Assembly: GCA_016415585.1 (NCBI GenBank)
Contig: CP066552.1
Location: 3,410,001-3,474,000 of the forward strand
Direction: 5' to 3'
Source: Pectobacterium carotovorum
GTDB lineage: Bacteria; Pseudomonadota; Gammaproteobacteria; Enterobacterales; Enterobacteriaceae
Length of the DNA: 64,000 nucleotides
A program made the position numbers and the translations under genes. Each line of letters begins with the position of its first letter. Position 1 is the stretch's first letter. The notes below the pieces were generated by a model. That model saw nothing but the letters and a program-made list of their open reading frames with translations. It made no database searches and was not told the DNA's origin. This document shows positions 1 to 64,000 of this stretch, piece by piece.

Positions 1-1
1 G

Positions 2-469
2 CACAAAACGATCGCTAAAGTGACCGATGATATCGGCCGTCGTCAGACCTTCAACACCGCGATCGCCGCCATCATGGAACTGATGAACAAACTGGCGAAA
101 GCGCCGCAGGACAGCGATCAGGATCGCGCACTGACGCAGGAAACGCTGCTGGCCGTCGTTCGTATGCTGTATCCGTTCACGCCGCACGTCTGCTTCACGC
201 TGTGGCAGGCGCTGCAAGGTGAAGGCGACGTCGATACTGCACCGTGGCCAGTTGCAGATGAAAACGCAATGGTTGAAGATTCCAAGCTGGTCGTTGTTCA
301 GGTTAACGGTAAAGTACGTGGTAAAATCACCGTTGCCGCTGACGCGAGCGAAGAACAGGTTCGCGAACGCGCTGCTCAGGAACCGCTGGTCGCGAAATAT
401 CTGGACGGCGTCACGGTTCGTAAAGTGATTTATGTCCCTGGCAAACTGCTTAACCTGGTTGTGGGTTAA
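2..469 (+). CDS. leuS: Leucyl-tRNA synthetase, C-terminal fragment
   Basis: Partial gene whose 5' part lies before the window; about 155 C-terminal residues are visible. LeuRS charges tRNA-Leu in the cytoplasm. The visible part matches the end of the anticodon-binding helical domain and the small C-terminal domain that contacts the tRNA elbow, ending in LLNLVVG as in enterobacterial LeuRS. It lies just upstream of lptE and holA, as in other Enterobacterales. The internal GTG at position 20 is only a codon inside the gene. Identification rests on family knowledge and gene order. Confidence 0.95.
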
Positions 470-483
470 GGCAAGGAGGAACT

Positions 484-1038
484 GTGCGACATCGTCTATT
501 CACGTTGTTGCTGGGGCTGGCGGTGTTAATCACCGCGGGCTGCGGTTTTCATCTGCGCGGCACGACACAAGTGCCTGCGCAGTTACAAACACTGGTGCTC
601 GACAGCAGCGATCCTTATGGCCCGCTAACGCGTGCAGTACGTGAGCAGCTCCGTCTTAGCGATGTAAAAATCGTTGACGATGCGACGCGTCAGGATATCC
701 CGTCTCTGCGGGTACTGGGCTCAAGCGAAACGCGCGATACCGTCTCTATTTTTCAGGACGGTAAAACAGCGGAGTACCAGATGGTGCTGACGTTGCAGGC
801 GCAGGTGCTGATGCCGGGTGAAGATATTTATCCGCTCAGCGTGACGGTGTTCCGCACGTTCTTTGATAACCCGCTGGCTGCACTGGCGAAAGATGCCGAA
901 CAGGACATCGTCCGTCAGGAAATGCGCGAGCAGGCTGCCCAGCAGTTGGTGCGTAAATTGCTGACCATCAACGGTAGTCAGGAAGTCAAAAATCGGTTGC
1001 AGTCCACTGATTCACCTACTGCCGCCACGCGTTCATGA
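484..1038 (+). CDS. lptE: LPS-assembly lipoprotein LptE
   Basis: Outer-membrane lipoprotein that plugs the LptD barrel and helps insert LPS into the outer leaflet. The 184-residue product starts with GTG at 484 after a strong AAGGAGGA ribosome site at 474-481. It has a lipoprotein signal with the lipobox ending at Cys20 (ITAGC), followed by the family-typical GFHLRG. The gene begins 14 bases after leuS and its stop overlaps the holA start in ATGA, so it is probably translated with both. Length is slightly under the E. coli protein. Formerly called RlpB. Confidence 0.95.
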
Positions 1039-2060
1039 TTCGGCTTTACCCCGAACAACTCACCGCGCAGCTCCATGAGGGGCTGCGCGGTTGTTATTTG
1101 GTCTTTGGTTCAGACCCGCTCCTGCTGCAGGAAAGTCTCGACAGCATCAAACGGGTCGCTCAACAGCACGAATTCAGCGAGCATTTCAGTTTCATCCTGG
1201 ATCTTCATACCGACTGGGATGCGATTTTCAGCACCTGTCAGGCGCTCAGCCTGTTCGCCTCGCGCCAATCGCTCTTACTGGTCTTGCCGGAGAACGGTCC
1301 AAATGCCGCGATGGGTGAAAATCTGGTTAAGCTCTCTGGATTATTGCACCCCGATATTTTGCTGATTCTGCGCGGTCATAAGCTGACCAAAGCGCAGGAA
1401 AACAGCGCCTGGTTCAAAGCGCTGGCGCAAGACAGCGTCTATATCAATTGTCTTACACCAGAACAGGCACAGCTTCCCCGCTGGGTCGCCCAGCGTGCCA
1501 AATCCATGAAGTTGACGCTGGATGAACAAGCCACGCAGCTCATTTGCTATTGCTATGAAGGCAACCTGCTTGCGCTGTCTCAGGCGTTAGAGCGGCTGGC
1601 ACTGCTTTATCCCGATGGCAAGCTGACCCTACCGCGTGTGGAAAGCGCAGTTAATGATGCCGCTCACTTCACGCCGTTCCATTGGCTGGATGCATTACTG
1701 GCAGGAAAAGGCAAACGCGCCTGGCACATTTTGCAGCAGCTAAAACAGGAAGATTGCGAACCTGTCATTTTGCTACGCACGCTACAGCGTGAACTGCTAC
1801 AGCTGCTGGCGCTGAAACGGCGCATGTCAGACACGCCGCTGCGTACGCTATTCGATCAGCAAAAAGTGTGGCAAAACCGACGTGACCTGCTCACTCAGGC
1901 ATTACAGCGGCTCTCTCTTCAGCAGCTACAACAGGCCGTACGATTGTTGACGCAGGTAGAAATAACCTTAAAGCAAGACTATGGTCAGTCCGTTTGGTCT
2001 GAACTGGAATCGCTTGCCATGCTGCTGTGCGGCAAAGCCTTGCCGGAGGCATTGATCTGA
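1035..2060 (+). CDS. holA: DNA polymerase III delta subunit
   Basis: Clamp-loader delta subunit, which opens the beta sliding clamp. The 341-residue product is close to the usual 343. It starts at ATG 1035 inside the lptE stop codon, consistent with translational coupling. The N-terminal region has the divergent AAA+ fold of HolA without a functional Walker A, and the C-terminal helical collar region is rich in Leu and Gln. The operon continues into nadD, whose start overlaps or nearly abuts the holA stop. Identification is by sequence similarity recalled for the family and by the conserved lptE-holA-nadD order. Confidence 0.95.
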
Positions 2061-2716
2061 ATACGTCACCCGCTACGCCATCGCTGACCGCATTTTTTGG
2101 CGGTACGTTCGACCCCATTCATTACGGTCATCTTCAGCCAGTGGCCGCACTAGCAAAGCTCGTGGGGCTGACTCAAGTCGTCCTGATGCCCAATAACGTT
2201 CCGCCACACCGGCAGCAGCCCGAAGCCAGTTCCCGACAGCGTTTTCATATGGCTGAGCTGGCCGTTGAAGGCAACCCGCTATTTACCGTGGACGATCGTG
2301 AACTGAAACGGCAAACCCCCTCCTATACCACCGATACGCTGGAGGCGTTGCGGGCTGAAAAAGGCTGTGATGCACCGCTGGGCTTTATCATCGGGCAAGA
2401 TTCTCTGCTGACGCTACACCATTGGCATCGCTGGCAAGATCTGCTGAACGTTTGTCATTTGCTGGTATGCGCTCGGCCCGGCTATCGCTCGACGCTGGAA
2501 ACGCCCGAGCTACAACAGTGGCTGGACGATCATCTGACGCACACGCCGGACGATCTTCATCAGCAACCGCATGGGCGGATTTTTTTGGCAGACACGCCGC
2601 TGGTCACCATTTCCGCAACGGACATTCGCCAACGTCGCCAGCAAGGTCTGGACTGTCACGATTTATTACCTCCCGCCGTGCTCAGCTACATCGACGAAAG
2701 CGGCCTGTACCAATAA
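2027..2716 (+). CDS. nadD: Nicotinate-nucleotide adenylyltransferase
   Basis: Converts nicotinate mononucleotide and ATP to deamido-NAD in NAD synthesis. The nucleotidyltransferase signature [11 protein letters not shown] and the C-terminal SATDIRQ motif are both present. The start is uncertain. GTG 2027 overlaps holA and lacks a good ribosome site. A GGAGG at 2045-2049 lies 7 bases before an in-frame CTG at 2057, and the first residues of the E. coli enzyme align close to that point, so the true start may be the non-canonical CTG 2057 (or ATT 2051). The given coordinates use GTG and may add about ten residues. Confidence 0.93.
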
Positions 2717-2773
2717 CGCCGCTTTTCCTGCCCATCAACCACGGGCTTTATACCACTCGGTAAAAGTGCGTGA

Positions 2774-2779
2774 TATACT
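2774..2779 (+). promoter_or_regulatory. Candidate -10 element for rsfS operon
   Basis: TATACT preceded by TGA inside the gap between nadD and rsfS, resembling an extended -10 promoter. It would start the rsfS-rlmH-mrdA-mrdB-rlpA transcript, leaving a leader of about 130 bases. No strong -35 is seen. This is inference from sequence alone. Confidence 0.4.
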
Positions 2780-2910
2780 CCGCGGCTGGTTTCAATCACC
2801 AGGAAAAGCGGAAATTATCGGCAATTACTCGGTGATTCACCTTTTTCTTAAACCATTCAGCGCCACACGCGTTCGTCAGTTGCTGACAAAACGCCATTGA
2901 GGGGGAACCT

Positions 2911-3228
2911 TTGCAAGGCCAAGCACTCCAAGACTTCGTTATTGATAAGGTCGATGACTTAAAAGCCCAAGATATTGTTGCACTTAACGTGCAGGGTAAG
3001 TCCAGCATCACCGATTACATGGTTATCTGTACGGGAACCTCTACGCGTCATGTCGCGTCTATTGCCGATCACGTTGTGCAGTCTTCACGCGCCGCGGGTC
3101 TGATCCCACTCGGTGTCGAGGGCGAAAGTGCTGCTGACTGGGTTGTTGTCGATTTAGGTGACGTGATGGTTCATGTCATGCAAGAAGAAAGCCGCCAGTT
3201 GTACGAATTAGAAAAGCTGTGGGGCTAG
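2911..3228 (+). CDS. rsfS: Ribosomal silencing factor RsfS
   Basis: Binds ribosomal protein uL14 and blocks joining of 30S and 50S subunits when nutrients are low. The 105-residue product matches the family length and carries the conserved [12 protein letters not shown] and [16 protein letters not shown] segments. The start is TTG 2911 behind GGGGGAA at 2901-2907; no ATG lies nearby in frame. It is followed after one base by rlmH, as in E. coli ybeB-ybeA. Confidence 0.95.
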
Positions 3229-3229
3229 T

Positions 3230-3700
3230 ATGAAACTGCAACTGGTTGCCGTTGGCACCAAAATGCCCGACTGGGTGCAGACTGGTTTCACCGATTATCT
3301 GCGCCGTTTCCCAAAGGACATGCCTTTCGAATTACTCGAAATTCCGGCGGGGAAACGGGGTAAAAATGCGGACATTAAACGCATTCTGGAGCGCGAAGGC
3401 GAACAGATGCTAGCCGCAGTAGGCAAAGGCAACCGCATTGTTACGCTGGATATTCCAGGGACTCGCTGGGAGACGCCGCAGTTGGCGCAACAGCTGGAGC
3501 GCTGGAAACAGGACGGGCGCGACGTCAGTCTGTTGATAGGCGGGCCTGAAGGGCTTTCACCAGAATGCAAAGCCGCAGCGGAACAAAGCTGGTCGCTCTC
3601 TCCGTTAACACTGCCGCACCCGCTCGTTCGTGTACTGGTGGCAGAGAGCCTGTATCGAGCATGGAGCATTACGACTAATCACCCTTACCATCGGGAGTAA
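3230..3700 (+). CDS. rlmH: 23S rRNA pseudouridine-1915 N3-methyltransferase
   Basis: SPOUT-fold methyltransferase that methylates pseudouridine 1915 in helix 69 of 23S rRNA on the assembled ribosome. The 156-residue product has the SAM-binding knot region [12 protein letters not shown] and the conserved C-terminal tail ending NHPYHRE. It follows rsfS by one base, so the two are co-transcribed and probably coupled. Length and order match E. coli ybeA. Confidence 0.96.
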
Positions 3701-3733
3701 GGCGATACGATGAAACCTGTGAAATAACGCTGG

Positions 3734-5638
3734 ATGAAAGTAGAACGTAAACCCTTTCGTGATTATACGGCAGAGTCCGCCTTGTTCGTGCGCCGTGCTT
3801 TGGTGGCATTTCTAGGCATTTTGCTGCTTTCTGGTGTATTAGTCGCTAATCTTTATCATCTGCAAATTGTGCGTGTTGATGACTACCGCACACGTTCTAA
3901 CGAGAACCGCATTAAGCTGGTTCCGATCGCGCCCAGCCGCGGCATTATCTATGACCGTAACGGCATCCCGCTGGCGTTGAACCGTACCATCTATCAGTTA
4001 GAACTGGTACCCGATAAAGTCGACAACCTGAAAGACACGCTCGAAGCCCTGCGCCCTGTCGTCGATTTGACCGATAACGATCTGGAAAATTTTGAAAAAG
4101 AGCGCAAGCGCTCACGCCGTTTTACCTCTATCCCTGTAAAAAGCGGGCTGGATGAGATTCAGGTCGCCCGTTTTGCCGTCAACCAATATCGCTTCCCCGG
4201 TGTTGAAGTTAAAGGCTATCAACGCCGCTATTATCCTTATGGCTCTGCCCTGACGCATGTCACAGGTTATGTTTCCAAAATCACCGATAAAGATGTGGAG
4301 CGGCTGACCAAAGAAGAAAAAATTGCAGATTATGCCGCCACACGTGACATCGGTAAGCTGGGTATTGAACGCCATTACGAAGATCTGCTCCACGGCAAGC
4401 CGGGATATGAGGAAGTTGAAGTTAACAACCGTGGCCGCGTGATCCGCCAGCTCCACGAACAGCCGCCGCAGGCTGGGCGTGATATTTATCTGACGCTGGA
4501 TCTGAGCCTGCAAATCTACATTGAGAAACTGCTGGGAGGTAGCCGCGCCGCAGTGATCGTCACTGACCCACGCGACGGTGGTATTCTGGCGATGGTTTCC
4601 ACACCCAGCTACGATCCCAATTTGTTTGTTGACGGTATTTCCACCAAAAATTATAACAAACTACAAAACGATCCCGACCGTCCTTTGATCAACCGAGCAA
4701 CACAGGGGATTTATCCCCCCGCCTCCACCGTTAAACCTTATATCGCGGTTTCCGCCCTGACAGCTGGCGTGATCACCACTAACACCAGCCTGTTCGATCC
4801 TGGCTGGTGGCAATTACCGGGCTCCGAAAAGCGCTTCCGTGACTGGAAAAAGTGGGGACATGGTCGTCTTAACCTCACCAAATCGCTGGAAGAATCCGCG
4901 GATACCTTCTTCTATCAGGTCGCTTATGACATGGGTATCGATCGCCTGTCTGAATGGATGAGCAAATTTGGTTACGGCGAGAAAACCGGCATCGATATTT
5001 CAGAAGAAAGCAAAGGCAATATGCCAACGCGCGAGTGGAAATTAGGACGGTTCAAAAAGCCCTGGTATCAGGGAGATACCATTCCAGTAGGAATTGGCCA
5101 AGGCTACTGGACCGCGACGCCTATCCAAATGAATAAGGCACTGGTTACGCTGATCAACGACGGTCAAGTCAAAACGCCGCATCTGCTTTATAGCTCGCGG
5201 GAAAATGGCAAGATTGTGCCTTTCCGGCAGACAGAGAATCAGCAAATTGGCAACATCCACTCTGGCTATTGGGAAGTGGCGAAGGATGGGATGTATGGCG
5301 TAGCTAATCGACCTAACGGAACTGCCCGCAAAAGCTTTGAGGATGCGCCTTATAAAATTGCAGCCAAATCCGGTACGGCGCAGGTTTTCGGCCTGAAAGA
5401 AAACGAAACCTATAATGCGCACAAGATCGCAGAACATCTGCGTGACCATAAATTAATGGTTGCGTTTGCCCCGTATAAAGACCCTAAAGTAGCGATGTCG
5501 ATTATTCTGGAAAACGGTGGAGCAGGCCCGACCGTTGGCACCATCACCCGCCAGATCCTTGACCATATTCTGCTGGGTGATAACAATACCGATTTACCTA
5601 GTGCGCCTCCTGCGCCGCCGGGTAGCGAGAGTGAGTAA
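3734..5638 (+). CDS. mrdA: Peptidoglycan transpeptidase PBP2
   Basis: Monofunctional class B penicillin-binding protein that cross-links lateral-wall peptidoglycan in the elongasome with RodA and MreB. The 634-residue protein has a short cytoplasmic start, one membrane span at about residues 22-44, a dimerisation domain, and a transpeptidase domain with catalytic Ser331 in STVK, a SAD motif and KSGTAQ. A proline- and glutamate-rich tail ends the protein. It lies directly upstream of mrdB with a 9-base gap, the conserved arrangement. Confidence 0.97.
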   Translation: MKVERKPFRDYTAESALFVRRALVAFLGILLLSGVLVANLYHLQIVRVDDYRTRSNENRIKLVPIAPSRGIIYDRNGIPLALNRTIYQLELVPDKVDNLKDTLEALRPVVDLTDNDLENFEKERKRSRRFTSIPVKSGLDEIQVARFAVNQYRFPGVEVKGYQRRYYPYGSALTHVTGYVSKITDKDVERLTKEEKIADYAATRDIGKLGIERHYEDLLHGKPGYEEVEVNNRGRVIRQLHEQPPQAGRDIYLTLDLSLQIYIEKLLGGSRAAVIVTDPRDGGILAMVSTPSYDPNLFVDGISTKNYNKLQNDPDRPLINRATQGIYPPASTVKPYIAVSALTAGVITTNTSLFDPGWWQLPGSEKRFRDWKKWGHGRLNLTKSLEESADTFFYQVAYDMGIDRLSEWMSKFGYGEKTGIDISEESKGNMPTREWKLGRFKKPWYQGDTIPVGIGQGYWTATPIQMNKALVTLINDGQVKTPHLLYSSRENGKIVPFRQTENQQIGNIHSGYWEVAKDGMYGVANRPNGTARKSFEDAPYKIAAKSGTAQVFGLKENETYNAHKIAEHLRDHKLMVAFAPYKDPKVAMSIILENGGAGPTVGTITRQILDHILLGDNNTDLPSAPPAPPGSESE

Positions 5639-5647
5639 CAGACAGTC

Positions 5648-6760
5648 ATGACCGATAGCCAACAAAAGGGATCGTTCTGGGCGAAAATCCATATCGACCT
5701 CCCGTTTCTTCTCTGCATCCTGGCTCTGCTGGGCTATAGCCTATTTGTCTTATGGAGCGCCAGCGGGCAGGACATCGGCATGATGGAACGAAAAGTCGTT
5801 CAAATCGTGTTGGGGTTTACGGTGATGATCGTGATGGCGCAAATTCCCCCGCGCGTATACGAAGGCTGGGCCCCCTACCTCTACATCGTCTGCGTGATTT
5901 TGCTACTCATCGTGGATATTTTTGGGCAGATCAGTAAAGGCGCACAGCGCTGGCTGGATCTGGGCTTTATTCGCTTTCAGCCGTCAGAAATTGCCAAAAT
6001 CGCCGTACCGCTGATGGTCGCGCGTTTTATCAACCGTGATATGTGTCCACCGTCGTTAAAAAATACGGCAATCGCGCTGGTGCTGATTTTTGTCCCTACG
6101 CTGCTGGTTGCCGCACAGCCCGACTTAGGTACCTCGATTCTGGTCGCGCTATCAGGGTTATTTGTGCTTTTCCTCGCAGGCATGAGCTGGCGGTTAATTG
6201 GCATCGCCGTACTGCTACTCGCCGCTTTTATTCCTATACTCTGGTTTTTCCTGATGCATGACTATCAGCGCGCCAGGGTCATGATGCTGCTCGATCCAGA
6301 AAGCGATCCGCTCGGGGCCGGGTACCATATTATTCAGTCGAAAATTGCGATAGGCTCAGGTGGCCTGTCTGGGAAAGGCTGGCTGCATGGCACACAGTCT
6401 CAGTTAGAGTTTCTGCCAGAGCGCCACACCGACTTTATCTTTGCTGTGTTGTCAGAAGAGCTCGGGTTAATCGGCGTCTTAATTCTGCTCGCCATGTATC
6501 TGTTCATGATCATGCGCGGTCTAGTCATCGCCGCGAATGCGCAAACTTCGTTCGGCCGGGTCATGGTCGGCGGGCTAATGTTGATTCTGTTTTTCTATGT
6601 GTTCGTCAATATCGGGATGGTCAGCGGTATACTTCCCGTCGTTGGCGTGCCGCTGCCGCTAGTCAGCTACGGCGGGTCGGCGCTGGTCGTCTTAATGGCG
6701 GGGTTCGGTATCGTCATGTCGATACATACTCACCGCAAACTGCTATCTAAGAATTTATAA
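5648..6760 (+). CDS. mrdB: Peptidoglycan glycosyltransferase RodA
   Basis: SEDS-family polymerase that extends glycan strands from lipid II, working with PBP2 in rod-shape growth. The 370-residue length is the usual one. The protein is strongly hydrophobic with about ten membrane spans, and it has SEDS hallmarks: the QPDLGTSIL segment, a periplasmic loop with [19 protein letters not shown], and the C-terminal [13 protein letters not shown]. It is co-transcribed with mrdA and followed by rlpA. Confidence 0.97.
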
Positions 6761-6773
6761 CACGAGGTGAGCA

Positions 6774-7895
6774 ATGCGTAAGGATTGGCTTTGGGTCGGC
6801 GTAGCAACTCTGGCGCTTGCGGCCTGTACCACAACGGAACAACGGCAACCTACGCCGCCCGTGACTCAGGTTTACAGCGGACCGACGGAAGAGATCGGTG
6901 GCGCAGAACCACGTTATGAACCCTATAACCAGGGCACGCTGCAAGACTACAACATCAAAGGCAAGATCTATAAGATTGTCAAAAATCCGCAAAATTTTAG
7001 CGAGACAGGTTTAGCGGCATGGTATGGCGAAGAAGCCAGCGGCAACCGCACGTCAATCGGCGAAACGTTTGACCCTAATGCAATAACCGCTGCCCACCCG
7101 ACGCTGCCTCTGCCAAGCTATGTCCGCGTGACCAACCTGAGTAACGGTCGCCGTCTGGTGGTACGTGTGAACGATCGCGGGCCGTATACGCCGGGCAGAA
7201 TTATCGATCTGTCGAAGGCCGCAGGCGATCGGCTGAACATCTCGAACAATACCAAAGTAAAAGTGGACTTCATCAACGTCGCGCCAGACGGCACGCTCTC
7301 CGGTCCCGGAACCGTGGGCACCACCGTCGCCAAGCAAAGCTTCGCCCTGCCGGAACGCCCGAGCTTCGGCGCCAGCGGGCTGGGTACACCGATAATGGAA
7401 ACGACGTCACCCACGCCCAACAGCGCCGTACGCCCGATCAGTAATAGCAGCCTGAGCACACCAACAGAAGATGCTCAGCCGCAGAGCAGCACACCATCAC
7501 ACAGCGGCGGTTTTTTGGGTGCGCCTTCCGCTCTGCGTGCTGGCGTGGTTGAATCCAGCGTGACGCCAGCGGTAGCGCCATCATCATCCGCTGCGCCAAT
7601 GAATGTCGCGCCAGCAGCGGCTGCGGTTACTGCTCCTGTGGCTGCAACGCCTTCCGCCACGGGTCGCTATGTGGTTCAGGTCGGTGCACTGAGCGATCAG
7701 CAGCGCGCGCAAACCTGGCAGCGCAGCCTGAGCGAACGCTTCCGCGTGGCCGGGAAAGTCACGGCGAGCGGCGGCCTGTATCGTATTCAACTGGGGCCAT
7801 TCCAGAATCGTCAGCAAGCCGCTGAACTTCAACAACGTTTGTCAGTCGAAGCTCAGCAGCAGTCGTTTATTACCGCCGCACCCAGCACCCTCTAG
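6774..7895 (+). CDS. rlpA: Septal-ring lipoprotein, lytic transglycosylase RlpA
   Basis: Outer-membrane lipoprotein with a double-psi beta-barrel domain and a C-terminal SPOR domain that binds denuded septal glycan. The 373-residue product has a signal peptide with lipid-attachment Cys18 (LAAC). The barrel domain (about residues 75-170) includes AAWYGEEASGNRTSIGE and VRVNDRGPYTPGRIIDLS. A low-complexity Ala/Ser/Pro/Thr linker leads to the SPOR repeat from about residue 295. Pseudomonas RlpA cleaves denuded glycan; activity in enterobacteria is less certain. Last gene of the mrd operon. Confidence 0.95.
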   Translation: MRKDWLWVGVATLALAACTTTEQRQPTPPVTQVYSGPTEEIGGAEPRYEPYNQGTLQDYNIKGKIYKIVKNPQNFSETGLAAWYGEEASGNRTSIGETFDPNAITAAHPTLPLPSYVRVTNLSNGRRLVVRVNDRGPYTPGRIIDLSKAAGDRLNISNNTKVKVDFINVAPDGTLSGPGTVGTTVAKQSFALPERPSFGASGLGTPIMETTSPTPNSAVRPISNSSLSTPTEDAQPQSSTPSHSGGFLGAPSALRAGVVESSVTPAVAPSSSAAPMNVAPAAAAVTAPVAATPSATGRYVVQVGALSDQQRAQTWQRSLSERFRVAGKVTASGGLYRIQLGPFQNRQQAAELQQRLSVEAQQQSFITAAPSTL

Positions 7896-7924
7896 TAACG
7901 GATAATCGGCAGACTCACGCAGCG

Positions 7925-7961
7925 AAAAAGGCGGCTATGGCATTGAACATACCGCCCTTTT
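7925..7961 (+). terminator. Probable terminator after rlpA
   Basis: Inverted repeat AAAGGCGG...CCGCCCTTT with one bulged base and flanking A and T runs, just after the rlpA stop and before the dacA promoter. Stem quality is moderate. Confidence 0.5.
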
Positions 7962-8009
7962 GCAAAATCACGTAACGTAATGTCTGATGCCTGCCTATTT
8001 CCCATCTGC

Positions 8010-8015
8010 TATAGT
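8010..8015 (+). promoter_or_regulatory. Candidate -10 element of dacA
   Basis: TATAGT followed by GTGGC about 45 bases before the dacA start. A consensus -35 is not clear. E. coli dacA is activated by BolA, but no BolA site can be confirmed here. Confidence 0.4.
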
Positions 8016-8061
8016 GTGGCTCGTTTTTTAACTCATACCCACGGATGTTGTTGTTCCAATC

Positions 8062-9273
8062 ATGAATACTGTAAACACGTCTCGTTTTACTAAACGTACT
8101 GCGCTTGGCGCACTGCTCGCCATTAGCGCCTCTTCCTTTGCCTATGCCGAAGATATCAATCTTAAAACGATGATCCCCGGCGTCCCGCAAATCGATGCTG
8201 AATCCTACATCCTGATTGATTACAACTCTGGGAAAGTGTTGGCGGAAATGAATGCCGACACGCGCCGCGATCCGGCCAGCTTAACGAAAATGATGACCAG
8301 CTACGTGATTGGTCAGGCCATTAAATCAGGAAAAATCAGCCCGAATGACATCGTTACCGTCGGTAAAGATGCCTGGGCAACCGGCAACCCGACTTTCCAG
8401 GGTTCTTCCCTGATGTTCCTGAAGCCGGGCGACCGCGTTCCTGTCTCCCAGTTAAACCGCGGCATTATCCTGCAATCCGGTAACGATGCCTGCGTCGCGA
8501 TGGCCGACTACGTTGCTGGCAGTCAGGATGCCTTCGTTAACCTGATGAACGGTTACGTGAAAGCACTGGGGCTGAAAAATACCAATTTTGAAACCGTGCA
8601 CGGTCTTGATGCACCGGGCCAGTTCAGTTCGGCACGCGATATGGCCCTGATCGGTCAGGCGCTGATCCGTGATGTGCCAGAAGAGTACGCGACCTACAAA
8701 GAGAAAGAGTTCACGTTCAACAATATTCGCCAGCCTAACCGTAACGGTTTGCTGTGGGATTCCAGCCTGAATGTTGACGGCATCAAAACGGGCCATACGT
8801 CATCAGCCGGCTTTAATCTGGTCGCCTCGGCAACAGAAGGTCAGATGCGCCTGATTTCGGCGGTACTGGGCGGACGTAACGCTAAAGGACGCGAGTCAGA
8901 AAGCAAGAAACTGCTGACCTGGGGCTTCCGCTTCTTTGAAACCGTCGCGCCATTGAAAGCAGGCAAAGAATTCGCTTCTGAGCCCGTCTGGTTTGGCGAC
9001 AGCGACCGCGTTGCGCTGGGCGTTGAGAAAGATGCCTACCTGACCATTCCGCGTGGCCGTATGAAAGATCTGAAAGCCAGTTATGTTCTGGATAATACGG
9101 AACTGCATGCGCCATTAGCCAAAAATCAGGTTGTGGGTTCTATCAACTTCCAACTGGATGGCAAAACCATCGATCAGCGCCCGCTAGTAGTCATGAACGA
9201 AGTGAAAGAAGGCGGGATCTTTGGCCGCATGATCGACTACATCAAACTGATGTTCCATCACTGGTTCGGCTAA
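8062..9273 (+). CDS. dacA: D-alanyl-D-alanine carboxypeptidase PBP5
   Basis: Removes the terminal D-Ala from peptidoglycan pentapeptides in the periplasm. The 403-residue precursor has a signal peptide ending near the YAEDI segment (about residue 29). The three active-site motifs are Ser73-Leu-Thr-Lys76, SGN and KTG, followed by the beta-rich C-terminal domain. An amphipathic helix at the extreme C-terminus ([14 protein letters not shown]) anchors it to the inner membrane. It sits in the conserved rlpA-dacA-ybeD-lipB order as its own transcription unit. Confidence 0.97.
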
Positions 9274-9317
9274 TCCCCCCTTGTATGGGGCCAAAACGCC
9301 CCCATATAAATACCATC

Positions 9318-9353
9318 CATAACTCCCGCACAACGCGGGAGTTATATTTTTTA
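9318..9353 (+). terminator. Rho-independent terminator after dacA
   Basis: Perfect stem ATAACTCCCGC / GCGGGAGTTAT with a CAAC-type loop, followed by a T run. It closes dacA; a TATAAT immediately after it at 9355-9360 may be the -10 of ybeD. Confidence 0.9.
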
Positions 9354-9409
9354 GTATAATGTCGTTATGTCAGTGCTAATACCGATGTATTACCCTCTCT
9401 GGAGCGCAA

Positions 9410-9673
9410 ATGAAAACCAAATTAAACGAACTGCTTGAATTCCCCTGTGTTTTTACCTACAAAGTCATGGGCGAGGCAAAACCAGAGTTAGTCGATCTGG
9501 TCGTTGAAGTGGTACAGCGTCATGCGCCAGGCGATTACACGCCGCAGATCAAACCCAGCAGCAAAGGGAATTATCACTCGGTTTCCATCACCATCACGGC
9601 GACTCACATTGAGCAGGTGGAAACGCTGTACGAAGAACTGGGCAACATAGACATCGTGCGCATGGTTCTGTAA
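9410..9673 (+). CDS. ybeD: DUF493 family protein YbeD
   Basis: Small conserved cytoplasmic protein of 87 residues with a regulatory ACT-like fold known from E. coli YbeD; its cellular role is not firmly established. The start [21 protein letters not shown] matches the E. coli protein almost residue for residue. A CTGGAG ribosome site precedes ATG 9410. It lies between dacA and lipB as in E. coli, which has led to suggestions of a link to lipoate metabolism. Confidence 0.95.
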
Positions 9674-9838
9674 GGCATATAGTTCTGTAAGCATCGAGCT
9701 GTAAGAAGAACGGGCGGGAAAATTGGCGAATGCGGAATAATTTTATACTACATAGTTTTATACCGCATAGTTTTGCATAGGACTGTTCGCTGACGCTTCC
9801 CGCCGTTATAATCTCCCCCACCTTTCCTTAACCTGAAG

Positions 9839-10522
9839 ATGACACACTTGCTACAGGATAAGATCATCGTACGCCAATTTGACGTACAGCCGTATGACCC
9901 CGTCTCTCTGGCGATGCATAATTTCACCGACCGACGTGATGATAAAACCCCAGATGAAATCTGGCTGGTTCAGCATCCCCGCGTATTCACGCAGGGTCAG
10001 GCAGGCAAAGCCGAACATGTCCTCATGCCCGGTGACATTCCCGTGATTCAGAGCGACAGAGGCGGTCAGGTAACCTACCACGGCCCCGGTCAGCAGGTCA
10101 TGTACGTGTTGATTGACCTGAAGCGTCGCAAGCTCGGCGTTCGTCAACTTGTCACCGCCATCGAAAACACCGTGATTGGCACGCTGGCACATTTCCAGAT
10201 TGAAGCCCATGCGCGCCCTGATGCACCCGGCGTCTATGTGGCTGAACGTAAAATCTGCTCGTTAGGGCTGCGTATTCGTAAAGGCTGCTCTTTCCATGGA
10301 CTGGCACTCAACATTGCCATGGATCTCTCCCCTTTCCTGCGTATTAATCCGTGTGGTTACGCCGGTATGGAGATGGCGCAACTCAGCGATCTGGTGCCGG
10401 GCGTCACGCTGGATGACACTGCCCCCGTGCTGGTGAATACCTTTTTACAGCTAGTCGGCTATTCCGCACCCGAATTTGTCCCGTGGAATCTGGACGTTCA
10501 GGGTGAGCCACTTCCTGGTTAA
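9839..10522 (+). CDS. lipB: Octanoyltransferase LipB
   Basis: Transfers octanoyl from acyl carrier protein to lipoyl domains, the first step of de novo lipoate synthesis. The 227-residue product has the family motif [12 protein letters not shown], the catalytic lysine region [10 protein letters not shown], and the catalytic cysteine in NPCGYAGM. The start is ATG 9839. Its substrate is completed by LipA, encoded 227 bases downstream. The intervening stretch is AT-rich with no gene visible. Confidence 0.96.
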
Positions 10523-10749
10523 TGCATTTCATCCTGTTAATAAAAATCAGTCAGTTAGACGATCGTTTTTTGATAAATTACATTTTATTCACATAATTTC
10601 TTCATTTTGATCGCGCAAAGGCTGATTGTGGTTAGGCAAGATGATATAATTTTTATAGTTTTTTAAAAAAAAGTTTAACTAAAAACATAATCCTTTGAAT
10701 TTGAATTACAAATTTAAAGAAACGATTCAGAACTGGAACTTACGCAAAC

Positions 10750-11715
10750 ATGAGTAAACCGATTCAGATCGAACGCGGCGTCAAATACCGCGATGCCGAT
10801 AAGATGGCGCTAATCCCGGTACGTACCGTCGTCACCGAACGCCAAGAGCTTCTGCGCAAACCTGAATGGATGAAGATTAAGCTTCCGGCGGATTCAAGCC
10901 GTATTCAGGGAATCAAAGCGGCCATGCGCAAAAACGGGTTGCACTCAGTTTGCGAAGAAGCGTCCTGTCCGAATCTGGCGGAGTGTTTCAACCACGGTAC
11001 CGCCACCTTCATGATTCTGGGCGCCATTTGTACGCGTCGCTGCCCGTTCTGTGACGTTGCCCACGGCCGCCCGCTTACGCCGGATGCCAATGAGCCTGAG
11101 AAACTGGCACAGACCATCCATGACATGGGCTTACGCTATGTCGTGATCACCTCCGTTGACCGTGATGATCTGCGCGACGGTGGAGCCCAGCACTTTGCAG
11201 ACTGCATTAGCGCTATTCGCCGCAAGAACCCGAATATCCGCATCGAAACGCTGGTGCCAGACTTCCGTGGTCGTATGGATCGCGCGTTAGAGATCCTGAC
11301 CGCCACACCGCCAGATGTGTTCAACCACAATCTGGAAAACGTACCGCGCGTTTACCGTCAGGTTCGTCCTGGTGCGAACTATGAGTGGTCACTGAAGCTG
11401 CTGGAAAACTTCAAAAAAGCGCATCCAGATATCCCAACCAAATCTGGCCTGATGGTTGGATTGGGGGAAACCAATGCTGAAATCGTGGAAGTGATGCGTG
11501 ACCTGCGCCGCCACGGTGTGACGATGCTGACGCTGGGACAATATTTACAGCCGAGCCGCCATCACCTGCCAGTACAGCGCTACGTCAGCCCGGATGAGTT
11601 CGATGAGATGAAGGCCGAAGCGATGGCGATGGGCTTTACCCACGCTGCCTGCGGTCCATTTGTTCGCTCGTCCTACCATGCCGACCTACAGGCAAAGGGC
11701 ATCGAAGTAAAATAA
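10750..11715 (+). CDS. lipA: Lipoyl synthase LipA
   Basis: Radical-SAM enzyme that inserts two sulfurs into octanoyl groups on lipoyl domains. The 321-residue product has both iron-sulfur cluster motifs: the auxiliary [12 protein letters not shown] and the radical-[11 protein letters not shown]. The conserved C-terminal serine cluster ligand is in [11 protein letters not shown]. The start ATG 10750 follows a long AT-rich leader. The gene ends at a strong hairpin shared with the convergent tatE. Confidence 0.97.
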
Positions 11716-11750
11716 GCGCTCATACATATTTACACATTTTTTGTGTGGAA

Positions 11751-11780
11751 TAAAAAACGGACGGCTATTGCCGTCCGTTT
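11751..11780. terminator. Bidirectional terminator between lipA and tatE
   Basis: Stem AAAACGGACGGC / GCCGTCCGTTTT with loop TATT, flanked by A and T runs on the two sides, so it can work for both convergent genes. Confidence 0.92.
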
Positions 11781-11797
11781 TGCTGTGTGAGATGCGA

Positions 11798-11995
11798 TCA
11801 GGATTCTTTACGAGAAGAATCATTCAGCGCTGTCGTATCATCCGTCTTCGCCGGTTGATCGTCATTCATCGCCTTCTTGAAGCCTTTAATCGCCGCGCCC
11901 AAGTCACCGCCGAGGCTACGAAGTTTATTCGTACCGAACAGCAGAATGATTAATGCGCCAATCACCAACAGCTTGGCAATACTGATACCTTCCAT
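11798..11995 (-). CDS. tatE: Twin-arginine translocase component TatE
   Basis: Small TatA-like protein of the Tat pathway, which exports folded proteins. The 65-residue product starts [21 protein letters not shown]: one membrane helix, then a glycine hinge (FGTNKL), an amphipathic helix ([21 protein letters not shown]) and an acidic tail. It stands alone beside lipA, as tatE does in E. coli, rather than in a tatABC operon, so TatE is preferred over TatA. Confidence 0.93.
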
Positions 11996-12089
11996 ACAAA
12001 CCTACCTGATTTACAGAGGCTGGAGACGCCAGCAAACGAGACTATTCTCTTCTCTACAAAGCACGCTGTAGAAAAAATCTTCAGTGCTT

Positions 12090-12216
<127 letters not shown>

Positions 12217-12368
12217 TGTAAAACCTTACGCAGCAGGGCACAATTAGCATCTGTAACAAAGTAAGACGCTGCAAAAGTGCTTTCGCCCGCATTCAGATTG
12301 CTTTACAACTTTCGCCCCGACATCACTACAAAAATCCCGTCTGACGGCGTACACTTTCCCTACTAAAG

Positions 12369-12460
12369 CGGAGATGACATTCCTCCCTACCCTCGCGCAG
12401 CCAAAACGCTGACAGCCTTAAAAACAGGGTACAACCGCCACTCGGCTAATGATGTCTACG
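12369..12460 (+). promoter_or_regulatory. Fluoride riboswitch upstream of crcB
   Basis: The stretch begins GGAGATGACATTCCTCC and ends GGCTAATGATGTCTACG. This matches the crcB-motif consensus (GGAGATGGCATTCCTCC ... GCTGATGATGCCTAC). A compensatory pair is visible: GACAT at the 5' side faces ATGTC at the 3' side where the usual motif has GGCAT and ATGCC. It lies 90 bases before the fluoride channel gene, its expected partner. A GGC...GCCC hairpin downstream could be the expression platform, but this was not tested. Confidence 0.88.
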
Positions 12461-12550
12461 TCCACCTCGCAGAGAGGGCGTAGCGTCCTGCCCAACACTC
12501 TCCGAGATAGCAAAAACAATCTAGGTAAAAGCAACCCAAGAAAGGTTTCT

Positions 12551-12934
12551 ATGTTTAGTACATTACTCGCGGTATTTATTGGTGGTGGAGTCGGTAGCGT
12601 GGCGCGCTGGCAGTTGGGTGTGAAGTTTAACAATCTGTATCCAACGCTGCCGCTGGGCACGCTGCTTGCCAACCTGATTGGTGCTTTCGTTATTGGCGGC
12701 GCGTTAGCCTTCTTCCTGCGCCATCCTCATCTCGATCAAGACTGGAAAATATTGATTACCACCGGACTGTGCGGCGGATTAACAACGTTTTCGACCTTTT
12801 CTGCAGAAGTCGTCATGTTCCTACAAAGCGGGCAGCTAGCGGCGGCGGGGTTGCATGTGTTGTTGAATCTGGCGGGTTCGTTGCTCATGACCGCACTGGC
12901 GTTTACTCTGGTCACGTGGGTGACAACGCACTGA
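12551..12934 (+). CDS. crcB: Fluoride channel CrcB (Fluc)
   Basis: Inner-membrane dual-topology dimeric channel that exports fluoride. The 127-residue product has four membrane spans and the family motifs [21 protein letters not shown] and [13 protein letters not shown], which contains the fluoride-pore Phe residues. The start is ATG 12551 after AAAGG; an upstream ATG at 12449 lies in the riboswitch and is not used. It is single-copy and controlled by the riboswitch just upstream. Confidence 0.95.
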
Positions 12935-12971
12935 TGTCATGTGGAAATTGATAGCACGTGGAAATTGAAGC

Positions 12972-12999
12972 AAAAAAAACCCGCCATAGGCGGGTTTTT
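12972..12999. terminator. Bidirectional terminator between crcB and cspE
   Basis: Stem AAAACCCGCC / GGCGGGTTTT with an ATA loop; A run on one side and T run on the other suit both convergent genes. Confidence 0.92.
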
Positions 13000-13015
13000 C
13001 ACGAAATCGGTATAA

Positions 13016-13225
13016 TTAAATAGCGTTAACGTTAGCAGCTGAAGGACCTTTGGCACCGTCAGTGATTTCGAACTCTACACGCTGACCTTCAGCCAGAGTT
13101 TTGAAACCATTGCTCTGGATGGCAGAGAAGTGTACGAACACGTCTTTGCTACCATCTTCAGGAGTGATGAAACCGAAGCCTTTAGACTCATTGAACCACT
13201 TAACACTACCTTTAATCTTAGACAT
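13016..13225 (-). CDS. cspE: Cold-shock-like RNA chaperone CspE
   Basis: 69-residue single-domain cold-shock protein with both RNA-binding motifs, KGFGFI (RNP1) and VFVHF (RNP2). It begins [16 protein letters not shown], closest to CspE/CspC of E. coli, and acts as an RNA chaperone and transcription antiterminator. ATG 13225 was chosen because it aligns with the family start; a longer reading adds ten residues with no family match. In E. coli cspE is also next to crcB, which supports the name. Confidence 0.94.
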
Positions 13226-13442
13226 CAAACTTACCTTTACATGAATGAAAGACACAAAATCTGTGTCAGGTACAGTACAGCAATAGATTGGCCTTTTGTC
13301 CAGTTGAAGTTGGATAAAAAGTGATAAAAGTCGCTAAAAATGTATACCCCGCAACTCCGCTGTCCTATTTTAACCCGATGCAGAACGCAGAGAGTTCAGT
13401 TCTGGCCGATTCATCACTTTTTACGATATGAAGGAAGGCACC

Positions 13443-14153
13443 ATGGTAAACAAAACGCTGGGTCTGATCGGGGGCATGAGTTGGGAATCCACGATTCCGT
13501 ATTACCGCATTATCAACGAGTATGTGAAGAATCAACTTGGCGGCCTACACTCCGCTAAAATCATCCTGCACAGCGTGGATTTCCACGAGATCGAACGGCT
13601 GCAGTCACAAGGTGATTGGGAGCAATCAGCCGCCGTACTCGGCAATATCGCGGTGGGATTACGTCAGGCAGGCGCAGAGGCGATCGTCATCTGCACCAAC
13701 ACCATGCATAAAGTGGCCGATGACGTTGAACGAGCCTGCCAGCTTCCCCTTTTGCATATTGCTGATGCTACCGGTACCAGTCTGAAACAACATGGATTGA
13801 AGAAAGTCGGTTTGCTCGGAACCCGCTACACAATGGAGCAGGATTTCTATCGCCAGCGCATTCAGGAACGATTTGGCGTGGAGGTGATGGTTCCTGACCA
13901 TAAGGGGAAAGAAGCCGTTAATCGCATCATTTACGACGAACTGTGTCTGGGGAACATTAACGACGCATCAAGGCAGGTCTATCGGAACATTATCCAGCAG
14001 CTTGAACAGCAAGGCGCGGAAGGCATCATTCTGGGTTGTACGGAGATCCCGCTATTAATCAGTGCCCAGGATGCGAAGGTTCCTCTTTTTGATACCAGCA
14101 GGCTCCACGCGATTGCCGCTGCGAAATTTGCGCTTAGCCAGCCATCGTCATGA
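13443..14153 (+). CDS. ygeA: Broad-specificity amino-acid racemase YgeA
   Basis: Member of the aspartate/glutamate racemase superfamily, PLP-independent; E. coli YgeA racemises homoserine and other amino acids. The 236-residue product carries the two catalytic cysteines, Cys84 in CTNTMH and Cys199 in LGCTEI, and the conserved opening GLIGGMSWESTIPYYR. ATG 13443 is preferred over 13428 because an AAGGAAGG ribosome site lies between them. It stands alone here, unlike its position in E. coli. Confidence 0.9.
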   Translation: MVNKTLGLIGGMSWESTIPYYRIINEYVKNQLGGLHSAKIILHSVDFHEIERLQSQGDWEQSAAVLGNIAVGLRQAGAEAIVICTNTMHKVADDVERACQLPLLHIADATGTSLKQHGLKKVGLLGTRYTMEQDFYRQRIQERFGVEVMVPDHKGKEAVNRIIYDELCLGNINDASRQVYRNIIQQLEQQGAEGIILGCTEIPLLISAQDAKVPLFDTSRLHAIAAAKFALSQPSS

Positions 14154-14232
14154 ATTAGTTAGATAAAATAAAATTCATACGCAAACTAATAATAGCCTCT
14201 TTTATTTACTCAGGTTTCCCCTTTTCACAAAG

Positions 14233-14268
14233 AAAAAAAGCAGCATTGAGAGACTCAACACTGCTTTA
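14233..14268 (-). terminator. Terminator of ypfM
   Basis: On the minus strand the RNA forms GCAGUGUUGAG / CUCAAUGCUGC with two G-U wobbles, followed by a U run. On the plus strand those positions would be mismatches, so it serves the minus-strand gene. Confidence 0.8.
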
Positions 14269-14323
14269 TTCGTATGATTTTATTCCTGGTATGGTATGCA
14301 ATGACTAACAGTACTTCTCGTTA

Positions 14324-14383
14324 TTATTTACGTAACATTGCTTCAATAAAATCTTTCCAAGTACTCACTTCTACTTCTACCAT
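14324..14383 (-). CDS. ypfM: Small protein YpfM (19 residues)
   Basis: A 19-codon gene with start at 14383 and stop at 14324, preceded by the ribosome site AAGAGG and followed by its own terminator. The peptide ends STWKDFIEAMLRK, nearly identical to the end of the E. coli small protein YpfM (NWKDFIEVMLRK). In E. coli ypfM also lies opposite and upstream of yffB-dapE, so position supports it. Function is unknown. It is too short for standard gene callers. Confidence 0.88.
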   Translation of the reverse strand: MVEVEVSTWKDFIEAMLRK

Positions 14384-14616
14384 GCGAACCTCTTGGTGAT
14401 TAACGGCGACGCATTATATGCACACTTTTTAATCAGGTAAAAGTGTTATGAAAGTATAAAAATCATACTTCCTCACATTTCTGCAACACAGTTCACAGTA
14501 GATCTCCCCGCCTTTTTTCGGCATGCTGGGCTATCGCACGATTAAGCTCAGTCAGGCTGTGCTGTCCTGAACAGCAATCGTCATGCAACCCAATAAGCAG
14601 AAAGGATTTTATCCCT

Positions 14617-14994
14617 ATGGCGCTGACCATGTACGGCATCAAAAACTGTGACACTATAAAGAAAGCGCGCCGCTGGCTGGACGAGCAACAGGTAGCCTAT
14701 CGCTTCCACGACTACCGTGCCGACGGTCTGGATGAACAACAGCTCCAGCGTTTTATCGACAAATTGGGGTTTCAGGCCTTACTCAATACGCGCGGAACGA
14801 CATGGCGCAAGCTCAGCGAAGAATGGCGTGAACGGATCAACAGCGATACCAGCGACAGCGCAGAGGCCGCCAAAAACTTGATGCTGGAGCAACCAGCGGT
14901 GATTAAACGGCCGTTACTGATGACCGATGACGGCCACGCGCTGCTTGGTTTCAGTATCGATAGCTACCAGAAATTTATTGCGGAGAACAAATAA
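14617..14994 (+). CDS. yffB: ArsC/Spx-family protein YffB
   Basis: Thioredoxin-fold protein of the arsenate reductase (ArsC) family, possibly glutathione-dependent; the physiological substrate is unknown. The 125-residue product has the single N-terminal cysteine in [15 protein letters not shown] and family segments [10 protein letters not shown] and IKRPLL. An AAAGGA ribosome site precedes ATG 14617. It is followed after one base by dapE, the usual enterobacterial pairing. Confidence 0.92.
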
Positions 14995-14995
14995 C

Positions 14996-16123
14996 GTGTC
15001 TTGCCCAGTCATAGAACTCGCTCAACAGTTAATTAAACGCCCCTCCCTCAGCCCGAATGACGAGGGTTGCCAGGCGCTCATGATTGAACGCCTGACGGCG
15101 ATTGGCTTTACCGTCGAAGCGATGGATTTTGGCGATACCCAGAATTTCTGGGCATGGCGCGGCACAGGGAAAACGCTGGCCTTCGCCGGACACACCGATG
15201 TGGTTCCCAGCGGTGATGAAAGCCACTGGCAGCATCCACCGTTTGAACCCATCATTCGTGACGGCATGCTGTACGGTCGCGGCGCGGCGGACATGAAAGC
15301 TTCACTGGCTGCGATGGTGATTGCCGCCGAGCGCTTTGTCGCCGCCCATCCTAATCATCAAGGGCGTCTGGCGTTCCTGATTACCTCGGACGAAGAAGCC
15401 AGCGCCGTTAACGGCACCGTAAAAGTGGTTGAGGCGCTGATGGCACGCAACGAGCGGCTGGACTACTGTCTGGTCGGCGAGCCGTCCAGTACGCATGTTG
15501 TGGGCGATGTGGTAAAAAACGGCCGTCGTGGTTCTATCACCGCGAATCTGCGCGTACACGGCGTGCAAGGGCACGTTGCCTATCCTCATCTGGCAGACAA
15601 CCCTGTTCACCGTGCAGCTCCGGCGCTTAACGAACTGATCGCAACCGAGTGGGATCAGGGTAACGCCTTCTTCCCGCCAACCACCATGCAAATCGCCAAT
15701 ATTCAGGCAGGCACTGGCAGCAATAACGTCATCCCCGGCGAGCTGTCTGTGCAGTTCAATTTCCGTTTCAGCACCGAATTGACGGATGTCTTAATCCAGC
15801 AGCGTGTGGCTGAATTACTGGATCGCCACCAGCTTAATTACACCATCGACTGGACGCTCTCCGGCCAGCCATTCCTCACCGCACGCGGCGATCTGGTCGA
15901 TGCCGTGGTGAATGCCGTCAAACATTACAACGAGGTCACCCCAGAGCTGCTGACCACTGGCGGCACCTCCGATGGCCGTTTCATCGCTCGCATGGGCGCG
16001 CAGGTCGTTGAACTGGGGCCCGTTAATGCCACGATTCACAAAGTCGATGAATGCGTCAGCGCAGCAGACCTACAGCTACTGAGCCGCATGTATCAGCGCA
16101 TTATGGAGCAGCTCATCGCATGA
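14996..16123 (+). CDS. dapE: Succinyl-diaminopimelate desuccinylase
   Basis: Dizinc M20-family hydrolase that removes succinate from N-succinyl-LL-diaminopimelate in lysine and peptidoglycan-precursor synthesis. The start is GTG 14996 ([17 protein letters not shown]), giving 375 residues, the E. coli length. Metal-binding segments [19 protein letters not shown] and TSDEEASA are visible, as is GGTSDGRF near the end. A longer reading from 14927 runs inside yffB and is rejected. The stop overlaps the next start. Confidence 0.96.
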
Positions 16124-16794
16124 TGACGCCAGCTACGTTAACCGGTAAAAGCGACCAGCATCTGGTCGCTTTACACGGCCACCATCGTCTTCAGCCGGAG
16201 GCGGTAACCGCGTTTCTGGCGCTACAGCAGGCGGCAAAAACGGCGGGATTTAACCTACAGCCTGCCAGTACGTTTCGTGATTTCGAGCGCCAGCGTCAGA
16301 TCTGGAATGGCAAATTTCGCGGCGAGCGCCCTGTTATGGATGCCAACAGCCAGCCGCTGGACGTGTTATCTCTGGAGGAAGGCGAGCGCTGTGAAGCGAT
16401 TCTGCGCTGGTCCGCCATGCCCGGTTCCAGCCGCCACCATTGGGGCAGCGATCTCGATATCTACGATCCCGATTTATTACCCGCAGGCCGTTCGCTCCAG
16501 TTGGCGCCGTGGGAATATGAAGAAGGCGGTTACTTTGCCGCACTGAACGCGTGGCTGAGTGCACACATGCATGAATACGGTTTTTATCGGCCTTATGCGC
16601 ACGATCTCGGCGGTGTCGCAGCCGAACTCTGGCATATCAGCTATTATCCACTAGCACAGTATGCGGAAGAACAGCTGACACCCGACCTCATTCTTGCCGC
16701 CTGGCAAAATGAAGACATTGCAGGCTACCACTGGCTTTACCAGAACTTGCCGCAGCTGTTTACCCGTTATATTCATAATGTTGATGAGGCGTAA
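16120..16794 (+). CDS. M15-family D-alanyl-D-alanine carboxypeptidase-like protein
   Basis: Zinc peptidase of the VanY/M15 type. It has the zinc and catalytic motifs [14 protein letters not shown] and ELWHISY, plus the upstream [12 protein letters not shown] segment. The start is ATG 16120, overlapping the dapE stop (ATGATGA), so translation is probably coupled; ATG 16123 is an alternative. No signal peptide is evident, so it may be cytoplasmic. It lies between dapE and ypfN, a position empty in E. coli. Likely cleaves peptidoglycan peptides; the substrate is not known. Confidence 0.85.
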
Positions 16795-16796
16795 CC

Positions 16797-16991
16797 ATGG
16801 CATGGCTGGCTGATTACTGGTGGATAATTTTGATTGTCCTGATAGGCATGCTGATTAACGGCATCAAAGAATTGCGCAACGTTGACCATACGCGTTTTCT
16901 GCTCAACAAACCGAAATTGCCCCCGCATCGTGACAACAACGACAAGTGGGACAAGGAAGAAGACGAAGACTGGCCGAAGAAAAAACCCTGA
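16797..16991 (+). CDS. ypfN: Small membrane protein YpfN (UPF0370)
   Basis: 64-residue protein with one N-terminal membrane helix ([16 protein letters not shown]), then a charged cytoplasmic tail ending in lysines. This is the typical UPF0370 layout. It starts 2 bases after the M15 gene and closes the yffB-dapE operon. Function is unknown. Confidence 0.9.
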
Positions 16992-17003
16992 CACCTATCA
17001 TCG

Positions 17004-17050
17004 CCAAACCGCCTGCGCGCGAGCTAAGCCCCGCGCGGCAGGCGGTTTGG
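17004..17050. terminator. Long hairpin between ypfN and the chemoreceptor gene
   Basis: Stem CCAAACCGCCTGC...GCAGGCGGTTTGG, extended by GCGCG/CGCGC with one bulge. There is no clear T run, but its place between convergent genes suggests termination. Confidence 0.65.
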
Positions 17051-17083
17051 ATGTTTACCCTTCCGTTAAAACGCTCACGTCTG

Positions 17084-18754
17084 CTAAAACGTTTCCCAAT
17101 TCGCATTCGATGACCCGGCATGAGCGGGTTTAGGTAACAATGATTTTGGTAATGCAGCAAGAGAAGGTGCGCTCTCGGCACGATGTTCCCGCGCTGCGGC
17201 CTGGTCAATCTTGAACACCGCTACCGCGTTCTGTAAATATCTGGCCTGCTCTTCCAATGCCGCCGCAGCAGACGCGGATTCCTCCACCAACGAGGCGTTT
17301 TGCTGAGTGACGCGATCCATTTCATTGACCGCCTGCCCAACCTGATCGATCCCTCGGCTTTGCTCATCGGATGCCGACGCGATTTCCCCCATGATATCCG
17401 TCACTCGGCTCACGGCCCCGACGATTTCTTTCATCGTGTCACCCGCGTCTTTCACCTGCAAAGACCCTGTATTGGCGCGGCTCACTGAATCATCAATCAG
17501 CGTTTTGATCTCTTTGGCAGCCTGAGCACTGCGCTGCGCCAGCGTTCGTACTTCGCCCGCCACCACGGCAAAGCCTCGCCCTTGCTCCCCGGCACGCGCC
17601 GCTTCTACCGCCGCATTCAGCGCCAGAATATTGGTTTGGAAGGCGATGCTATCAATCACGCTGGTGATGTGGGCGATTTTTTGTGAACTGTCGGCTATCT
17701 CATTCATCGTTTTCACAACATTATCGACGACAGTGCCGCCTTTATTGGCTGTTTCCGACGCATTTTTTGCCAGCAGCGTAGCCTGACGCGCGTTGTCTGA
17801 GTTCTGCTTCACCGTTGAGGTCAGTTGCTCCATGCTAGCCGCCGTTTCCTGTAGCGATGCCGCCTGTTGCTCCGTGCGCGAAGACAGATCGTTACTGCCC
17901 ACCGAAATTTCACTGGCCCCAGCGTGGATGGAGTGGGAACTGTCGCGCACCAGACTGACGGTGCGGATTAATGACTGCTGCATATGATGTAGCCCTGCCG
18001 CAAGCTGGCTCATCTCGTTACGACCGGTCGCATCGATAGGATGTGTCAGATTGCCCTCAGCAATCGCGCTGATATGCCGCATGAGCGTACGCAGCGGATG
18101 CAAAAGAATACGCTGCAACCCGATCCAACTGAGGATAATCACCAGCACGACAACCACAGAGAGTGCCCCCAGAAGCCACAGCATCGTTTCAAATGCCGCG
18201 TGATTTTCCTGTAGCCCGTCATCTGACAGCTGGTTTTGCGCCGCTCGCCACGTAATATAGGCGTCCTGCATAGCCACGTTCAGCGGCGTCGCACCGCTAC
18301 TTAATTTCATCGCCGCCCCCGCTAACCCACCGGAAAGCGAATCAACGATATCATTCAGTAGCTTGTCGTAAGCGGTATAGCTCGCCTCAAGCTTTTTGGA
18401 TAACGCTTCATCCAGCCCAGGCGTATTAGGCAGAGACAAATAGTGTTTATAACTACTCTCTGAGGCGGCCAATTGCGATTTTGCTTGCTGTAAAAGAGCC
18501 TGCATAGCCTCTTTATCCGCATTCCCCATCATCATGTTTTGTATAATAGAACCGATAGCGATGCGCGTCTGATTCATCATAATCCATGCATCGGTAAAGG
18601 CAGCTACATTCTGGTTAGAGCGTTGGGAGACAAGGAATCCCTCTCTGTCGTTAATCAGTGCGCGAACGGATAGCGCACCGGTTAAGAATTGAGATATCCC
18701 CAAAACAAACAATAAGATAACAAGGATGGTAATGACTTTAATACGCTTAAACAT
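17084..18754 (-). CDS. Methyl-accepting chemotaxis protein
   Basis: 556-residue transmembrane chemoreceptor. It has membrane helices at about residues 7-29 and 190-213, a four-helix periplasmic sensor domain, a HAMP domain, and the cytoplasmic coiled coil. The hairpin tip (DSIAFQTNILALNAAVEAARAGEQGRGF) binds CheA and CheW. It ends in the pentapeptide NWETF, the tether for CheR and CheB, so it is probably a high-abundance receptor of the Tsr/Tar type. The ligand cannot be read from sequence. It is inserted between ypfN and ypfH, adjacent in E. coli. Confidence 0.95.
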   Translation of the reverse strand: MFKRIKVITILVILLFVLGISQFLTGALSVRALINDREGFLVSQRSNQNVAAFTDAWIMMNQTRIAIGSIIQNMMMGNADKEAMQALLQQAKSQLAASESSYKHYLSLPNTPGLDEALSKKLEASYTAYDKLLNDIVDSLSGGLAGAAMKLSSGATPLNVAMQDAYITWRAAQNQLSDDGLQENHAAFETMLWLLGALSVVVVLVIILSWIGLQRILLHPLRTLMRHISAIAEGNLTHPIDATGRNEMSQLAAGLHHMQQSLIRTVSLVRDSSHSIHAGASEISVGSNDLSSRTEQQAASLQETAASMEQLTSTVKQNSDNARQATLLAKNASETANKGGTVVDNVVKTMNEIADSSQKIAHITSVIDSIAFQTNILALNAAVEAARAGEQGRGFAVVAGEVRTLAQRSAQAAKEIKTLIDDSVSRANTGSLQVKDAGDTMKEIVGAVSRVTDIMGEIASASDEQSRGIDQVGQAVNEMDRVTQQNASLVEESASAAAALEEQARYLQNAVAVFKIDQAAAREHRAESAPSLAALPKSLLPKPAHAGSSNANWETF

Positions 18755-19124
18755 GGCACACCCTCTTTTTCCATAAGGATGTGATATTTATATCTGAAAA
18801 AATAAGATAAATATTGAACACTCAACACAAATAAAAACATTGCCTATATTATTTAACATCCCAATATGGACTATATTATTTTTAATATGGATAAAATCTC
18901 ATTTCTAAAAATAGAGTCTCCATTTTGAATAGAGAAGTGAAAGAATGAGCAATAAGATAATTTGATGGAATAAAGATTAAGTCATTCGAGTGAAATGATA
19001 AAGCGTGAACGGGTTGAACAGCGCAAGGCGTTGATCCTTTAAAGCCAGCCCATAAAGAACTGGGCATTTAAGGGAACCAACGCACACGCAGCTTGAAGTA
19101 TGGCGGGTATAGCGGGATAGATTT
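18755..19124. other. AT-rich gap upstream of the chemoreceptor gene
   Basis: About 370 bases without a convincing gene. It presumably holds the chemoreceptor promoter, but no clear sigma-28 element was found. Its right end has the half ERIC element listed separately. Confidence 0.5.
19077..19111. repeat. Right half of an ERIC element
   Basis: CCAACGCACACGCAGCTTG followed by AAGTATGGCGGGTATA matches the right arm of the full ERIC copies at 12090 and 53552. No left arm is recognisable, so it is a truncated or decayed copy. Confidence 0.65.
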
Positions 19125-19742
19125 TTATTTGAGGTAAGACAACGCCTGTTTCAACATCCGCTCATCAATGCCGTGTCCGACAGCGGGAGCAACATCCAAC
19201 GTAAACGACGTCCCCAGTTCCTGAAAGCGCTGAGCGGCAGCGTGAGCATGTCCAACCACAATCACGCCGTCCGCTTCACCGTGAATCAGGTGTACCGAGA
19301 CATCGGCAAATGCCTTTTCTGGCAATACCGCAAAGCGGCCGCTGAACGCGATAATGTGCCCAGCCAGCGAGGATTCAGACTTCAACGCCTCCAGCGACAT
19401 AATACTGCCCTGCGAGAAGCCCACCAGCACGGTGTGTTCCGCACTCATACTGCTTTGCACCTGCCAGTGGCGTACGGTATCAACAAAGCGCGGCAGGTTT
19501 GCTTCAATGCGGGAGATACGATTCTCTTCCGTGATTCCCTGAACAGAAAACCACTGTCGCCCGTCGCCATAGCCGCTGCTGAACGGTCCAGCAATGCTGA
19601 CCACCATCGCCTGCGGCAATGCGGCGGCAAAATAGCGCCCAATCTGTGCCATACCCGCGGCGGTATCGCCCACGCCATGAAACAGCAGGATTAACCGATT
19701 TGCTTCCGAAGGCTGCTGAACAACAACATAATCTTGACTCAC
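19125..19742 (-). CDS. ypfH: Alpha/beta-hydrolase esterase YpfH
   Basis: Carboxylesterase of the phospholipase/carboxylesterase family. The 205-residue product has the nucleophile elbow GFSQG, an oxyanion region LLFHGVGD, the acid in HGEADGVI and the catalytic histidine in VGHGID. The start is GTG 19742 behind AGGAGAG. In E. coli ypfH adjoins tmcA; here more than 20 kb of accessory DNA separates them. The natural substrate is unknown. Confidence 0.92.
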   Translation of the reverse strand: MSQDYVVVQQPSEANRLILLFHGVGDTAAGMAQIGRYFAAALPQAMVVSIAGPFSSGYGDGRQWFSVQGITEENRISRIEANLPRFVDTVRHWQVQSSMSAEHTVLVGFSQGSIMSLEALKSESSLAGHIIAFSGRFAVLPEKAFADVSVHLIHGEADGVIVVGHAHAAAQRFQELGTSFTLDVAPAVGHGIDERMLKQALSYLK

Positions 19743-19906
19743 GTTTCTCTCCTGAAGGCATGCGCCGAAGGCGTCACCTGCCGATATTCGTCATAAGGTA
19801 CGGTTAATCCTCACTATACGCCGTGCACTAACAGGAGAAATCGGGAATTACTGAACGAGATGTTCCATTTTTTGCAACGACAGACAGGGATGCTCGCCCC
19901 TCCCTG

Positions 19907-20134
19907 TCAGTGCGGTTTGATAATCCGGATCGTTGAGGCCGGATCGTTCGCTAGGCAGCGAGCTGGGCGTACCGGCCGTTTAACCAGTTCTCCGCCGCAG
20001 TTCGGGCAGGCGTGGTGAAAGACGGAATCCGCACAGTCAGGACAGAACGTACACTCATAGGAACAGATATACGTTTCTGCATCCGGCGGCAAATCACAAT
20101 CGCAGTGCTCACAGTTAGGGCGTAATTCCAGCAT
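19907..20134 (-). CDS. DUF1272 zinc-ribbon-like protein
   Basis: 75-residue cysteine-rich protein. It starts MLELRPNCEHCDCDLPPDA and contains CEHC, CSYECTFCPDC and CPNC, a likely double zinc-binding fold typical of DUF1272, followed by KRPVRPARC. ATG 20134 with an AGGA ribosome site matches the family start; a longer upstream reading is unsupported. Function is unknown. Confidence 0.85.
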   Translation of the reverse strand: MLELRPNCEHCDCDLPPDAETYICSYECTFCPDCADSVFHHACPNCGGELVKRPVRPARCLANDPASTIRIIKPH

Positions 20135-20362
20135 CGGCTTATCCTGACTCAGCAAAAATAATGGGTTTCTCGCTGTCACTTTCCTGTGGTTATTGCACAA
20201 AGATCAGTGAAGGGGAATGAAGTTCTTTTCTACCAGAAACTGCCCTTCATGCAAATAACGTTTATTCACCAGAATAACGCCTCTCATTAGCGGCAATTGG
20301 CTTTCCAAATCCCTGTTTCTTTGGGAGGCGGTTCCATGTTCTAAAAATACAGGGAAAATAAA

Positions 20363-23317
20363 ATGACAGCAGCGCGGCGATTCTCATTAAAAAGAACCGT
20401 TTCATTAAAAAATCACGTATTCAGGCAATCAATCATCGCGGCCAATATCAGTCTCGCATTGCTGATGTTGGCAGGCTGCGGCAGTGGTGGAGGTGGCGGC
20501 GGTGAAACCGCCAGCGTCGCGCCAACATCGCCGCCCACAACGACACCGACTACGCCGACTACGCCAACCACACCTACGACGCCGGAAACGCCGACAGCAT
20601 CCGCCGTTAAAGTCGGGATTATTGATTCCGGGCTGGAAGCGGCTCGCCCAGAATTTAATTACAGCAATCTCCATTTCACCTCTTTTGTCGGCGGTTCACA
20701 GCTTAACGATAATCAGGGCGTTAACGGCCACGGCACACTGGTGGCACTGGCGCTGGCAGGTCTGGCGACGGAAAGCTATGCGGGAGGCGTCGCACCGGAC
20801 AGCGAACTCTATATTGCGCAAACATCGTTGAACAACCGCTTTGACTATCAAAACACTACCTCCGCCGTGAATTGGCTGCTCAATTCAGGCGTGAAAATCA
20901 TCAACATGTCCTATGCGAACGATGAGCGTCTGACAACCGCCGAACAACTGGGCAACGCCAGAAACAATTTTGGCTATCTTTTAATCCGTAACGAATTGAA
21001 AAGCATCGTCGATGCGGAAGCGCTAAGCATTGTCGCCACGGGGAACAATGCCACCTCCACGCCGTCACCCAATGTCCAGATCCCACTGATTTTTGGCGAG
21101 ACCTCGCTGCAAAAAGGCATTTTGGCCGTTACGGGCTACATCCCCGAATGGGTCGGGCAGGAAGGCACTGAACGCCCTGCTGAACTTTATCTTTTTGATA
21201 AGTGTGGCAATGCTGCCGCCTATTGCATGAGTGCGCCAGGCTATGTTGATTATCCCGTTTCGGACAGCAGTTCTTCAGAACGAGCTCACGGTACCTCCTT
21301 CGCGGCTCCACGCGTTGCAGGCGGTGCTTCGCGGGTACAGGCCGTCTACCCGTGGATGACCGGATATAACCTGCAACAGACGTTGCTCACTACCGCGACC
21401 TACCACACCGATGGGTATACTCGCTACGACGCAGAGAATTCTTACTACGAAATCATCCGAGACAGCGACGGCAACGTCACAGGAAGTGTTTTCCATCCGG
21501 CCTATATTTCGGTAGCCGACACCGCCAACGGACGCCCTTATAACGATACCTTTGGCTGGGGCGATCTGAACGTCGAAAAAGCGGTAAAAGGCCCGGCCAT
21601 GTTTTATGCCGATAACTTCACCGCGCGTTTAACCGCAGGCGACTATACGTTCGCTAACGATATCAGCGGCGATTACGGCCTGATCGTTAACGGTGCCAGC
21701 AATGCGGGAGGCGTTCTGCATTTGACTGGCAACAACACCTATAAAGGCGATACGCAAATCACCGCTAACAGCCTGTACGTTGACGGCTCCATTGCGGGCA
21801 ACGCCAGCGTATCCGGCTCCGGCACGTTGGCAGGAAAAGGCCGCATTGGCGGTAATGTGAGTAACACGGGTCTTGTTGCCACTACCGCAGACGGCGGGCT
21901 GACCGTCGCCGGCAATTACACTCAGGGCAGCAACGGCCTGCTGAGCGTAACGCTAGCGAATCCGTTCACCGTGGAAGGCAGTGCAGCACTGGATGGCACA
22001 TTGCGCGTTGGCCTGCCCAGCAATACCTACATCGTCCAAACGCAGGAAACACTGCTGCACAGCAATCAGGGTATCAGCGGCGCGTTTCGCACTACCGATC
22101 TCGGGCTGTTCCTGACGGGGAACCTGACTTATGGCAGCAACGATGTCACAGGCGCATTCAGCCGCCTGAACACCGTAGAGGCAGCCACCAGCAGCGGCTT
22201 GCACAGCGCCGCACAATTGCAGACCGCTGCCAATATCGAATCGGCGCTACAGGTTGCCGACCGTTGGTCAACTTTGTCCTCAACCAACGAGCAGCAATCC
22301 AGTTTGCTGGCGAAAGCTGCCGCCTTCCAGCAGTTAGGCAGCGCGAGTGCCGCCGCTACCGCGCTGGATTCGCTATCCGGTCAGGCACACGCCTCCAGCA
22401 ACGCCATTTTGTTTAACAGTCTGGATTATCAGAACCAGCTCCTGAACAACCGACTGGATCTGTTAGGAAGCGGGAAAAACTACGGGCTGTGGATTGAAAC
22501 CGGCAAGCTGCGCGGCGACCTGAATCAATCAGGCTATCTGGGCAGCCATTACGATATCACCCTGACCGCCATCGGTACGGACACCGACTTCAACACGCCG
22601 GGGCTGCGCGCTGGGATTGCCTATACCAACAGCCAGATCAAAGCAGACTACGACGGTAGCGGCGGCAGCAGTGAGAATGAACTGCACGGGGTGATGACCT
22701 ATGCGCGCTATAACCTCACGCCAGAATGGTACGTTCAGGGCAACCTGAGCTATCAGCACGGCCGCGATAAGCTGAAGCGCTCTATCCTGCTGAACAATGT
22801 CGAAGCCGTTTCCAGCAGCACCTCAAGCGATAGCTGGCAGAGCCTGCTCAAAACCGGCTACGCGTTGGCGCTCAACGATATCTTTAGCATACAACCCTAT
22901 GCAGGACTCAAGTACAGCTACCTGTCCACTGGAGGTTTTACGGATACCGGCAGCGCATTGGGTCTGACAGGCGAAGGCAACGATTATTCCCGTACCGTAG
23001 GCCTGACAGGGCTTAACCTGCGCGCCCTGCTGCAATGGAATCAGGGATGGTGGAGCAGCGTCGGCGTGAGCGGCGAGTATCAGCATGCGTTCACCAACCC
23101 ATCGCTTGATGTCTCCGCCCGCTGGAGCGGACTGGGCCGCGAAGGAGAACGCCTCGATATTCCGGGCATTCGACTGGACAAAGATTCGCAGTGGGCGGGC
23201 GTGAGACTGGACGTTGGTAAAGCGGCGGATGCCCGTTTCTTCCTGCGTGCTGACAAACACTTTGCCGATCGTGGTAACGAAGAAGTGCTGCGCGGCGGCG
23301 TCGACGTTTCCTTCTGA
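20363..23317 (+). CDS. Subtilisin-like autotransporter serine protease with lipoprotein signal
   Basis: 984-residue type Va secreted protease. The N-terminus has an extended signal ending in the lipobox LAGC (Cys39), a glycine stretch and a Pro-Thr repeat linker (residues 55-78). The S8 protease domain has Asp88 (GIIDSG), His123 (GHGT) and Ser312 (GTSFAAP). A passenger-associated repeat (LTGNNTYKGDTQI) leads to a C-terminal beta barrel ending in VSF. The layout resembles SphB1 of Bordetella and NalP of Neisseria, lipid-anchored subtilisin autotransporters that process other surface proteins. It has its own terminator; no partner gene is adjacent. Confidence 0.93.
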   Translation: MTAARRFSLKRTVSLKNHVFRQSIIAANISLALLMLAGCGSGGGGGGETASVAPTSPPTTTPTTPTTPTTPTTPETPTASAVKVGIIDSGLEAARPEFNYSNLHFTSFVGGSQLNDNQGVNGHGTLVALALAGLATESYAGGVAPDSELYIAQTSLNNRFDYQNTTSAVNWLLNSGVKIINMSYANDERLTTAEQLGNARNNFGYLLIRNELKSIVDAEALSIVATGNNATSTPSPNVQIPLIFGETSLQKGILAVTGYIPEWVGQEGTERPAELYLFDKCGNAAAYCMSAPGYVDYPVSDSSSSERAHGTSFAAPRVAGGASRVQAVYPWMTGYNLQQTLLTTATYHTDGYTRYDAENSYYEIIRDSDGNVTGSVFHPAYISVADTANGRPYNDTFGWGDLNVEKAVKGPAMFYADNFTARLTAGDYTFANDISGDYGLIVNGASNAGGVLHLTGNNTYKGDTQITANSLYVDGSIAGNASVSGSGTLAGKGRIGGNVSNTGLVATTADGGLTVAGNYTQGSNGLLSVTLANPFTVEGSAALDGTLRVGLPSNTYIVQTQETLLHSNQGISGAFRTTDLGLFLTGNLTYGSNDVTGAFSRLNTVEAATSSGLHSAAQLQTAANIESALQVADRWSTLSSTNEQQSSLLAKAAAFQQLGSASAAATALDSLSGQAHASSNAILFNSLDYQNQLLNNRLDLLGSGKNYGLWIETGKLRGDLNQSGYLGSHYDITLTAIGTDTDFNTPGLRAGIAYTNSQIKADYDGSGGSSENELHGVMTYARYNLTPEWYVQGNLSYQHGRDKLKRSILLNNVEAVSSSTSSDSWQSLLKTGYALALNDIFSIQPYAGLKYSYLSTGGFTDTGSALGLTGEGNDYSRTVGLTGLNLRALLQWNQGWWSSVGVSGEYQHAFTNPSLDVSARWSGLGREGERLDIPGIRLDKDSQWAGVRLDVGKAADARFFLRADKHFADRGNEEVLRGGVDVSF

Positions 23318-23325
23318 TAACGCAT

Positions 23326-23358
23326 GACGCCGATGGCATCATGCGTCGGCGTCTTTTT
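23326..23358 (+). terminator. Terminator after the autotransporter gene
   Basis: Stem GACGCCGA / TCGGCGTC with additional pairing GCAT/ATGC in the loop, followed by five Ts. Confidence 0.9.
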
Positions 23359-23464
23359 GAGGGGAAGAATGCCGCTTGGTTTTTTGATAATGTGCTGCAA
23401 AAATTCGTAGGTCGCCCCCGAGAATGTAAAGTGTGATGATCTGGGTAAGATAAGGAAGAGCGAG

Positions 23465-23836
23465 ATGACACGTGAAAGAGATGAAATTTATCAGCTCGTG
23501 GGCGAGCTGTTGAGGGGCATTCAACATGGCGATCCCGTTGCTCTATTCGCTTTTGGCGTAAGCCCCACGATTTACGAAGAGATTCTTGAAGAACTGGATA
23601 GTGCGCAAGAAAATCTGGCAGATTTGACACTTCCACCTTATGACGTTGCCTTTACCGCTGATAAAACGGGCAGGATACCCCTGTGCAGTTACGAGATTGA
23701 CACCGACCCTCTGCGAAAGAGAGTCGATTGCCAGTTATGGTCTGGAAAGAAAAAAACCGACCTCACACTCATTGCCGATTACCCGGATAAACAGAAGAAA
23801 GTGCCTCTGGTTTTCCGACTCTTGGAGACGCAGTAA
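23465..23836 (+). CDS. Conserved-looking hypothetical protein, 123 residues
   Basis: Not recognised with certainty. The product is acidic and soluble with no signal peptide or membrane span. Its first half is helical (DEIYQLVGELLRGIQHGDP, EEILEELDSAQENLADL) and the second half is probably beta-rich. A GGAAGAG ribosome site before ATG 23465 and codon use like its neighbours support a real gene. It stands alone between the autotransporter and the convergent ABC gene. Confidence 0.7.
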   Translation: MTRERDEIYQLVGELLRGIQHGDPVALFAFGVSPTIYEEILEELDSAQENLADLTLPPYDVAFTADKTGRIPLCSYEIDTDPLRKRVDCQLWSGKKKTDLTLIADYPDKQKKVPLVFRLLETQ

Positions 23837-23928
23837 TCCAATCCCTATTGGGTACGCCGATCGGGCATCCTGTAACCATGTGGATAAACCATAGGCATTA
23901 ACCGATCGGACAGGGGGCCCTAAAAATA

Positions 23929-25731
23929 TCACTCGCCACGCCCGGCAAGGCCACGCTCGCCAAAACCCCTATCAGCACGTTGATGCTGCGCCGCGTCATA
24001 GCCTGTTTGCGTTTCCCATTCATCATGATTATCACTTTCAGCTAACGGTGTCAGATGCAGGTGATGAGTATGCAAGGCGGCCAGCGCTTCCCGATGCGCG
24101 ACGCTGATAATGGCGCTGTCCGGCAAGCCAGTGACCAATGCCTGATAAACCCGCTGCTCGGTCTCAAGATCGAGCGCGCTCGTCGCTTCATCCAGGAAAA
24201 GAAAGTCGGGACGATGCAGCAATGTCCGGGCGACCGCCACTCGCTGCAGCTCGCCGCCGGATAACCGCTGCTGCCAGCGATCTTCGACATTCAGTTGCGA
24301 GGCCATGTCCGGTAATTCACTGTCAATCAGTACCTGACGACACTGCTCGTCAGTGAAGTCCTGCTCGTTAGCGGGGTAGCACAGCGCGGCTTTCAGCGAT
24401 CCCGTTGGAAGGTAGCTTTTTTGCGGTAAAAACAGAGAGCGGCAGCGGCGAGGACGCGTAATCGCCCCGCTACCGTGATGCCATAGCCCGGCACAGGCGC
24501 GCAGCAACGTGCTCTTACCCACGCCGGACGCGCCGTTAATCATCCAGCGTTCGCCGGGTAAAACCTGCCAGTCGTATAATGCCGTCAGCGCACGACCATC
24601 CGGCGTGAGCAGCCGTAAACCCTGACAGGAAAATTCAGATCCATCGTGTTCCGTCACCCGAATAGGCGATGGCGACTGTTCGCTTTTATTCAGCGCTTCT
24701 TCCATATCCTGTAAACGTTTGGTCAACGCCAGCCAGCGCGTGAAGGCCTGATACGCCTGCATAAAATAGCTCAGCGTCGCACCAAGAGAGCCGTAAGCCA
24801 TCTGAATTCGCGTCAAATCACCAAAGGAGATCTCTCCACGCAATAGCTGCGGCAGCGCCAGTAGCGTCGGTAACGGTGAAAGGAAATGGCTAAACAGGCT
24901 CTGACCAAACGACACCTTGAAGCCGCGCAGCAGCACGGACAGCGCATTGTCACGCACGCGCGCAAACCGCTGGGCAAGCCGTTCGCCTTCGCGCGGCCCT
25001 CCCTGATAGAAAGCAATCTGTTCGGCATTTTCACGTAATTGAACGCCCAGAAAGCGGAAGTCACCTTCCGCATTCTGCTGGTTCATGTTCAGCTTGATCA
25101 AAGCCTTACCGAGCCAGTGCGACAGCAAAATCTGGAGAAAGTATTCGATATAAAGGGCATAGACCATATAGCCGGATATCGCCCAGTCGCTGCCCATAAA
25201 CGAGAAGCGCAGCACCCCAGACACCGACCACAGCAGTGCCGTGTACGTTACGGTACTGATGACGACCGAGATAAGACTGAGGAAAAAATTCAGCGAGGCG
25301 GACACCAGCTCATTAACGTCATCGGCAATACGCTGATCGATATTCGACAGCGCACCGTCCCTTTCTATTTCGTAATAAGCCGATGTCCCCGTCCAGCGCC
25401 GGATATAGTGGAGCGTCATCCAGGTACGCCAGCGCAACGCCAGATAGCCTTGACCGAGTACGTTTACCCATCTCAGCATCATGGCACTCAAACCGAGGAT
25501 GAAACTGAAGATAAACAGTGGCTTTATTTGCTCCCAATCCAGCCCAATCAGCGCGTCGGTGAATTTCCCCGATATACGGTTCGCCTCCACGCTGATGTAG
25601 GCCGTACCCAAATTGATGCTAATAATCACCACCAGAATAAACAGCGCCAGATACTTCTCCGGCGTCTGCCAATAGGGCATCAGAATCTGACCGATGCCCG
25701 GTCTTGTCGTACTCGTCTCACTTGCGTTCAT
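23929..25731 (-). CDS. SbmA/YddA-type membrane-ABC transporter fusion
   Basis: 600-residue inner-membrane protein. The N-terminal half has about six membrane helices of the SbmA/BacA type. The C-terminal ATPase domain has Walker A GASGVGKST (about residues 402-410), signature LSGGELQR and Walker B FLFLDEA. The layout matches E. coli YddA and the FusD transporter of the Pectobacterium ferredoxin-uptake locus. It lies 74 bases downstream of the TonB-dependent receptor on the same strand, so the two form an operon. It may move a peptide-like ligand across the inner membrane; direction of transport is inferred, not seen. Confidence 0.88.
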   Translation of the reverse strand: MNASETSTTRPGIGQILMPYWQTPEKYLALFILVVIISINLGTAYISVEANRISGKFTDALIGLDWEQIKPLFIFSFILGLSAMMLRWVNVLGQGYLALRWRTWMTLHYIRRWTGTSAYYEIERDGALSNIDQRIADDVNELVSASLNFFLSLISVVISTVTYTALLWSVSGVLRFSFMGSDWAISGYMVYALYIEYFLQILLSHWLGKALIKLNMNQQNAEGDFRFLGVQLRENAEQIAFYQGGPREGERLAQRFARVRDNALSVLLRGFKVSFGQSLFSHFLSPLPTLLALPQLLRGEISFGDLTRIQMAYGSLGATLSYFMQAYQAFTRWLALTKRLQDMEEALNKSEQSPSPIRVTEHDGSEFSCQGLRLLTPDGRALTALYDWQVLPGERWMINGASGVGKSTLLRACAGLWHHGSGAITRPRRCRSLFLPQKSYLPTGSLKAALCYPANEQDFTDEQCRQVLIDSELPDMASQLNVEDRWQQRLSGGELQRVAVARTLLHRPDFLFLDEATSALDLETEQRVYQALVTGLPDSAIISVAHREALAALHTHHLHLTPLAESDNHDEWETQTGYDAAQHQRADRGFGERGLAGRGE

Positions 25732-25805
25732 GCGCCGTTTCTACCTGCTGATTCGTGTGAATGACCGTTCTCGTCATTTGTCGAACGGATTGGTCGAACG
25801 GATGA

Positions 25806-28181
25806 TCAAAACGAATACGTCCCGGTGAGACGCCACGTCCGCCCTTCCTTCACCCCGATATACAGTGGCGTGGTGCTGGTGTAGTAGATATCGCGATCGA
25901 AGACGTTATTAACCCCTAGCGTCAGCGACCAGTCAGGCTGGCGATAGAACACCGATGCATCGGTTGACGCCGAGCTGCCGATACTGAAGGCGTTATTGCT
26001 CGGACCGTTCTGCGTTTTCGATGAACCGCTGATACCGACTGAGGCACCCGCCCCCTGATAGCGCCCAGACTGCACTTCATAAGACGTCCACACGTTTCCA
26101 GAGTGGCGCGGCGTAATCGTGCTGCGAACGGTGGTAGGATCCTTGTTATCCGAATAGGTATAGCTGGCCGTGACGTCCCATCCCGGCAGCAAAGAGCCGT
26201 TCAGATCCACGTCAAAACCTTCACTTTTGCGTCCCGTTGTTGCAATCGGGAAACCACTACTATCCGTTACCGTCAGGTTTTTTTGCTCAATGCTGAATAC
26301 GGCTGTCGTCAGCGTCAGGTTATCGTCGAGCAGGTTGAATTTCAGCCCGGCCTCTTTAGACTGCCCCGTTGTTGGCGGAAGCTGGACACCAGAGCGCGAG
26401 ACCTGCGCACTGCCGCTAAAGCTATTCAGCAAGTTGGCGTAAATCGTCACGTCCGGTGTGATATCGAAGCTGACGCCATAGTTGGGGATCCATTTGGTCG
26501 CGGTATACGTCGAGGCACGCGATCCCACCAGATAGCTGTTGTCCCATGTCGAACGTTTAACGGCCAGTTGGAAATGCAGGCGGTCAAAGACGTCAATCTG
26601 ATCCTGGAACAAGAAACCGCTTTGAATCAGTTTGGAGGTATACGTCCGGCTGTTCGGTTCACCGATGCCGGGGAACACTAATGAATCCGGGTTATAGACA
26701 TTGCCATTAGTCATCAGGATGAAATTGCCGTCATAGCTGGCATAACGTTCATGCTTATAGTCATGACCGAATAGCAGCGTCTGGGTGACTGGCCCAGTTT
26801 CGATTTTCCCCCGAATGTCATTTTGTTGGCTCCACGTCTGATTGGTGGATTTATAAGCCAGCGGGTGGCTGGTTTTGTCGCCATTAGCGGCAATCAGCAG
26901 CGTTTCGTTCATCTTCATCTGAGACGCGGCGCTCTGAAAACCGGCTTTGCTATTGAACGTCCAATCGCCGACGAGCTTTTGCTCCAGCTCATAATACGCA
27001 TTCGTCGTTTTTGTCTTGTTATGATCGTCTTTATCGCCCAGACGATATTCCGGCAGCTTCTGTATTCTCCCGTTGGCGTAAATCGTCCCGGCTGGCCCCG
27101 ACTTACGCGCCTGATTCACTTCTGCGCCAACCGTGATCCGCGTCTTGTCATTCTGCCAGGTCAAGGCGGGGGCTAAATAATCGCCGTGGTTGCCGTTGTA
27201 ATCAGGAAAGGAATGCTGAGATTTCATGGTTGAGGCGTTCAAACGGTAGCTAAGCGATTTGTCATCCGTAATCGCGCCGCCCAGATCGATAGCCGTTTTG
27301 AATTCTCCGTAACGCGCCGCTTCTACCTTGAGAACATGCAATGGCTCTGTGACCGGCTTTTTACGCACGACGTTAATCGTCCCTGCGGCGGAACTGCTCC
27401 CCGCCAGCACCGACTGCGGCCCTTTCAGCACTTCTACCCGTTCGATGCCTTCAATCGCCGTCCCCTGGCCGATACCCGCATTGCTGGATCCCGACAAGCC
27501 ATCCGTCGCACCGGACGTCACAGCATAGCCGCGCATCCAGTACGTAGGCGTGCCACGGTTTGACTGAATGGTGACCACGCTACCTGAGTTTTTTAACGCA
27601 TCTTCCAGCGACGTTGCCTGACGGGCGTTAATCAGCTTATTACTGATCACTTGCACCGACTGCGCCGTTTGCTGCAACGATGTACTGGTGCGTAATGCCG
27701 AAGACGACGTGCTGGGGTTCAATACTGTTTCATCTTCACTCCCCGCACTGACCGTAATCGCGGGCAGCGTTTTGTCGCTGGCCTGCGCCACTTCTGCATC
27801 ATTGGCACGAGAAGAAACAATGGTCAGCGTGCCATTGTCCGTCGTCGTCAGTAATAAAGGCGTGCCTTGTAATAAACTCAGAATCGCCTGGCGCGTCGAA
27901 TAATTACCATTCAGCGCGGCACTCTGGTAATTCGCCACCAGCGCAGGATTAAAAGAGAGCGTTTGTTTGCTTTGGTTGGCGATAGCCAATAAGCCTTTTT
28001 GCAGATCGCCCGCCGGAATAGCAAAAGCGATCGTGTCATTTTCACCGGCGGCGTAGACGCTAACAGGAACGGCCGTCGCCCCCATGAATAGCGCAGAATG
28101 AATCGCCAGCATATTCGTGAAAAATAAGCGTTTCTTAAAACTTAACCCCAGAGCGGGAGAGGCAGCATTACGTTTTTTCAT
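25806..28181 (-). CDS. TonB-dependent outer-membrane receptor with signalling domain
   Basis: 791-residue FpvA/FecA-class transducer. A signal peptide (about residues 1-45) is followed by an STN signalling domain (about 50-122) that talks to a FecR-type regulator, a plug domain with RGYAVTSG and VEVLKGPQSVLAG, and a 22-strand barrel ending in TYSF. It is divergent from the sigma/FecR pair, the classic arrangement for cell-surface signalling. The family usually takes up siderophores, but ligand specificity cannot be read from the sequence. The gene is preceded by the promoter-like motif shared with two other local operons. Confidence 0.93.
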   Translation of the reverse strand: MKKRNAASPALGLSFKKRLFFTNMLAIHSALFMGATAVPVSVYAAGENDTIAFAIPAGDLQKGLLAIANQSKQTLSFNPALVANYQSAALNGNYSTRQAILSLLQGTPLLLTTTDNGTLTIVSSRANDAEVAQASDKTLPAITVSAGSEDETVLNPSTSSSALRTSTSLQQTAQSVQVISNKLINARQATSLEDALKNSGSVVTIQSNRGTPTYWMRGYAVTSGATDGLSGSSNAGIGQGTAIEGIERVEVLKGPQSVLAGSSSAAGTINVVRKKPVTEPLHVLKVEAARYGEFKTAIDLGGAITDDKSLSYRLNASTMKSQHSFPDYNGNHGDYLAPALTWQNDKTRITVGAEVNQARKSGPAGTIYANGRIQKLPEYRLGDKDDHNKTKTTNAYYELEQKLVGDWTFNSKAGFQSAASQMKMNETLLIAANGDKTSHPLAYKSTNQTWSQQNDIRGKIETGPVTQTLLFGHDYKHERYASYDGNFILMTNGNVYNPDSLVFPGIGEPNSRTYTSKLIQSGFLFQDQIDVFDRLHFQLAVKRSTWDNSYLVGSRASTYTATKWIPNYGVSFDITPDVTIYANLLNSFSGSAQVSRSGVQLPPTTGQSKEAGLKFNLLDDNLTLTTAVFSIEQKNLTVTDSSGFPIATTGRKSEGFDVDLNGSLLPGWDVTASYTYSDNKDPTTVRSTITPRHSGNVWTSYEVQSGRYQGAGASVGISGSSKTQNGPSNNAFSIGSSASTDASVFYRQPDWSLTLGVNNVFDRDIYYTSTTPLYIGVKEGRTWRLTGTYSF

Positions 28182-28643
28182 TTTTCCCTCGTCAATTGCT
28201 TCAACAAATCAGTTTTTATTGGTCTTCGTATGATTTGTGCAATGACGATGAAAAAGTGACAGCAGGAAGTCATTTTTTCCCGTAATTATTTCTCAAACCA
28301 ATATAAGAGATTGATTTTATAAAAATTTTATTTGTGATTTTTAAATAAAAAAGAAATCAGCTTATTGCCAGCCTAGTTTACTTGCCTCATATCACGCTCC
28401 CCGTCTCTCTCTTCTAAGGCAGTGGCATAAAATGAAGCGCTAACACGAAGCCCCCCAGAAATAGCGATTTCCCCATTCCAATCAGCAACAGAACATTTCT
28501 AACTAACCATAGAAAAAAAACGTGGTTTGGCTCCTGCAAATTTTGACTTAAAAACAGCACAGGACGCATCGTTCCTTTTGTTCTGCGGCCCTGGGGTATC
28601 CCGGCTCAAGCATTGTTGTGATTTACGCTATTTAAGGATGCCC
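28182..28643. other. Divergent intergenic region between receptor and sigma factor
   Basis: About 460 bases. The left part holds the shared promoter motif of the receptor operon; the middle is very AT-rich. No clear Fur box (GATAATnATTATC type) was found, which is odd for an iron-type receptor. The sigma gene lacks the shared motif upstream. Confidence 0.5.
28227..28262 (-). promoter_or_regulatory. Candidate ECF-sigma promoter of receptor operon
   Basis: On the minus strand: an A6 tract, 13 bases, then TCACTTTTTC, four bases, TCATTGCACA and ATC. The same order of blocks occurs upstream of tonB (30251) and of the pmbA-like gene (32607). It ends about 45 bases before the receptor start. Likely recognised by the FecI-type sigma encoded next door; this is inference. 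Confidence 0.65.
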
Positions 28644-29165
28644 ATGTACACAGAGGCTGTTAAAAAACCCGACTTACTGTCGCTGATATTTCGCAGCGAT
28701 TATCGCTGGCTAACGGAAAAATTACGCCGCCGTATTGCCTACGGCTGTGAAGCGGAAGATGTCGCCTCTGAGGCATTTTTACGTTTAGCGTCTCTGCCGA
28801 ATCTCGCCAACGTACAAGAACCGCGTGCGATGCTCACTACGCTCGCCAAACGCGTACTGTATGAAAACTGGCGTCGTCGCGATCTGGAAAAATCCTATCT
28901 CACGGCGCTGGCAAGTAAACCTGAATTTCACCATCCGTCGCCGGAAGAGCAACAGCTTTTGATGGAAGCGCTGCTCACAATCGATCAGGCGCTGGATGGG
29001 CTATCCATCAAAGCACGACAGGCCTTTCTGTTCAGCCAGCTTGACGGCATGACCTATGCCGACATTGCCGTACAGCTCGATGTCTCCGCCAGCATGGTGA
29101 GGAAGTATATCGCCAAAGCGCTGACCAACTGCTATCTGGCCACGCAGGACAGCAGTGACTTATAG
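28644..29165 (+). CDS. FecI-type ECF sigma factor
   Basis: 173-residue extracytoplasmic-function sigma factor, the length of FecI. Region 2 spans about residues 10-80 (SDYRWLTEKLRRRI, AEDVASEAFLRL, RAMLTTLAKRVLYENWRRR). Region 4 at about 115-165 has the helix-turn-helix DGMTYADIAVQLDVSASMVRKYI. ATG 28644 is preferred because an AAGG site lies six bases upstream; longer readings add unrelated residues. It is followed by a FecR-type gene nine bases on. Probably activates the receptor, tonB and protease operons in this block. Confidence 0.92.
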   Translation: MYTEAVKKPDLLSLIFRSDYRWLTEKLRRRIAYGCEAEDVASEAFLRLASLPNLANVQEPRAMLTTLAKRVLYENWRRRDLEKSYLTALASKPEFHHPSPEEQQLLMEALLTIDQALDGLSIKARQAFLFSQLDGMTYADIAVQLDVSASMVRKYIAKALTNCYLATQDSSDL

Positions 29166-29174
29166 GTGAACCGC

Positions 29175-30143
29175 ATGGCAAGACGACACATGGACGACCC
29201 GATTGCCGAAGAGGCAATTGAATGGATGGTGCTGCTGCGCTCCGGTGAAGCAACCCAGACCGATTACGATGAGTACCGCCGCTGGCGATACGAAAACCCG
29301 CTGCACGAGCGAGCCTGCCAACGCATTGAGCGAACGCTGGGGAAATTCCAGCCGCTGCTTGCCGCGCTGCCTCATGAGCCGATTCGTCAGGCGCTCTTAG
29401 CACCATCAGGCCGACGGAAAGTCCTGCAATACGGGCTGGGGATGGTGGCTGTCGCGTCGCTAAGCAGCCTGATGTTTAATCAGCATTACCCTCTGTCACC
29501 GCTTCTGTCCGACGTAAAAACCGCAACGGCACAGCGCCAACAGGTTCCACTCAGTGACGGCAGTATGCTCATGTTGAACGCGCGTACCGCTGTCGATATC
29601 AATGTGCACCCAGAAACGCCAGTGCGCCAGGTTGCGCTACATAACGGCGGTATCTTCGCCAATATTCAGCCAGATACGCAGCGCCCCTTCGTGATCGCCA
29701 CTGGTATGGGCGATATCGTCGCCCTTCAGGCCAATGTGAACGTGCGTTATGAAAGCGGTGGTATCCATGTCGGCGTGTTGGACAACATCGCCAAAATTAC
29801 CAACCACGCCGGACAAAGCCTGCGCCTTCACGCGGGTCAGGGTGTCTGGTTCGATCGTTCCACACTCTATCACGTCGCCGTTACGCCGGAATCAGAAACA
29901 GACTGGTTACACGGCCGGCTGGAAGTACGCGATCGTTCGTTGGCTTCCGTCATCAGTACGCTACGTGATTACACCCCCGGCATCATCCGGCTGGATCCTG
30001 CTATCGCCGATCTGCGCGTCAGCGGGAATTTCCCGCTCGATAATCTGAACTACACGCTGGATTCGCTGGCGCAAACCATGCCTATCGCAATTGTGCATAC
30101 CACCGATTACTGGATACATATCCGCGCCGCCAGACCGACATAA
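29175..30143 (+). CDS. FecR-type sigma regulator
   Basis: 322-residue inner-membrane protein. It has an N-terminal cytoplasmic domain (DUF4880-like, AEEAIEWMVLLRSGEATQTDYDEYRRW), a membrane span at about residues 80-98, a periplasmic FecR domain (LSDGSMLMLNARTAVDI, GMGDIVALQANVNVRY), and a C-terminal STN-like region that would contact the receptor signalling domain. ATG 29175 is preferred over GTG 29166 because AGGTG lies six bases before it. Relays ligand binding at the receptor to the adjacent sigma factor. Confidence 0.92.
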   Translation: MARRHMDDPIAEEAIEWMVLLRSGEATQTDYDEYRRWRYENPLHERACQRIERTLGKFQPLLAALPHEPIRQALLAPSGRRKVLQYGLGMVAVASLSSLMFNQHYPLSPLLSDVKTATAQRQQVPLSDGSMLMLNARTAVDINVHPETPVRQVALHNGGIFANIQPDTQRPFVIATGMGDIVALQANVNVRYESGGIHVGVLDNIAKITNHAGQSLRLHAGQGVWFDRSTLYHVAVTPESETDWLHGRLEVRDRSLASVISTLRDYTPGIIRLDPAIADLRVSGNFPLDNLNYTLDSLAQTMPIAIVHTTDYWIHIRAARPT

Positions 30144-30154
30144 ACGGTAAGCCA

Positions 30155-30179
30155 CAAAAAAACGCCGGGAGCGTTTTTT
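30155..30179 (+). terminator. Terminator after the FecR-type gene
   Basis: Short stem AAAAACGC / GCGTTTTTT around CGGGA, 12 bases after the stop codon. It separates the sigma/FecR operon from tonB. Confidence 0.85.
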
Positions 30180-30206
30180 GACGTCACGACGTGACGGCCC
30201 GTCAGG

Positions 30207-30230
30207 GTGGCAACCAAGGACGGTTGCCAC
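30207..30230. repeat. Perfect inverted repeat before tonB promoter
   Basis: GTGGCAACC and GGTTGCCAC separated by six bases, directly followed by an A7 tract and then the shared promoter motif. It could be an operator or an RNA hairpin; no T run follows, so it is not a plain terminator. Confidence 0.5.
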
Positions 30231-30250
30231 AAAAAAATTTCGCGCGCATG

Positions 30251-30286
30251 GTGACACTTTTTCTGCCTCGTTGCACATCGTTAATA
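30251..30286 (+). promoter_or_regulatory. Candidate ECF-sigma promoter of tonB-exbBD
   Basis: GTGACACTTTTTCTGCCTCG followed by TTGCACATC, preceded by an A-tract and TTTCG. It aligns closely with the motif upstream of the pmbA-like gene and of the receptor. It lies about 75 bases before the tonB start. Confidence 0.65.
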
Positions 30287-30359
30287 GAGGTCATCATAGT
30301 TCCGTGTTCAGGACTGGATGAAACGTCCGACACCGTAAGCCAGAGCAGCAGAGGAAAAT

Positions 30360-31241
30360 GTGCAACAGGCATCCGTGCAACACCTTTCGTTAAACGCGTG
30401 CGTCGACGCGGCTCCCGCCGCACGGCGTGACGTCGCCCCCGCACAGCCGTCGCGAAATGTGACGATGGCTGCCCCCGTTCGGGGAGAAATGGGGAAGATC
30501 GCGCTCAGCTTTCTGACGGTCGCGCTGATCCATGCGGGTGTCGCCGCGTTGCTCATCACGCGTACCACCGAATACACACCGATCAATCTGCTTAATCCGG
30601 CAGCCAGCATCAGCATTCAGGCCACGATGGTTGAAGCGCCAGAACCCGAACCGATTCCCGAGCCGTCGCCGGAACCACCCGTGCTGACATCAGAACAGGG
30701 GGAACGTGAAATTGCACCCGTCCCTGAAAAGCCCATCGTTGAGGAGCAGCAGACGCCGCCCCCGACGGTCAAAAAAGAAGTTCACCAGCCGCCGGTGAAG
30801 CCAGTAGTCAAACCGCAGCCCGTCCGACCTAAAACTATCGCCGAGCGTCAGCCTGCGGCTCGTTCTACACCGGAGCCTTCCCCCGCCGCGCCGGAAGCGA
30901 CACCAGGCCCGCTGACTACCGCCAGCAAAGGCAACCTGATGCAGAACAGTCCGGGTGCACAGCCCAAGCAGGTCGCTTCCGTCGGCTGTGTCGTTCCGCA
31001 GCCTGACTACCCTCGCCGCGCCAAACGTCTCCAGCAGGAAGGCAACGTGCTGGTTCGTCTGGTCATTAGCCCAGAGGGACGCTTGATTCGGCACGACATT
31101 GCCCGCAGCAGCGGCTATGACGCCCTCGATCAGGCCGCGATTGACGCCGTAGCGCAAGCGCGCTGTACGCCTTACCGCGAAAACGGACAGGCCATTACCG
31201 TCATGACGGTTCAGCCAGTCAATTTCCGGCTGACTCATTAA
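30360..31241 (+). CDS. TonB energy-transducing protein (locus-specific)
   Basis: 293-residue TonB-like protein: a basic 47-residue N-terminal extension, one membrane helix (about 48-67, IALSFLTVALIHAGVAALLI), a Pro/Glu/Lys-rich periplasmic linker, and the C-terminal TonB domain (YPRRAKRLQQEGNVLVRLVI, followed by a central SGYDALDQAAIDAVAQ). The start GTG 30360 follows a GAGG site. It is in operon with ExbB and ExbD homologs, so it is probably a private motor for the nearby receptor rather than the housekeeping TonB. Confidence 0.92.
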   Translation: MQQASVQHLSLNACVDAAPAARRDVAPAQPSRNVTMAAPVRGEMGKIALSFLTVALIHAGVAALLITRTTEYTPINLLNPAASISIQATMVEAPEPEPIPEPSPEPPVLTSEQGEREIAPVPEKPIVEEQQTPPPTVKKEVHQPPVKPVVKPQPVRPKTIAERQPAARSTPEPSPAAPEATPGPLTTASKGNLMQNSPGAQPKQVASVGCVVPQPDYPRRAKRLQQEGNVLVRLVISPEGRLIRHDIARSSGYDALDQAAIDAVAQARCTPYRENGQAITVMTVQPVNFRLTH

Positions 31242-31319
31242 GAAAGAATCCGCGTTGAAATAGCGCATCCGCCGTTTCGCCGACACGCCCGAATCAGGCT
31301 ATTGCATAAGAGGTCACAC

Positions 31320-32060
31320 ATGAACACGTTAGATATCCACCATTTTTGGCAGCAGGGCGATCTTGTTACTCACTCGGTAGCCATCATTCTGCTCATCATG
31401 TCGCTGCTGTCATGGACGGTCATGCTGCTCAAAGCACGGCAGCTGTTTGCATTGAACAAGAGCGTGCAATACAGCCGCAATACCTTTTGGCAGGCGACCA
31501 GCCTGCAAGAAAGCGTCGAGAAATTTGGCAAACAGCGTTTTAATCCGTTCCGCGATCTGGTGATCGAAGGACATGCGCTGCTGAAACACCCGCACAAATT
31601 CTCTTCCACGCTGGGCGGACACGTCGATCTCAGCGACTGGCTGGTACGCGGCCTGAGCAACACGCTGGACACCAACTCAGGGAAACTGCAATCCGGCCTC
31701 GGAACGCTGGCCTCTATCGGCAGCACCGCACCGTTTATCGGCCTGTTGGGCACCGTATGGGGGATTTTTCACGCGTTGCAAACCATCAACACCATCGGCC
31801 AGCCCGATCTGGCGCAGGTGGCTGGCCCGGTCGGCGAAGCATTGATCATGACGGCATTTGGCCTGTTCGTGGCGATTCCCGCCGTATTAGGGTTCAACGC
31901 CATTAACCGCCGCAACCGTATCGTCCTGCATGCCATGAATCGCTTTGCACACGATCTCCACGCTTACCTGCTGACGGGCGCGCGCGTAGATACCAGCCTT
32001 AGCGACCTGAATAGCCCCACGCGGTATGAAGCGGCTCACCCCGTTGAACGCTCCGCCTGA
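31320..32060 (+). CDS. ExbB-like proton channel subunit
   Basis: 246-residue MotA/TolQ/ExbB family protein with three membrane helices. The core motif SIGSTAPFIGLLGTVWGI and the third-helix region GEALIMTAFGLFVAIPAV are visible. ATG 31320 follows an AAGAGG site. With ExbD it uses the proton gradient to energise TonB. Placed between tonB and exbD homologs in one operon. Confidence 0.93.
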   Translation: MNTLDIHHFWQQGDLVTHSVAIILLIMSLLSWTVMLLKARQLFALNKSVQYSRNTFWQATSLQESVEKFGKQRFNPFRDLVIEGHALLKHPHKFSSTLGGHVDLSDWLVRGLSNTLDTNSGKLQSGLGTLASIGSTAPFIGLLGTVWGIFHALQTINTIGQPDLAQVAGPVGEALIMTAFGLFVAIPAVLGFNAINRRNRIVLHAMNRFAHDLHAYLLTGARVDTSLSDLNSPTRYEAAHPVERSA

Positions 32061-32074
32061 AGAGGAACACCGCC

Positions 32075-32497
32075 ATGAGTATGTCATCCCCGTTTGAAAG
32101 TCAGGAAGACGCGCTGCTTAACGACATCAACATGACACCGTTTATCGACGTCATGCTGGTGCTGCTGATCGTGTTTATGATTACCCTGCCGGTCATTAAC
32201 CACACCGTTAAAGTGGAGCTGCCGCGCGCCAGCGTCGAGAAAATCAAGAAAGATCCGCAGGCCGTGGATATCGCGATTACCGCGACGGGGCAGATTAACT
32301 GGAATAAAGAAGCGGTTGATGATGCCCAACTGATTGCCAAACTCGATGCGGCCTCAGCCGACGGCACTCACCCGAATATACGGCTGTTTGCCGATCAGGC
32401 CGTCGAGTATGGCCGGGTCGCGTATGTCATGACTAACGCCCAACAGCGCGGCCTGAGCAAGATTGATTTCGTCCTGCAACCCGTCAAAACGCCCTAA
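32075..32497 (+). CDS. ExbD-like proton channel subunit
   Basis: 140-residue TolR/ExbD family protein with one membrane helix. It carries the conserved proton-pathway aspartate in NDINMTPFIDVMLVLLIVFM, then a periplasmic domain. It starts 14 bases after the ExbB gene with a GAGGAA ribosome site. Completes the TonB motor of this locus. Confidence 0.94.
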   Translation: MSMSSPFESQEDALLNDINMTPFIDVMLVLLIVFMITLPVINHTVKVELPRASVEKIKKDPQAVDIAITATGQINWNKEAVDDAQLIAKLDAASADGTHPNIRLFADQAVEYGRVAYVMTNAQQRGLSKIDFVLQPVKTP

Positions 32498-32510
32498 TAT
32501 CCTCTTTTTC

Positions 32511-32542
32511 CCTGATGCTTACAGCCTTGTCAGCATCAGGGC
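32511..32542. terminator. Hairpin after exbD homolog
   Basis: CCCTGATGCT and AGCATCAGGG around a short loop, preceded by a T run but not followed by one. It may act as a weak terminator or protect the transcript end. Confidence 0.5.
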
Positions 32543-32606
32543 ACATCATCCAGAACCTATCATCTCTCCCTCATCTAGCCCCTGCGTAAAAAAGTTTCGT
32601 CGCACG

Positions 32607-32642
32607 GTGACGCTTTTCTTTCTTCGTTACACATCATGAGTA
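32607..32642 (+). promoter_or_regulatory. Candidate ECF-sigma promoter of pmbA-tldD-trx operon
   Basis: GTGACGCTTTTCTTTCTTCG followed by TTACACATC, with an A6 tract and TTTCG upstream, as at 30251. It lies about 30 bases before the pmbA-like start. Confidence 0.65.
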
Positions 32643-32670
32643 GAACACTGTCACGCATGGATACCGAATA

Positions 32671-34035
32671 ATGCCTTCTCTTGATGAATCCCCCGCTCTT
32701 GCTATGCCGCAGACCGATACGCTTCAGTCTTTGGCCGGAGACGTGCTGGACTTCGCTGCCGCCAAAGGCGCGAGTCAGGCAGTCGTTAGCGTCTCGCAGG
32801 GAAACCGCCGCACGATCCGCGTCAGGAACGGAGATATTGATACGCTGACGCAAAACCAAAGTCGCTTCCTGTCCGTTACGGTCTATTTCGGCCAGCGCGC
32901 AGGCACCGTTTCTTCTACCTTGTTCAGCAAAGACGCGTTGCAGGATGCCGTTGGTGCCGCCAGCACGCTGGCAAAATACGCCGATGAAGACCCTTGTAGC
33001 GGCCTGCCGGAAACGCAGTATTTTGCCCGTGATATTTACGATCTTGCGCTGCATAACGCTGATACGCTGACGGTTGAACAAGCGCTGTCGCTGGCGCTGC
33101 GCGCCGAACAGGCCGCCAATACCGCACATGAGTATGGCTATAGCGAGAGTACGGAAATCACCTCGCAGCTGGGAGACTTTATTCTGGCAAACTCTGCCGG
33201 TTTTTCGGCAGGCTACCCTACGTCGCTGCACACGCTGTGGAGCCATACAATTGCTCGTAATGATACACAGCGCCAGCAGGGTTTTTGGCACACCACCGCC
33301 AGAGCGCCGTCGCTGCTGGCTCCGCCAGAGGCTATCGGACATACCGCTGCGCAACGTGCGGTAGCACAGTTAGGTGCGCGAAAACTCTCAACCCGCCGCT
33401 GCCCGGTCTTGTTTGATGCCCCCATGGCGCACAGCCTGATTCACCATCTGGTCAGCGCGCTGAGCGGCGCGGCGCTTTATCGCTCCACGTCATTTCTGGG
33501 GCAGTGCCTCGGTGAGGCAATCACCGCACCACATCTGAGCCTGCACGAAAACCCGTTTATTCCTGGCGCACTGGCTAGCGCCTGCTTTGATGCCGAAGGC
33601 GTCGCCGCCTCTCGCCGCCACGTCATTCACGACGGCATCGCACAAGGTTACTTTTTATCAAGCTACAGCGCACGGCGGCTAGGGTTATCTCCCACGGGAC
33701 ATGCGGGTGGTGCCTATAACCTGAGCGTCAGTAGCAGCCAGAACTGCCCCGATGATGACTTGCCGGCGCTGCTGCGCAGCATGCAAAAAGGGCTGCTGGT
33801 GACCACGCTGCTGGGAAGTGGGCTGAATCCGATGACGGGCGACTACTCCCAAGGCGTTGCAGGTTTTTGGGTCGAAAACGGCGAAATTCAGTATCCAGTC
33901 GAAGAGATCACGATTGCAGGCAACCTGAAAACGCTGCTCCTGAGATGCGTGGCACTCGGTGCGGATATCCACACGCAGGGCAACCTCTCCTGCGGCTCCC
34001 TATTGATTGAAGAGATGCAGATCGCTGGGCAGTAA
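32671..34035 (+). CDS. PmbA/TldE-like protein
   Basis: 454-residue member of the TldD/TldE family, most like the non-catalytic TldE (PmbA) subunit. It has the C-terminal family signature LGSGLNPMTGDYSQGVAGFW, then VENGE, PVEEITIAGNL and so on, and no HExxxH motif. In E. coli TldD and TldE form a heterodimer that degrades unstructured peptides, matures microcin B17 and degrades CcdA. This copy is an extra paralog, since it sits in a TonB locus next to its catalytic partner rather than at the housekeeping place. Confidence 0.88.
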   Translation: MPSLDESPALAMPQTDTLQSLAGDVLDFAAAKGASQAVVSVSQGNRRTIRVRNGDIDTLTQNQSRFLSVTVYFGQRAGTVSSTLFSKDALQDAVGAASTLAKYADEDPCSGLPETQYFARDIYDLALHNADTLTVEQALSLALRAEQAANTAHEYGYSESTEITSQLGDFILANSAGFSAGYPTSLHTLWSHTIARNDTQRQQGFWHTTARAPSLLAPPEAIGHTAAQRAVAQLGARKLSTRRCPVLFDAPMAHSLIHHLVSALSGAALYRSTSFLGQCLGEAITAPHLSLHENPFIPGALASACFDAEGVAASRRHVIHDGIAQGYFLSSYSARRLGLSPTGHAGGAYNLSVSSSQNCPDDDLPALLRSMQKGLLVTTLLGSGLNPMTGDYSQGVAGFWVENGEIQYPVEEITIAGNLKTLLLRCVALGADIHTQGNLSCGSLLIEEMQIAGQ

Positions 34036-34072
34036 TCCTCCCACACCGCGTCATAGAAACAGGATCACCATC

Positions 34073-35518
34073 ATGGCAATACACGCTTCCAGAGCGCCAG
34101 TCTCCCCTGCACTGTCGGTATTTTCGCTGGAAACGACGGGGATAACACACGCGCTGAACCACATCATGCAGCGTCAGGTAGACTATGCCGATCTCTATTT
34201 TCAACGCCGCCAGCAGGAAGGCTGGCAGATCGAAAACGGCATTGTGCGTCCCACCGGTTTCAGCCGCGATCAAGGTGTTGGCGTCCGTGCCATCAGCGGT
34301 GAAAAGACCGCGTTTTCCTACACTAATGACCTCCGCCCGCAGGCTATTCTGCAAGCAGCCAGCACTGTAAGAGAAATCAGCCGTCAGGGGCAAAGCGCTA
34401 GCGTGGCATTACCCGCATCGCTACCACACGGCACCACCGCGCTCTACCCATCAAACAATCCGCTACTTGCCGTCACGGAAGAACAAAAACGCCAGTTGCT
34501 GCTTTCTATCGATCGTCAGGCACGAGCACGCGACCCCCGAGTGATGCAGGTAACGGCTTACTTGAATGCCTCACATGAAACCATTCTGATCGCTCGACAT
34601 GACGGTCAGCTCGCCACCGACATTCGTCCACTGGTGAATCTGGTCATCAATGTCGTCGTCGAGCAGCAGGGCCGTCGGGAAAATGGTTCTAGCGGTGGCG
34701 GGCGGCGTCTCGACTACCGATTCTTTGATGACGAGACGGTCAGCCACTGGGTCAATAAGGCTGTTGATCAGGCACTGAATAATCTAGACGCCAGTCCGGT
34801 GCCAGCAGGCACCTATAGCGTGATCCTCGGTGCTGGTTCACCCGGAATTTTGCTACACGAAGCCATCGGGCACGGACTGGAAGGCGATTTTAACCGCAAA
34901 GGCAGTTCCGCATTCTCCAGCCTATTGGGAGAGCGCGTCGCCGCACCGGGCATCACCGTCGTGGATGACGGCACGCTCGCCAACCGACGGGGTTCGTTGC
35001 ATGTAGACGATGAAGGCACGCCGTCGCAGTGCACAACGTTAATCGAAGACGGCATACTACGCGGTTATTTACAGGACAGCCTCAACGCCAGACTGATGAA
35101 TACCGCCCTGACGGGCAACGCACGTCGGGCGTCCTACTCCGCGCTGCCGCTGCCACGGATGACCAATACCTACATGTTAGCAGGACAGTACCCTGCCGAA
35201 GAGGTGATCGCGTCGGTCAAAAACGGGCTCTACGCCGTCGGCTTCGGCGGTGGACAGGTTGATATCAGCAGCGGGAAATATGTCTTTTCCACCACGGAAG
35301 CCTATCTGATTGAAAACGGGCGCGTCACCCGCCCCGTGAAGGGCGCGACGCTGATTGGTCACGGGCCAGAAGCACTGCTGCACGTCGCGATGGTAGGCAA
35401 CGATCTGGCTTTGGATAACGGCAATATCGCGTGCACCAAAGAAGGCCAATCCCTGCCCGTCAGCGTCGGCCAGCCAACGCTTCGCATAGACAACATGACC
35501 ATAGGCGGTTCGCAGTAG
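34073..35518 (+). CDS. TldD-like metalloprotease
   Basis: 481-residue catalytic TldD homolog, the same length as E. coli TldD. The zinc motif HEAIGHGLEGD (HExxxH) is present, with a conserved cysteine near the end (NIACTKEGQSLPVSVG) and the VDDEGTPSQ segment. The start is ATG 34073, 37 bases after the PmbA-like gene. With its partner it should form a chamber that hydrolyses short or unfolded peptides. Its placement after a TonB motor suggests it processes an imported peptide; that is inference. Confidence 0.9.
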   Translation: MAIHASRAPVSPALSVFSLETTGITHALNHIMQRQVDYADLYFQRRQQEGWQIENGIVRPTGFSRDQGVGVRAISGEKTAFSYTNDLRPQAILQAASTVREISRQGQSASVALPASLPHGTTALYPSNNPLLAVTEEQKRQLLLSIDRQARARDPRVMQVTAYLNASHETILIARHDGQLATDIRPLVNLVINVVVEQQGRRENGSSGGGRRLDYRFFDDETVSHWVNKAVDQALNNLDASPVPAGTYSVILGAGSPGILLHEAIGHGLEGDFNRKGSSAFSSLLGERVAAPGITVVDDGTLANRRGSLHVDDEGTPSQCTTLIEDGILRGYLQDSLNARLMNTALTGNARRASYSALPLPRMTNTYMLAGQYPAEEVIASVKNGLYAVGFGGGQVDISSGKYVFSTTEAYLIENGRVTRPVKGATLIGHGPEALLHVAMVGNDLALDNGNIACTKEGQSLPVSVGQPTLRIDNMTIGGSQ

Positions 35519-35588
35519 GCCGTTTCGTCATGGTGCATTGCCTGCTACCTACTCAATTTACTCACGATTTTCTCTGAACGGAGACACC

Positions 35589-36854
35589 ATGTCAGATGCC
35601 ATTATCACTGCCAGCGACACCTCGCTGGATGCGTTACTCACTCATAGCGACAAGCCCGTTTTGCTTGACCTGTGGGCCCCGTGGTGCCAGCCATGTAAAA
35701 CATTGGCTCCTCTGCTGAACACCATTGCCGATAACACCCCCGATAACCTGACGGTGGTCAAGCTGGATGTGGAGCGATATCCGGCATTCATGCAGCGGTT
35801 TGGGGTGCGCGGCATTCCTACTCTGCTGCTGTTTAAAAACGGACAGGAGATTTCACGGCAGATCGGCGTGAAAACGCTGGCACAGCTGCGCGGCTGGCTG
35901 GAATCGCACCAGATTGCGATACAAAACACCACACAGCCGTTGGCAGCCCCCCGCGTAACGTGGGGAGCGTTCTATGGCGATGCGTCGCTACACCGTTTTC
36001 TCCACCAGCGGCTGCGTCAACATGCAGCGGATGGCGATATAGAACACGCATTCTCACCCTATTGGCAGGGCAACAAAGGCTCTGTCTCTGCCGTGCTGAC
36101 GCACAGCGAGGACATTCGCATTTTTGAACGCGTCACCGGGCTACCTGCCGCTCTCGGCCTGCTGTTGGAAAAACTACCGAGCACCACACCTGCACAGGTT
36201 GACGCCCTCTTTGATGCACTCTCTCCGGGAAAAACCGTAGAAGGGGTGGCACTGCAATGGCTACAGCAATGGTTAGACGATGCGGGCAATCCGTGGTCAG
36301 ACTGGCTGGCAGACAGCACTGTAGACGGGCTGCGCAAACAGTGGATTCGTGCGATTTCGCAACGGTTAGCGGGAGAAACCGTGGCAGAAAGCGAATGGAC
36401 AACCCTGTATCAGCAGGCAATAAGTTGGGAAGAGAAAGCCTCCGGCGAACTCGGCCTGGAAAAAAATATTGCGGCAATACTCGCTAGCCTATCGCCGCCT
36501 CCAACCGCATCTGATGTGGATAGCTGGCGAAGCATCAGTGTCACGCTCGGATTCGCGCTGGCGCAGATCATGCAAATTAACGACGGATGGAACAGAGAAG
36601 AACGCGCAACGCCGGATAAACGCTTCCGCTGGTTTAAAGAACAAGAAGACGCCACGCCCAACAAACAGCTAACGGATGAGCAAATTACCGCGCTCCGTAA
36701 GCAATGGCTTCAGGAGAACCCGGATTTTTCCGCGAAAGAGGACGCGTTTTATCAGCGCTATCCACAGTTGTTAGAAGCGCAGAAAATCCCCTTACAGGAA
36801 ACGCTGTGGGAATTGCTTCGCCATGCGCCGACCTTCAAATCACAATTGAGCTAA
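35589..36854 (+). CDS. Thioredoxin domain fused to a C-terminal region of unknown function
   Basis: 421 residues. The first 105 or so form a thioredoxin fold with the active site WAPWCQPCK and the cis-proline segment GIPTLLLFKNG. The remaining 300 residues are helical, acidic and not recognised; they differ in appearance from the TPR region of CnoX/YbbN. No signal peptide, so cytoplasmic. ATG 35589 matches the thioredoxin start. It is the last gene of the pmbA-tldD unit and may reduce disulfides in the ligand handled by the locus. Confidence 0.85.
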   Translation: MSDAIITASDTSLDALLTHSDKPVLLDLWAPWCQPCKTLAPLLNTIADNTPDNLTVVKLDVERYPAFMQRFGVRGIPTLLLFKNGQEISRQIGVKTLAQLRGWLESHQIAIQNTTQPLAAPRVTWGAFYGDASLHRFLHQRLRQHAADGDIEHAFSPYWQGNKGSVSAVLTHSEDIRIFERVTGLPAALGLLLEKLPSTTPAQVDALFDALSPGKTVEGVALQWLQQWLDDAGNPWSDWLADSTVDGLRKQWIRAISQRLAGETVAESEWTTLYQQAISWEEKASGELGLEKNIAAILASLSPPPTASDVDSWRSISVTLGFALAQIMQINDGWNREERATPDKRFRWFKEQEDATPNKQLTDEQITALRKQWLQENPDFSAKEDAFYQRYPQLLEAQKIPLQETLWELLRHAPTFKSQLS

Positions 36855-36920
36855 CACCGCAGCCTGCGTCTCAGGGATAAGGCGCAGACTATATCTAATG
36901 GGCAGGACGCCCCACTGCCG

Positions 36921-37010
36921 TCAACACTCACAGCGTTGTGCATCGAGATCGAGCAACACGATGGTGGCCTCTTCCCGCCAGCGCTTCAGGAGCATTTTTC
37001 TGTCAGTCAA
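36921..37010 (-). pseudogene. tmcA: Remnant of a tmcA 3' end
   Basis: Thirty codons on the minus strand reading LTDRKMLLKRWREEATIVLL... to a stop. The first 14 residues match 12 of 14 in the intact TmcA C-terminus (LTGRKVLLKRWREE) at 40592-40546. The rest differs. This looks like the displaced original end of tmcA, left behind when the 37.0-40.5 kb segment was inserted. Confidence 0.75.
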
Positions 37011-37662
37011 CCAAGTAAACCTCAAGGTAGTTATCGCTCCAGGTTAATTTATGCTGCCTGCTTTTTTCACACTGGATTTAACGTATGTGGTAGCACCAGC
37101 CCGGAACAGCGTCAAAACAATAACCTCACTTAGGGCTGTGTCCATTTAAAGTCAGTAGGATCACTTTCACGTAAATGAACTTTATTCACAACATTCATTC
37201 TTAAATTTTATAACTCTGTGGTTTGGACGTATAGTTTCCATAAAAATATGGAAACTAAATTTATTGAACAATGTAATTCACACTTACAGGAGAATTACAA
37301 TTTATCTATCAATAGATACGTCTTGTTTTTATCGCCACTTATTTCAATGCAAAGTAGAACATTTTTTAGGAAAAATTTAAGGAAACCCACAAACGCGCCC
37401 CTCTTAATACTGTAATAAAATTTATATATTGTTATAAATTTGACCTCTAAAAACGAAAAACATCAGTGTGAAATTTAATCCAAAAAAAGCAAATTACATG
37501 TAATTATAATCAAGATAAAAATAACCAATGATAATAATATCATTATATATAACTCAATTAGAAATGAAAACTTGTCAACACAAATTTGACATCCCTGGCA
37601 TCAGTAATTAACAAATACCTTTCAAAAAAAATTAAATTAAATCAAATTAAATAAATTACAGA
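37011..37662. other. AT-rich stretch without a supported gene
   Basis: About 650 bases, markedly AT-rich from 37.2 kb onward. A 65-codon open frame at 37218-37415 has no good ribosome site and no family I recognise. The first 150 bases are more balanced in composition. This is the left part of the inserted segment. Confidence 0.5.
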
Positions 37663-38274
37663 CTAATCATTACTAGAGAAAATAATTGCAGCTTGTGTGC
37701 GATTATTAACATTTAACCGTCTAAATATTGACTCGAGATGGGACTTAACTGTACCTGCACTAATATTAAGTGAGCGGCTAATTTGTTTATTCGATTTCCC
37801 TGCAGCAATGAGCTCCAGAACTTCTAATTGTCGATCGCTAAGATTAGCAACCTTATTAACATCAGGCTTATTATCATCTTTATTGAAAAAAGTGCGTTCA
37901 GGAAAGCAGACCATTCCTGCAGCAGCCATTTTCAGGACTTGAATTACCATTTCAGCAGGAAGATTTTTAGGAACAATGGCCACCGCACGATGTGCCAAGT
38001 ACAACTCTAACTGTTTCTTATTTACACTATTCATCATAACAACAATGTGGTTATTAGGATTAGCTAATGAAAGTTCGTCTAGTGTTGACACAAAAGTCTT
38101 TGAGTCAACATCACCATCAAGCAATAGCACAGCATCCGGCATGCTTTCTATCGCCCTCCATATGCCATATAGATCATCTGCAACTTTCATTCTTATTTCA
38201 GGCATAACCTTGTTCAATCTAAAAGACATACCCTGAATAAATATTGATAATTTATCGTCAACGATAACATTCAT
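37663..38274 (-). CDS. LuxR-type response regulator
   Basis: 203-residue protein with a receiver-like N-terminal domain (VIVDDKLSIF acid pair, candidate phospho-acceptor in LLLDGD, and VPK) and a C-terminal LuxR helix-turn-helix at about residues 140-200 (LSDRQLEVLELIAAGKSNKQISRSLNISAGTVKSHL). ATG 38274 follows GGGAG. No sensor kinase is adjacent, so it is an orphan. Codon use is AT-rich compared with the backbone, a sign of transfer. Possible targets are the two small membrane genes to the right; unproven. Confidence 0.88.
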   Translation of the reverse strand: MNVIVDDKLSIFIQGMSFRLNKVMPEIRMKVADDLYGIWRAIESMPDAVLLLDGDVDSKTFVSTLDELSLANPNNHIVVMMNSVNKKQLELYLAHRAVAIVPKNLPAEMVIQVLKMAAAGMVCFPERTFFNKDDNKPDVNKVANLSDRQLEVLELIAAGKSNKQISRSLNISAGTVKSHLESIFRRLNVNNRTQAAIIFSSND

Positions 38275-39710
38275 ACATCTCTCCCGACAAACATATGTCT
38301 ATTGAATTAAATCCACATTTAGCTTAACTACCTTAAAGAGTATTAACGATAATGGAGAATCATAAAACGACATTCAGCATATGACATTCGGCATATAGAC
38401 AACGACAAAAAAAAATTATATTTTGTACGTTTCATCTCCCATTAATTCATTTTTACTATCTATAGGACAATATTAAAAATATAACCATCAATCCAATTTA
38501 ACCGTGTGGACCAAGGGATGCCCTCAGTTATATAATCTTCTGATTAGATATGGATACAGGCTCATTTCACTATCGAAAGATAATTTTGGGTAGTGTTCTC
38601 ATAACAGATAACAATCCGCAGCATTTTAAAAAAATCAAAACATACTTCGGAAATATTGCGAAATTTGGATGATTCCATATCAATTTGACATTTCTTACGC
38701 CCCCCCCCCCTCTTTCACATTGATTTCATAAGACATAGTGAATTTCACTCGTTGCTTTTTTAACACATTGCGCAAAATATTGGAGGAAACGCCTTGTCCG
38801 TAAGCCCCGCCCCCCCAGCGCTTGCGATAGCCACAGTTACGGATTCCACCAATACCTCCCGAACCGTTTACCAGCCCAATATCTCATTAATGGCCTTCTG
38901 CAATTACACACAAGGACGACGAATTTTTTGCAAGTATGCATGAGAAGCAAGAGCGACATCAGTACCTGTTAGGATCAGAAAACCTGTAGGTAAAAACATT
39001 ATTCATATGAAAAACAACAACATTATTACAAAAAAATCTATCAAAAAACAGCCTGGGCCTATTTACTCCCTAATGTCAGTCAAATGGCGGATGTTTTTTT
39101 TATCCACTACCTCTAAATTAATTGATGCCCACAACGTACCTTCATCATAAAAAAATAAAAATGTAATGCATCAATTCATAATTATTTTTATAAATCAATA
39201 AAATAGCCACAAAAATATGATCGAAATCACATTATGGAGAAGATGATACTTGACGGCATTTACATGATCTTACGTATGTTATGCATTGATTGATAAAAAA
39301 TTGACAAGGCTAAAGCTAACTAAGAATCACGATCCGATCAGAAAATAAAATTTAGGATATGTTCACCTGATAGAATTATCCAAAGATATCTTAAAAAACA
39401 CTATATCTGGGTATAGAAAAAATATTCATAAAAAATTACAGGCGAACATCTATATTATTGTAATAAAAACTTGCTATCAGAATTTTTACACATTATTTTC
39501 AAAACTATAAATCACGGTTCTCTTTAAAAACCTAACACTTTAAATTTAAAAAAACATAAAATAATTGCAGAAAAATGGAAACGAAGAAAAATATTCATAA
39601 CAAATAAATTTCGATAAAAAAATAAATTATATAAAACAAACCAACGCTACCAATCGGAATCAATTACATGTCAAACTTCATTTAAATTAAGAAATAAAAA
39701 AGGATAAAAA
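38275..39710. other. 1.4 kb AT-rich region with little coding potential
   Basis: Very AT-rich sequence apart from a GC-richer island at 38757-38880 (listed as a possible IS remnant). An 11-base C tract lies at 38700-38710. A 47-codon frame at 39007-39150 lacks a ribosome site and is not called. Promoters of the flanking genes must lie here, and the long AT-rich leader before 39711 is typical of xenogeneic, H-NS-silenced DNA; that is inference. Confidence 0.55.
38730..38883 (-). pseudogene. Possible IS1-family InsA remnant
   Basis: The minus strand has an open stretch reading LVNGSGGIGGIRNCGYRK... then GVSSNILRNVLKKQRVKF. The pattern NGSG-I-R followed by N-x-(L/V)-R-x-(V/T)-L-K-K recalls the helix-turn-helix of IS1-type InsA proteins, but spacing is disrupted by G-rich insertions. 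It is bounded by C7 and C11 tracts. Composition differs from the surrounding AT-rich DNA. Tentative. Confidence 0.3.
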
Positions 39711-40142
39711 ATGGATTCCACCGTAACATTAGACACTTATAATTTTATTATTAGTGAACTACTGGCAGCTATTTCAGGTTTATTTGGGGGGCTGAGCATT
39801 GCTTTTTTTTGGCAACCAAAGAAATTATATAGGTATGGAACATTTATTGCGGGCGTTATTATATGCTGTATAAGCATTACAGCCACTCTTGCACTTGTAG
39901 GTATGACTGCAAAAATTCTCCGTATGAACGCCAGTGATGTAGATACAGCAATGGGGTTAGGCTACCTCGTTGGAGCAATAAGCGTCGGCCTCATCGCTTT
40001 TTTAGCTAATTTTTTCAGCCATCGAGAAAACAAAGACATTCTAGACGTTGCAAGTGAATTGAAACAAGTAACGAAAGGAAACCTATCTAATAATCATTCA
40101 TCTGATAATTCACCGACTGATCCACCAAAGGAGGAAAACTAA
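39711..40142 (+). CDS. Small membrane protein, 143 residues, unknown
   Basis: Not recognised. Three predicted membrane helices, at about residues 12-33, 42-66 and 83-103, are followed by a polar, Ser/Asn/Asp-rich tail (about 40 residues). AAGGA precedes ATG 39711. It is one base from the next gene, and the end carries that gene's AAAGGAGG ribosome site, so the two form an operon. Low GC matches the inserted segment. The size and helix count could fit a holin-like or transport accessory protein, but nothing proves it. Confidence 0.7.
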   Translation: MDSTVTLDTYNFIISELLAAISGLFGGLSIAFFWQPKKLYRYGTFIAGVIICCISITATLALVGMTAKILRMNASDVDTAMGLGYLVGAISVGLIAFLANFFSHRENKDILDVASELKQVTKGNLSNNHSSDNSPTDPPKEEN

Positions 40143-40143
40143 C

Positions 40144-40452
40144 ATGGGTATAGAATGGTGGGGGTTTTTAACGCTAACACTGATCGACGTAATCATTTCT
40201 TTTTTTATTTTTACAGGAGCACTAAATAGGAGCGTATATACATTATCAGGATGGTATAAAGTTGGGTTAATTGCAATTGCATTTGGTTCTCTTTCTCAGG
40301 CAGCACTTAACCTTCCATTTTTGATACTCGGAAAGAGAATTTTTTCCAATACACTGCCATTCTGGATTTTGAAAGACATTGGCATCTTTATTATCGCATT
40401 TTTATATATTATTAATTCGAGAAAAAAAGGAAAAATGATAGAAAAAAATTAA
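40144..40452 (+). CDS. Small membrane protein, 102 residues, unknown
   Basis: Not recognised. It has hydrophobic stretches at about residues 5-26, 40-64 and 72-92, with a short lysine-rich C-terminus (RKKGKMIEKN). A perfect AAAGGAGG site lies upstream and it begins one base after the preceding stop. Probably acts with the preceding membrane protein. It ends 26 bases before the convergent tmcA stop. Confidence 0.7.
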   Translation: MGIEWWGFLTLTLIDVIISFFIFTGALNRSVYTLSGWYKVGLIAIAFGSLSQAALNLPFLILGKRIFSNTLPFWILKDIGIFIIAFLYIINSRKKGKMIEKN

Positions 40453-40478
40453 AGAAAACCCTACTTATTATTCTACAG

Positions 40479-42527
40479 TTAAATATTATAACATCCATTG
40501 ATGCCAGCGATAGCAACCTCTTTATTATAGTGATGTAGAGCGCTGGTGGTTTCTTCACGCCAGCGTTTTAAGAGTACTTTCCTACCAGTCAGCCCCAGCG
40601 TCGTGGCTATCTGCTCGCTTTCACCCGGCTTTTCCGCCAGCAGGCGTAACGCAGGCAGTGGCAATGCAGTGTGACTCAACAGGCGGCAAAGCGCAGCGAA
40701 GCTGGCCTCCATCGGCCGATGCGCAAACGCAAACCCCGCCAGCTCACGCCAGTCGTCTTCATCCAACTCGGTATTTTCTGTCTGCGGCAGCGCAAGGTTC
40801 AGCGGAATCAGGCGCTGTAACCAATACCAGTCACGCGCCAATTGCCGGCTTCCCTGCTCCGCCAGTCTATGTCCCGCTTCACTCAGCGGCAGTATCGCCA
40901 TCGCACTGTAACAGCCGCTGCTGGCTTCAAGATGGCTACCGATACGCACCAGTTGAAACCCACACGACTGCCAGAATGCCCATAGCTCTGGCTGATAGCC
41001 GAAGCTAACCGACAGGTAATCCAGCGCCTGTCGCTGTGCCTCACACATCTGTTCAGCAATTAACGCGCGACCAATCCCCTGTCGGCGATATGACGATGCC
41101 ACCGCAATCCGGCTCACGCGGCGAGCACGTAGCGTTGGTGCATACCATAGCCCGGCGTGTGCCGCCAGCGACTGCGCCACCAGATTACCACGCGGGCGTC
41201 GCCGTCCGGCCCACACCTCATGTGCCAGTGAGGCAGACAGTCCACCCTCCTCCACCAGCCACAGTACACCACCAATCTCGCCCGCCATCTGTGCGCTGGC
41301 AATATGCATGCCCGGCGCATCCATCAGACGGCGCAAATCCAGCGGCGAGGTACGGTAATGCGCACTGCACAAAAGCGCGTAGCACCACGTCAGGCGGTCA
41401 GGATGTGTCAGCCAGTCGTCAGCGCGTTCGATTCGACTTTCCAACGCAGAAGAGGGAATAGGCCGATCGGGCTGTTGCGGGGAATGAAACGCTTCGGGCT
41501 CGCTGAATAGCAGCGCCTTATCCAACACCCGCTCCAGCGGATCGTTAACGGCCCAGCGCAAAGGTTCGTCCAGCGTAAATGCCCGCCACTGCGGCAGCGT
41601 CGCACAAAATTTGAGAAGAAATCCCCGTCCAGTGCCTTCATACCCTTGCACCGTCGTGGTCATCAGAATACGGGAAAAATACGGTAACAGCGCGGAGAGC
41701 ACGGAAGACGGGATCGCCGCCGCTTCATCAATTAACAACCAGTCGACACGGGGTGCACCGTGAAGGCGGCAGTGTTCCAGCAGCGCATCCGGTGCCCAGA
41801 ATGGCACATCGGCACGCGCATGCTGTTGCAGGATATCCGCCGCCGCGCGGGAAGGTGCGGTGATCCAGCAGGCACCGAGACTCCGCTGCGTCAGCATTCC
41901 CGCCAGCGCCGATTTCCCTCGTCCGCGCGGGGCGGTAATCACCAATACGCCGGACTCGATGGCGTTCAGTTCATGCAAAATATGCTGCTGTTGCGCGGTC
42001 GGTTCACCGCTAGCTGGCTGCCAGTCCGATCGCGCGGCCAATGGCCGAATCACGAATGCCTGATCCTGCTGCCAGAGAACGACGTCCTCATCGGCCAACA
42101 GCTGGCGCTGGAAATGTTGAATAAAGTGCGGGGTAGCAATCGGCTGTTCTTGTTCGCTCCAGCGCAGGCTGTCTTGATCTGGCTGTGTCGGCCATGCCTG
42201 CCACGACGGCACCAGCATAATCAGCCAGCTACCGGCCTGTAGCGTGCCTGACAGCATCGCCAGCGCTTCGACATCCACGCCGCTACGTGCATCAAACACC
42301 GCGTGAAGAAACTCCCGCCCCAGCAGCGTCCGCACTCGACTGGCTGGCAGTGCGGTGACGGAATCAGGCGCGTGTTCGCTAACCCACAGCCAGCCGCCGG
42401 ACAATTGACCACTGAGCGCCAACGCCCGTTCTTCACACCAGTTCGCTTCACCACTCAGCACCAGCAATCGCCGGACACCATAGCGCTGCTGCTGGCGTTG
42501 GCTGTGGAGAAAATCACGCAACATCAT
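40479..42527 (-). CDS. tmcA: tRNA(Met) cytidine acetyltransferase
   Basis: Makes N4-acetylcytidine at the wobble position of elongator tRNA-Met using acetyl-CoA and ATP. The 682-residue product has a helicase-like ATPase core (Walker A APRGRGKSALAG, LLIDEAAAIP) and a GNAT acetyltransferase domain (SSYRRQGIGRALI). ATG 42527 puts GVRRLLVLSGE at the same distance from the start as in E. coli. The last 20 or so residues differ from the 36.9 kb remnant and are encoded by the inserted segment. It follows yeaL by 17 bases. Confidence 0.94.
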   Translation of the reverse strand: MMLRDFLHSQRQQQRYGVRRLLVLSGEANWCEERALALSGQLSGGWLWVSEHAPDSVTALPASRVRTLLGREFLHAVFDARSGVDVEALAMLSGTLQAGSWLIMLVPSWQAWPTQPDQDSLRWSEQEQPIATPHFIQHFQRQLLADEDVVLWQQDQAFVIRPLAARSDWQPASGEPTAQQQHILHELNAIESGVLVITAPRGRGKSALAGMLTQRSLGACWITAPSRAAADILQQHARADVPFWAPDALLEHCRLHGAPRVDWLLIDEAAAIPSSVLSALLPYFSRILMTTTVQGYEGTGRGFLLKFCATLPQWRAFTLDEPLRWAVNDPLERVLDKALLFSEPEAFHSPQQPDRPIPSSALESRIERADDWLTHPDRLTWCYALLCSAHYRTSPLDLRRLMDAPGMHIASAQMAGEIGGVLWLVEEGGLSASLAHEVWAGRRRPRGNLVAQSLAAHAGLWYAPTLRARRVSRIAVASSYRRQGIGRALIAEQMCEAQRQALDYLSVSFGYQPELWAFWQSCGFQLVRIGSHLEASSGCYSAMAILPLSEAGHRLAEQGSRQLARDWYWLQRLIPLNLALPQTENTELDEDDWRELAGFAFAHRPMEASFAALCRLLSHTALPLPALRLLAEKPGESEQIATTLGLTGRKVLLKRWREETTSALHHYNKEVAIAGINGCYNI

Positions 42528-42544
42528 CACACGCGCCGAATCAA

Positions 42545-42997
42545 TCAGGTCTTGCCGATCAGCAGAGAAAGTAGCCCTGCGGCGATCAGCGGACCAACCG
42601 GAACGCCACGAAACAGCGCCACGCCCATGACCGTTCCCACCAACAGCCCGGCCACAACGGAGGGCTGATTGCTCATCAGCGACACGCCGCGTCCACCGAG
42701 CCAGGACACGGCAACACCAATGAGGATCGCCAGCAGGGATTTCCAGTGCAGGAAGGAATGCATCACTTCGCTGGCGGTAATTTTTCCGCTGGCAATCGGT
42801 GCCATCACACCAATCGTCAGAATGACGATACCGATGCTCAGGCCGTATTTTTCCACCCACGGGAAATAGCTATTCAAAGGCGTGATGCGTATCGCCAGCA
42901 AAACCAGAATCGCCAGTGTGACGGTCATGTTGTGGCTGATGATACCCAGCCCCGCCAGGACGAGCAGAATTAACAATGTCGGATCGAAGTAAGCCAT
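42545..42997 (-). CDS. yeaL: DUF441 (UPF0756) membrane protein YeaL
   Basis: 150-residue inner-membrane protein with four or five helices, closely matching E. coli Yea[29 protein letters not shown] and [12 protein letters not shown] are all present. Function unknown. ATG 42997 aligns with the family start; an upstream reading adds unrelated residues. In E. coli yeaL is elsewhere, so its place between purC and tmcA is lineage-specific. Confidence 0.93.
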
Positions 42998-43161
42998 GGA
43001 TGCGAGTCTGTAGAGAGTAGTCAGGTTGCGCGTTAAGCAAACCGCGATGATAGCATTAATCGGCGTCAAGGGCAGGAATCGAAATAAGAGGTAGGTCAGC
43101 AAACCATTCAGCCAGAGACGAGAAGAGAAAGGCTGTTGTTCGAGAGAAAAATAGATAAAAC

Positions 43162-43199
43162 ATTCAGGCCGTCAGCCTATCGCCGACTGGCGACCTGAA
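43162..43199 (-). terminator. Possible terminator of purC
   Basis: Outer arms TTCAGG / CCTGAA with an imperfect inner stem, followed on the minus strand by a T-rich stretch. Moderate quality. Confidence 0.4.
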
Positions 43200-43216
43200 C
43201 GTAAACGATTGCGCAA

Positions 43217-43930
43217 TTAGTCTAATTTTACACCGATACGGTGCGCAACTTCTTCATACGCTTCAATCAAGCCACCGAGGCTCTGACGGAAACGGTCTTT
43301 GTCCATTTTGTTCAGCGTTTCTTTGTCCCACAGGCGGCTGCCGTCTGGTGAGAACTCATCACCCAGCACAACTTCCCCTTTGAACAGACCAAACTCCAGC
43401 TTGAAATCGACCAGAATCAGCCCAGCGTCGCCAAACAGTTTGCTCAGCACGTCGTTCGCCTTGTAGCTCAGCTCTTTCATGCGAGCCAGATTCTCTTCAT
43501 TCACCCAGCCGAACGTCTTGCAGTAAGATTCGTTCACCATCGGGTCATGCATTTCATCGTTTTTCAGGAACAGATCGAACAACGGCGGGTTCAGCTCGAT
43601 GCCTTCTTCGATACCCAGACGTTTTACCAGCGATCCCGCCGCACGGTTGCGCACGACACACTCGACCGGCACCATCTCCAGCTTTTTCACCAGCACTTCA
43701 TTGTCAGACAGCAGGCTCACCATTTGGGTTGGGATTCCTGCTTCTTCCAGTTTGCTCATGATGAAATGGTTGAATTTGTTATTCACCATTCCTTTACGGT
43801 CAAACTGTTCAATGCGTGCACCGTCTCCTGCTGATGTATCATTGCGGAACTCCAGCACCAGTAGATCGGGATCTTCGGTGGTGTAGACGGTTTTCGCCTT
43901 TCCACGATACAGCTCAGCTAGCTTTTGCAT
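43217..43930 (-). CDS. purC: SAICAR synthetase
   Basis: Phosphoribosylaminoimidazole-succinocarboxamide synthase, an ATP-dependent ligase of purine synthesis. The 237-residue product has the usual enterobacterial length and conserved segments [32 protein letters not shown] and LVDFKLEFG. It starts [12 protein letters not shown] candidate PurR operator lies about 60 bases upstream. bamC and dapA follow upstream on the same strand, as in E. coli. Confidence 0.97.
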
Positions 43931-43985
43931 CTTTAATTACTCCACACAGTGAGGGTCAACAAGTACGACCCGATATTTAACGCTT

Positions 43986-44001
43986 CCCCGAACGGTTGCC
44001 G
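43986..44001 (-). promoter_or_regulatory. Candidate PurR operator of purC
   Basis: Minus-strand CGGCAACCGTTCGGGG keeps the central CG and flanking CAA/TT of the ACGCAAACGTTTGCGT consensus, about 10 of 16 positions. Position before purC fits. Confidence 0.45.
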
Positions 44002-44040
44002 ATAGCGCCCGTCAATTCGGGTAGAGATTGTTGAATGAAG

Positions 44041-44063
44041 AAGGGCCGGATAATCCGACCCTT
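44041..44063 (-). terminator. Terminator after bamC
   Basis: Stem AAGGGCCGGAT / ATCCGACCCTT with one G-U pair on the minus strand, located between the bamC stop and purC promoter region. Confidence 0.75.
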
Positions 44064-44073
44064 GGTTTATGCG

Positions 44074-45111
44074 TTATTTACTGAATGCCGCCTGGAATAC
44101 GGCCACCAGCGCATCGTTCTGAGACTGGGTTAGCGTATGCCCTTTGGAATCGATAAATTGCAGACTGCTGCGGTTATCTAAATCGCCGACCTGCAATTTG
44201 TAATCGCCGTTAGGCAGTTCAGGATTTTTCGCACCCAGGTCATCCCAGGTTCCGCCGCTCGGCGCTCTATACTTGACAGAAACCGAACCCTGCGGACGGC
44301 TGCGATCGCTAACTTCCATTCCGATTTTACTCAGCGCGGTTGGCAGACGATCCCACACAACGGTATACGGGCCGCGCACAATCAGCAGTGGCAAGCCTGT
44401 GTCATCTGCTCCGCTCTGCACATCCAGCGAACCGATGGTGCGGTTTGCCAGTGCGTTTTCGCGAACAGTTGCCTGAGCATCCAGATCATTACTGAGTGCA
44501 TTCAGCATCAGACCAGTGTAGCGCTGAGCCTGATCGCTCGTCGTCACTGGCTGACCATTCAGCTGTAATCCCAGCAGTTTCACAATCAGAGCAACCTGAT
44601 AACCCTGCTGCTGCACGGAAATCTGATAACGCCCCTGATACGGTACGTTTTCATCTTCACGCGGCCATGAGATCCAGTCGGTCGTCAGCGTTTGGCTGGC
44701 ATCCTGACGGCTGGCAATCGTGTATGCTTTATCTTGCAGCACGCGGATAACCTGCGACCAGAGCTGGCTGTTTTGCGCGCTGTTTTCTAACAACAGCGTT
44801 GCCGTATCTCCTGAGATCTGGGTACGGGAACCATTCAACAAAGCCAATGGCTGCACAGGAGGACGAATATCCAGCGCCTTGCCAACCGCGCCATTCAGGA
44901 TCACTGGCGGTATATCATAATCCCCGTTCTGCACCGGTAAAATCATCCCGGCAGGCGTATTCAGTGCATGTAGCTCCGGTGCCTTCAGATAGGATTCATC
45001 GCCACTGACCTGACGCTTATAGCGCTGATCGCTGGAACAAGCCGCAAGCAACATCATGAGTGATATGCCAACGACTTTCGCCACCATCGACTTTTGTAAT
45101 GAATAACTCAT
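44074..45111 (-). CDS. bamC: Outer-membrane assembly lipoprotein BamC
   Basis: Lipoprotein subunit of the BAM complex that inserts beta-barrel proteins. The 345-residue product has a lipobox ending at Cys25 (LLAAC), an unstructured N-terminal segment that binds BamD ([17 protein letters not shown]), and two helix-grip domains. It is downstream of dapA with a 16-base gap, the conserved dapA-bamC order. Confidence 0.95.
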
Positions 45112-45127
45112 TAAATCTCCCTAACGA

Positions 45128-46006
45128 TTACAGCAAACCCGCTTGCTTAAGTGCTTGCCCCATCACCGTGCAGCCGGAATCGGTCAGCGGTGTCATCGGC
45201 AGGCGCAGCGTATCGGTCGCCATGAGTCCCAATTCCTTACAGGCCCACTTCACCGGAATAGGATTGGGTTCAACAAATAATTTCTGATGCAGTGGCATCA
45301 GGCGCTGATTTAAACGGCGCGCTTCGACAAAATTGCCCTGCACCGCCAGCTTGCAAAGTTCCGCCATTTCGCGTGCAGCAATGTTCGCCGTCACGGAAAT
45401 CACACCGTTACCGCCGAGTTGCATAAAGTCCAGACCGCTAGCGTCATCGCCGCTCAGCAAAATGAAGTCTTCACTAACCAGCTCTTGGATCTGGCTTACC
45501 CGACTTAAGTTCCCCGTCGCTTCTTTAATTGCGACAATATTTTTCACTTCGGACAAACGGGCAACGGTTTCCGGCAGCATGTCACAGCCGGTGCGGGAAG
45601 GTACGTTATACAGGATTTGCGGCAGATCGGTATGCTCGGCAATCGCTTTGAAGTGCTGGTACAGGCCTTCCTGCGTCGGTTTATTGTAGTACGGCGTGAC
45701 CGTCAGGCAGCCAACAACACCGGTGCCATGAAAGCGTTTGGTCAGTGAAACGCCTTCAGCGGTAGCATTCGCACCGGTTCCAGCGATGATAGGAATACGT
45801 CCGTCGCTCAGTTCCAGCGTCATCAGCACGACATCGCCATGCTCGTCGTGGCTCAGCGTGGCGGATTCCCCCGTCGTGCCGACAGAGACAATCGCCGATG
45901 TACCGCTAGCGACATGATAATCAATCAGTTTTTTCAAGCTCGCCCGATCGACGGCGCCTTTGGCGTCCATCGGCGTAACTAGCGCAACAATACTTCCCGT
46001 AAACAT
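45128..46006 (-). CDS. dapA: 4-hydroxy-tetrahydrodipicolinate synthase
   Basis: Condenses pyruvate and aspartate semialdehyde, the first committed step to diaminopimelate and lysine. The 292-residue TIM-barrel protein has the Schiff-base lysine in [10 protein letters not shown], the catalytic tyrosine in [10 protein letters not shown], and [12 protein letters not shown] 46006 is chosen because GGAGGGG lies seven bases upstream and the protein then begins [14 protein letters not shown] like E. coli. dapE lies about 30 kb away in the same window. Confidence 0.96.
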
Positions 46007-46183
46007 TGGCCATCCCCTCCACAAACAAGTGCTTCATGGTACTTTTGACTTCTATGCAAAAGCAAGCGGACAAGGGCGTTGTAGGTGCTTGACGCAGGTT
46101 TTTTTATGACGCAGTAAACGAAATTAAAAATGCTTCTGACGTTTTGGGGAAATAGGCTGACAAGGATAGCTAAAAGTGCTCCC

Positions 46184-46265
46184 GTTTTTTACGGCGGGCT
46201 ATCCCTGCCCGCCGCCCTTCGGGCCGCCGCAAGCGGCGTTAAAAATTGCTCCGGGCAATTTTTTA
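46184..46265 (-). repeat. Modular palindromic repeat, copy A
   Basis: On the minus strand: an AAAATTGC..GCAATTTTT palindrome, AACGCCGCTTGCGGCGG, CCCGAAGGG, then a GCGGGC..GCCCGC palindrome and CCGTAAAAAAC. Related copies lie at 53587, 53711, 54529 and 61919. It sits in the divergent gap between dapA and gcvR; the rest of that gap presumably holds both promoters. Confidence 0.75.
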
Positions 46266-46303
46266 TGTTTACCATGTGATTAATGGGAAAAAAGACAGGA
46301 AGC

Positions 46304-46858
46304 ATGATGTTGCCAAGCTCACAAGAACACTATCTGGTTATTACCGCGCTGGGAGTTGATCGTCCCGGTATTGTCAATGCGATTACCCGCCACGTCAGTA
46401 GCTGTGGCTGTAACATCGAAGATAGCCGTCTTGCCATGCTGGGCAAAGAGTTCACCTTCATTATGCTGCTGTCCGGCAGTTGGAACGCGATAACGCTGAT
46501 TGAATCGACCCTGCCGCTGAAAGGCGCAGAGATGGATTTGCTGATCGTGATGAAACGAACGGAGTCACAGGCCAGCCAGCCAACGCCCTCAACCGTCTGG
46601 GTGAAGGTTGACGTTGCCGACTCCCCTCACATCATTGAACGTTTTACCGATTTGTTCGATTCTCACCAGTTAAACATTGCTGAGCTGGTTTCAAAAACCC
46701 AGCCCGCCGAGGGTGACAAGCCGCCGCAGCTGTATATTCAGATTGCCGCACATAGCGCTGCCACGCTTGATAGCTCAATTATTGAGCCAGCCTTTCATCA
46801 GCTATGTACAGAATTGCACGCACAAGGCAGTATTAGCGTCGTTAACTATGCCCAATAG
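46304..46858 (+). CDS. gcvR: Glycine cleavage system regulator GcvR
   Basis: Two-ACT-domain protein that binds GcvA and prevents activation of the gcv operon when glycine is low. The 184-residue product carries segments almost identical to E. coli GcvR (ADRPGIVN-like, HVSSCGCNIEDSRLAMLG, GSWNAITLIESTLPLKGAE). ATG 46304, with AGGAA just upstream, is chosen over 46283. Divergent from dapA and followed by bcp as in E. coli. Confidence 0.93.
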   Translation: MMLPSSQEHYLVITALGVDRPGIVNAITRHVSSCGCNIEDSRLAMLGKEFTFIMLLSGSWNAITLIESTLPLKGAEMDLLIVMKRTESQASQPTPSTVWVKVDVADSPHIIERFTDLFDSHQLNIAELVSKTQPAEGDKPPQLYIQIAAHSAATLDSSIIEPAFHQLCTELHAQGSISVVNYAQ

Positions 46859-46949
46859 TATTTGTGCCCAATAGCATAACGCTGCCATTATTATTGCAAA
46901 TAGAATGGGTATATCCACAGCATGAAGAGAAACAAGACGGAGAGTCGTG

Positions 46950-47417
46950 ATGAACACACTGAAAGCCGGTGATATTGCACCGAAATTTAGCTTGCCCGAC
47001 CAAGATGGCGAACAAGTAAATTTAACCGACTTCCAGGGACAGAAAGTGTTGGTGTATTTCTACCCTAAAGCAATGACGCCAGGATGCACCGTTCAGGCCT
47101 GCGGCCTGCGCGATAATATGGATGATTTGAAAAAATATGGCGTTGAAGTTCTCGGTATTAGCACGGACAAATCAGAAAAACTGTCCCGCTTCGTCGAGAA
47201 AGAAGTCTTAAATTTCACGCTACTTTCTGATGAAGATCATCAGGTTTCAGAAGGATTTGGCGTTTGGGGAGAAAAAACCTTCATGGGGAAAACCTATGAC
47301 GGTATTCATCGCATCAGCTTCCTGATCGACGAAAACGGCAAGGTAGAGAAGGTTTTTGACGACTTCAAAACCAGCAACCACCACGACATCGTTCTCGATT
47401 ATCTGAAAAACGCCTGA
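46950..47417 (+). CDS. bcp: Thiol peroxidase Bcp (peroxiredoxin Q)
   Basis: Atypical two-cysteine peroxiredoxin that reduces peroxides. The 155-residue product has peroxidatic Cys46 and resolving Cys51 in MTPGCTVQACGLRD. ATG 46950 matches the E. coli start; an in-frame GTG precedes it. Follows gcvR and ends at a strong terminator. Confidence 0.95.
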   Translation: MNTLKAGDIAPKFSLPDQDGEQVNLTDFQGQKVLVYFYPKAMTPGCTVQACGLRDNMDDLKKYGVEVLGISTDKSEKLSRFVEKEVLNFTLLSDEDHQVSEGFGVWGEKTFMGKTYDGIHRISFLIDENGKVEKVFDDFKTSNHHDIVLDYLKNA

Positions 47418-47438
47418 TTCGCGGTCTTTAGCTCGTCC

Positions 47439-47466
47439 ACCGGCACCGTCATACGTGCCGGTTTTC
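47439..47466 (+). terminator. Terminator after bcp
   Basis: Stem ACCGGCAC / GTGCCGGT with loop CGTCATAC, followed by TTTT. Confidence 0.88.
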
Positions 47467-47605
47467 CCTGTTATTCTCCCTCTTCATCACGTTTTTCCAT
47501 TTGGTCGTTTTCATTCCACCCTCATCTCTGCAATTTTGCTCACCGTAAGCCATATTATTGATGCACAATAGCCATGCTCATATCGCTAAGAGGTGAACCG
47601 CGCAG

Positions 47606-48706
47606 ATGATAAAAAAAGCAGCTCGCAATACACAAATCAGCCGTATTGTGATTCAAGGATATAAATCTATTGCCGCCTGTGATGTGGAAATGCGCACGTT
47701 GAACATTCTGATCGGGGCTAATGGTGCCGGAAAGTCCAACTTCATGGGATTTTTTCGTCTGGTAACGAACCTACTCGCTGAGCGCTTACAACTTTTTGTT
47801 GGCAAAAGTGGTGGGCCTGATGCGCTACTTCACTTTGGGCGTAAAAATAGCCCTTATTTGGAAGGAAATGTCTTCTTTACAGACACAAACTACCATTTCT
47901 CTTTGGTGCCGACGAACGATAACCGGATGATGTTTCAATCTGAAGATATATTCCAACAACATGGGCCCGTGATGACCAGTGGTCATTTTGAATCACAGCA
48001 TAAGACATACCGTTCTTACAATGGCTCAAACAAACTTGATGATATACTTCCTCTGTTAGAAACAGTGGAGGTTTATCATTTAAATGACACGAGTGAAAGC
48101 GCCAGGGTTAAACAAATCCACCGTATTAACGATAATGACTATTTGCGGGAAGACGGTGCAAATTTGGCCGCGTTTCTATTCCGGCTACAAAAAAATCATA
48201 TCGCGCACTATCAACGTATCGTTAAAACGATCCAGATGGTTGCCCCTTTTTTTGGTGATTTTTATCTCCGGGCAACGCCAGATAATCCCGATAGTATTCA
48301 GCTCGAATGGGTTGAAAAAGCTCAGGATATCCCGTTTAAAGCCCATGAACTTTCTGATGGCACATTACGTTTCATTCTATTGGCGACCGTGTTGCTCCAG
48401 CCTGAGAGTTATATGCCCAGCACCATCATTATTGATGAACCAGAATTAGGTCTACACCCCTATGCCATCAGCGTACTTGCAGCCCTTATCCGAAGTGCCA
48501 GTGAACAGCGCCAGCTTATTGTTTCAACACAATCTGTAGAATTAGTGAATGAATTTGAGGCCAAAGATCTGATTGTCGTCGATAAACATCTTGGTGCATC
48601 CACGTTTAAACGTTTAGATCAGGACACACTGCAAGACTGGCTGGAAGATTACAGTCTGGGAGAACTGTGGAAGAAAAACATACTTGGCGGGAGGCCACAA
48701 CGATAA
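47606..48706 (+). CDS. AAA family ATPase of a DUF4276-linked cassette
   Basis: 366-residue ABC/SMC-like ATPase. Walker A is at residues 37-44 (GANGAGKS) directly after RIVIQGYKSI, the ABC-like signature region is HELSDGTLRFILL, and Walker B is STIIIDEPELGLHP, followed by QRQLIVSTQSVELVNEF. This is the layout of AAA15/AAA21-type (OLD-like) ATPases without a C-terminal nuclease. It is paired with a DUF4276 gene two bases downstream. Such pairs are seen in defence-type islands, so a phage-defence role is possible but unproven. Confidence 0.87.
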   Translation: MIKKAARNTQISRIVIQGYKSIAACDVEMRTLNILIGANGAGKSNFMGFFRLVTNLLAERLQLFVGKSGGPDALLHFGRKNSPYLEGNVFFTDTNYHFSLVPTNDNRMMFQSEDIFQQHGPVMTSGHFESQHKTYRSYNGSNKLDDILPLLETVEVYHLNDTSESARVKQIHRINDNDYLREDGANLAAFLFRLQKNHIAHYQRIVKTIQMVAPFFGDFYLRATPDNPDSIQLEWVEKAQDIPFKAHELSDGTLRFILLATVLLQPESYMPSTIIIDEPELGLHPYAISVLAALIRSASEQRQLIVSTQSVELVNEFEAKDLIVVDKHLGASTFKRLDQDTLQDWLEDYSLGELWKKNILGGRPQR

Positions 48707-48708
48707 TC

Positions 48709-49371
48709 ATGACGAGGATTAATGTTTTTGTTGAAGGACAAACGGAAGAAACATTTGTTCGCGATACGTTGGCCCCCTATTTTGTGCGGCAAGGTATTTA
48801 CCTTAATGCGATTCTGGCACAAACCAGCCGGGGACATAAAGGTGGAATTGTCAGCTATGGAAAAGTGAAACATCAAATTACCAAACTTTGTCAGCAAGAT
48901 AAGAAAGCCTGGGTGACAACATTAATTGATTATTATGGTTTACCAACTGACTTCCCTTTGCTTGCACAGGGAAAATCAACTAATGGCGATATTTACTCAT
49001 GGATTTCGAATTTAGAAAACGCCTTTCATGATGATGTCGCTCAACCTAATTTTATCGCCAATTTTTTATTGCATGAATTTGAAGCGTTGCTATTTTGCGA
49101 ACCAGAAAAATTCGCAGACTGGCTTGAGGACAAAAGACGGGTGACAGAACTTAATAATGTTAAACTCGCTTTTGATTCTCCTGAATGCATTAACAATAGC
49201 CCACAAACGGCTCCGTCAAAACGTATTCTTGCGGCAATACCGGAATATCAAAAGACGCTACATGGGCCACTGATTGCTGCTGATATCGGGTTGGATACGA
49301 TTCGTCGGCAATGTCCTCACTTTGAAGGCTGGCTACAGCGTCTGGAAGCATTGAAACCGCTTCAGTCCTGA
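48709..49371 (+). CDS. DUF4276 family protein
   Basis: 220-residue protein with the DUF4276 opening MTRINVFVEGQTEETFVRDTL, then TTLIDYYGLPTDFP and FLLHEFEALLFCEPEKFADW, followed by SPQTAPSKRIL near the end. The acidic EGxTEE and DYYGLP motifs resemble a Toprim-like metal site. ATG 48709 lies two bases after the ATPase stop, so the genes are coupled. The pair looks like a split OLD-type ATPase/Toprim module. Confidence 0.85.
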   Translation: MTRINVFVEGQTEETFVRDTLAPYFVRQGIYLNAILAQTSRGHKGGIVSYGKVKHQITKLCQQDKKAWVTTLIDYYGLPTDFPLLAQGKSTNGDIYSWISNLENAFHDDVAQPNFIANFLLHEFEALLFCEPEKFADWLEDKRRVTELNNVKLAFDSPECINNSPQTAPSKRILAAIPEYQKTLHGPLIAADIGLDTIRRQCPHFEGWLQRLEALKPLQS

Positions 49372-49522
49372 TGAATTTATCTCTGTAAGATGAAATTTCT
49401 TCCATGCTGATTTCCACCTTCACCACGTTTTTCCCGCTCGGGCATTTCTTTGTCTGCCATCGCTGGCTAAGATAGTCAGCAGAATACTTTCACGTTAGCT
49501 GTTGATAAGGTTATCTTCCGTT

Positions 49523-50986
49523 ATGTCTATTCGGTTAAGAAAAACGGTCATGTCCGTCCTGTTTGGGACATTACTGGCTGGCAACCTGCTTCCTGCTCAG
49601 GCCGACACGCAGGATCGGCTGCCGGATATCGGCACCACCGCAGGCGGTACGCTCAGTATCAATCAGGAGCTGGCGATGGGCGATTTTTACGTCCGCCAGC
49701 TGCGGGCAGGTGCACCGCTTATCAACGACCCACTGTTATCCAATTATATTAATCAGCTCGGCAACAGATTGGTCAAACAGGCTGATTCGGTGCGTACGCC
49801 GTTCCATTTTTACCTGATCCGTAATGACGACATCAACGCCTTCGCCTTCTTCGGCGGCAACGTGGTGCTGCATTCCGCGCTGTTCCGCTATGCCGACAGC
49901 GAAAGCGAGCTGGCCTCGGTGCTAGCGCATGAAATCTCTCACGTTACCCAGCGCCATCTGGCGCGCAGCATGGAATCACAGCAGCGTAGCGCCCCGCTTA
50001 CCTGGGTCGGCGCGCTCGGCTCTATTCTGCTGGCGATGGCCAACCCACAGTTGGGGATGGCGGCGCTCAGCGGTACGCTGGCGGGCGCGCAGCAGGGTAT
50101 GATTACGTTCACGCAGTCAAATGAACAGGAAGCAGATCGCATCGGCATTCAGGTATTGCAGCGCGCGGGCTTTGATCCACAGGCCATGCCGAATTTCCTA
50201 CAGAAGCTGGCCGATCAATCACGCTATGCGTCCAGACCGCCGGAAATGTTGCTGACTCACCCCTTGCCGGAAAGCCGCCTGTCCGATGCACGTAACCGCG
50301 CTAACCAGATGCGTTCAACGCCAGTACAGTCCTCTCAGGATTTCCTGTTCGCCAAAATACGCACCTTTGGCATGTATGGTTCACCGGAGCGTCCGCTGAG
50401 CAACGATCTGCTGGAGCAATGGGAAAAAGGCAACGTGCGGGAGCAGCTAGCTGCGAAGTATGGCCGCGCGATACAGCTTTATCAGGCAAAGAAGTACGAT
50501 GAAGCACGTAATGTGCTGCAACCGCTGCTAAGCAGCGCGCCTGAAAATCCGTGGTTTCTGGATATGATGACCGACATCGATTTGGGACAAAACCGCGCGA
50601 CGCAGGCTATCGCCCGCTTACAAAACGTGCCCGGAATGCAGGCGAACCCGGTACTTCAGCTTAATCTGGCGAATGCTTATGTGGAAGGGAAACAACCTGC
50701 TGCTGCCAGCAAAATACTGTATCGCTACACCTACGCACACCCTGACGATTCGAACGGCTGGGATCTGCTGGCACAAGCCGCTGCTGCACAAGGACAGCGG
50801 GCAGAAGAACTGGCCGCACGAGCGGAGAGTCTGGCGCTCAGCGGCCAGCTCGATCAATCTATTCGGTTACTGAGCAACGCAAGTTCACTGGTCAAATTGG
50901 GGAGTCTGGAACAGGCGCGTTACGACGCCCGTATCGACCAGCTCCGCCAGTTGCAGCAGCGCTTCCGCCAGTACCAGAAATCCTGA
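49523..50986 (+). CDS. bepA: Periplasmic metalloprotease/chaperone BepA
   Basis: M48-family protein that promotes LptD assembly or degrades misassembled LptD. From ATG 49523 it is 487 residues, the E. coli length. It has a signal peptide ending near AQADT, zinc motif His136-Glu137-Ile-Ser-His140, further zinc ligand region [10 protein letters not shown], and C-terminal TPR repeats. Longer readings start from a TTG at 49502 with no support. Followed by yfgD, as in E. coli. Confidence 0.94.
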
Positions 50987-50994
50987 TAAGGAGC

Positions 50995-51372
50995 ATGACG
51001 ATGACACCGTCTCCAACCAAAACATCCGTGACGATTTACCACAACCCGCGCTGCTCCAAGAGCCGTGAAACGCTGGCGCTGTTGCAAGAACACAATATTA
51101 CGCCTGACGTCGTGCTCTATCTCGACACGCCGCCCGATGCCGCAACGCTGTCTCAGTTGATCAAGCAGTTGGGCTTTACTAGCGCACGCGAATTGATGAG
51201 AACCAAAGAAGAGATTTATCAGCAGTTGGGGCTGTCCGACGCCGCACTAACGGACGCGCAGCTGATTCAGGCGATGATCGATAATCCGAAGCTCATCGAG
51301 CGCCCCATCGTCGTGGCACAAGGTCAGGCTCGAATCGGCCGTCCGCCAGAGCAGGTGCTGGAAATACTGTAG
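50995..51372 (+). CDS. yfgD: ArsC-family oxidoreductase YfgD
   Basis: 125-residue thioredoxin-fold protein of the glutaredoxin-dependent arsenate reductase family. It has the catalytic cysteine in YHNPRCSKSRETL and family segments LIKQLGFTSARELMRTKEE and LIERPIVV. ATG 50995 or 51001 may be used. It follows bepA by eight bases. Whether it reduces arsenate here is unknown; no ars genes are nearby. Confidence 0.9.
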   Translation: MTMTPSPTKTSVTIYHNPRCSKSRETLALLQEHNITPDVVLYLDTPPDAATLSQLIKQLGFTSARELMRTKEEIYQQLGLSDAALTDAQLIQAMIDNPKLIERPIVVAQGQARIGRPPEQVLEIL

Positions 51373-51402
51373 CCAGAAGTGATCCTCAACGACGATCGTC
51401 AA

Positions 51403-52104
51403 TTACAGTCCGAGGATCTCTTTCACAAAAGGAATGGTCAGCTTGCGCTGGGCGGTGATGGAAGCGTGGTCAAGCTGATCGAGCGTCATAAATAACGTGC
51501 GCATTTCTCGATCCAGACGCTTAAGCAGAAAACGGCTGACGTCTTCCGGCAATTCGAACCCGCGCAGTCTGGCACGCAGCTGTAGCGCTTCCCCTTTTTC
51601 GTCATCCGACAGCGGCTGTAGCTTGTAGATTTGTCCCCAATCGAGACGAGAAGCCAGATCGGGCAGACGTAAATTCAGCTGACGCGGTGGACGATCGCCG
51701 GTAATCAACAGCCGAGCACGCCCTGTTTCCTGAATGCGGTTATACAGATTAAACACCGCCATTTCCCACTCTTCATCGCCCGCGATAGATTCAATGTTAT
51801 CGATGCACACCAGCGCCAGTTGCTCCATCCCTTCCAGCACATCCGGCACAAAGTAGGCACGTTTATCCAGCGGCACATAGCCCACCGCACGTTCCTGACG
51901 CGACAGTTCGGCGCAGGCAGCATGCAGCAGATGGCTGCGTCCGCCCCCTTCTCGTGACCAGAAATAGATATAGCTACCATGCTCCTGATACAAAGCATTA
52001 TTGACGGCGGCAAGAAGAGACGCGTTTTCACCCGAATAGAAACTGGCAAATGTTTCGTCATCGGGTAAGTAGAGTGGCAATGAAAGCTGTGCCGGCGTGT
52101 TCAG
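51403..52104 (-). CDS. hda: DnaA inactivator Hda, probable CTG start
   Basis: AAA+ protein that, with the DNA-loaded beta clamp, stimulates ATP hydrolysis by DnaA to prevent re-initiation. The 233-residue product begins at a CTG at 52104 with a GAGGTG site just upstream, giving [18 protein letters not shown] after the start. This is the residue at which E. coli Hda starts, also reported to use CUG. QLSLP is the clamp-binding motif. Longer frames from GTG/ATG upstream lack family support. Confidence 0.92.
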
Positions 52105-52208
52105 AATCACCTCAAGCAAAACGGGCAGGAAACGGATCGAGTTTATCACAGAAACCGAGCCCTGTTGAGGACGCGATATGCACGGCCTCAACAGGGGGAA
52201 TGATGCGG

Positions 52209-53498
52209 CTATGAACGCGCGTCGTTCTCTTCCGGCGCATCAAGGATCTCTTCCTCTTTGCGGAACAGGCTGATGACCTTAAACACCAGGCTCATGCCGA
52301 TACCAACAACCGTCGCCAGCGCCATACCTTTCAGCTCAGTTGCCCCCAGATGCACTTTCGCGCCGCTGACGCCGATGATCAGAATCACGGAAGTCAGGAT
52401 CAGATTTTGCGCTTTGTTGTAATCCACTTTGGATTCAATCAGTACACGAATACCAGATGCACCGATTACGCCGTACAACAGTAACGACACGCCGCCCATG
52501 ACCGGAACCGGAACCGCCTGAATCGCCGCCGCCAGTTTTCCCACGCAGGAGAGCAGGATCGCGAGGATCGCCGCGCCACCGATAACCCAAGTGCTGTACA
52601 CTTTGGTTATCGCCAGCACGCCGATATTTTCGCCGTAGGTCGTGTTCGGCGTAGAACCAAAGAAACCAGACAGCACGGTAGAAATCCCGTTGGCGAACAT
52701 GGAGCGGTGCAGCCCCGGATCACGCATCAAGTCTTTCTTCACGATATTCGCCGTCACCACCAAGTGACCAATGTGCTCCGCAATCACCACTAGCGCCGCA
52801 GGCAGAATCGCCAGAATGGCAAACCACTCAAAGCGTGGCGTATAGAATGTTGGCATCGCGAACCAGTGCGCTTCACGAATCGGGGTCAAGTCAACCACAC
52901 CCAGCACGAACGACAGCGCATAGCCTGCCAGTACCCCGATCAGAATCGGAATGATCGCCAGGAAACCGCGAAACAGCACCGAACCCAGAATAGTGATCGC
53001 CAGCGTCGCCAGTGAAATAGTCACGGCGGTAGAATCGACAGAAGCGCCATCGGCAGGCAGCAACCCGGCCATTCCTGCCGCGACACCCGCCAGTTCAAGG
53101 CCGATAACGGCGACAATCGCCCCCATCGCCGCAGGCGGGAACAGCACATTCAACCAGCCGGTGCCCGCTTTCTTAACAATCAGCGCCACCAGACAGAACA
53201 ACACGCCGCACATAATGAAGCCCCCCAGCGCAACTTCATACCCCAGCGGCAACAGCAGTAAAACTGGGGAAATAAACGCGAAGCTCGATCCCAAATATGC
53301 CGGAATTTTGCCCTTACAAATGAATAAATAAAGCAGCGTACCCACACCATTGAATAACAGTACGGTGGCCGGATTGATCTTGAACAGAATGGGTACCAGA
53401 ACGGTAGCGCCAAACATCGCGAACAGATGCTGGAAACTCAACGGGATGGTTTGTAACAAGGGTGGTCGTTCACTTACCCCGATGGCGCGACGAGTCAT
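52209..53498 (-). CDS. uraA: Uracil:proton symporter UraA
   Basis: NAT/NCS2-family uracil importer with 14 membrane helices. The 429-residue product starts [20 protein letters not shown], as in E. coli, with AGAGGA upstream. The substrate-site regions [12 protein letters not shown] and [16 protein letters not shown] are conserved. Adjacent to upp, which converts imported uracil to UMP, though a 365-base repeat-filled gap separates them. Confidence 0.96.
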
Positions 53499-53586
53499 CT
53501 TCAATATCCTCTGTAGTGTTGTTATCTAGTGTTGCTATTTATGTGTGCAGGTATACCCGCACCTCTTATGGCAGCCAGACTTATCC

Positions 53587-53648
53587 CGCACGACAAATCG
53601 GTTCTAACCGATTTGAACAGCGCTAGCGCTGGCCCGAAGGGTGAGCTT
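53587..53648 (+). repeat. Modular palindromic repeat, copy B
   Basis: AAATCGGTTCTAACCGATTT palindrome, GAACAGCGCTAGCGCTGG, CCCGAAGGG and GTGAGC, nested in the left arm of the ERIC element. Confidence 0.7.
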
Positions 53649-53710
53649 CATTTATGAGGCCCATTAATCCCAGGAGCTTACTCAGGTAAGTGACTGGGGG
53701 TGAGTAAGGA

Positions 53711-53783
53711 CAAATTGGCTAAGCCAATTTGAACGCCGTTTACGGCGGCCCTTCAGGGCGAGGCTCAGAGATGAGCCGAGTAT
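53711..53783 (+). repeat. Modular palindromic repeat, copy C
   Basis: AAATTGGCTAAGCCAATTT palindrome, GAACGCCGTTTACGGCGG, CCCTTCAGGG and a GGCTC..GAGCC palindrome, nested in the right arm of the ERIC element. Confidence 0.7.
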
Positions 53784-53829
53784 TGCCAACGCACAAGCAG
53801 CTTGAAGTATGACGGGTATCATTTGCGCC

Positions 53830-53857
53830 AAAAAAAAGCCGACTATCAAGTCGGCTT
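53830..53857 (-). terminator. Terminator after upp
   Basis: Stem AAGCCGAC / GTCGGCTT around TATCAA, with an A8 run that gives a U run on the minus strand. Confidence 0.92.
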
Positions 53858-53862
53858 ACCTG

Positions 53863-54489
53863 TTATTTGGTACCAAATATTTTATCGCCCGCATCACCAA
53901 GGCCCGGCATGATGTAACCCTGCTCGTTGAGGCCTTTATCGATGGATGCCGTGTAAAGCTCGACATCCGGGTGGGCTTTTTCCAGTGCGGCAATCCCTTC
54001 TGGCGCCGCGACCAACACCAGCACCTTAATGCTGTGACAACCCGCTTTTTTCAGCAGATCGATCGTCGCGATCATTGAACCACCGGTTGCCAGCATGGGG
54101 TCAACCACCAGCGCCATGCGCTCTTCGATATTGGAAACCAGCTTCTGGAAATAAGGAACAGGCTCCAGCGTCTCTTCATCACGGTAGATGCCGACAACGC
54201 TGATACGCGCGCTAGGCACATTTTCCAGCACGCCGTCCATCATCCCCAATCCTGCACGCAGAATCGGTACGACGGTAATTTTCTTGCCTTTGATCTGATC
54301 GACTTCAACCGGACCGCACCAGCCATCAATGGTGACTTTTTCGGTTGCCAGGTCAGCCGTCGCTTCGTAAGTCAGCAAACTTCCCACTTCGGAAGCCAGC
54401 TCACGAAAACGCTTCGTACTAATATCGTTCTCACGCATCAAACCTAGTTTGTGTTTGACGAGTGGGTGTTTCACCTCGACGATCTTCAT
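53863..54489 (-). CDS. upp: Uracil phosphoribosyltransferase
   Basis: Salvage enzyme making UMP from uracil and PRPP. The 208-residue product has the PRPP loop [15 protein letters not shown] and the uracil-site end [22 protein letters not shown]. Two ATGs are adjacent; 54489 has the better distance from GGGGAG. In operon order with uraA and divergent from purM, as in E. coli. Confidence 0.97.
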
Positions 54490-54528
54490 CATTATCTCCC
54501 CATCGGCTAGTGGACGGACAAAAACGCC

Positions 54529-54598
54529 AAGCGCGTTTTAAACACCGCTTGCGGCGGCCCGCAGGGCGGCGGGCACGAGAGCCCGTCATAAAAAAAAT
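54529..54598 (+). repeat. Modular palindromic repeat, copy D
   Basis: AACACCGCTTGCGGCGG, CCCGCAGGG, a GCGGGC..GCCCG palindrome and a terminal A run. It lacks the first AT-rich palindrome. Located between upp and purM. Confidence 0.7.
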
Positions 54599-54712
54599 CG
54601 CGGGATTATACCGCCTTTTTTACTTAGCGCCATATGATTAAGCCTGATCCAGATCAACCGAGGAGAGAAATTGTGGCCATTAACGAAAAATAACCAGCCG
54701 ATGACTCATCAC

Positions 54713-54728
54713 TCGCAAACGATTGCCT
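54713..54728 (+). promoter_or_regulatory. PurR operator upstream of purMN
   Basis: TCGCAAACGATTGCCT matches 13 of 16 positions of the PurR consensus ACGCAAACGTTTGCGT, about 100 bases before purM. Confidence 0.8.
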
Positions 54729-54825
54729 ACACTGTTAGAATTAGCGCGTACCATTTTTACCACAGTATGTTTTCTAAATACCGTGTTTTCTGAATACGAC
54801 CCGTAACCTTCGTGGGGACTCAGCA

Positions 54826-55863
54826 GTGACCGACAAAACCTCTCTCAGCTATAAAGACGCAGGCGTGGATATCGATGCGGGTAATGCATTGGTAGACCGT
54901 ATCAAAGGTGTAGTGAAACAGACCCGTCGCCCGGAAGTTATGGGTGGATTGGGTGGTTTCGGTGCCTTGTGCGCCTTACCGCAAAAATACCGCGAACCGA
55001 TTCTGGTTTCCGGCACTGACGGAGTCGGCACCAAGCTGCGCCTGGCGATGGACCTGAAACGCCACGATACTATTGGTATCGATCTGGTTGCGATGTGCGT
55101 GAACGATTTGGTCGTTCAGGGCGCTGAGCCGCTGTTCTTCCTCGACTATTACGCCACGGGCAAGCTGGATGTCGACACCGCTGCCAGCGTCATTACTGGT
55201 ATCGCGGAAGGCTGTAAGCAATCAGGCTGTGCGCTGGTCGGTGGCGAAACCGCCGAAATGCCGGGTATGTATCACGGCGAAGACTACGACGTTGCTGGCT
55301 TCTGCGTCGGTGTGGTAGAAAAATCAGAAATCATTGACGGAAGCAAAGTTCAGCACGGCGATGTTCTGGTTGCCCTCGCTTCTAGCGGCCCGCACTCAAA
55401 CGGCTATTCGCTGGTGCGCAAAGTGCTTGAAGTCAGTAAGACCGATCCAGAGCAGTTCGAGCTGGAAGGCAAATCGCTGGCCGATCACCTGCTGGCTCCG
55501 ACCAAAATCTACGTGAAGTCCATACTTTCCCTGATTGAAAAAGTCGATGTCCACGCAATTTCTCACCTGACCGGCGGCGGCTTCTGGGAAAATATTCCAC
55601 GCGTGCTGCCAGAAGGTATGCAGGCGACGATCGACGAATCCAGCTGGCAATGGCCTGCTGTTTTCAACTGGCTGCAACAGGCTGGTAATGTCAGCCGCCA
55701 CGAAATGTATCGTACTTTCAACTGCGGTGTTGGTATGATCATCGCACTGCCAGCCGAACAGGTAGACGAGGCCGTTGCATTACTCAACAGCAGCGGCGAA
55801 AACGCATGGAAAATCGGCGTCATTACTCAAACCGATGCCGGAGACGCAGTGGTTATTAACTGA
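54826..55863 (+). CDS. purM: AIR synthetase (FGAM cyclo-ligase)
   Basis: ATP-dependent cyclisation of FGAM to aminoimidazole ribonucleotide in purine synthesis. The 345-residue product starts with GTG 54826 and shows the family segments [36 protein letters not shown] and [13 protein letters not shown]. It is followed immediately by purN. A PurR operator lies upstream. Confidence 0.97.
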
Positions 55864-56501
55864 TGAAAAACATCGTTGTGCTGATTTCAGGTCATGGAAG
55901 CAACTTACAGGCGTTAATTGACGCCTGTAAGAACGGACGCCTTAAAGGAAAGATCGTCGCCGTATTCAGTAATAATGCGGAGGCTTACGGGCTAGAACGC
56001 GCACAGAATGCGAATATTCCTACGTGCGTCCTGAACCCTGAAGACTTTGCCGACCGTGCTGCATTTGATGCCGCACTGGCAAACGAAATTGAGCAATATG
56101 AACCCGCGCTGGTGATCTTAGCAGGCTACATGCGGATTCTTAGCCCAGAATTTGTTGCCCAGTTTGCCGGCAAAATGCTGAACATTCATCCGTCTCTGCT
56201 GCCCAAATATCCCGGCCTGCATACACACCGCAAGGCGCTGGAAAATGGCGATAGGGAACATGGGACGTCCGTTCATTTCGTCACCGATGAATTGGACGGC
56301 GGCCCACTGATTCTGCAAGCGAAGGTGCCTGTATTTAGTGACGACACGGAAGAAAGCCTGAGCGAGCGCGTGAAGACGCACGAGCACACGATTTATCCGA
56401 TGGTCATCAACTGGTTCCTGAACGGCAGACTGGTGATGCGTGATAGTGAAGCCTGGCTGGACAGCGTTCGCATTCCGCCACAGGGCTATGCTGCCGAGTA
56501 G
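55863..56501 (+). CDS. purN: GAR transformylase
   Basis: Transfers formyl from 10-formyl-tetrahydrofolate to glycinamide ribonucleotide. The 212-residue product has the phosphate loop SGHGSNLQAL and catalytic Asn-His-Asp region NIHPSLLPKYPGLHTH with LDGGPLI. ATG 55863 uses the last base of the purM stop, indicating coupling. Confidence 0.96.
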   Translation: MKNIVVLISGHGSNLQALIDACKNGRLKGKIVAVFSNNAEAYGLERAQNANIPTCVLNPEDFADRAAFDAALANEIEQYEPALVILAGYMRILSPEFVAQFAGKMLNIHPSLLPKYPGLHTHRKALENGDREHGTSVHFVTDELDGGPLILQAKVPVFSDDTEESLSERVKTHEHTIYPMVINWFLNGRLVMRDSEAWLDSVRIPPQGYAAE

Positions 56502-56528
56502 TTCTGTCCCTGTTTCTAATATACTTTA

Positions 56529-56560
56529 GCCCCGTGTCTCACCGATGCGGGGCATTTCTT
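56529..56560 (+). terminator. Terminator after purN
   Basis: Stem GCCCCG / CGGGGC followed by a T-rich tail (ATTTCTT), 27 bases after purN. Confidence 0.75.
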
Positions 56561-56688
56561 GCGATGTTTCATTCCACATTGAGAGTTCAGCGCCAGCCTC
56601 CCCACAGCTATACTCACGTTGGCATATCCATGCCAGCGTGACGCCGGCAATGCCGTTTCACATTTATCTAATCAATTAAGGATTCACT

Positions 56689-57264
56689 ATGTCCGGTACG
56701 AGCAATTCTGTTCGGCTACGACCGCTGGAGCGAGACGATCTTACTTTTGTTCATCAGTTGGATAACAATGCCAGCGTGATGCGTTATTGGTTTGAAGAGC
56801 CTTACGAGGCCTTTGTCGAACTCAGCGATCTGTACGACAAGCATATTCATGACCAAAGCGAGCGGCGCTTCATTATTGAACATGAGCAAACCAAAGTAGG
56901 TCTGGTTGAACTGGTGGAAATTAACCATATCCACCGTCGCGCGGAATTTCAGATCATTATCGATCCCGCCTATCAAGGCAAAGGCTACGCCAGTGCGGCG
57001 GCCAAGCTGGCAATGGATTACGGCTTTTCGGTATTGAACCTCTACAAGCTTTATTTGATTGTGGATAAGGAAAATAAGAAAGCGATCCATATCTACAGCA
57101 AGCTGGGGTTTGAGATAGAAGGCGAGCTGATTCACGAATTTTTCGTTAATGGCGAATACCGCAATGCAATCCGTATGTGCATTTTCCAATATCAATATCT
57201 GGCAAAACACAAAACGGTAGCGGAAATCGGCGGCAAAGCGCTAGGAAGTGCTATCAGCCAATAA
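56689..57264 (+). CDS. speG: Spermidine N1-acetyltransferase
   Basis: GNAT enzyme that acetylates spermidine and spermine to prevent polyamine toxicity. The 191-residue product is strongly like E. coli Spe[21 protein letters not shown], the acetyl-CoA loop [19 protein letters not shown], and [13 protein letters not shown]. Stand-alone gene with a TTAAGGA ribosome site. Confidence 0.96.
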
Positions 57265-57312
57265 ATTCGCCAACCAATAAGCTTTATCCGTTAGTTATCT
57301 CTAGACATGCAC

Positions 57313-57338
57313 AGCAGGCTAAGTTTCCCTAGCCTGCT
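57313..57338 (+). terminator. Hairpin after speG
   Basis: Stem AGCAGGCTA / TAGCCTGCT with loop AGTTTCCC; followed by TTACG rather than a long T run. Confidence 0.6.
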
Positions 57339-57518
57339 TACGTTGAACATCATAAAACACGGCAACTGCCCCCCTGCTCACCGAAACATCTAACGATCCT
57401 GCAATGAAGTTGTAGGAAGGGAAACGTTTGCTTTATTTTCCGGCAGGACAAAGAATGCGGTGAAATAAACATCGCCAATGCTGCTGTTGATAGACGATAG
57501 AATCAGCGAAAAAAGTAC

Positions 57519-57554
57519 AAAAAAAAGCACTGACCGATGAGGTTCAGTGCTTTT
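57519..57554 (-). terminator. Terminator of the binding-protein gene
   Basis: Stem AGCACTGA / TCAGTGCT; on the minus strand a run of eight Ts follows. A shorter T run on the other side could help plus-strand stop too. Confidence 0.88.
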
Positions 57555-57582
57555 CTCTTATCTGGTTTACTGTCTGGCAAAA

Positions 57583-58710
57583 TTATTTCTTCGCTGGCAG
57601 CGTAACCCAATAGCCTGGCTGATAGGGCAGCGGCAGGAACTTCTCATGGAAGGTACGGAACGTTGCATCAGGATCGATATCCTTAAACAGTTCCGGGTGC
57701 ATCCATTTTGCTAATACCTGAATCGCTACAAACTGATACGGGCTGTCATAGAACTGATGCCAGATGGCATGCGCATTGCCGTCGGTTGCTACTGGCAGCG
57801 TTTTGAATGCTGAGCGTTCCATCAGTTTTTGCAGGCGTTGCAGCGCTTCCTTCTGATCGGCTCCCGGCCCAACGCCAACCCAGCCATTCGCCGTGTTGTA
57901 GTTTTTCCAGTTAGCCCCAGTCACCACCACCACATCCGGGCGAGAGCTGATAATTTGTTCAGGGTTCAGCGTACCAAACGTGCCGGGGATGATGTTCTTG
58001 GCAATGTTGTCACCGCCAGCGGCCTCAACCATACGACCAAAGTTCTCATCACCGAATGACATGCAGCACTCTTCATCATAGCCGCCCGCGCGGTCGATCA
58101 TCACTTTCGGACGTGGACCCTGATAGTTCTTCAACCGATCGGTGACAAGCTCAATCTGCTCACGACGGAACTTAATAATCTCTTCCGCACGCTGTGGTTT
58201 GCCAACCAGTTGGCCCATGATGTGAATGCTTTTTTCTGCGTTCTCAAACGGCTTCTCGCGGAAATCGATGAACACCACCGGAATGCCCAGCGAACTGAGC
58301 TTCTCAATCAACTTGCCTTCATCCGTCGCCGCTTTTGATTCCAGATTCATCAGTACCAAATCCGGCTTCAGCGTCAATGCCTGCTCGACGTTGAAAGTGC
58401 CGTCTTTCGCTCCGCCAAAGGTCGGCAGCTTTTTAATTTCTGGGTATTGCTTTTCGTAAGCCAAATAGCCGTCGTAATCGGCTTTCGGCAAATCGTCACG
58501 CCAGCCCACTACGCGCTGGAACGGAGCCTCGGTATCAAAGGCAGCCAGCAGATAAATCTGTCGACCTTCCCCTAAGATAATCCGCTTCACTTCGGATTTG
58601 ATTTCTACCTTCCTGCCACTAACGTCTTCAATAACAATCGGGTTAGCGCTGGCGACAACGCTCGCACTCAGCCCCAACAGAGCAACGACTGAAAACAGCC
58701 ATTTCTTCAT
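57583..58710 (-). CDS. Periplasmic metal-chelate ABC substrate-binding protein
   Basis: 375-residue FecB/BtuF-type (cluster A-II) binding protein with a signal peptide ending near VASANP. It has family segments IEDVSGRKVEI, PDLVLMNLES, LNPEQIISSRPDVVVVTG and QVLAKWMHPELF. No permease or ATPase gene is adjacent, so it may serve a transporter encoded elsewhere. A strong Fur box just upstream points to iron control. The ligand (ferric siderophore, haem or other) is not evident. Confidence 0.88.
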   Translation of the reverse strand: MKKWLFSVVALLGLSASVVASANPIVIEDVSGRKVEIKSEVKRIILGEGRQIYLLAAFDTEAPFQRVVGWRDDLPKADYDGYLAYEKQYPEIKKLPTFGGAKDGTFNVEQALTLKPDLVLMNLESKAATDEGKLIEKLSSLGIPVVFIDFREKPFENAEKSIHIMGQLVGKPQRAEEIIKFRREQIELVTDRLKNYQGPRPKVMIDRAGGYDEECCMSFGDENFGRMVEAAGGDNIAKNIIPGTFGTLNPEQIISSRPDVVVVTGANWKNYNTANGWVGVGPGADQKEALQRLQKLMERSAFKTLPVATDGNAHAIWHQFYDSPYQFVAIQVLAKWMHPELFKDIDPDATFRTFHEKFLPLPYQPGYWVTLPAKK

Positions 58711-58739
58711 TCTTATTCCCTTCTGCGATTATGGTTACA

Positions 58740-58758
58740 AATGATAATAGTTATCATT
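58740..58758 (-). promoter_or_regulatory. Fur box
   Basis: AATGATAATAGTTATCATT is a near-perfect palindrome matching the Fur consensus (GATAATGATAATCATTATC type), about 30 bases before the binding-protein start. Confidence 0.9.
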
Positions 58759-58828
58759 ATTTAAATGATATCCTGCCGTGATTATCAGAAGCAATGGGTT
58801 TTTAGCGCAGCGTTAATAAAAGGAAAAA

Positions 58829-59932
58829 TCAGCCGGAGAAGGGCCGAATGCCGCCCATCATCGCGGGCTGTGCACTGAGGTAAAACAGGACGCCAGAGCC
58901 AACTAAAATCAGCCCGCCAGCAAACGCCAGAAGAGAAAACGTTGCACGCTGCCACACGGGTGATACGCGGTTTGCACCTAAGCGCTCAACCACGCGACGG
59001 CAGTAAAAAACCAACACGGCCAGTGCCGAGATCGTAATTGCCGTTCCGGCAGCCATCACCAGCGCAGAGGCCACGCCCCACCAATACACGCCGATCACTT
59101 TAGAGAAAAGCAGCACCAGAATAGCACCTGAGCACGGGCGCATCCCCATCGCCAACACAATCATCAGCCGCGTACGCCAGTTGCTATCGCGCTCAAGTTC
59201 CTCATTGCTCGGGAGATGGCGGTGCCCGCAGCCGCAGTCGGCATCGTGCTGATGAGGAGAAGAGGAAAGCATAGGCATCGGGCGAAGCGCCATACGTCTA
59301 TCGGTCGGTACGTTAAGCTGGGTTGCATTCAAAGAATCTACGTGTAAAGGCGTCACGCGCAAAATCGTCGCGGGCTTAGGCTGCCGAACAAGGACGATAT
59401 ACAGCTGTTTCAACGCGCGGAAACAGAGCAGTAGCCCCAACCCCGCAACGAGCACGAAGCTCCCCTTTTCCATCCAGAAACTACTGTTATGCAACGTTCG
59501 ACTCGACAGTTGCAAAATCCCTAACACCATGGTCACCAGCGCGACTGCCATCAGCCCCTGAACCAGCGACGCGGCAAGCGTCAACTTCAGGCTGCTTTTC
59601 AGCTTCGACGGGTGCGTAGCCAGATAGGTCATGATGACGACTTTACCGTGCCCCGGCCCGACGGCATGAAGCACGCCATAGACCAGACTGAACATCATCA
59701 GGCTCAGCCCCGCCTGATGCGGCTGCTGTTCCACCATCTGCAACAGGTGCGACATCTGCTGATGCAGCGATTTCTGCCAGATCGCGCTTTGCAGCACGAT
59801 TTGCGGCCAGTATCCCACGATGTAATGCAACGCCGAGGCCAGCAGTGCCAAAAACAGCCACAGCGGCCACAGATCGCGCAATCGGCTCAACAACGGGCGC
59901 TGACGCGGCAGCGAACCGAGATTCACTGACAT
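58829..59932 (-). CDS. NicO-family nickel/cobalt permease
   Basis: 367-residue inner-membrane protein with about seven helices. It has the family motifs HAVGPGHGKVVIMTYL and GMRPCSGAILVLL, and a His/Cys-rich cytoplasmic loop (HQHDADCGCGHRH) likely to bind metal. NicO/RcnA proteins move nickel or cobalt; direction is uncertain. Its start overlaps the end of the DUF1007 gene by ten bases, so the pair is coupled. Confidence 0.88.
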   Translation of the reverse strand: MSVNLGSLPRQRPLLSRLRDLWPLWLFLALLASALHYIVGYWPQIVLQSAIWQKSLHQQMSHLLQMVEQQPHQAGLSLMMFSLVYGVLHAVGPGHGKVVIMTYLATHPSKLKSSLKLTLAASLVQGLMAVALVTMVLGILQLSSRTLHNSSFWMEKGSFVLVAGLGLLLCFRALKQLYIVLVRQPKPATILRVTPLHVDSLNATQLNVPTDRRMALRPMPMLSSSPHQHDADCGCGHRHLPSNEELERDSNWRTRLMIVLAMGMRPCSGAILVLLFSKVIGVYWWGVASALVMAAGTAITISALAVLVFYCRRVVERLGANRVSPVWQRATFSLLAFAGGLILVGSGVLFYLSAQPAMMGGIRPFSG

Positions 59933-60582
59933 TGCAACGTCACCCGCTGTGCAAACTGTTTCCCCAGCTCCATGTCTTCATCCGGTGCATCGTTCTTATC
60001 CAGCGACAGCGCATAGGATTGCAGTTCAGCGTTAGGTTCCGGCGTGACGAGCGAAGTTTTACAACGTGAAGCCAGCGCAGGTGCAAGCGTAACGGCTTTG
60101 TCATTCTGGTAGGACATATCGACAAAGTAGGTAGGATCGTAAGTAGAAATCAGCAAAGGCTTGCCCGCCAGCGGCTGTGGATGCGCCAGCGGCAGCACAA
60201 ACTCCAGTACCGCCTGATTGCCTTTGCGGGAAAGGTGATATTCGGTTGGCATCGGCGCATATTTCACGGGCTGACCATCACGATAAATATCGGTGAAATA
60301 GTGCTGCCCTAACACATTTGCCATCACTTCCGCCGCCAGCTTTTTCCAGACTTCAGAGTCCTTCTTCGCCTTCCCTGCATCATACAACAGGTCGGCAGAC
60401 GTGATGGGATCCATCGTCCACAGCATACGTAAACCGGTGATGTTGTCGTTCTTGCTCTCAACTGTCGTCTGCATATCAATAAAACTGTGTGGGTGAGCGA
60501 AAACGGGCTGGCCGAATGCCAAACCTGTCATCAGCAACGTTATCCGTCCGCACCACCGTTTCAAAGCGTTATAATGTAACAT
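59923..60582 (-). CDS. DUF1007 periplasmic protein
   Basis: About 219 residues with a signal peptide ending near VFAHPHSFIDM; the exposed HPHSF histidines after cleavage are typical of DUF1007 and may bind metal. ATG 60582 was chosen; a GTG four codons upstream is possible. Nearly always found next to NicO permeases, where it is thought to deliver or sense nickel/cobalt. Function not proven. Confidence 0.85.
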   Translation of the reverse strand: MLHYNALKRWCGRITLLMTGLAFGQPVFAHPHSFIDMQTTVESKNDNITGLRMLWTMDPITSADLLYDAGKAKKDSEVWKKLAAEVMANVLGQHYFTDIYRDGQPVKYAPMPTEYHLSRKGNQAVLEFVLPLAHPQPLAGKPLLISTYDPTYFVDMSYQNDKAVTLAPALASRCKTSLVTPEPNAELQSYALSLDKNDAPDEDMELGKQFAQRVTLQCQ

Positions 60583-60625
60583 TATTTTTACCACACTACG
60601 TTATCTTGACAGTACACGCCATTTC

Positions 60626-61786
60626 TTACGCCTTTTCGACAGCAGTATGGTGGCTGACAGAAGGCCGAATAAACAGGGCCGGAACCGCCAGCAGCGCCAT
60701 CACCCAGAACGTACCGCCCTGCAGGTGTTCGAACAGAAAACCGGACACCATCGTCATCACCGCAATACTCCCGCCCATTGCCAACGCGGAATACACCGCC
60801 TGTAACCGCAATACGTCCCCATCGCTGCGTGCCGCGATAAAGCGCATGGCCGCCAGATGGCACACGGTGAACGTACCGCAGTGCAATATCTGTATCACAA
60901 TCAGCCACGGCAGAGCCACTGTCGCGCCCATCAAGCCCCAGCGCACCACGCCGCATACGGCCGAGAGCAAAAGAAGCTGTCTCGCACTCCAGCGTCGGAA
61001 CAGGCGCTGGCTGAAAGTGAAGATGACAATCTCCGCAACCACGCCTAACGACCAGAGATAGCCGATAATCGAGGCGGAATAGCCCGAATCCTGCCAATAA
61101 ATGACGCTGAAACCATAGTAAGCCGCGTGTGCCCCCTGTAACAGGGACACGCAAAGCAGGAAACGCCATACCGCGGGTTCGGTCAGCAACGTTTTCCACG
61201 GTGTGACGTTGACTGATTGGGCTGTCGACGCTGCCGCTTGCGGCATCACGCTGGGACGAAGCAGCATGCCTAATAGCATCACAACCAGCCCCGCGCTGAG
61301 GATTGCCAGAATCGCCGGATGTCCCCAGATAGCGACCAGTTCACCCGTTGCTGCAGAAGCGATAACAAACGCTATCGAGCCCCAGACGCGCACCTTGCCA
61401 TAATCCATCACGATCTGCCGCTGCCAGGTCGCGGCTAATGCATCGGTCAGCGGCACCAACGGTGCGAAAAACAGGTTAAACCCGATCATCACTATCATCA
61501 GCCACAGCCAGGCATTCCCCAGCCAGAAACCGACGGCCAGCGCTAGTGACAGCAACGCCAGCCCACGTAATACCGTAATTAATTTGGACGGATCTTTCAC
61601 GCTGGGCGTGATGACCAGACTGCCGACGAAGCGCGCCACCAGCCCCGCTCCCAACAGCATGCCGATGGACTCAGCGGACAGCCCCTCGCCTTTCAGCCAT
61701 CCGCCCCAAAACGGCAGGAAAACACCATAGCAAAAAAAATAGGTGAAATAGCTCAGCGCCAACCAGCGCGTCGATTGCAAAACCAT
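60626..61786 (-). CDS. hcaT: MFS transporter HcaT
   Basis: 386-residue major facilitator protein with 12 helices, closely similar to E. coli HcaT (MVLQSTRWLALSYFTYFF, VMIGFNLFFAPLVPLTDALA, QGAHAAYYGFSVIYWQ, ILHCGTFTVCHLAAMRFIA). HcaT is called a 3-phenylpropionate transporter, although the hca degradation genes are not in this window, so the substrate here may differ. Confidence 0.92.
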   Translation of the reverse strand: MVLQSTRWLALSYFTYFFCYGVFLPFWGGWLKGEGLSAESIGMLLGAGLVARFVGSLVITPSVKDPSKLITVLRGLALLSLALAVGFWLGNAWLWLMIVMIGFNLFFAPLVPLTDALAATWQRQIVMDYGKVRVWGSIAFVIASAATGELVAIWGHPAILAILSAGLVVMLLGMLLRPSVMPQAAASTAQSVNVTPWKTLLTEPAVWRFLLCVSLLQGAHAAYYGFSVIYWQDSGYSASIIGYLWSLGVVAEIVIFTFSQRLFRRWSARQLLLLSAVCGVVRWGLMGATVALPWLIVIQILHCGTFTVCHLAAMRFIAARSDGDVLRLQAVYSALAMGGSIAVMTMVSGFLFEHLQGGTFWVMALLAVPALFIRPSVSHHTAVEKA

Positions 61787-61918
61787 GATTCCTCCCTTTC
61801 AGTGACGAACTCCCCTAGCTTCGGCACTTTTTTGCTGGTTACTGTGTCAGAGTGCACACGGCGGCGCAACGCGTTATTCGTCATTAAACGCGAACGGAGA
61901 TACCAGCCCGATCGACAG

Positions 61919-61990
61919 GCATAAAAAATTTCCGGGAGAAATTTTTAACGTTGCGTCAGCAACGGCCCGCAGGGATAGCCGCCATAAAAA
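61919..61990 (+). repeat. Modular palindromic repeat, copy E
   Basis: AAAAATTTCCGGGAGAAATTTTT palindrome split by the middle, AACGTTGCGTCAGCAACGG, CCCGCAGGG, ATAGCCGCC and ATAAAAAACG. Its tail overlaps the glyA terminator start. Lies between hcaT and glyA. Confidence 0.65.
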
Positions 61991-62014
61991 ACGCCAGCAC
62001 TCAGGCTGGCGTTT
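61985..62014 (-). terminator. Terminator after glyA
   Basis: Stem AACGCCAGC / GCTGGCGTT with loop ACTCAG and an A run that becomes a U run on the minus strand. Confidence 0.9.
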
Positions 62015-62053
62015 GGGAAGTGTTCCGACAGTGATGTCAGAGAAAATGCCGAA

Positions 62054-63307
62054 TTATGCGTAAACCGGGAAGCGGGCGCAGATATCCAGAACTTTCTGTT
62101 TCACGCGTTCAATGGTCGCCTCGTCGTTGATGTTGTCTAACACATCACAGATCCAGCCAGCCAGTTCACGTACTTCCGCTTCTTTAAAGCCACGACGAGT
62201 TGCCGCTGGTGTACCGATACGGATACCAGAAGTCACAAACGGGCTCTTCGGATCGTTAGGCACGCTGTTTTTGTTCACGGTGATATTTGCACGGCCCAGC
62301 GCAGCATCAGCTTCTTTACCGGTCAGGTTTTTGCTCACCAGATCCAGCAGGAACAGGTGGTTGCTGGTTGCACCAGAAACGACGTTAAAACCACGTGACA
62401 GGAAGACTTCAACCATTGCTTTGGCGTTTTTCGCGACCTGCTGCTGATAAACCTTGAATTCAGGCTCCATCGCTTCTTTCAGCGCAACCGCTTTACCCGC
62501 GATAACGTGCATCAACGGGCCGCCCTGACCGCCAGGGAAAACAGCTGAGTTCAGTTTTTTGTACAGCTCTTCGTCGCCGCCTTTCGCCAGAATCAGGCCA
62601 CCGCGTGGACCAGCCAGCGTTTTGTGCGTGGTGGTGGTCACGATGTGAGCATGAGGAACCGGGTTAGGGTAAACATCTGCGGCAATCAGACCGGCAACGT
62701 GTGCCATATCAACAAACAGGTAAGCACCGATGCTGTCAGCGATTTCGCGCATCTTCGCCCAGTCAACCACGCCGGAGTAAGCAGAGAAACCGCCAACGAT
62801 CATTTTTGGCTTATGCGTACGCGCTAGTTCAGCCATTTCGTCGTAGTCGATCTTGCCGCTTTCGTCGATGCCGTAAGGAATGACGTTATACAGTTTGCCC
62901 GACAGGTTAACCGGAGAACCGTGCGTCAGGTGACCACCATGTGCCAGGTTCATACCCAGAATGGTGTCGCCCGGCTGCAGCAGCGCGGTGTAAACGGCAA
63001 AATTCGCCTGAGAGCCGGAGTGCGGCTGCACGTTGGCATAATCTGCACCGAACAGCGCTTTCGCACGGTCGATCGCCAGTTGCTCAACGATATCAACATA
63101 CTCACAGCCGCCGTAGTAACGTTTGCCCGGATAACCTTCAGCATACTTGTTCGTCAGCTGAGACCCTTGAGCCTGCATAACGCGTGGGCTGGTGTAGTTT
63201 TCTGACGCAATCAGTTCAATGTGCTCTTCCTGACGCACCACTTCTTGCTCCATTGCTTGCCACAGGTCGGCATCATAATCGGCAATGTTCATTTCACGCT
63301 TTAACAT
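62054..63307 (-). CDS. glyA: Serine hydroxymethyltransferase
   Basis: PLP enzyme that interconverts serine and glycine and charges tetrahydrofolate with one-carbon units. The 417-residue product starts [16 protein letters not shown] as in E. coli and has the PLP lysine in [24 protein letters not shown] ribosome site precedes ATG 63307. A PurR-like operator lies upstream. Divergent from hmp, as in E. coli. Confidence 0.97.
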
Positions 63308-63443
63308 CCGGATCTCCTGACTCAGCTAACATAAATATACTGGGAATTAATGGCCCATTTGGGAATTGGGCTACCCTTTTGGGGAATGGCGTATAGTGTA
63401 AACCGTTTTTCCCTCATGAAGATAGGTCTTGACAGAGGTTTTT

Positions 63444-63459
63444 ACGCAAACGATTAGCT
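63444..63459 (-). promoter_or_regulatory. Candidate PurR operator of glyA
   Basis: ACGCAAACGATTAGCT matches about 12 of 16 consensus positions. E. coli glyA is a PurR target, which supports it. Confidence 0.6.
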
Positions 63460-63614
63460 ACAGGCAGCACAAGGCTTCAGCAAATATCTGTTGCGCAGTG
63501 GTAAACGGATTTTTCTTCATTCTCAACCTGCTATTTCTTCATGTTATTCCCTTTGGCTCCGCCTAAAAACCCCTACCACCAAAAAGGTAATTTACAGCAG
63601 CGGACAAACCCAAT

Positions 63615-63637
63615 AAGATGCATATAAAATACAACTT
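63615..63637 (+). promoter_or_regulatory. NsrR operator of hmp
   Basis: A palindrome of AAGATGCAT, five bases, then ATACAACTT closely follows the NsrR consensus (AAGATGCATTT n AAATGCATCTT). It lies 30 bases before the hmp start, as expected for repression relieved by nitric oxide. Confidence 0.82.
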
Positions 63638-63667
63638 ATAAATCATACCAATAAATAAGGAGTCACC

Positions 63668-64000
63668 ATGCTGGATAACCAAACTATCGCCATCGTTAAA
63701 TCGACCATTCCTCTGCTGGCGGAAACCGGCCCGAAACTGACCGCGCATTTTTACGATCGCATGTTTACGCATAACCCTGAGCTCAAAGATATTTTTAACA
63801 TGAGCAACCAGCGCAATGGCGATCAGCGTGAAGCGCTGTTCAATGCCATCTGTGCTTATGCAACGAATATTGAAAACCTGACCGCGCTGCTGCCTGCAGT
63901 TGAGCGCATCGCCCAGAAGCACGCTAGCTTTAACATTCAGGCCGATCAGTATCAGATCGTGGGTAATCACTTATTGGCCACGCTGGATGAACTGTTTAGC
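63668..64000 (+). CDS. hmp: Flavohaemoglobin Hmp, N-terminal part
   Basis: Nitric-oxide dioxygenase that turns NO to nitrate. Only the first 111 residues (globin domain) lie in the window; the flavin-reductase part runs past the end. Proximal haem ligand His85 (IAQKHASF) and distal Tyr29 (AHFYDRMF) are present, and the sequence is nearly that of E. coli Hmp. An AAGGAG site precedes ATG 63668. Likely NsrR-controlled. Confidence 0.96.

Follow-up and report, generated by a model that had tools for sequence, protein, structure and literature searches.

The stretch of DNA analysed here, a 64,000-nt window of the Pectobacterium carotovorum genome (GenBank assembly GCA_016415585.1, contig CP066552.1; coordinates 3,410,001–3,474,000) to which all positions below refer, was found to carry ten genes whose named families exceed their Pfam cut-offs. 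They form two divergent blocks, one on the minus strand with genes for an ABC transporter (23929–25731) and a TonB-dependent receptor (25806–28181), and one on the plus strand that runs from fecI to the gene for a thioredoxin fusion. An earlier note on this DNA had read these genes as one contiguous set, and each was confirmed in its place; however, apart from the divergent arrangement, the unit reaches further left, to an autotransporter gene on the plus strand (20363–23317) that had been missed and that adjoins the locus. Its product has an S8 subtilase passenger (Pfam Peptidase_S8, 114.7 bits; Autotransporter, 133.4 bits), with Asp, His and Ser motifs at residues 87, 122 and 310 and a lipobox-like LAGC at residue 36.

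The receptor includes barrel, Plug and N-terminal STN signalling domains (STN 31.3 bits, Pfam cut-off 28.4), and adjacent genes encode a FecI-type ECF sigma factor (28644–29165; Pfam Sigma70_r4_2 and r2) and a FecR-type sigma regulator (29166–30143; Pfam FecR), which is the composition of a surface-signalling system. TonB (30360–31241; Pfam TonB_C), an ExbB/TolQ-type proton channel (31320–32060; Pfam MotA_ExbB) and ExbD (32075–32497; Pfam ExbD) are encoded next on the plus strand. Probable starts were assigned from a reading of the frames for fecI (28644, where the profile match begins), exbB (31320), tldD (34073) and the thioredoxin fusion gene (35589; 421 aa). The receptor also matches TIGR01783 (270.3 bits, cut-off 223.5), and the solved proteins nearest to it are CntO, FoxA, FpvA and FhuA; the 28 solved sequences matched at E ≤0.001 are mostly siderophore receptors by name, and none is named FusA. 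By sequence it therefore resembles a siderophore receptor, which was counted against a model of peptide uptake.

The ABC protein is of the SbmA/YddA type, combining a membrane domain (Pfam ABC_membrane_2, 155.7 bits; SbmA_BacA, 61 bits) with an ATPase that has Walker A, signature and Walker B motifs. Its best solved match is 6TQE (E 1.1e-74), which we take to be the importer Rv1819c, and the window protein is presumably also an importer. It shares its membrane and ATPase domains with Rv1819c, SbmA, BacA and YddA but differs from them in that its gene lies in a TonB-linked locus encoding a sigma factor of its own.

A second TldD/TldE pair and a thioredoxin fusion

The tldE (32671–34035) and tldD (34073–35518) genes, both on the plus strand, are paired, and their products contain three PmbA/TldD domains each (Pfam). 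In TldD the HExxxH motif (HEAIGH, from residue 284 of the longest frame) is present, as is the Cys that aligns with that of solved TldD (5NJ5), which presumably has a role at the metal site. As housekeeping tldD and pmbA genes were also found in the genome, at about 352 and 363 kb, the window genes are paralogues, and the window TldE is 41% identical to the housekeeping PmbA of its own genome. Equivalog scores were 392.7 for TldE (PmbA cut-off 438) and 595.1 for TldD (cut-off 513).

In both the TldD and the TldE tree, system and housekeeping copies (17 and 9 rows) were split by one branch (support 99/99 and 100/99), with system copies from alpha-, beta- and gammaproteobacteria on the same side; these trees exclude identical sequences, hits below 150 bits, duplicate copies of included loci and a third, distant TldD-like pair found in each of three Pseudomonas genomes. 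The window pair was not judged orthologous to the housekeeping pair, as both coexist and separate in the trees, even though the TldD score lies above its equivalog cut-off. The window pair thus belongs to the TldD/TldE (PmbA) heterodimeric protease family but represents a second, system-specific lineage.

The last gene (35589–36854, plus strand) encodes a thioredoxin (Pfam) with WCQPC at residue 32, fused to a 300-aa helical domain for which no family of its own was found and no known fold was detected among solved structures, an absence that proves little. Nine of the 25 Pectobacterium genomes gave no match to the fusion, which is also rare outside the genus. The earlier note had proposed that thioredoxin opens disulfides in the cargo, and this gains support from two sphingomonad versions of the locus, in which a thioredoxin reductase gene adjoins that for thioredoxin and an M3 peptidase has also been added to the operon. 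The cargo would probably be disulfide-bearing. Reduction is not obligatory, since two Pantoea plasmid loci have an M16 protease and no match to the thioredoxin fusion.

Recurrence of the gene set and exchange of its protease

Separation of the TldD, PmbA and thioredoxin genes from the TonB genes in relatives, which the earlier note had named as the outcome that would speak against it, was not seen, as the 25 Pectobacterium genomes have 13 extra TldE genes (12 intact, one broken) and every one of them is part of this locus. An orthologue of the subtilase gene is present in 14 of the 16 Pectobacterium genomes with the thioredoxin fusion and in none of the nine without it, and one genome (G151) carries the locus without the subtilase; among 42 loci tabulated, the subtilase is confined to Pectobacterium. 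The set of receptor, ABC protein, TldE, TldD and thioredoxin with helical domain recurs in five other enterobacterial genera, and also in three Pseudomonas, Burkholderia, Paraburkholderia and two sphingomonads, and gene order varies between lineages while gene content stays. This distribution is a lower bound, as only 7,996 candidates were scored in the protein search and the scan of species relied on one peptide pattern.

The ten genes, without the subtilase, are under purifying selection, with dN/dS of 0.04–0.17 where computable (a single comparison was saturated for each of FecI and TonB). Given these values and the recurrence in near and distant genomes, the gene set is not a chance assembly, and the view that it is one conserved unit was upheld. 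The control and motor genes do vary, as two Pseudomonas loci that resemble each other (L028 and L030) gave no match to FecR, and neither FecI/FecR nor TonB-ExbB-ExbD was found in the sphingomonad stretches examined. In Cupriavidus pBB1 and a Rhodocyclaceae contig, the thioredoxin fusion was the only one of the tested genes present in the stretch examined, and both were set aside.

In two further Pectobacterium genomes, tldE and tldD have been lost by deletion except for the final 33 bp of tldD, and a gene for an M16 protease has been added. The swapped loci are otherwise 88–99% identical in protein, and in one case the receptor is 98% identical, which suggests that TldD/TldE and M16 can substitute for each other and probably serve the same cargo. 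Within the stretch examined for each of the 42 loci, 28 have TldD/TldE, nine have M16 and none has both. Both this count and the replacement within Pectobacterium back the proposal that TldD/TldE here take over the part of an M16 protease.

The swapped-in protease of one locus (L060) aligned with PqqL (6ofs) and with 6brs and 6b03, which we take to be FusC, over only ~200 residues (E 1e-14 to 2e-19), and its matches to shorter zinc proteases were stronger (E 1e-39 to 1e-40). The window has TldD/TldE and no periplasmic M16 protease of the FusC/PqqL subfamily. No signal-peptide-like start was found in TldE, TldD or the thioredoxin fusion, nor in the five gammaproteobacterial M16 proteins tested, and digestion is therefore predicted to be probably cytoplasmic. 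The M16 protein of Sphingomonas sp. NY01 was the only one of six tested with such a start, and this version may digest in the periplasm. Plasmid-borne M16 hits in Nitratireductor, Sphingomonas parapaucimobilis (plasmid 4) and Asticcacaulis have different annotated neighbourhoods and were assigned to other systems.

Promoter-like sites and related systems

A promoter-like motif, GWCRCTTT-N7-TYRTTRCACA, precedes four transcription units, with sites 164 bp upstream of the subtilase start (20175–20199, plus strand), 55 bp upstream of the receptor (28236–28260, minus strand), 83 bp upstream of tonB (30253–30277, plus strand) and 38 bp upstream of tldE (32609–32633, plus strand). These are the only exact sites in the 4.74 Mb genome, and no further site was found at one mismatch; the motif was written from these four sites, so their exactness is by construction, and similar stretches had already been seen in other loci. 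Of 19 sites mapped in other genera, 17 either just overlap the start of a receptor, tonB or ABC unit or are no more than 78 bp away from it. As the motif recurs at equivalent units elsewhere, the steps from sensing through uptake to digestion seem to be governed as a single private regulon, and the motif is presumably the promoter read by the FecI of the locus. No copy was found upstream of fecI in the window; E. coli FecI is likewise not known to transcribe its own gene. The locus resembles FecI/FecR/FecA in combining an STN receptor, FecR and FecI, but differs in that the units preceded by the motif encode, among others, cytoplasmic proteases, a thioredoxin and a surface subtilase, and in that no Fur box was found within three mismatches of the consensus.

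As in the ferredoxin uptake (Fus) and E. coli yddA-yddB-pqqL systems, with which the earlier note had compared it, the locus brings together genes for a TonB-dependent receptor, a TonB-like energiser, a protease and an ABC protein. Strictly speaking it is no Fus system, as the solved matches of its receptor are of the siderophore type and its cargo is probably digested in the cytoplasm; the proteases PqqL and FusC are periplasmic, according to Grinter et al. (PMC6793856). TldD/TldE or a signal-less M16 protein takes the place of FusC/PqqL, and the thioredoxin fusion and FecI/FecR are additions. The same paper states that other proteases are sometimes associated with FusA homologues, and its main text mentions none of thioredoxin, TldD and FecI. 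The earlier interpretation is partly supported, in respect of the conserved unit, the replacement of M16 and the reducing step, and its comparison with Fus needs modification.

Lasso-peptide receptor/isopeptidase clusters are similar in that an imported peptide has its own receptor and its own peptidase, under control of the FecI/FecR type; in the window the peptidase is different and no lasso synthesis genes were noticed. The same two unrelated protease types meet in PQQ precursor processing, where M16 proteins (PqqF/PqqG) and TldD/TldE are proposed to serve one pathway, according to PMC8602642; that pathway is biosynthetic, whereas import is predicted for the window locus. No paper on this gene set was found in searches that covered mostly literature outside subscription journals. 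Most likely the locus represents protease-associated import in a new form, with a peptide or protein fragment as the candidate cargo.

A predicted uptake pathway and its alternatives

We lean towards the reading that the locus encodes an uptake pathway which is induced by its cargo, a peptide or small polypeptide. In Pectobacterium only, the surface subtilase would cut a protein or free the cargo. The STN-bearing receptor would bind the cargo and signal via FecR to the FecI-type sigma factor, which would transcribe four units from the common private promoter (subtilase, receptor-ABC, tonB-exbB-exbD and tldE-tldD-thioredoxin fusion). The private TonB-ExbB-ExbD would drive the cargo into the periplasm and the Rv1819c/YddA-type ABC protein would carry it into the cytoplasm, where the thioredoxin domain would reduce its disulfides, the helical domain might hold it or dock the protease, and TldD/TldE, or in some lineages M16, would degrade it. 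The peptide nature of the cargo is itself part of this prediction. More tentatively, subtilase fragments, sensed import and an exchangeable cytoplasmic module (thioredoxin, a new adaptor domain and TldD/TldE or M16) might together make up self-contained peptide harvesting under one sigma factor, a form of TonB-dependent uptake whose end point is protein catabolism in the cytoplasm and whose benefit might be sulfur or amino acids and not iron.

To our knowledge, very few systems import whole polypeptides through TonB-dependent receptors, and the fate of the polypeptide past the periplasm is mostly guessed. The locus seems to join surface sensing, energised uptake, an SbmA-like inner-membrane transporter and cytoplasmic proteases in one regulon. 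TldD/TldE would gain a role beyond housekeeping and peptide maturation, the fusion points to a new thioredoxin-linked domain, and the four promoter-like sites offer a reporter handle for finding the cargo.

It is also conceivable, though rather unlikely, that a foreign peptidic metallophore (siderophore or chalkophore) is imported and that the proteases and thioredoxin strip its metal by breaking the peptide in the cytoplasm. The siderophore-type receptor would fit, as would FecI/FecR signalling, which is typical of iron carriers according to PMC9249621; the same review, however, describes the E. coli fec promoters as Fur-bound. Here the locus lacks a box at the threshold given above, leaving room for weaker boxes, although the same search of the whole genome gave 17 Fur matches against one for the reversed pattern (a single place could count twice, once per strand). 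Across 19 promoter regions, the top-scoring Fur and Zur matches did not stand out against simple shuffles that kept base composition only, apart from one Zur match (p = 0.025 in one region, uncorrected among 38 tests). Plain Fur-controlled iron uptake and Zur control were rejected on these results. Separately, one Fur match in the window adjoins a gene tentatively read as encoding a metal-binding periplasmic protein.

SbmA-type proteins and TldD/TldE act in microcin uptake and processing, and the distribution of the locus is patchy, with an M16-type version on a Klebsiella plasmid, so that import and destruction of an antimicrobial peptide or microcin, for immunity rather than nutrition, was considered. 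This is improbable, as a private energised receptor that raises uptake would be an odd defence, a signalling pair tuned to the cargo suits harvesting better, and the Klebsiella plasmid holds the whole uptake set and not the protease alone.

It is very improbable that TldD/TldE trim a peptide of the cell's own for export by the ABC protein and sensing or recovery by the receptor, even though TldD/TldE finish microcin B17 and are proposed M16 stand-ins in PQQ synthesis (PMC8602642). No gene for a precursor peptide or modification enzyme stood out in the mapped loci, in a survey directed at genes longer than short open frames. The nearest solved relative of the ABC protein, 6TQE, is moreover presumed to be an importer. 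Ordinary siderophore uptake, with housekeeping genes that have no part in it lying in the same neighbourhood by chance, accords with the receptor family but is scarcely credible, as the system TldD/TldE of three proteobacterial classes fall on one side of one branch, their unit has the promoter-like motif in Pectobacterium, and gene content has been kept while gene order differs between lineages.

Genetic context of the locus in Pectobacterium

The ten genes that the earlier note had placed at positions 23929–36854 were all confirmed at their coordinates and by family matches, and the locus was found to be larger than claimed. In this complete 4.74 Mb genome, they form two divergent blocks, with the receptor and ABC genes on the minus strand and fecI, fecR, tonB, exbB, exbD, tldE, tldD and the thioredoxin fusion gene (35589–36854) on the plus strand; housekeeping tldD and pmbA genes are located elsewhere. 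Comparison of the window with three Pectobacterium relatives gave dN/dS values of 0.04–0.17 for the ten genes wherever computable. The unit to the left, absent from the earlier account, encodes an autotransporter (20363–23317, plus strand) with a subtilase passenger in which the Asp, His and Ser motifs are in place.

Of 25 Pectobacterium genomes, 16 had a match to the C-terminal domain of the thioredoxin fusion. A subtilase orthologue (at least 78%, over nearly the whole length) is encoded by 14 of these 16 and by none of the nine genomes lacking the fusion (Fisher's exact p = 2.7e-5), though the orthologue in genome G693 has an internal stop. The nine fusion-less genomes carry 25–29% matches to another autotransporter or, in genome G687, a 28-residue remnant at 79%. 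Loci from other genera gave no subtilase match.

Housekeeping PmbA, 41–42% identical to the window TldE, is present in all 25 genomes. A second intact TldE, 85–100% identical to that of the window, was found in 12, and a fragmented one in G693; all 13 second copies map to the locus and all 13 genomes carry the fusion (Fisher's exact p = 1.1e-4, for genomes that are related and so not independent). The three remaining fusion-bearing genomes comprise two with an M16 protease gene instead, and G694, which has the fusion together with remnants of the ABC and subtilase genes. Genome G689, which lacks the fusion, contains part of the ABC gene of the locus (72%), a sign of locus loss.

A gene for a 123-aa protein assigned to no Pfam family lies to the left of the ABC gene in the window (23465–23836) and to the right of the thioredoxin fusion gene in the compared stretch L025 (11085–11456).

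Exchange of TldD/TldE and M16 proteases

The proposal that TldD/TldE may replace an M16 protease is well supported. A table of 42 loci was assembled from a species scan, further genome stretches and plasmids (three entries duplicate listed loci, and another covers the second half of a plasmid locus). TldE and TldD were found in 28, an M16 protease in nine, neither in five and both in none, counts that apply to the stretches examined, some of which do not reach past the ABC gene.

Within Pectobacterium, the swap is seen in two loci, L060 (on the same contig of P. carotovorum DSM 30168 as L025) and L061. Both align with the window at 89–97% as far as the stop codon of exbD (32497 or 32498), and the alignment resumes at 35486, within the final 33 bp of tldD. 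The tldE-tldD block is missing, and the tldD remnant indicates that the TldD/TldE state is ancestral there. A gene for a 904-aa M16 protease with the HxxEH motif is located 33 bp after the ABC gene, and its dN/dS between the two loci is 0.13. As the receptors are 98% (L061) and 88% (L060) identical to that of the window, the cargo is probably the same. Against this, the exbD gene of L061 has a premature stop, and thus this locus may be decaying.

Further M16 versions were found in Pantoea, Klebsiella (on a plasmid), Marinomonas, Sphingomonas sp. NY01 and a second locus of Pectobacterium genome G677. The last, an import-like locus (L072, G677:C1:366000-385900), encodes two receptors and two M16 proteases, along with three lone proteins, one a thioredoxin and two resembling the helical domain of the fusion. 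The Klebsiella pneumoniae system (L077, NZ_CP055068.1) is on a mobilizable plasmid with insertion sequences on its flanks. Two Pantoea agglomerans plasmids carry genes for the receptor, M16, ABC protein, FecI/FecR and TonB-ExbB-ExbD, and the thioredoxin fusion was unmatched in them. The TldD/PmbA C-terminal domain was unmatched in the Marinomonas spartinae genome that carries L034, for which completeness is not stated.

No paper on this gene set was found in the literature searched. As described by Grinter et al. (PMC6793856), protease-associated import is defined around FusA-type receptors, with other proteases associated in some cases. The locus would work similarly but seems to have a different receptor type and, unlike the Fus-type import described there, appears from its sequence to combine surface signalling and a reducing protein with proteases that act in the cytoplasm; a peptide or protein is its putative cargo. 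A parallel for the M16 and TldD/TldE exchange is proposed in PQQ synthesis (PMC8602642).

In a crude test of protein location, a strongly hydrophobic start was lacking in TldE and TldD, in the fusion and in five M16 proteases from gammaproteobacteria (best 15-residue Kyte-Doolittle windows 0.99–1.18; 1.01 for the fusion), and values of 1.67, 2.21 and 1.55 were obtained for the receptor, the subtilase and the Sphingomonas sp. NY01 M16. The window TldD retains HExxxH and a Cys aligned with that of the solved TldD. In trees of TldD and TldE (26 proteins each), one branch separates 17 system from nine housekeeping sequences, with support of 99/99 and 100/99. This would allow, without proving, a single recruitment of the system pair, the trees being unrooted with some long branches. 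Three Pseudomonas genomes (G1046, G1047 and G1048) each have a third, distant TldD/PmbA-like pair.

Distribution across genomes

When 7,996 candidates were scored, the thioredoxin fusion matched at least 83 proteins (65 being close to full length), with matches in Pectobacterium, Brenneria, Dickeya, Klebsiella, Duganella, Roseateles and Nitrospirillum, among others. Eleven loci were recovered when 84,980 species genomes were scanned for a single peptide pattern from the C-terminal half of the fusion. The C-terminal domain is otherwise rare, with matches in four of 398 genomes sampled across the phylum (single-sequence query), one of 369 sampled across the class (profile; the window's own genome) and three of 348 from the genus of one Pseudomonas genome, two of which were already known. 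Among the matches listed, at least nine of 295 family genomes had one extending well past the thioredoxin domain.

Loci of the TldD/TldE type were found in Pectobacterium and five other genera of enterobacteria, and also in three Pseudomonas, Burkholderia cenocepacia, Paraburkholderia caribensis, Novosphingobium and Sphingomonas. The genes are arranged differently from lineage to lineage, which points to selection on content. A FecR match was absent from Pseudomonas loci L028 and L030, and both FecI and FecR from locus L121. FecI, FecR, TonB, ExbB and ExbD were not found in the sphingomonad stretches, where a LysR-type gene precedes the receptor gene. The fusion occurs without the rest of the set on a Rhodocyclaceae contig (L035) and Cupriavidus plasmid pBB1 (L078). 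In Sphingomonas parapaucimobilis (L082, 9872–10867), a thioredoxin reductase frame is broken and missing from the gene table of the record.

Promoter-like motif and iron control

A motif, GWCRCTTT-N7-TYRTTRCACA, has four exact sites in the genome, all in the locus, at 164, 55, 83 and 38 bp upstream of the respective starts of the genes for the subtilase, receptor, TonB and TldE; it was derived from these sites by inspecting intergenic gaps, similar Pseudomonas and Burkholderia stretches having already been met. Allowing one mismatch added no genome site and allowing two added three (11 in all for the backward control), and the chance expectation in the window at up to two mismatches is 0.02. 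The locus of Pectobacterium genome G151 has kept the motif and is missing the subtilase gene.

Ten loci of other genera contain 20 sites at up to two mismatches, with the consensus TGTCACTTTT-N5-CTcNTTGCACAtA. Of the 19 that were mapped to genes (that in L121 being unmapped), 17 lie near the start of the longest frame for a receptor, TonB or ABC protein, from 78 bp upstream of it to 26 bp within the frame, the overlaps suggesting that those frames begin too far upstream. The other two lie at greater distances from the next mapped gene, 401 bp in L031 and 721 bp in L079. The motif was not found in M16 loci L077, L033, L034 and L072; it was also not found in L041 or the sphingomonad stretches, which differ in regulators.

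The window fecI has no upstream copy. We infer that the motif may be the promoter read by the sigma factor that the locus itself encodes. It is possible that another dedicated regulator reads the motif instead, and the spacing of the two blocks is shorter than usual for ECF promoters.

A 19-base Fur consensus at up to three mismatches gave no match in the locus and 17 in the genome, some being one place on both strands (one for the reversed pattern). One of the 17, a Fur-box-like site within the window (58743–58761), is located just upstream of a gene for a putative metal-binding periplasmic protein (57583–58710).
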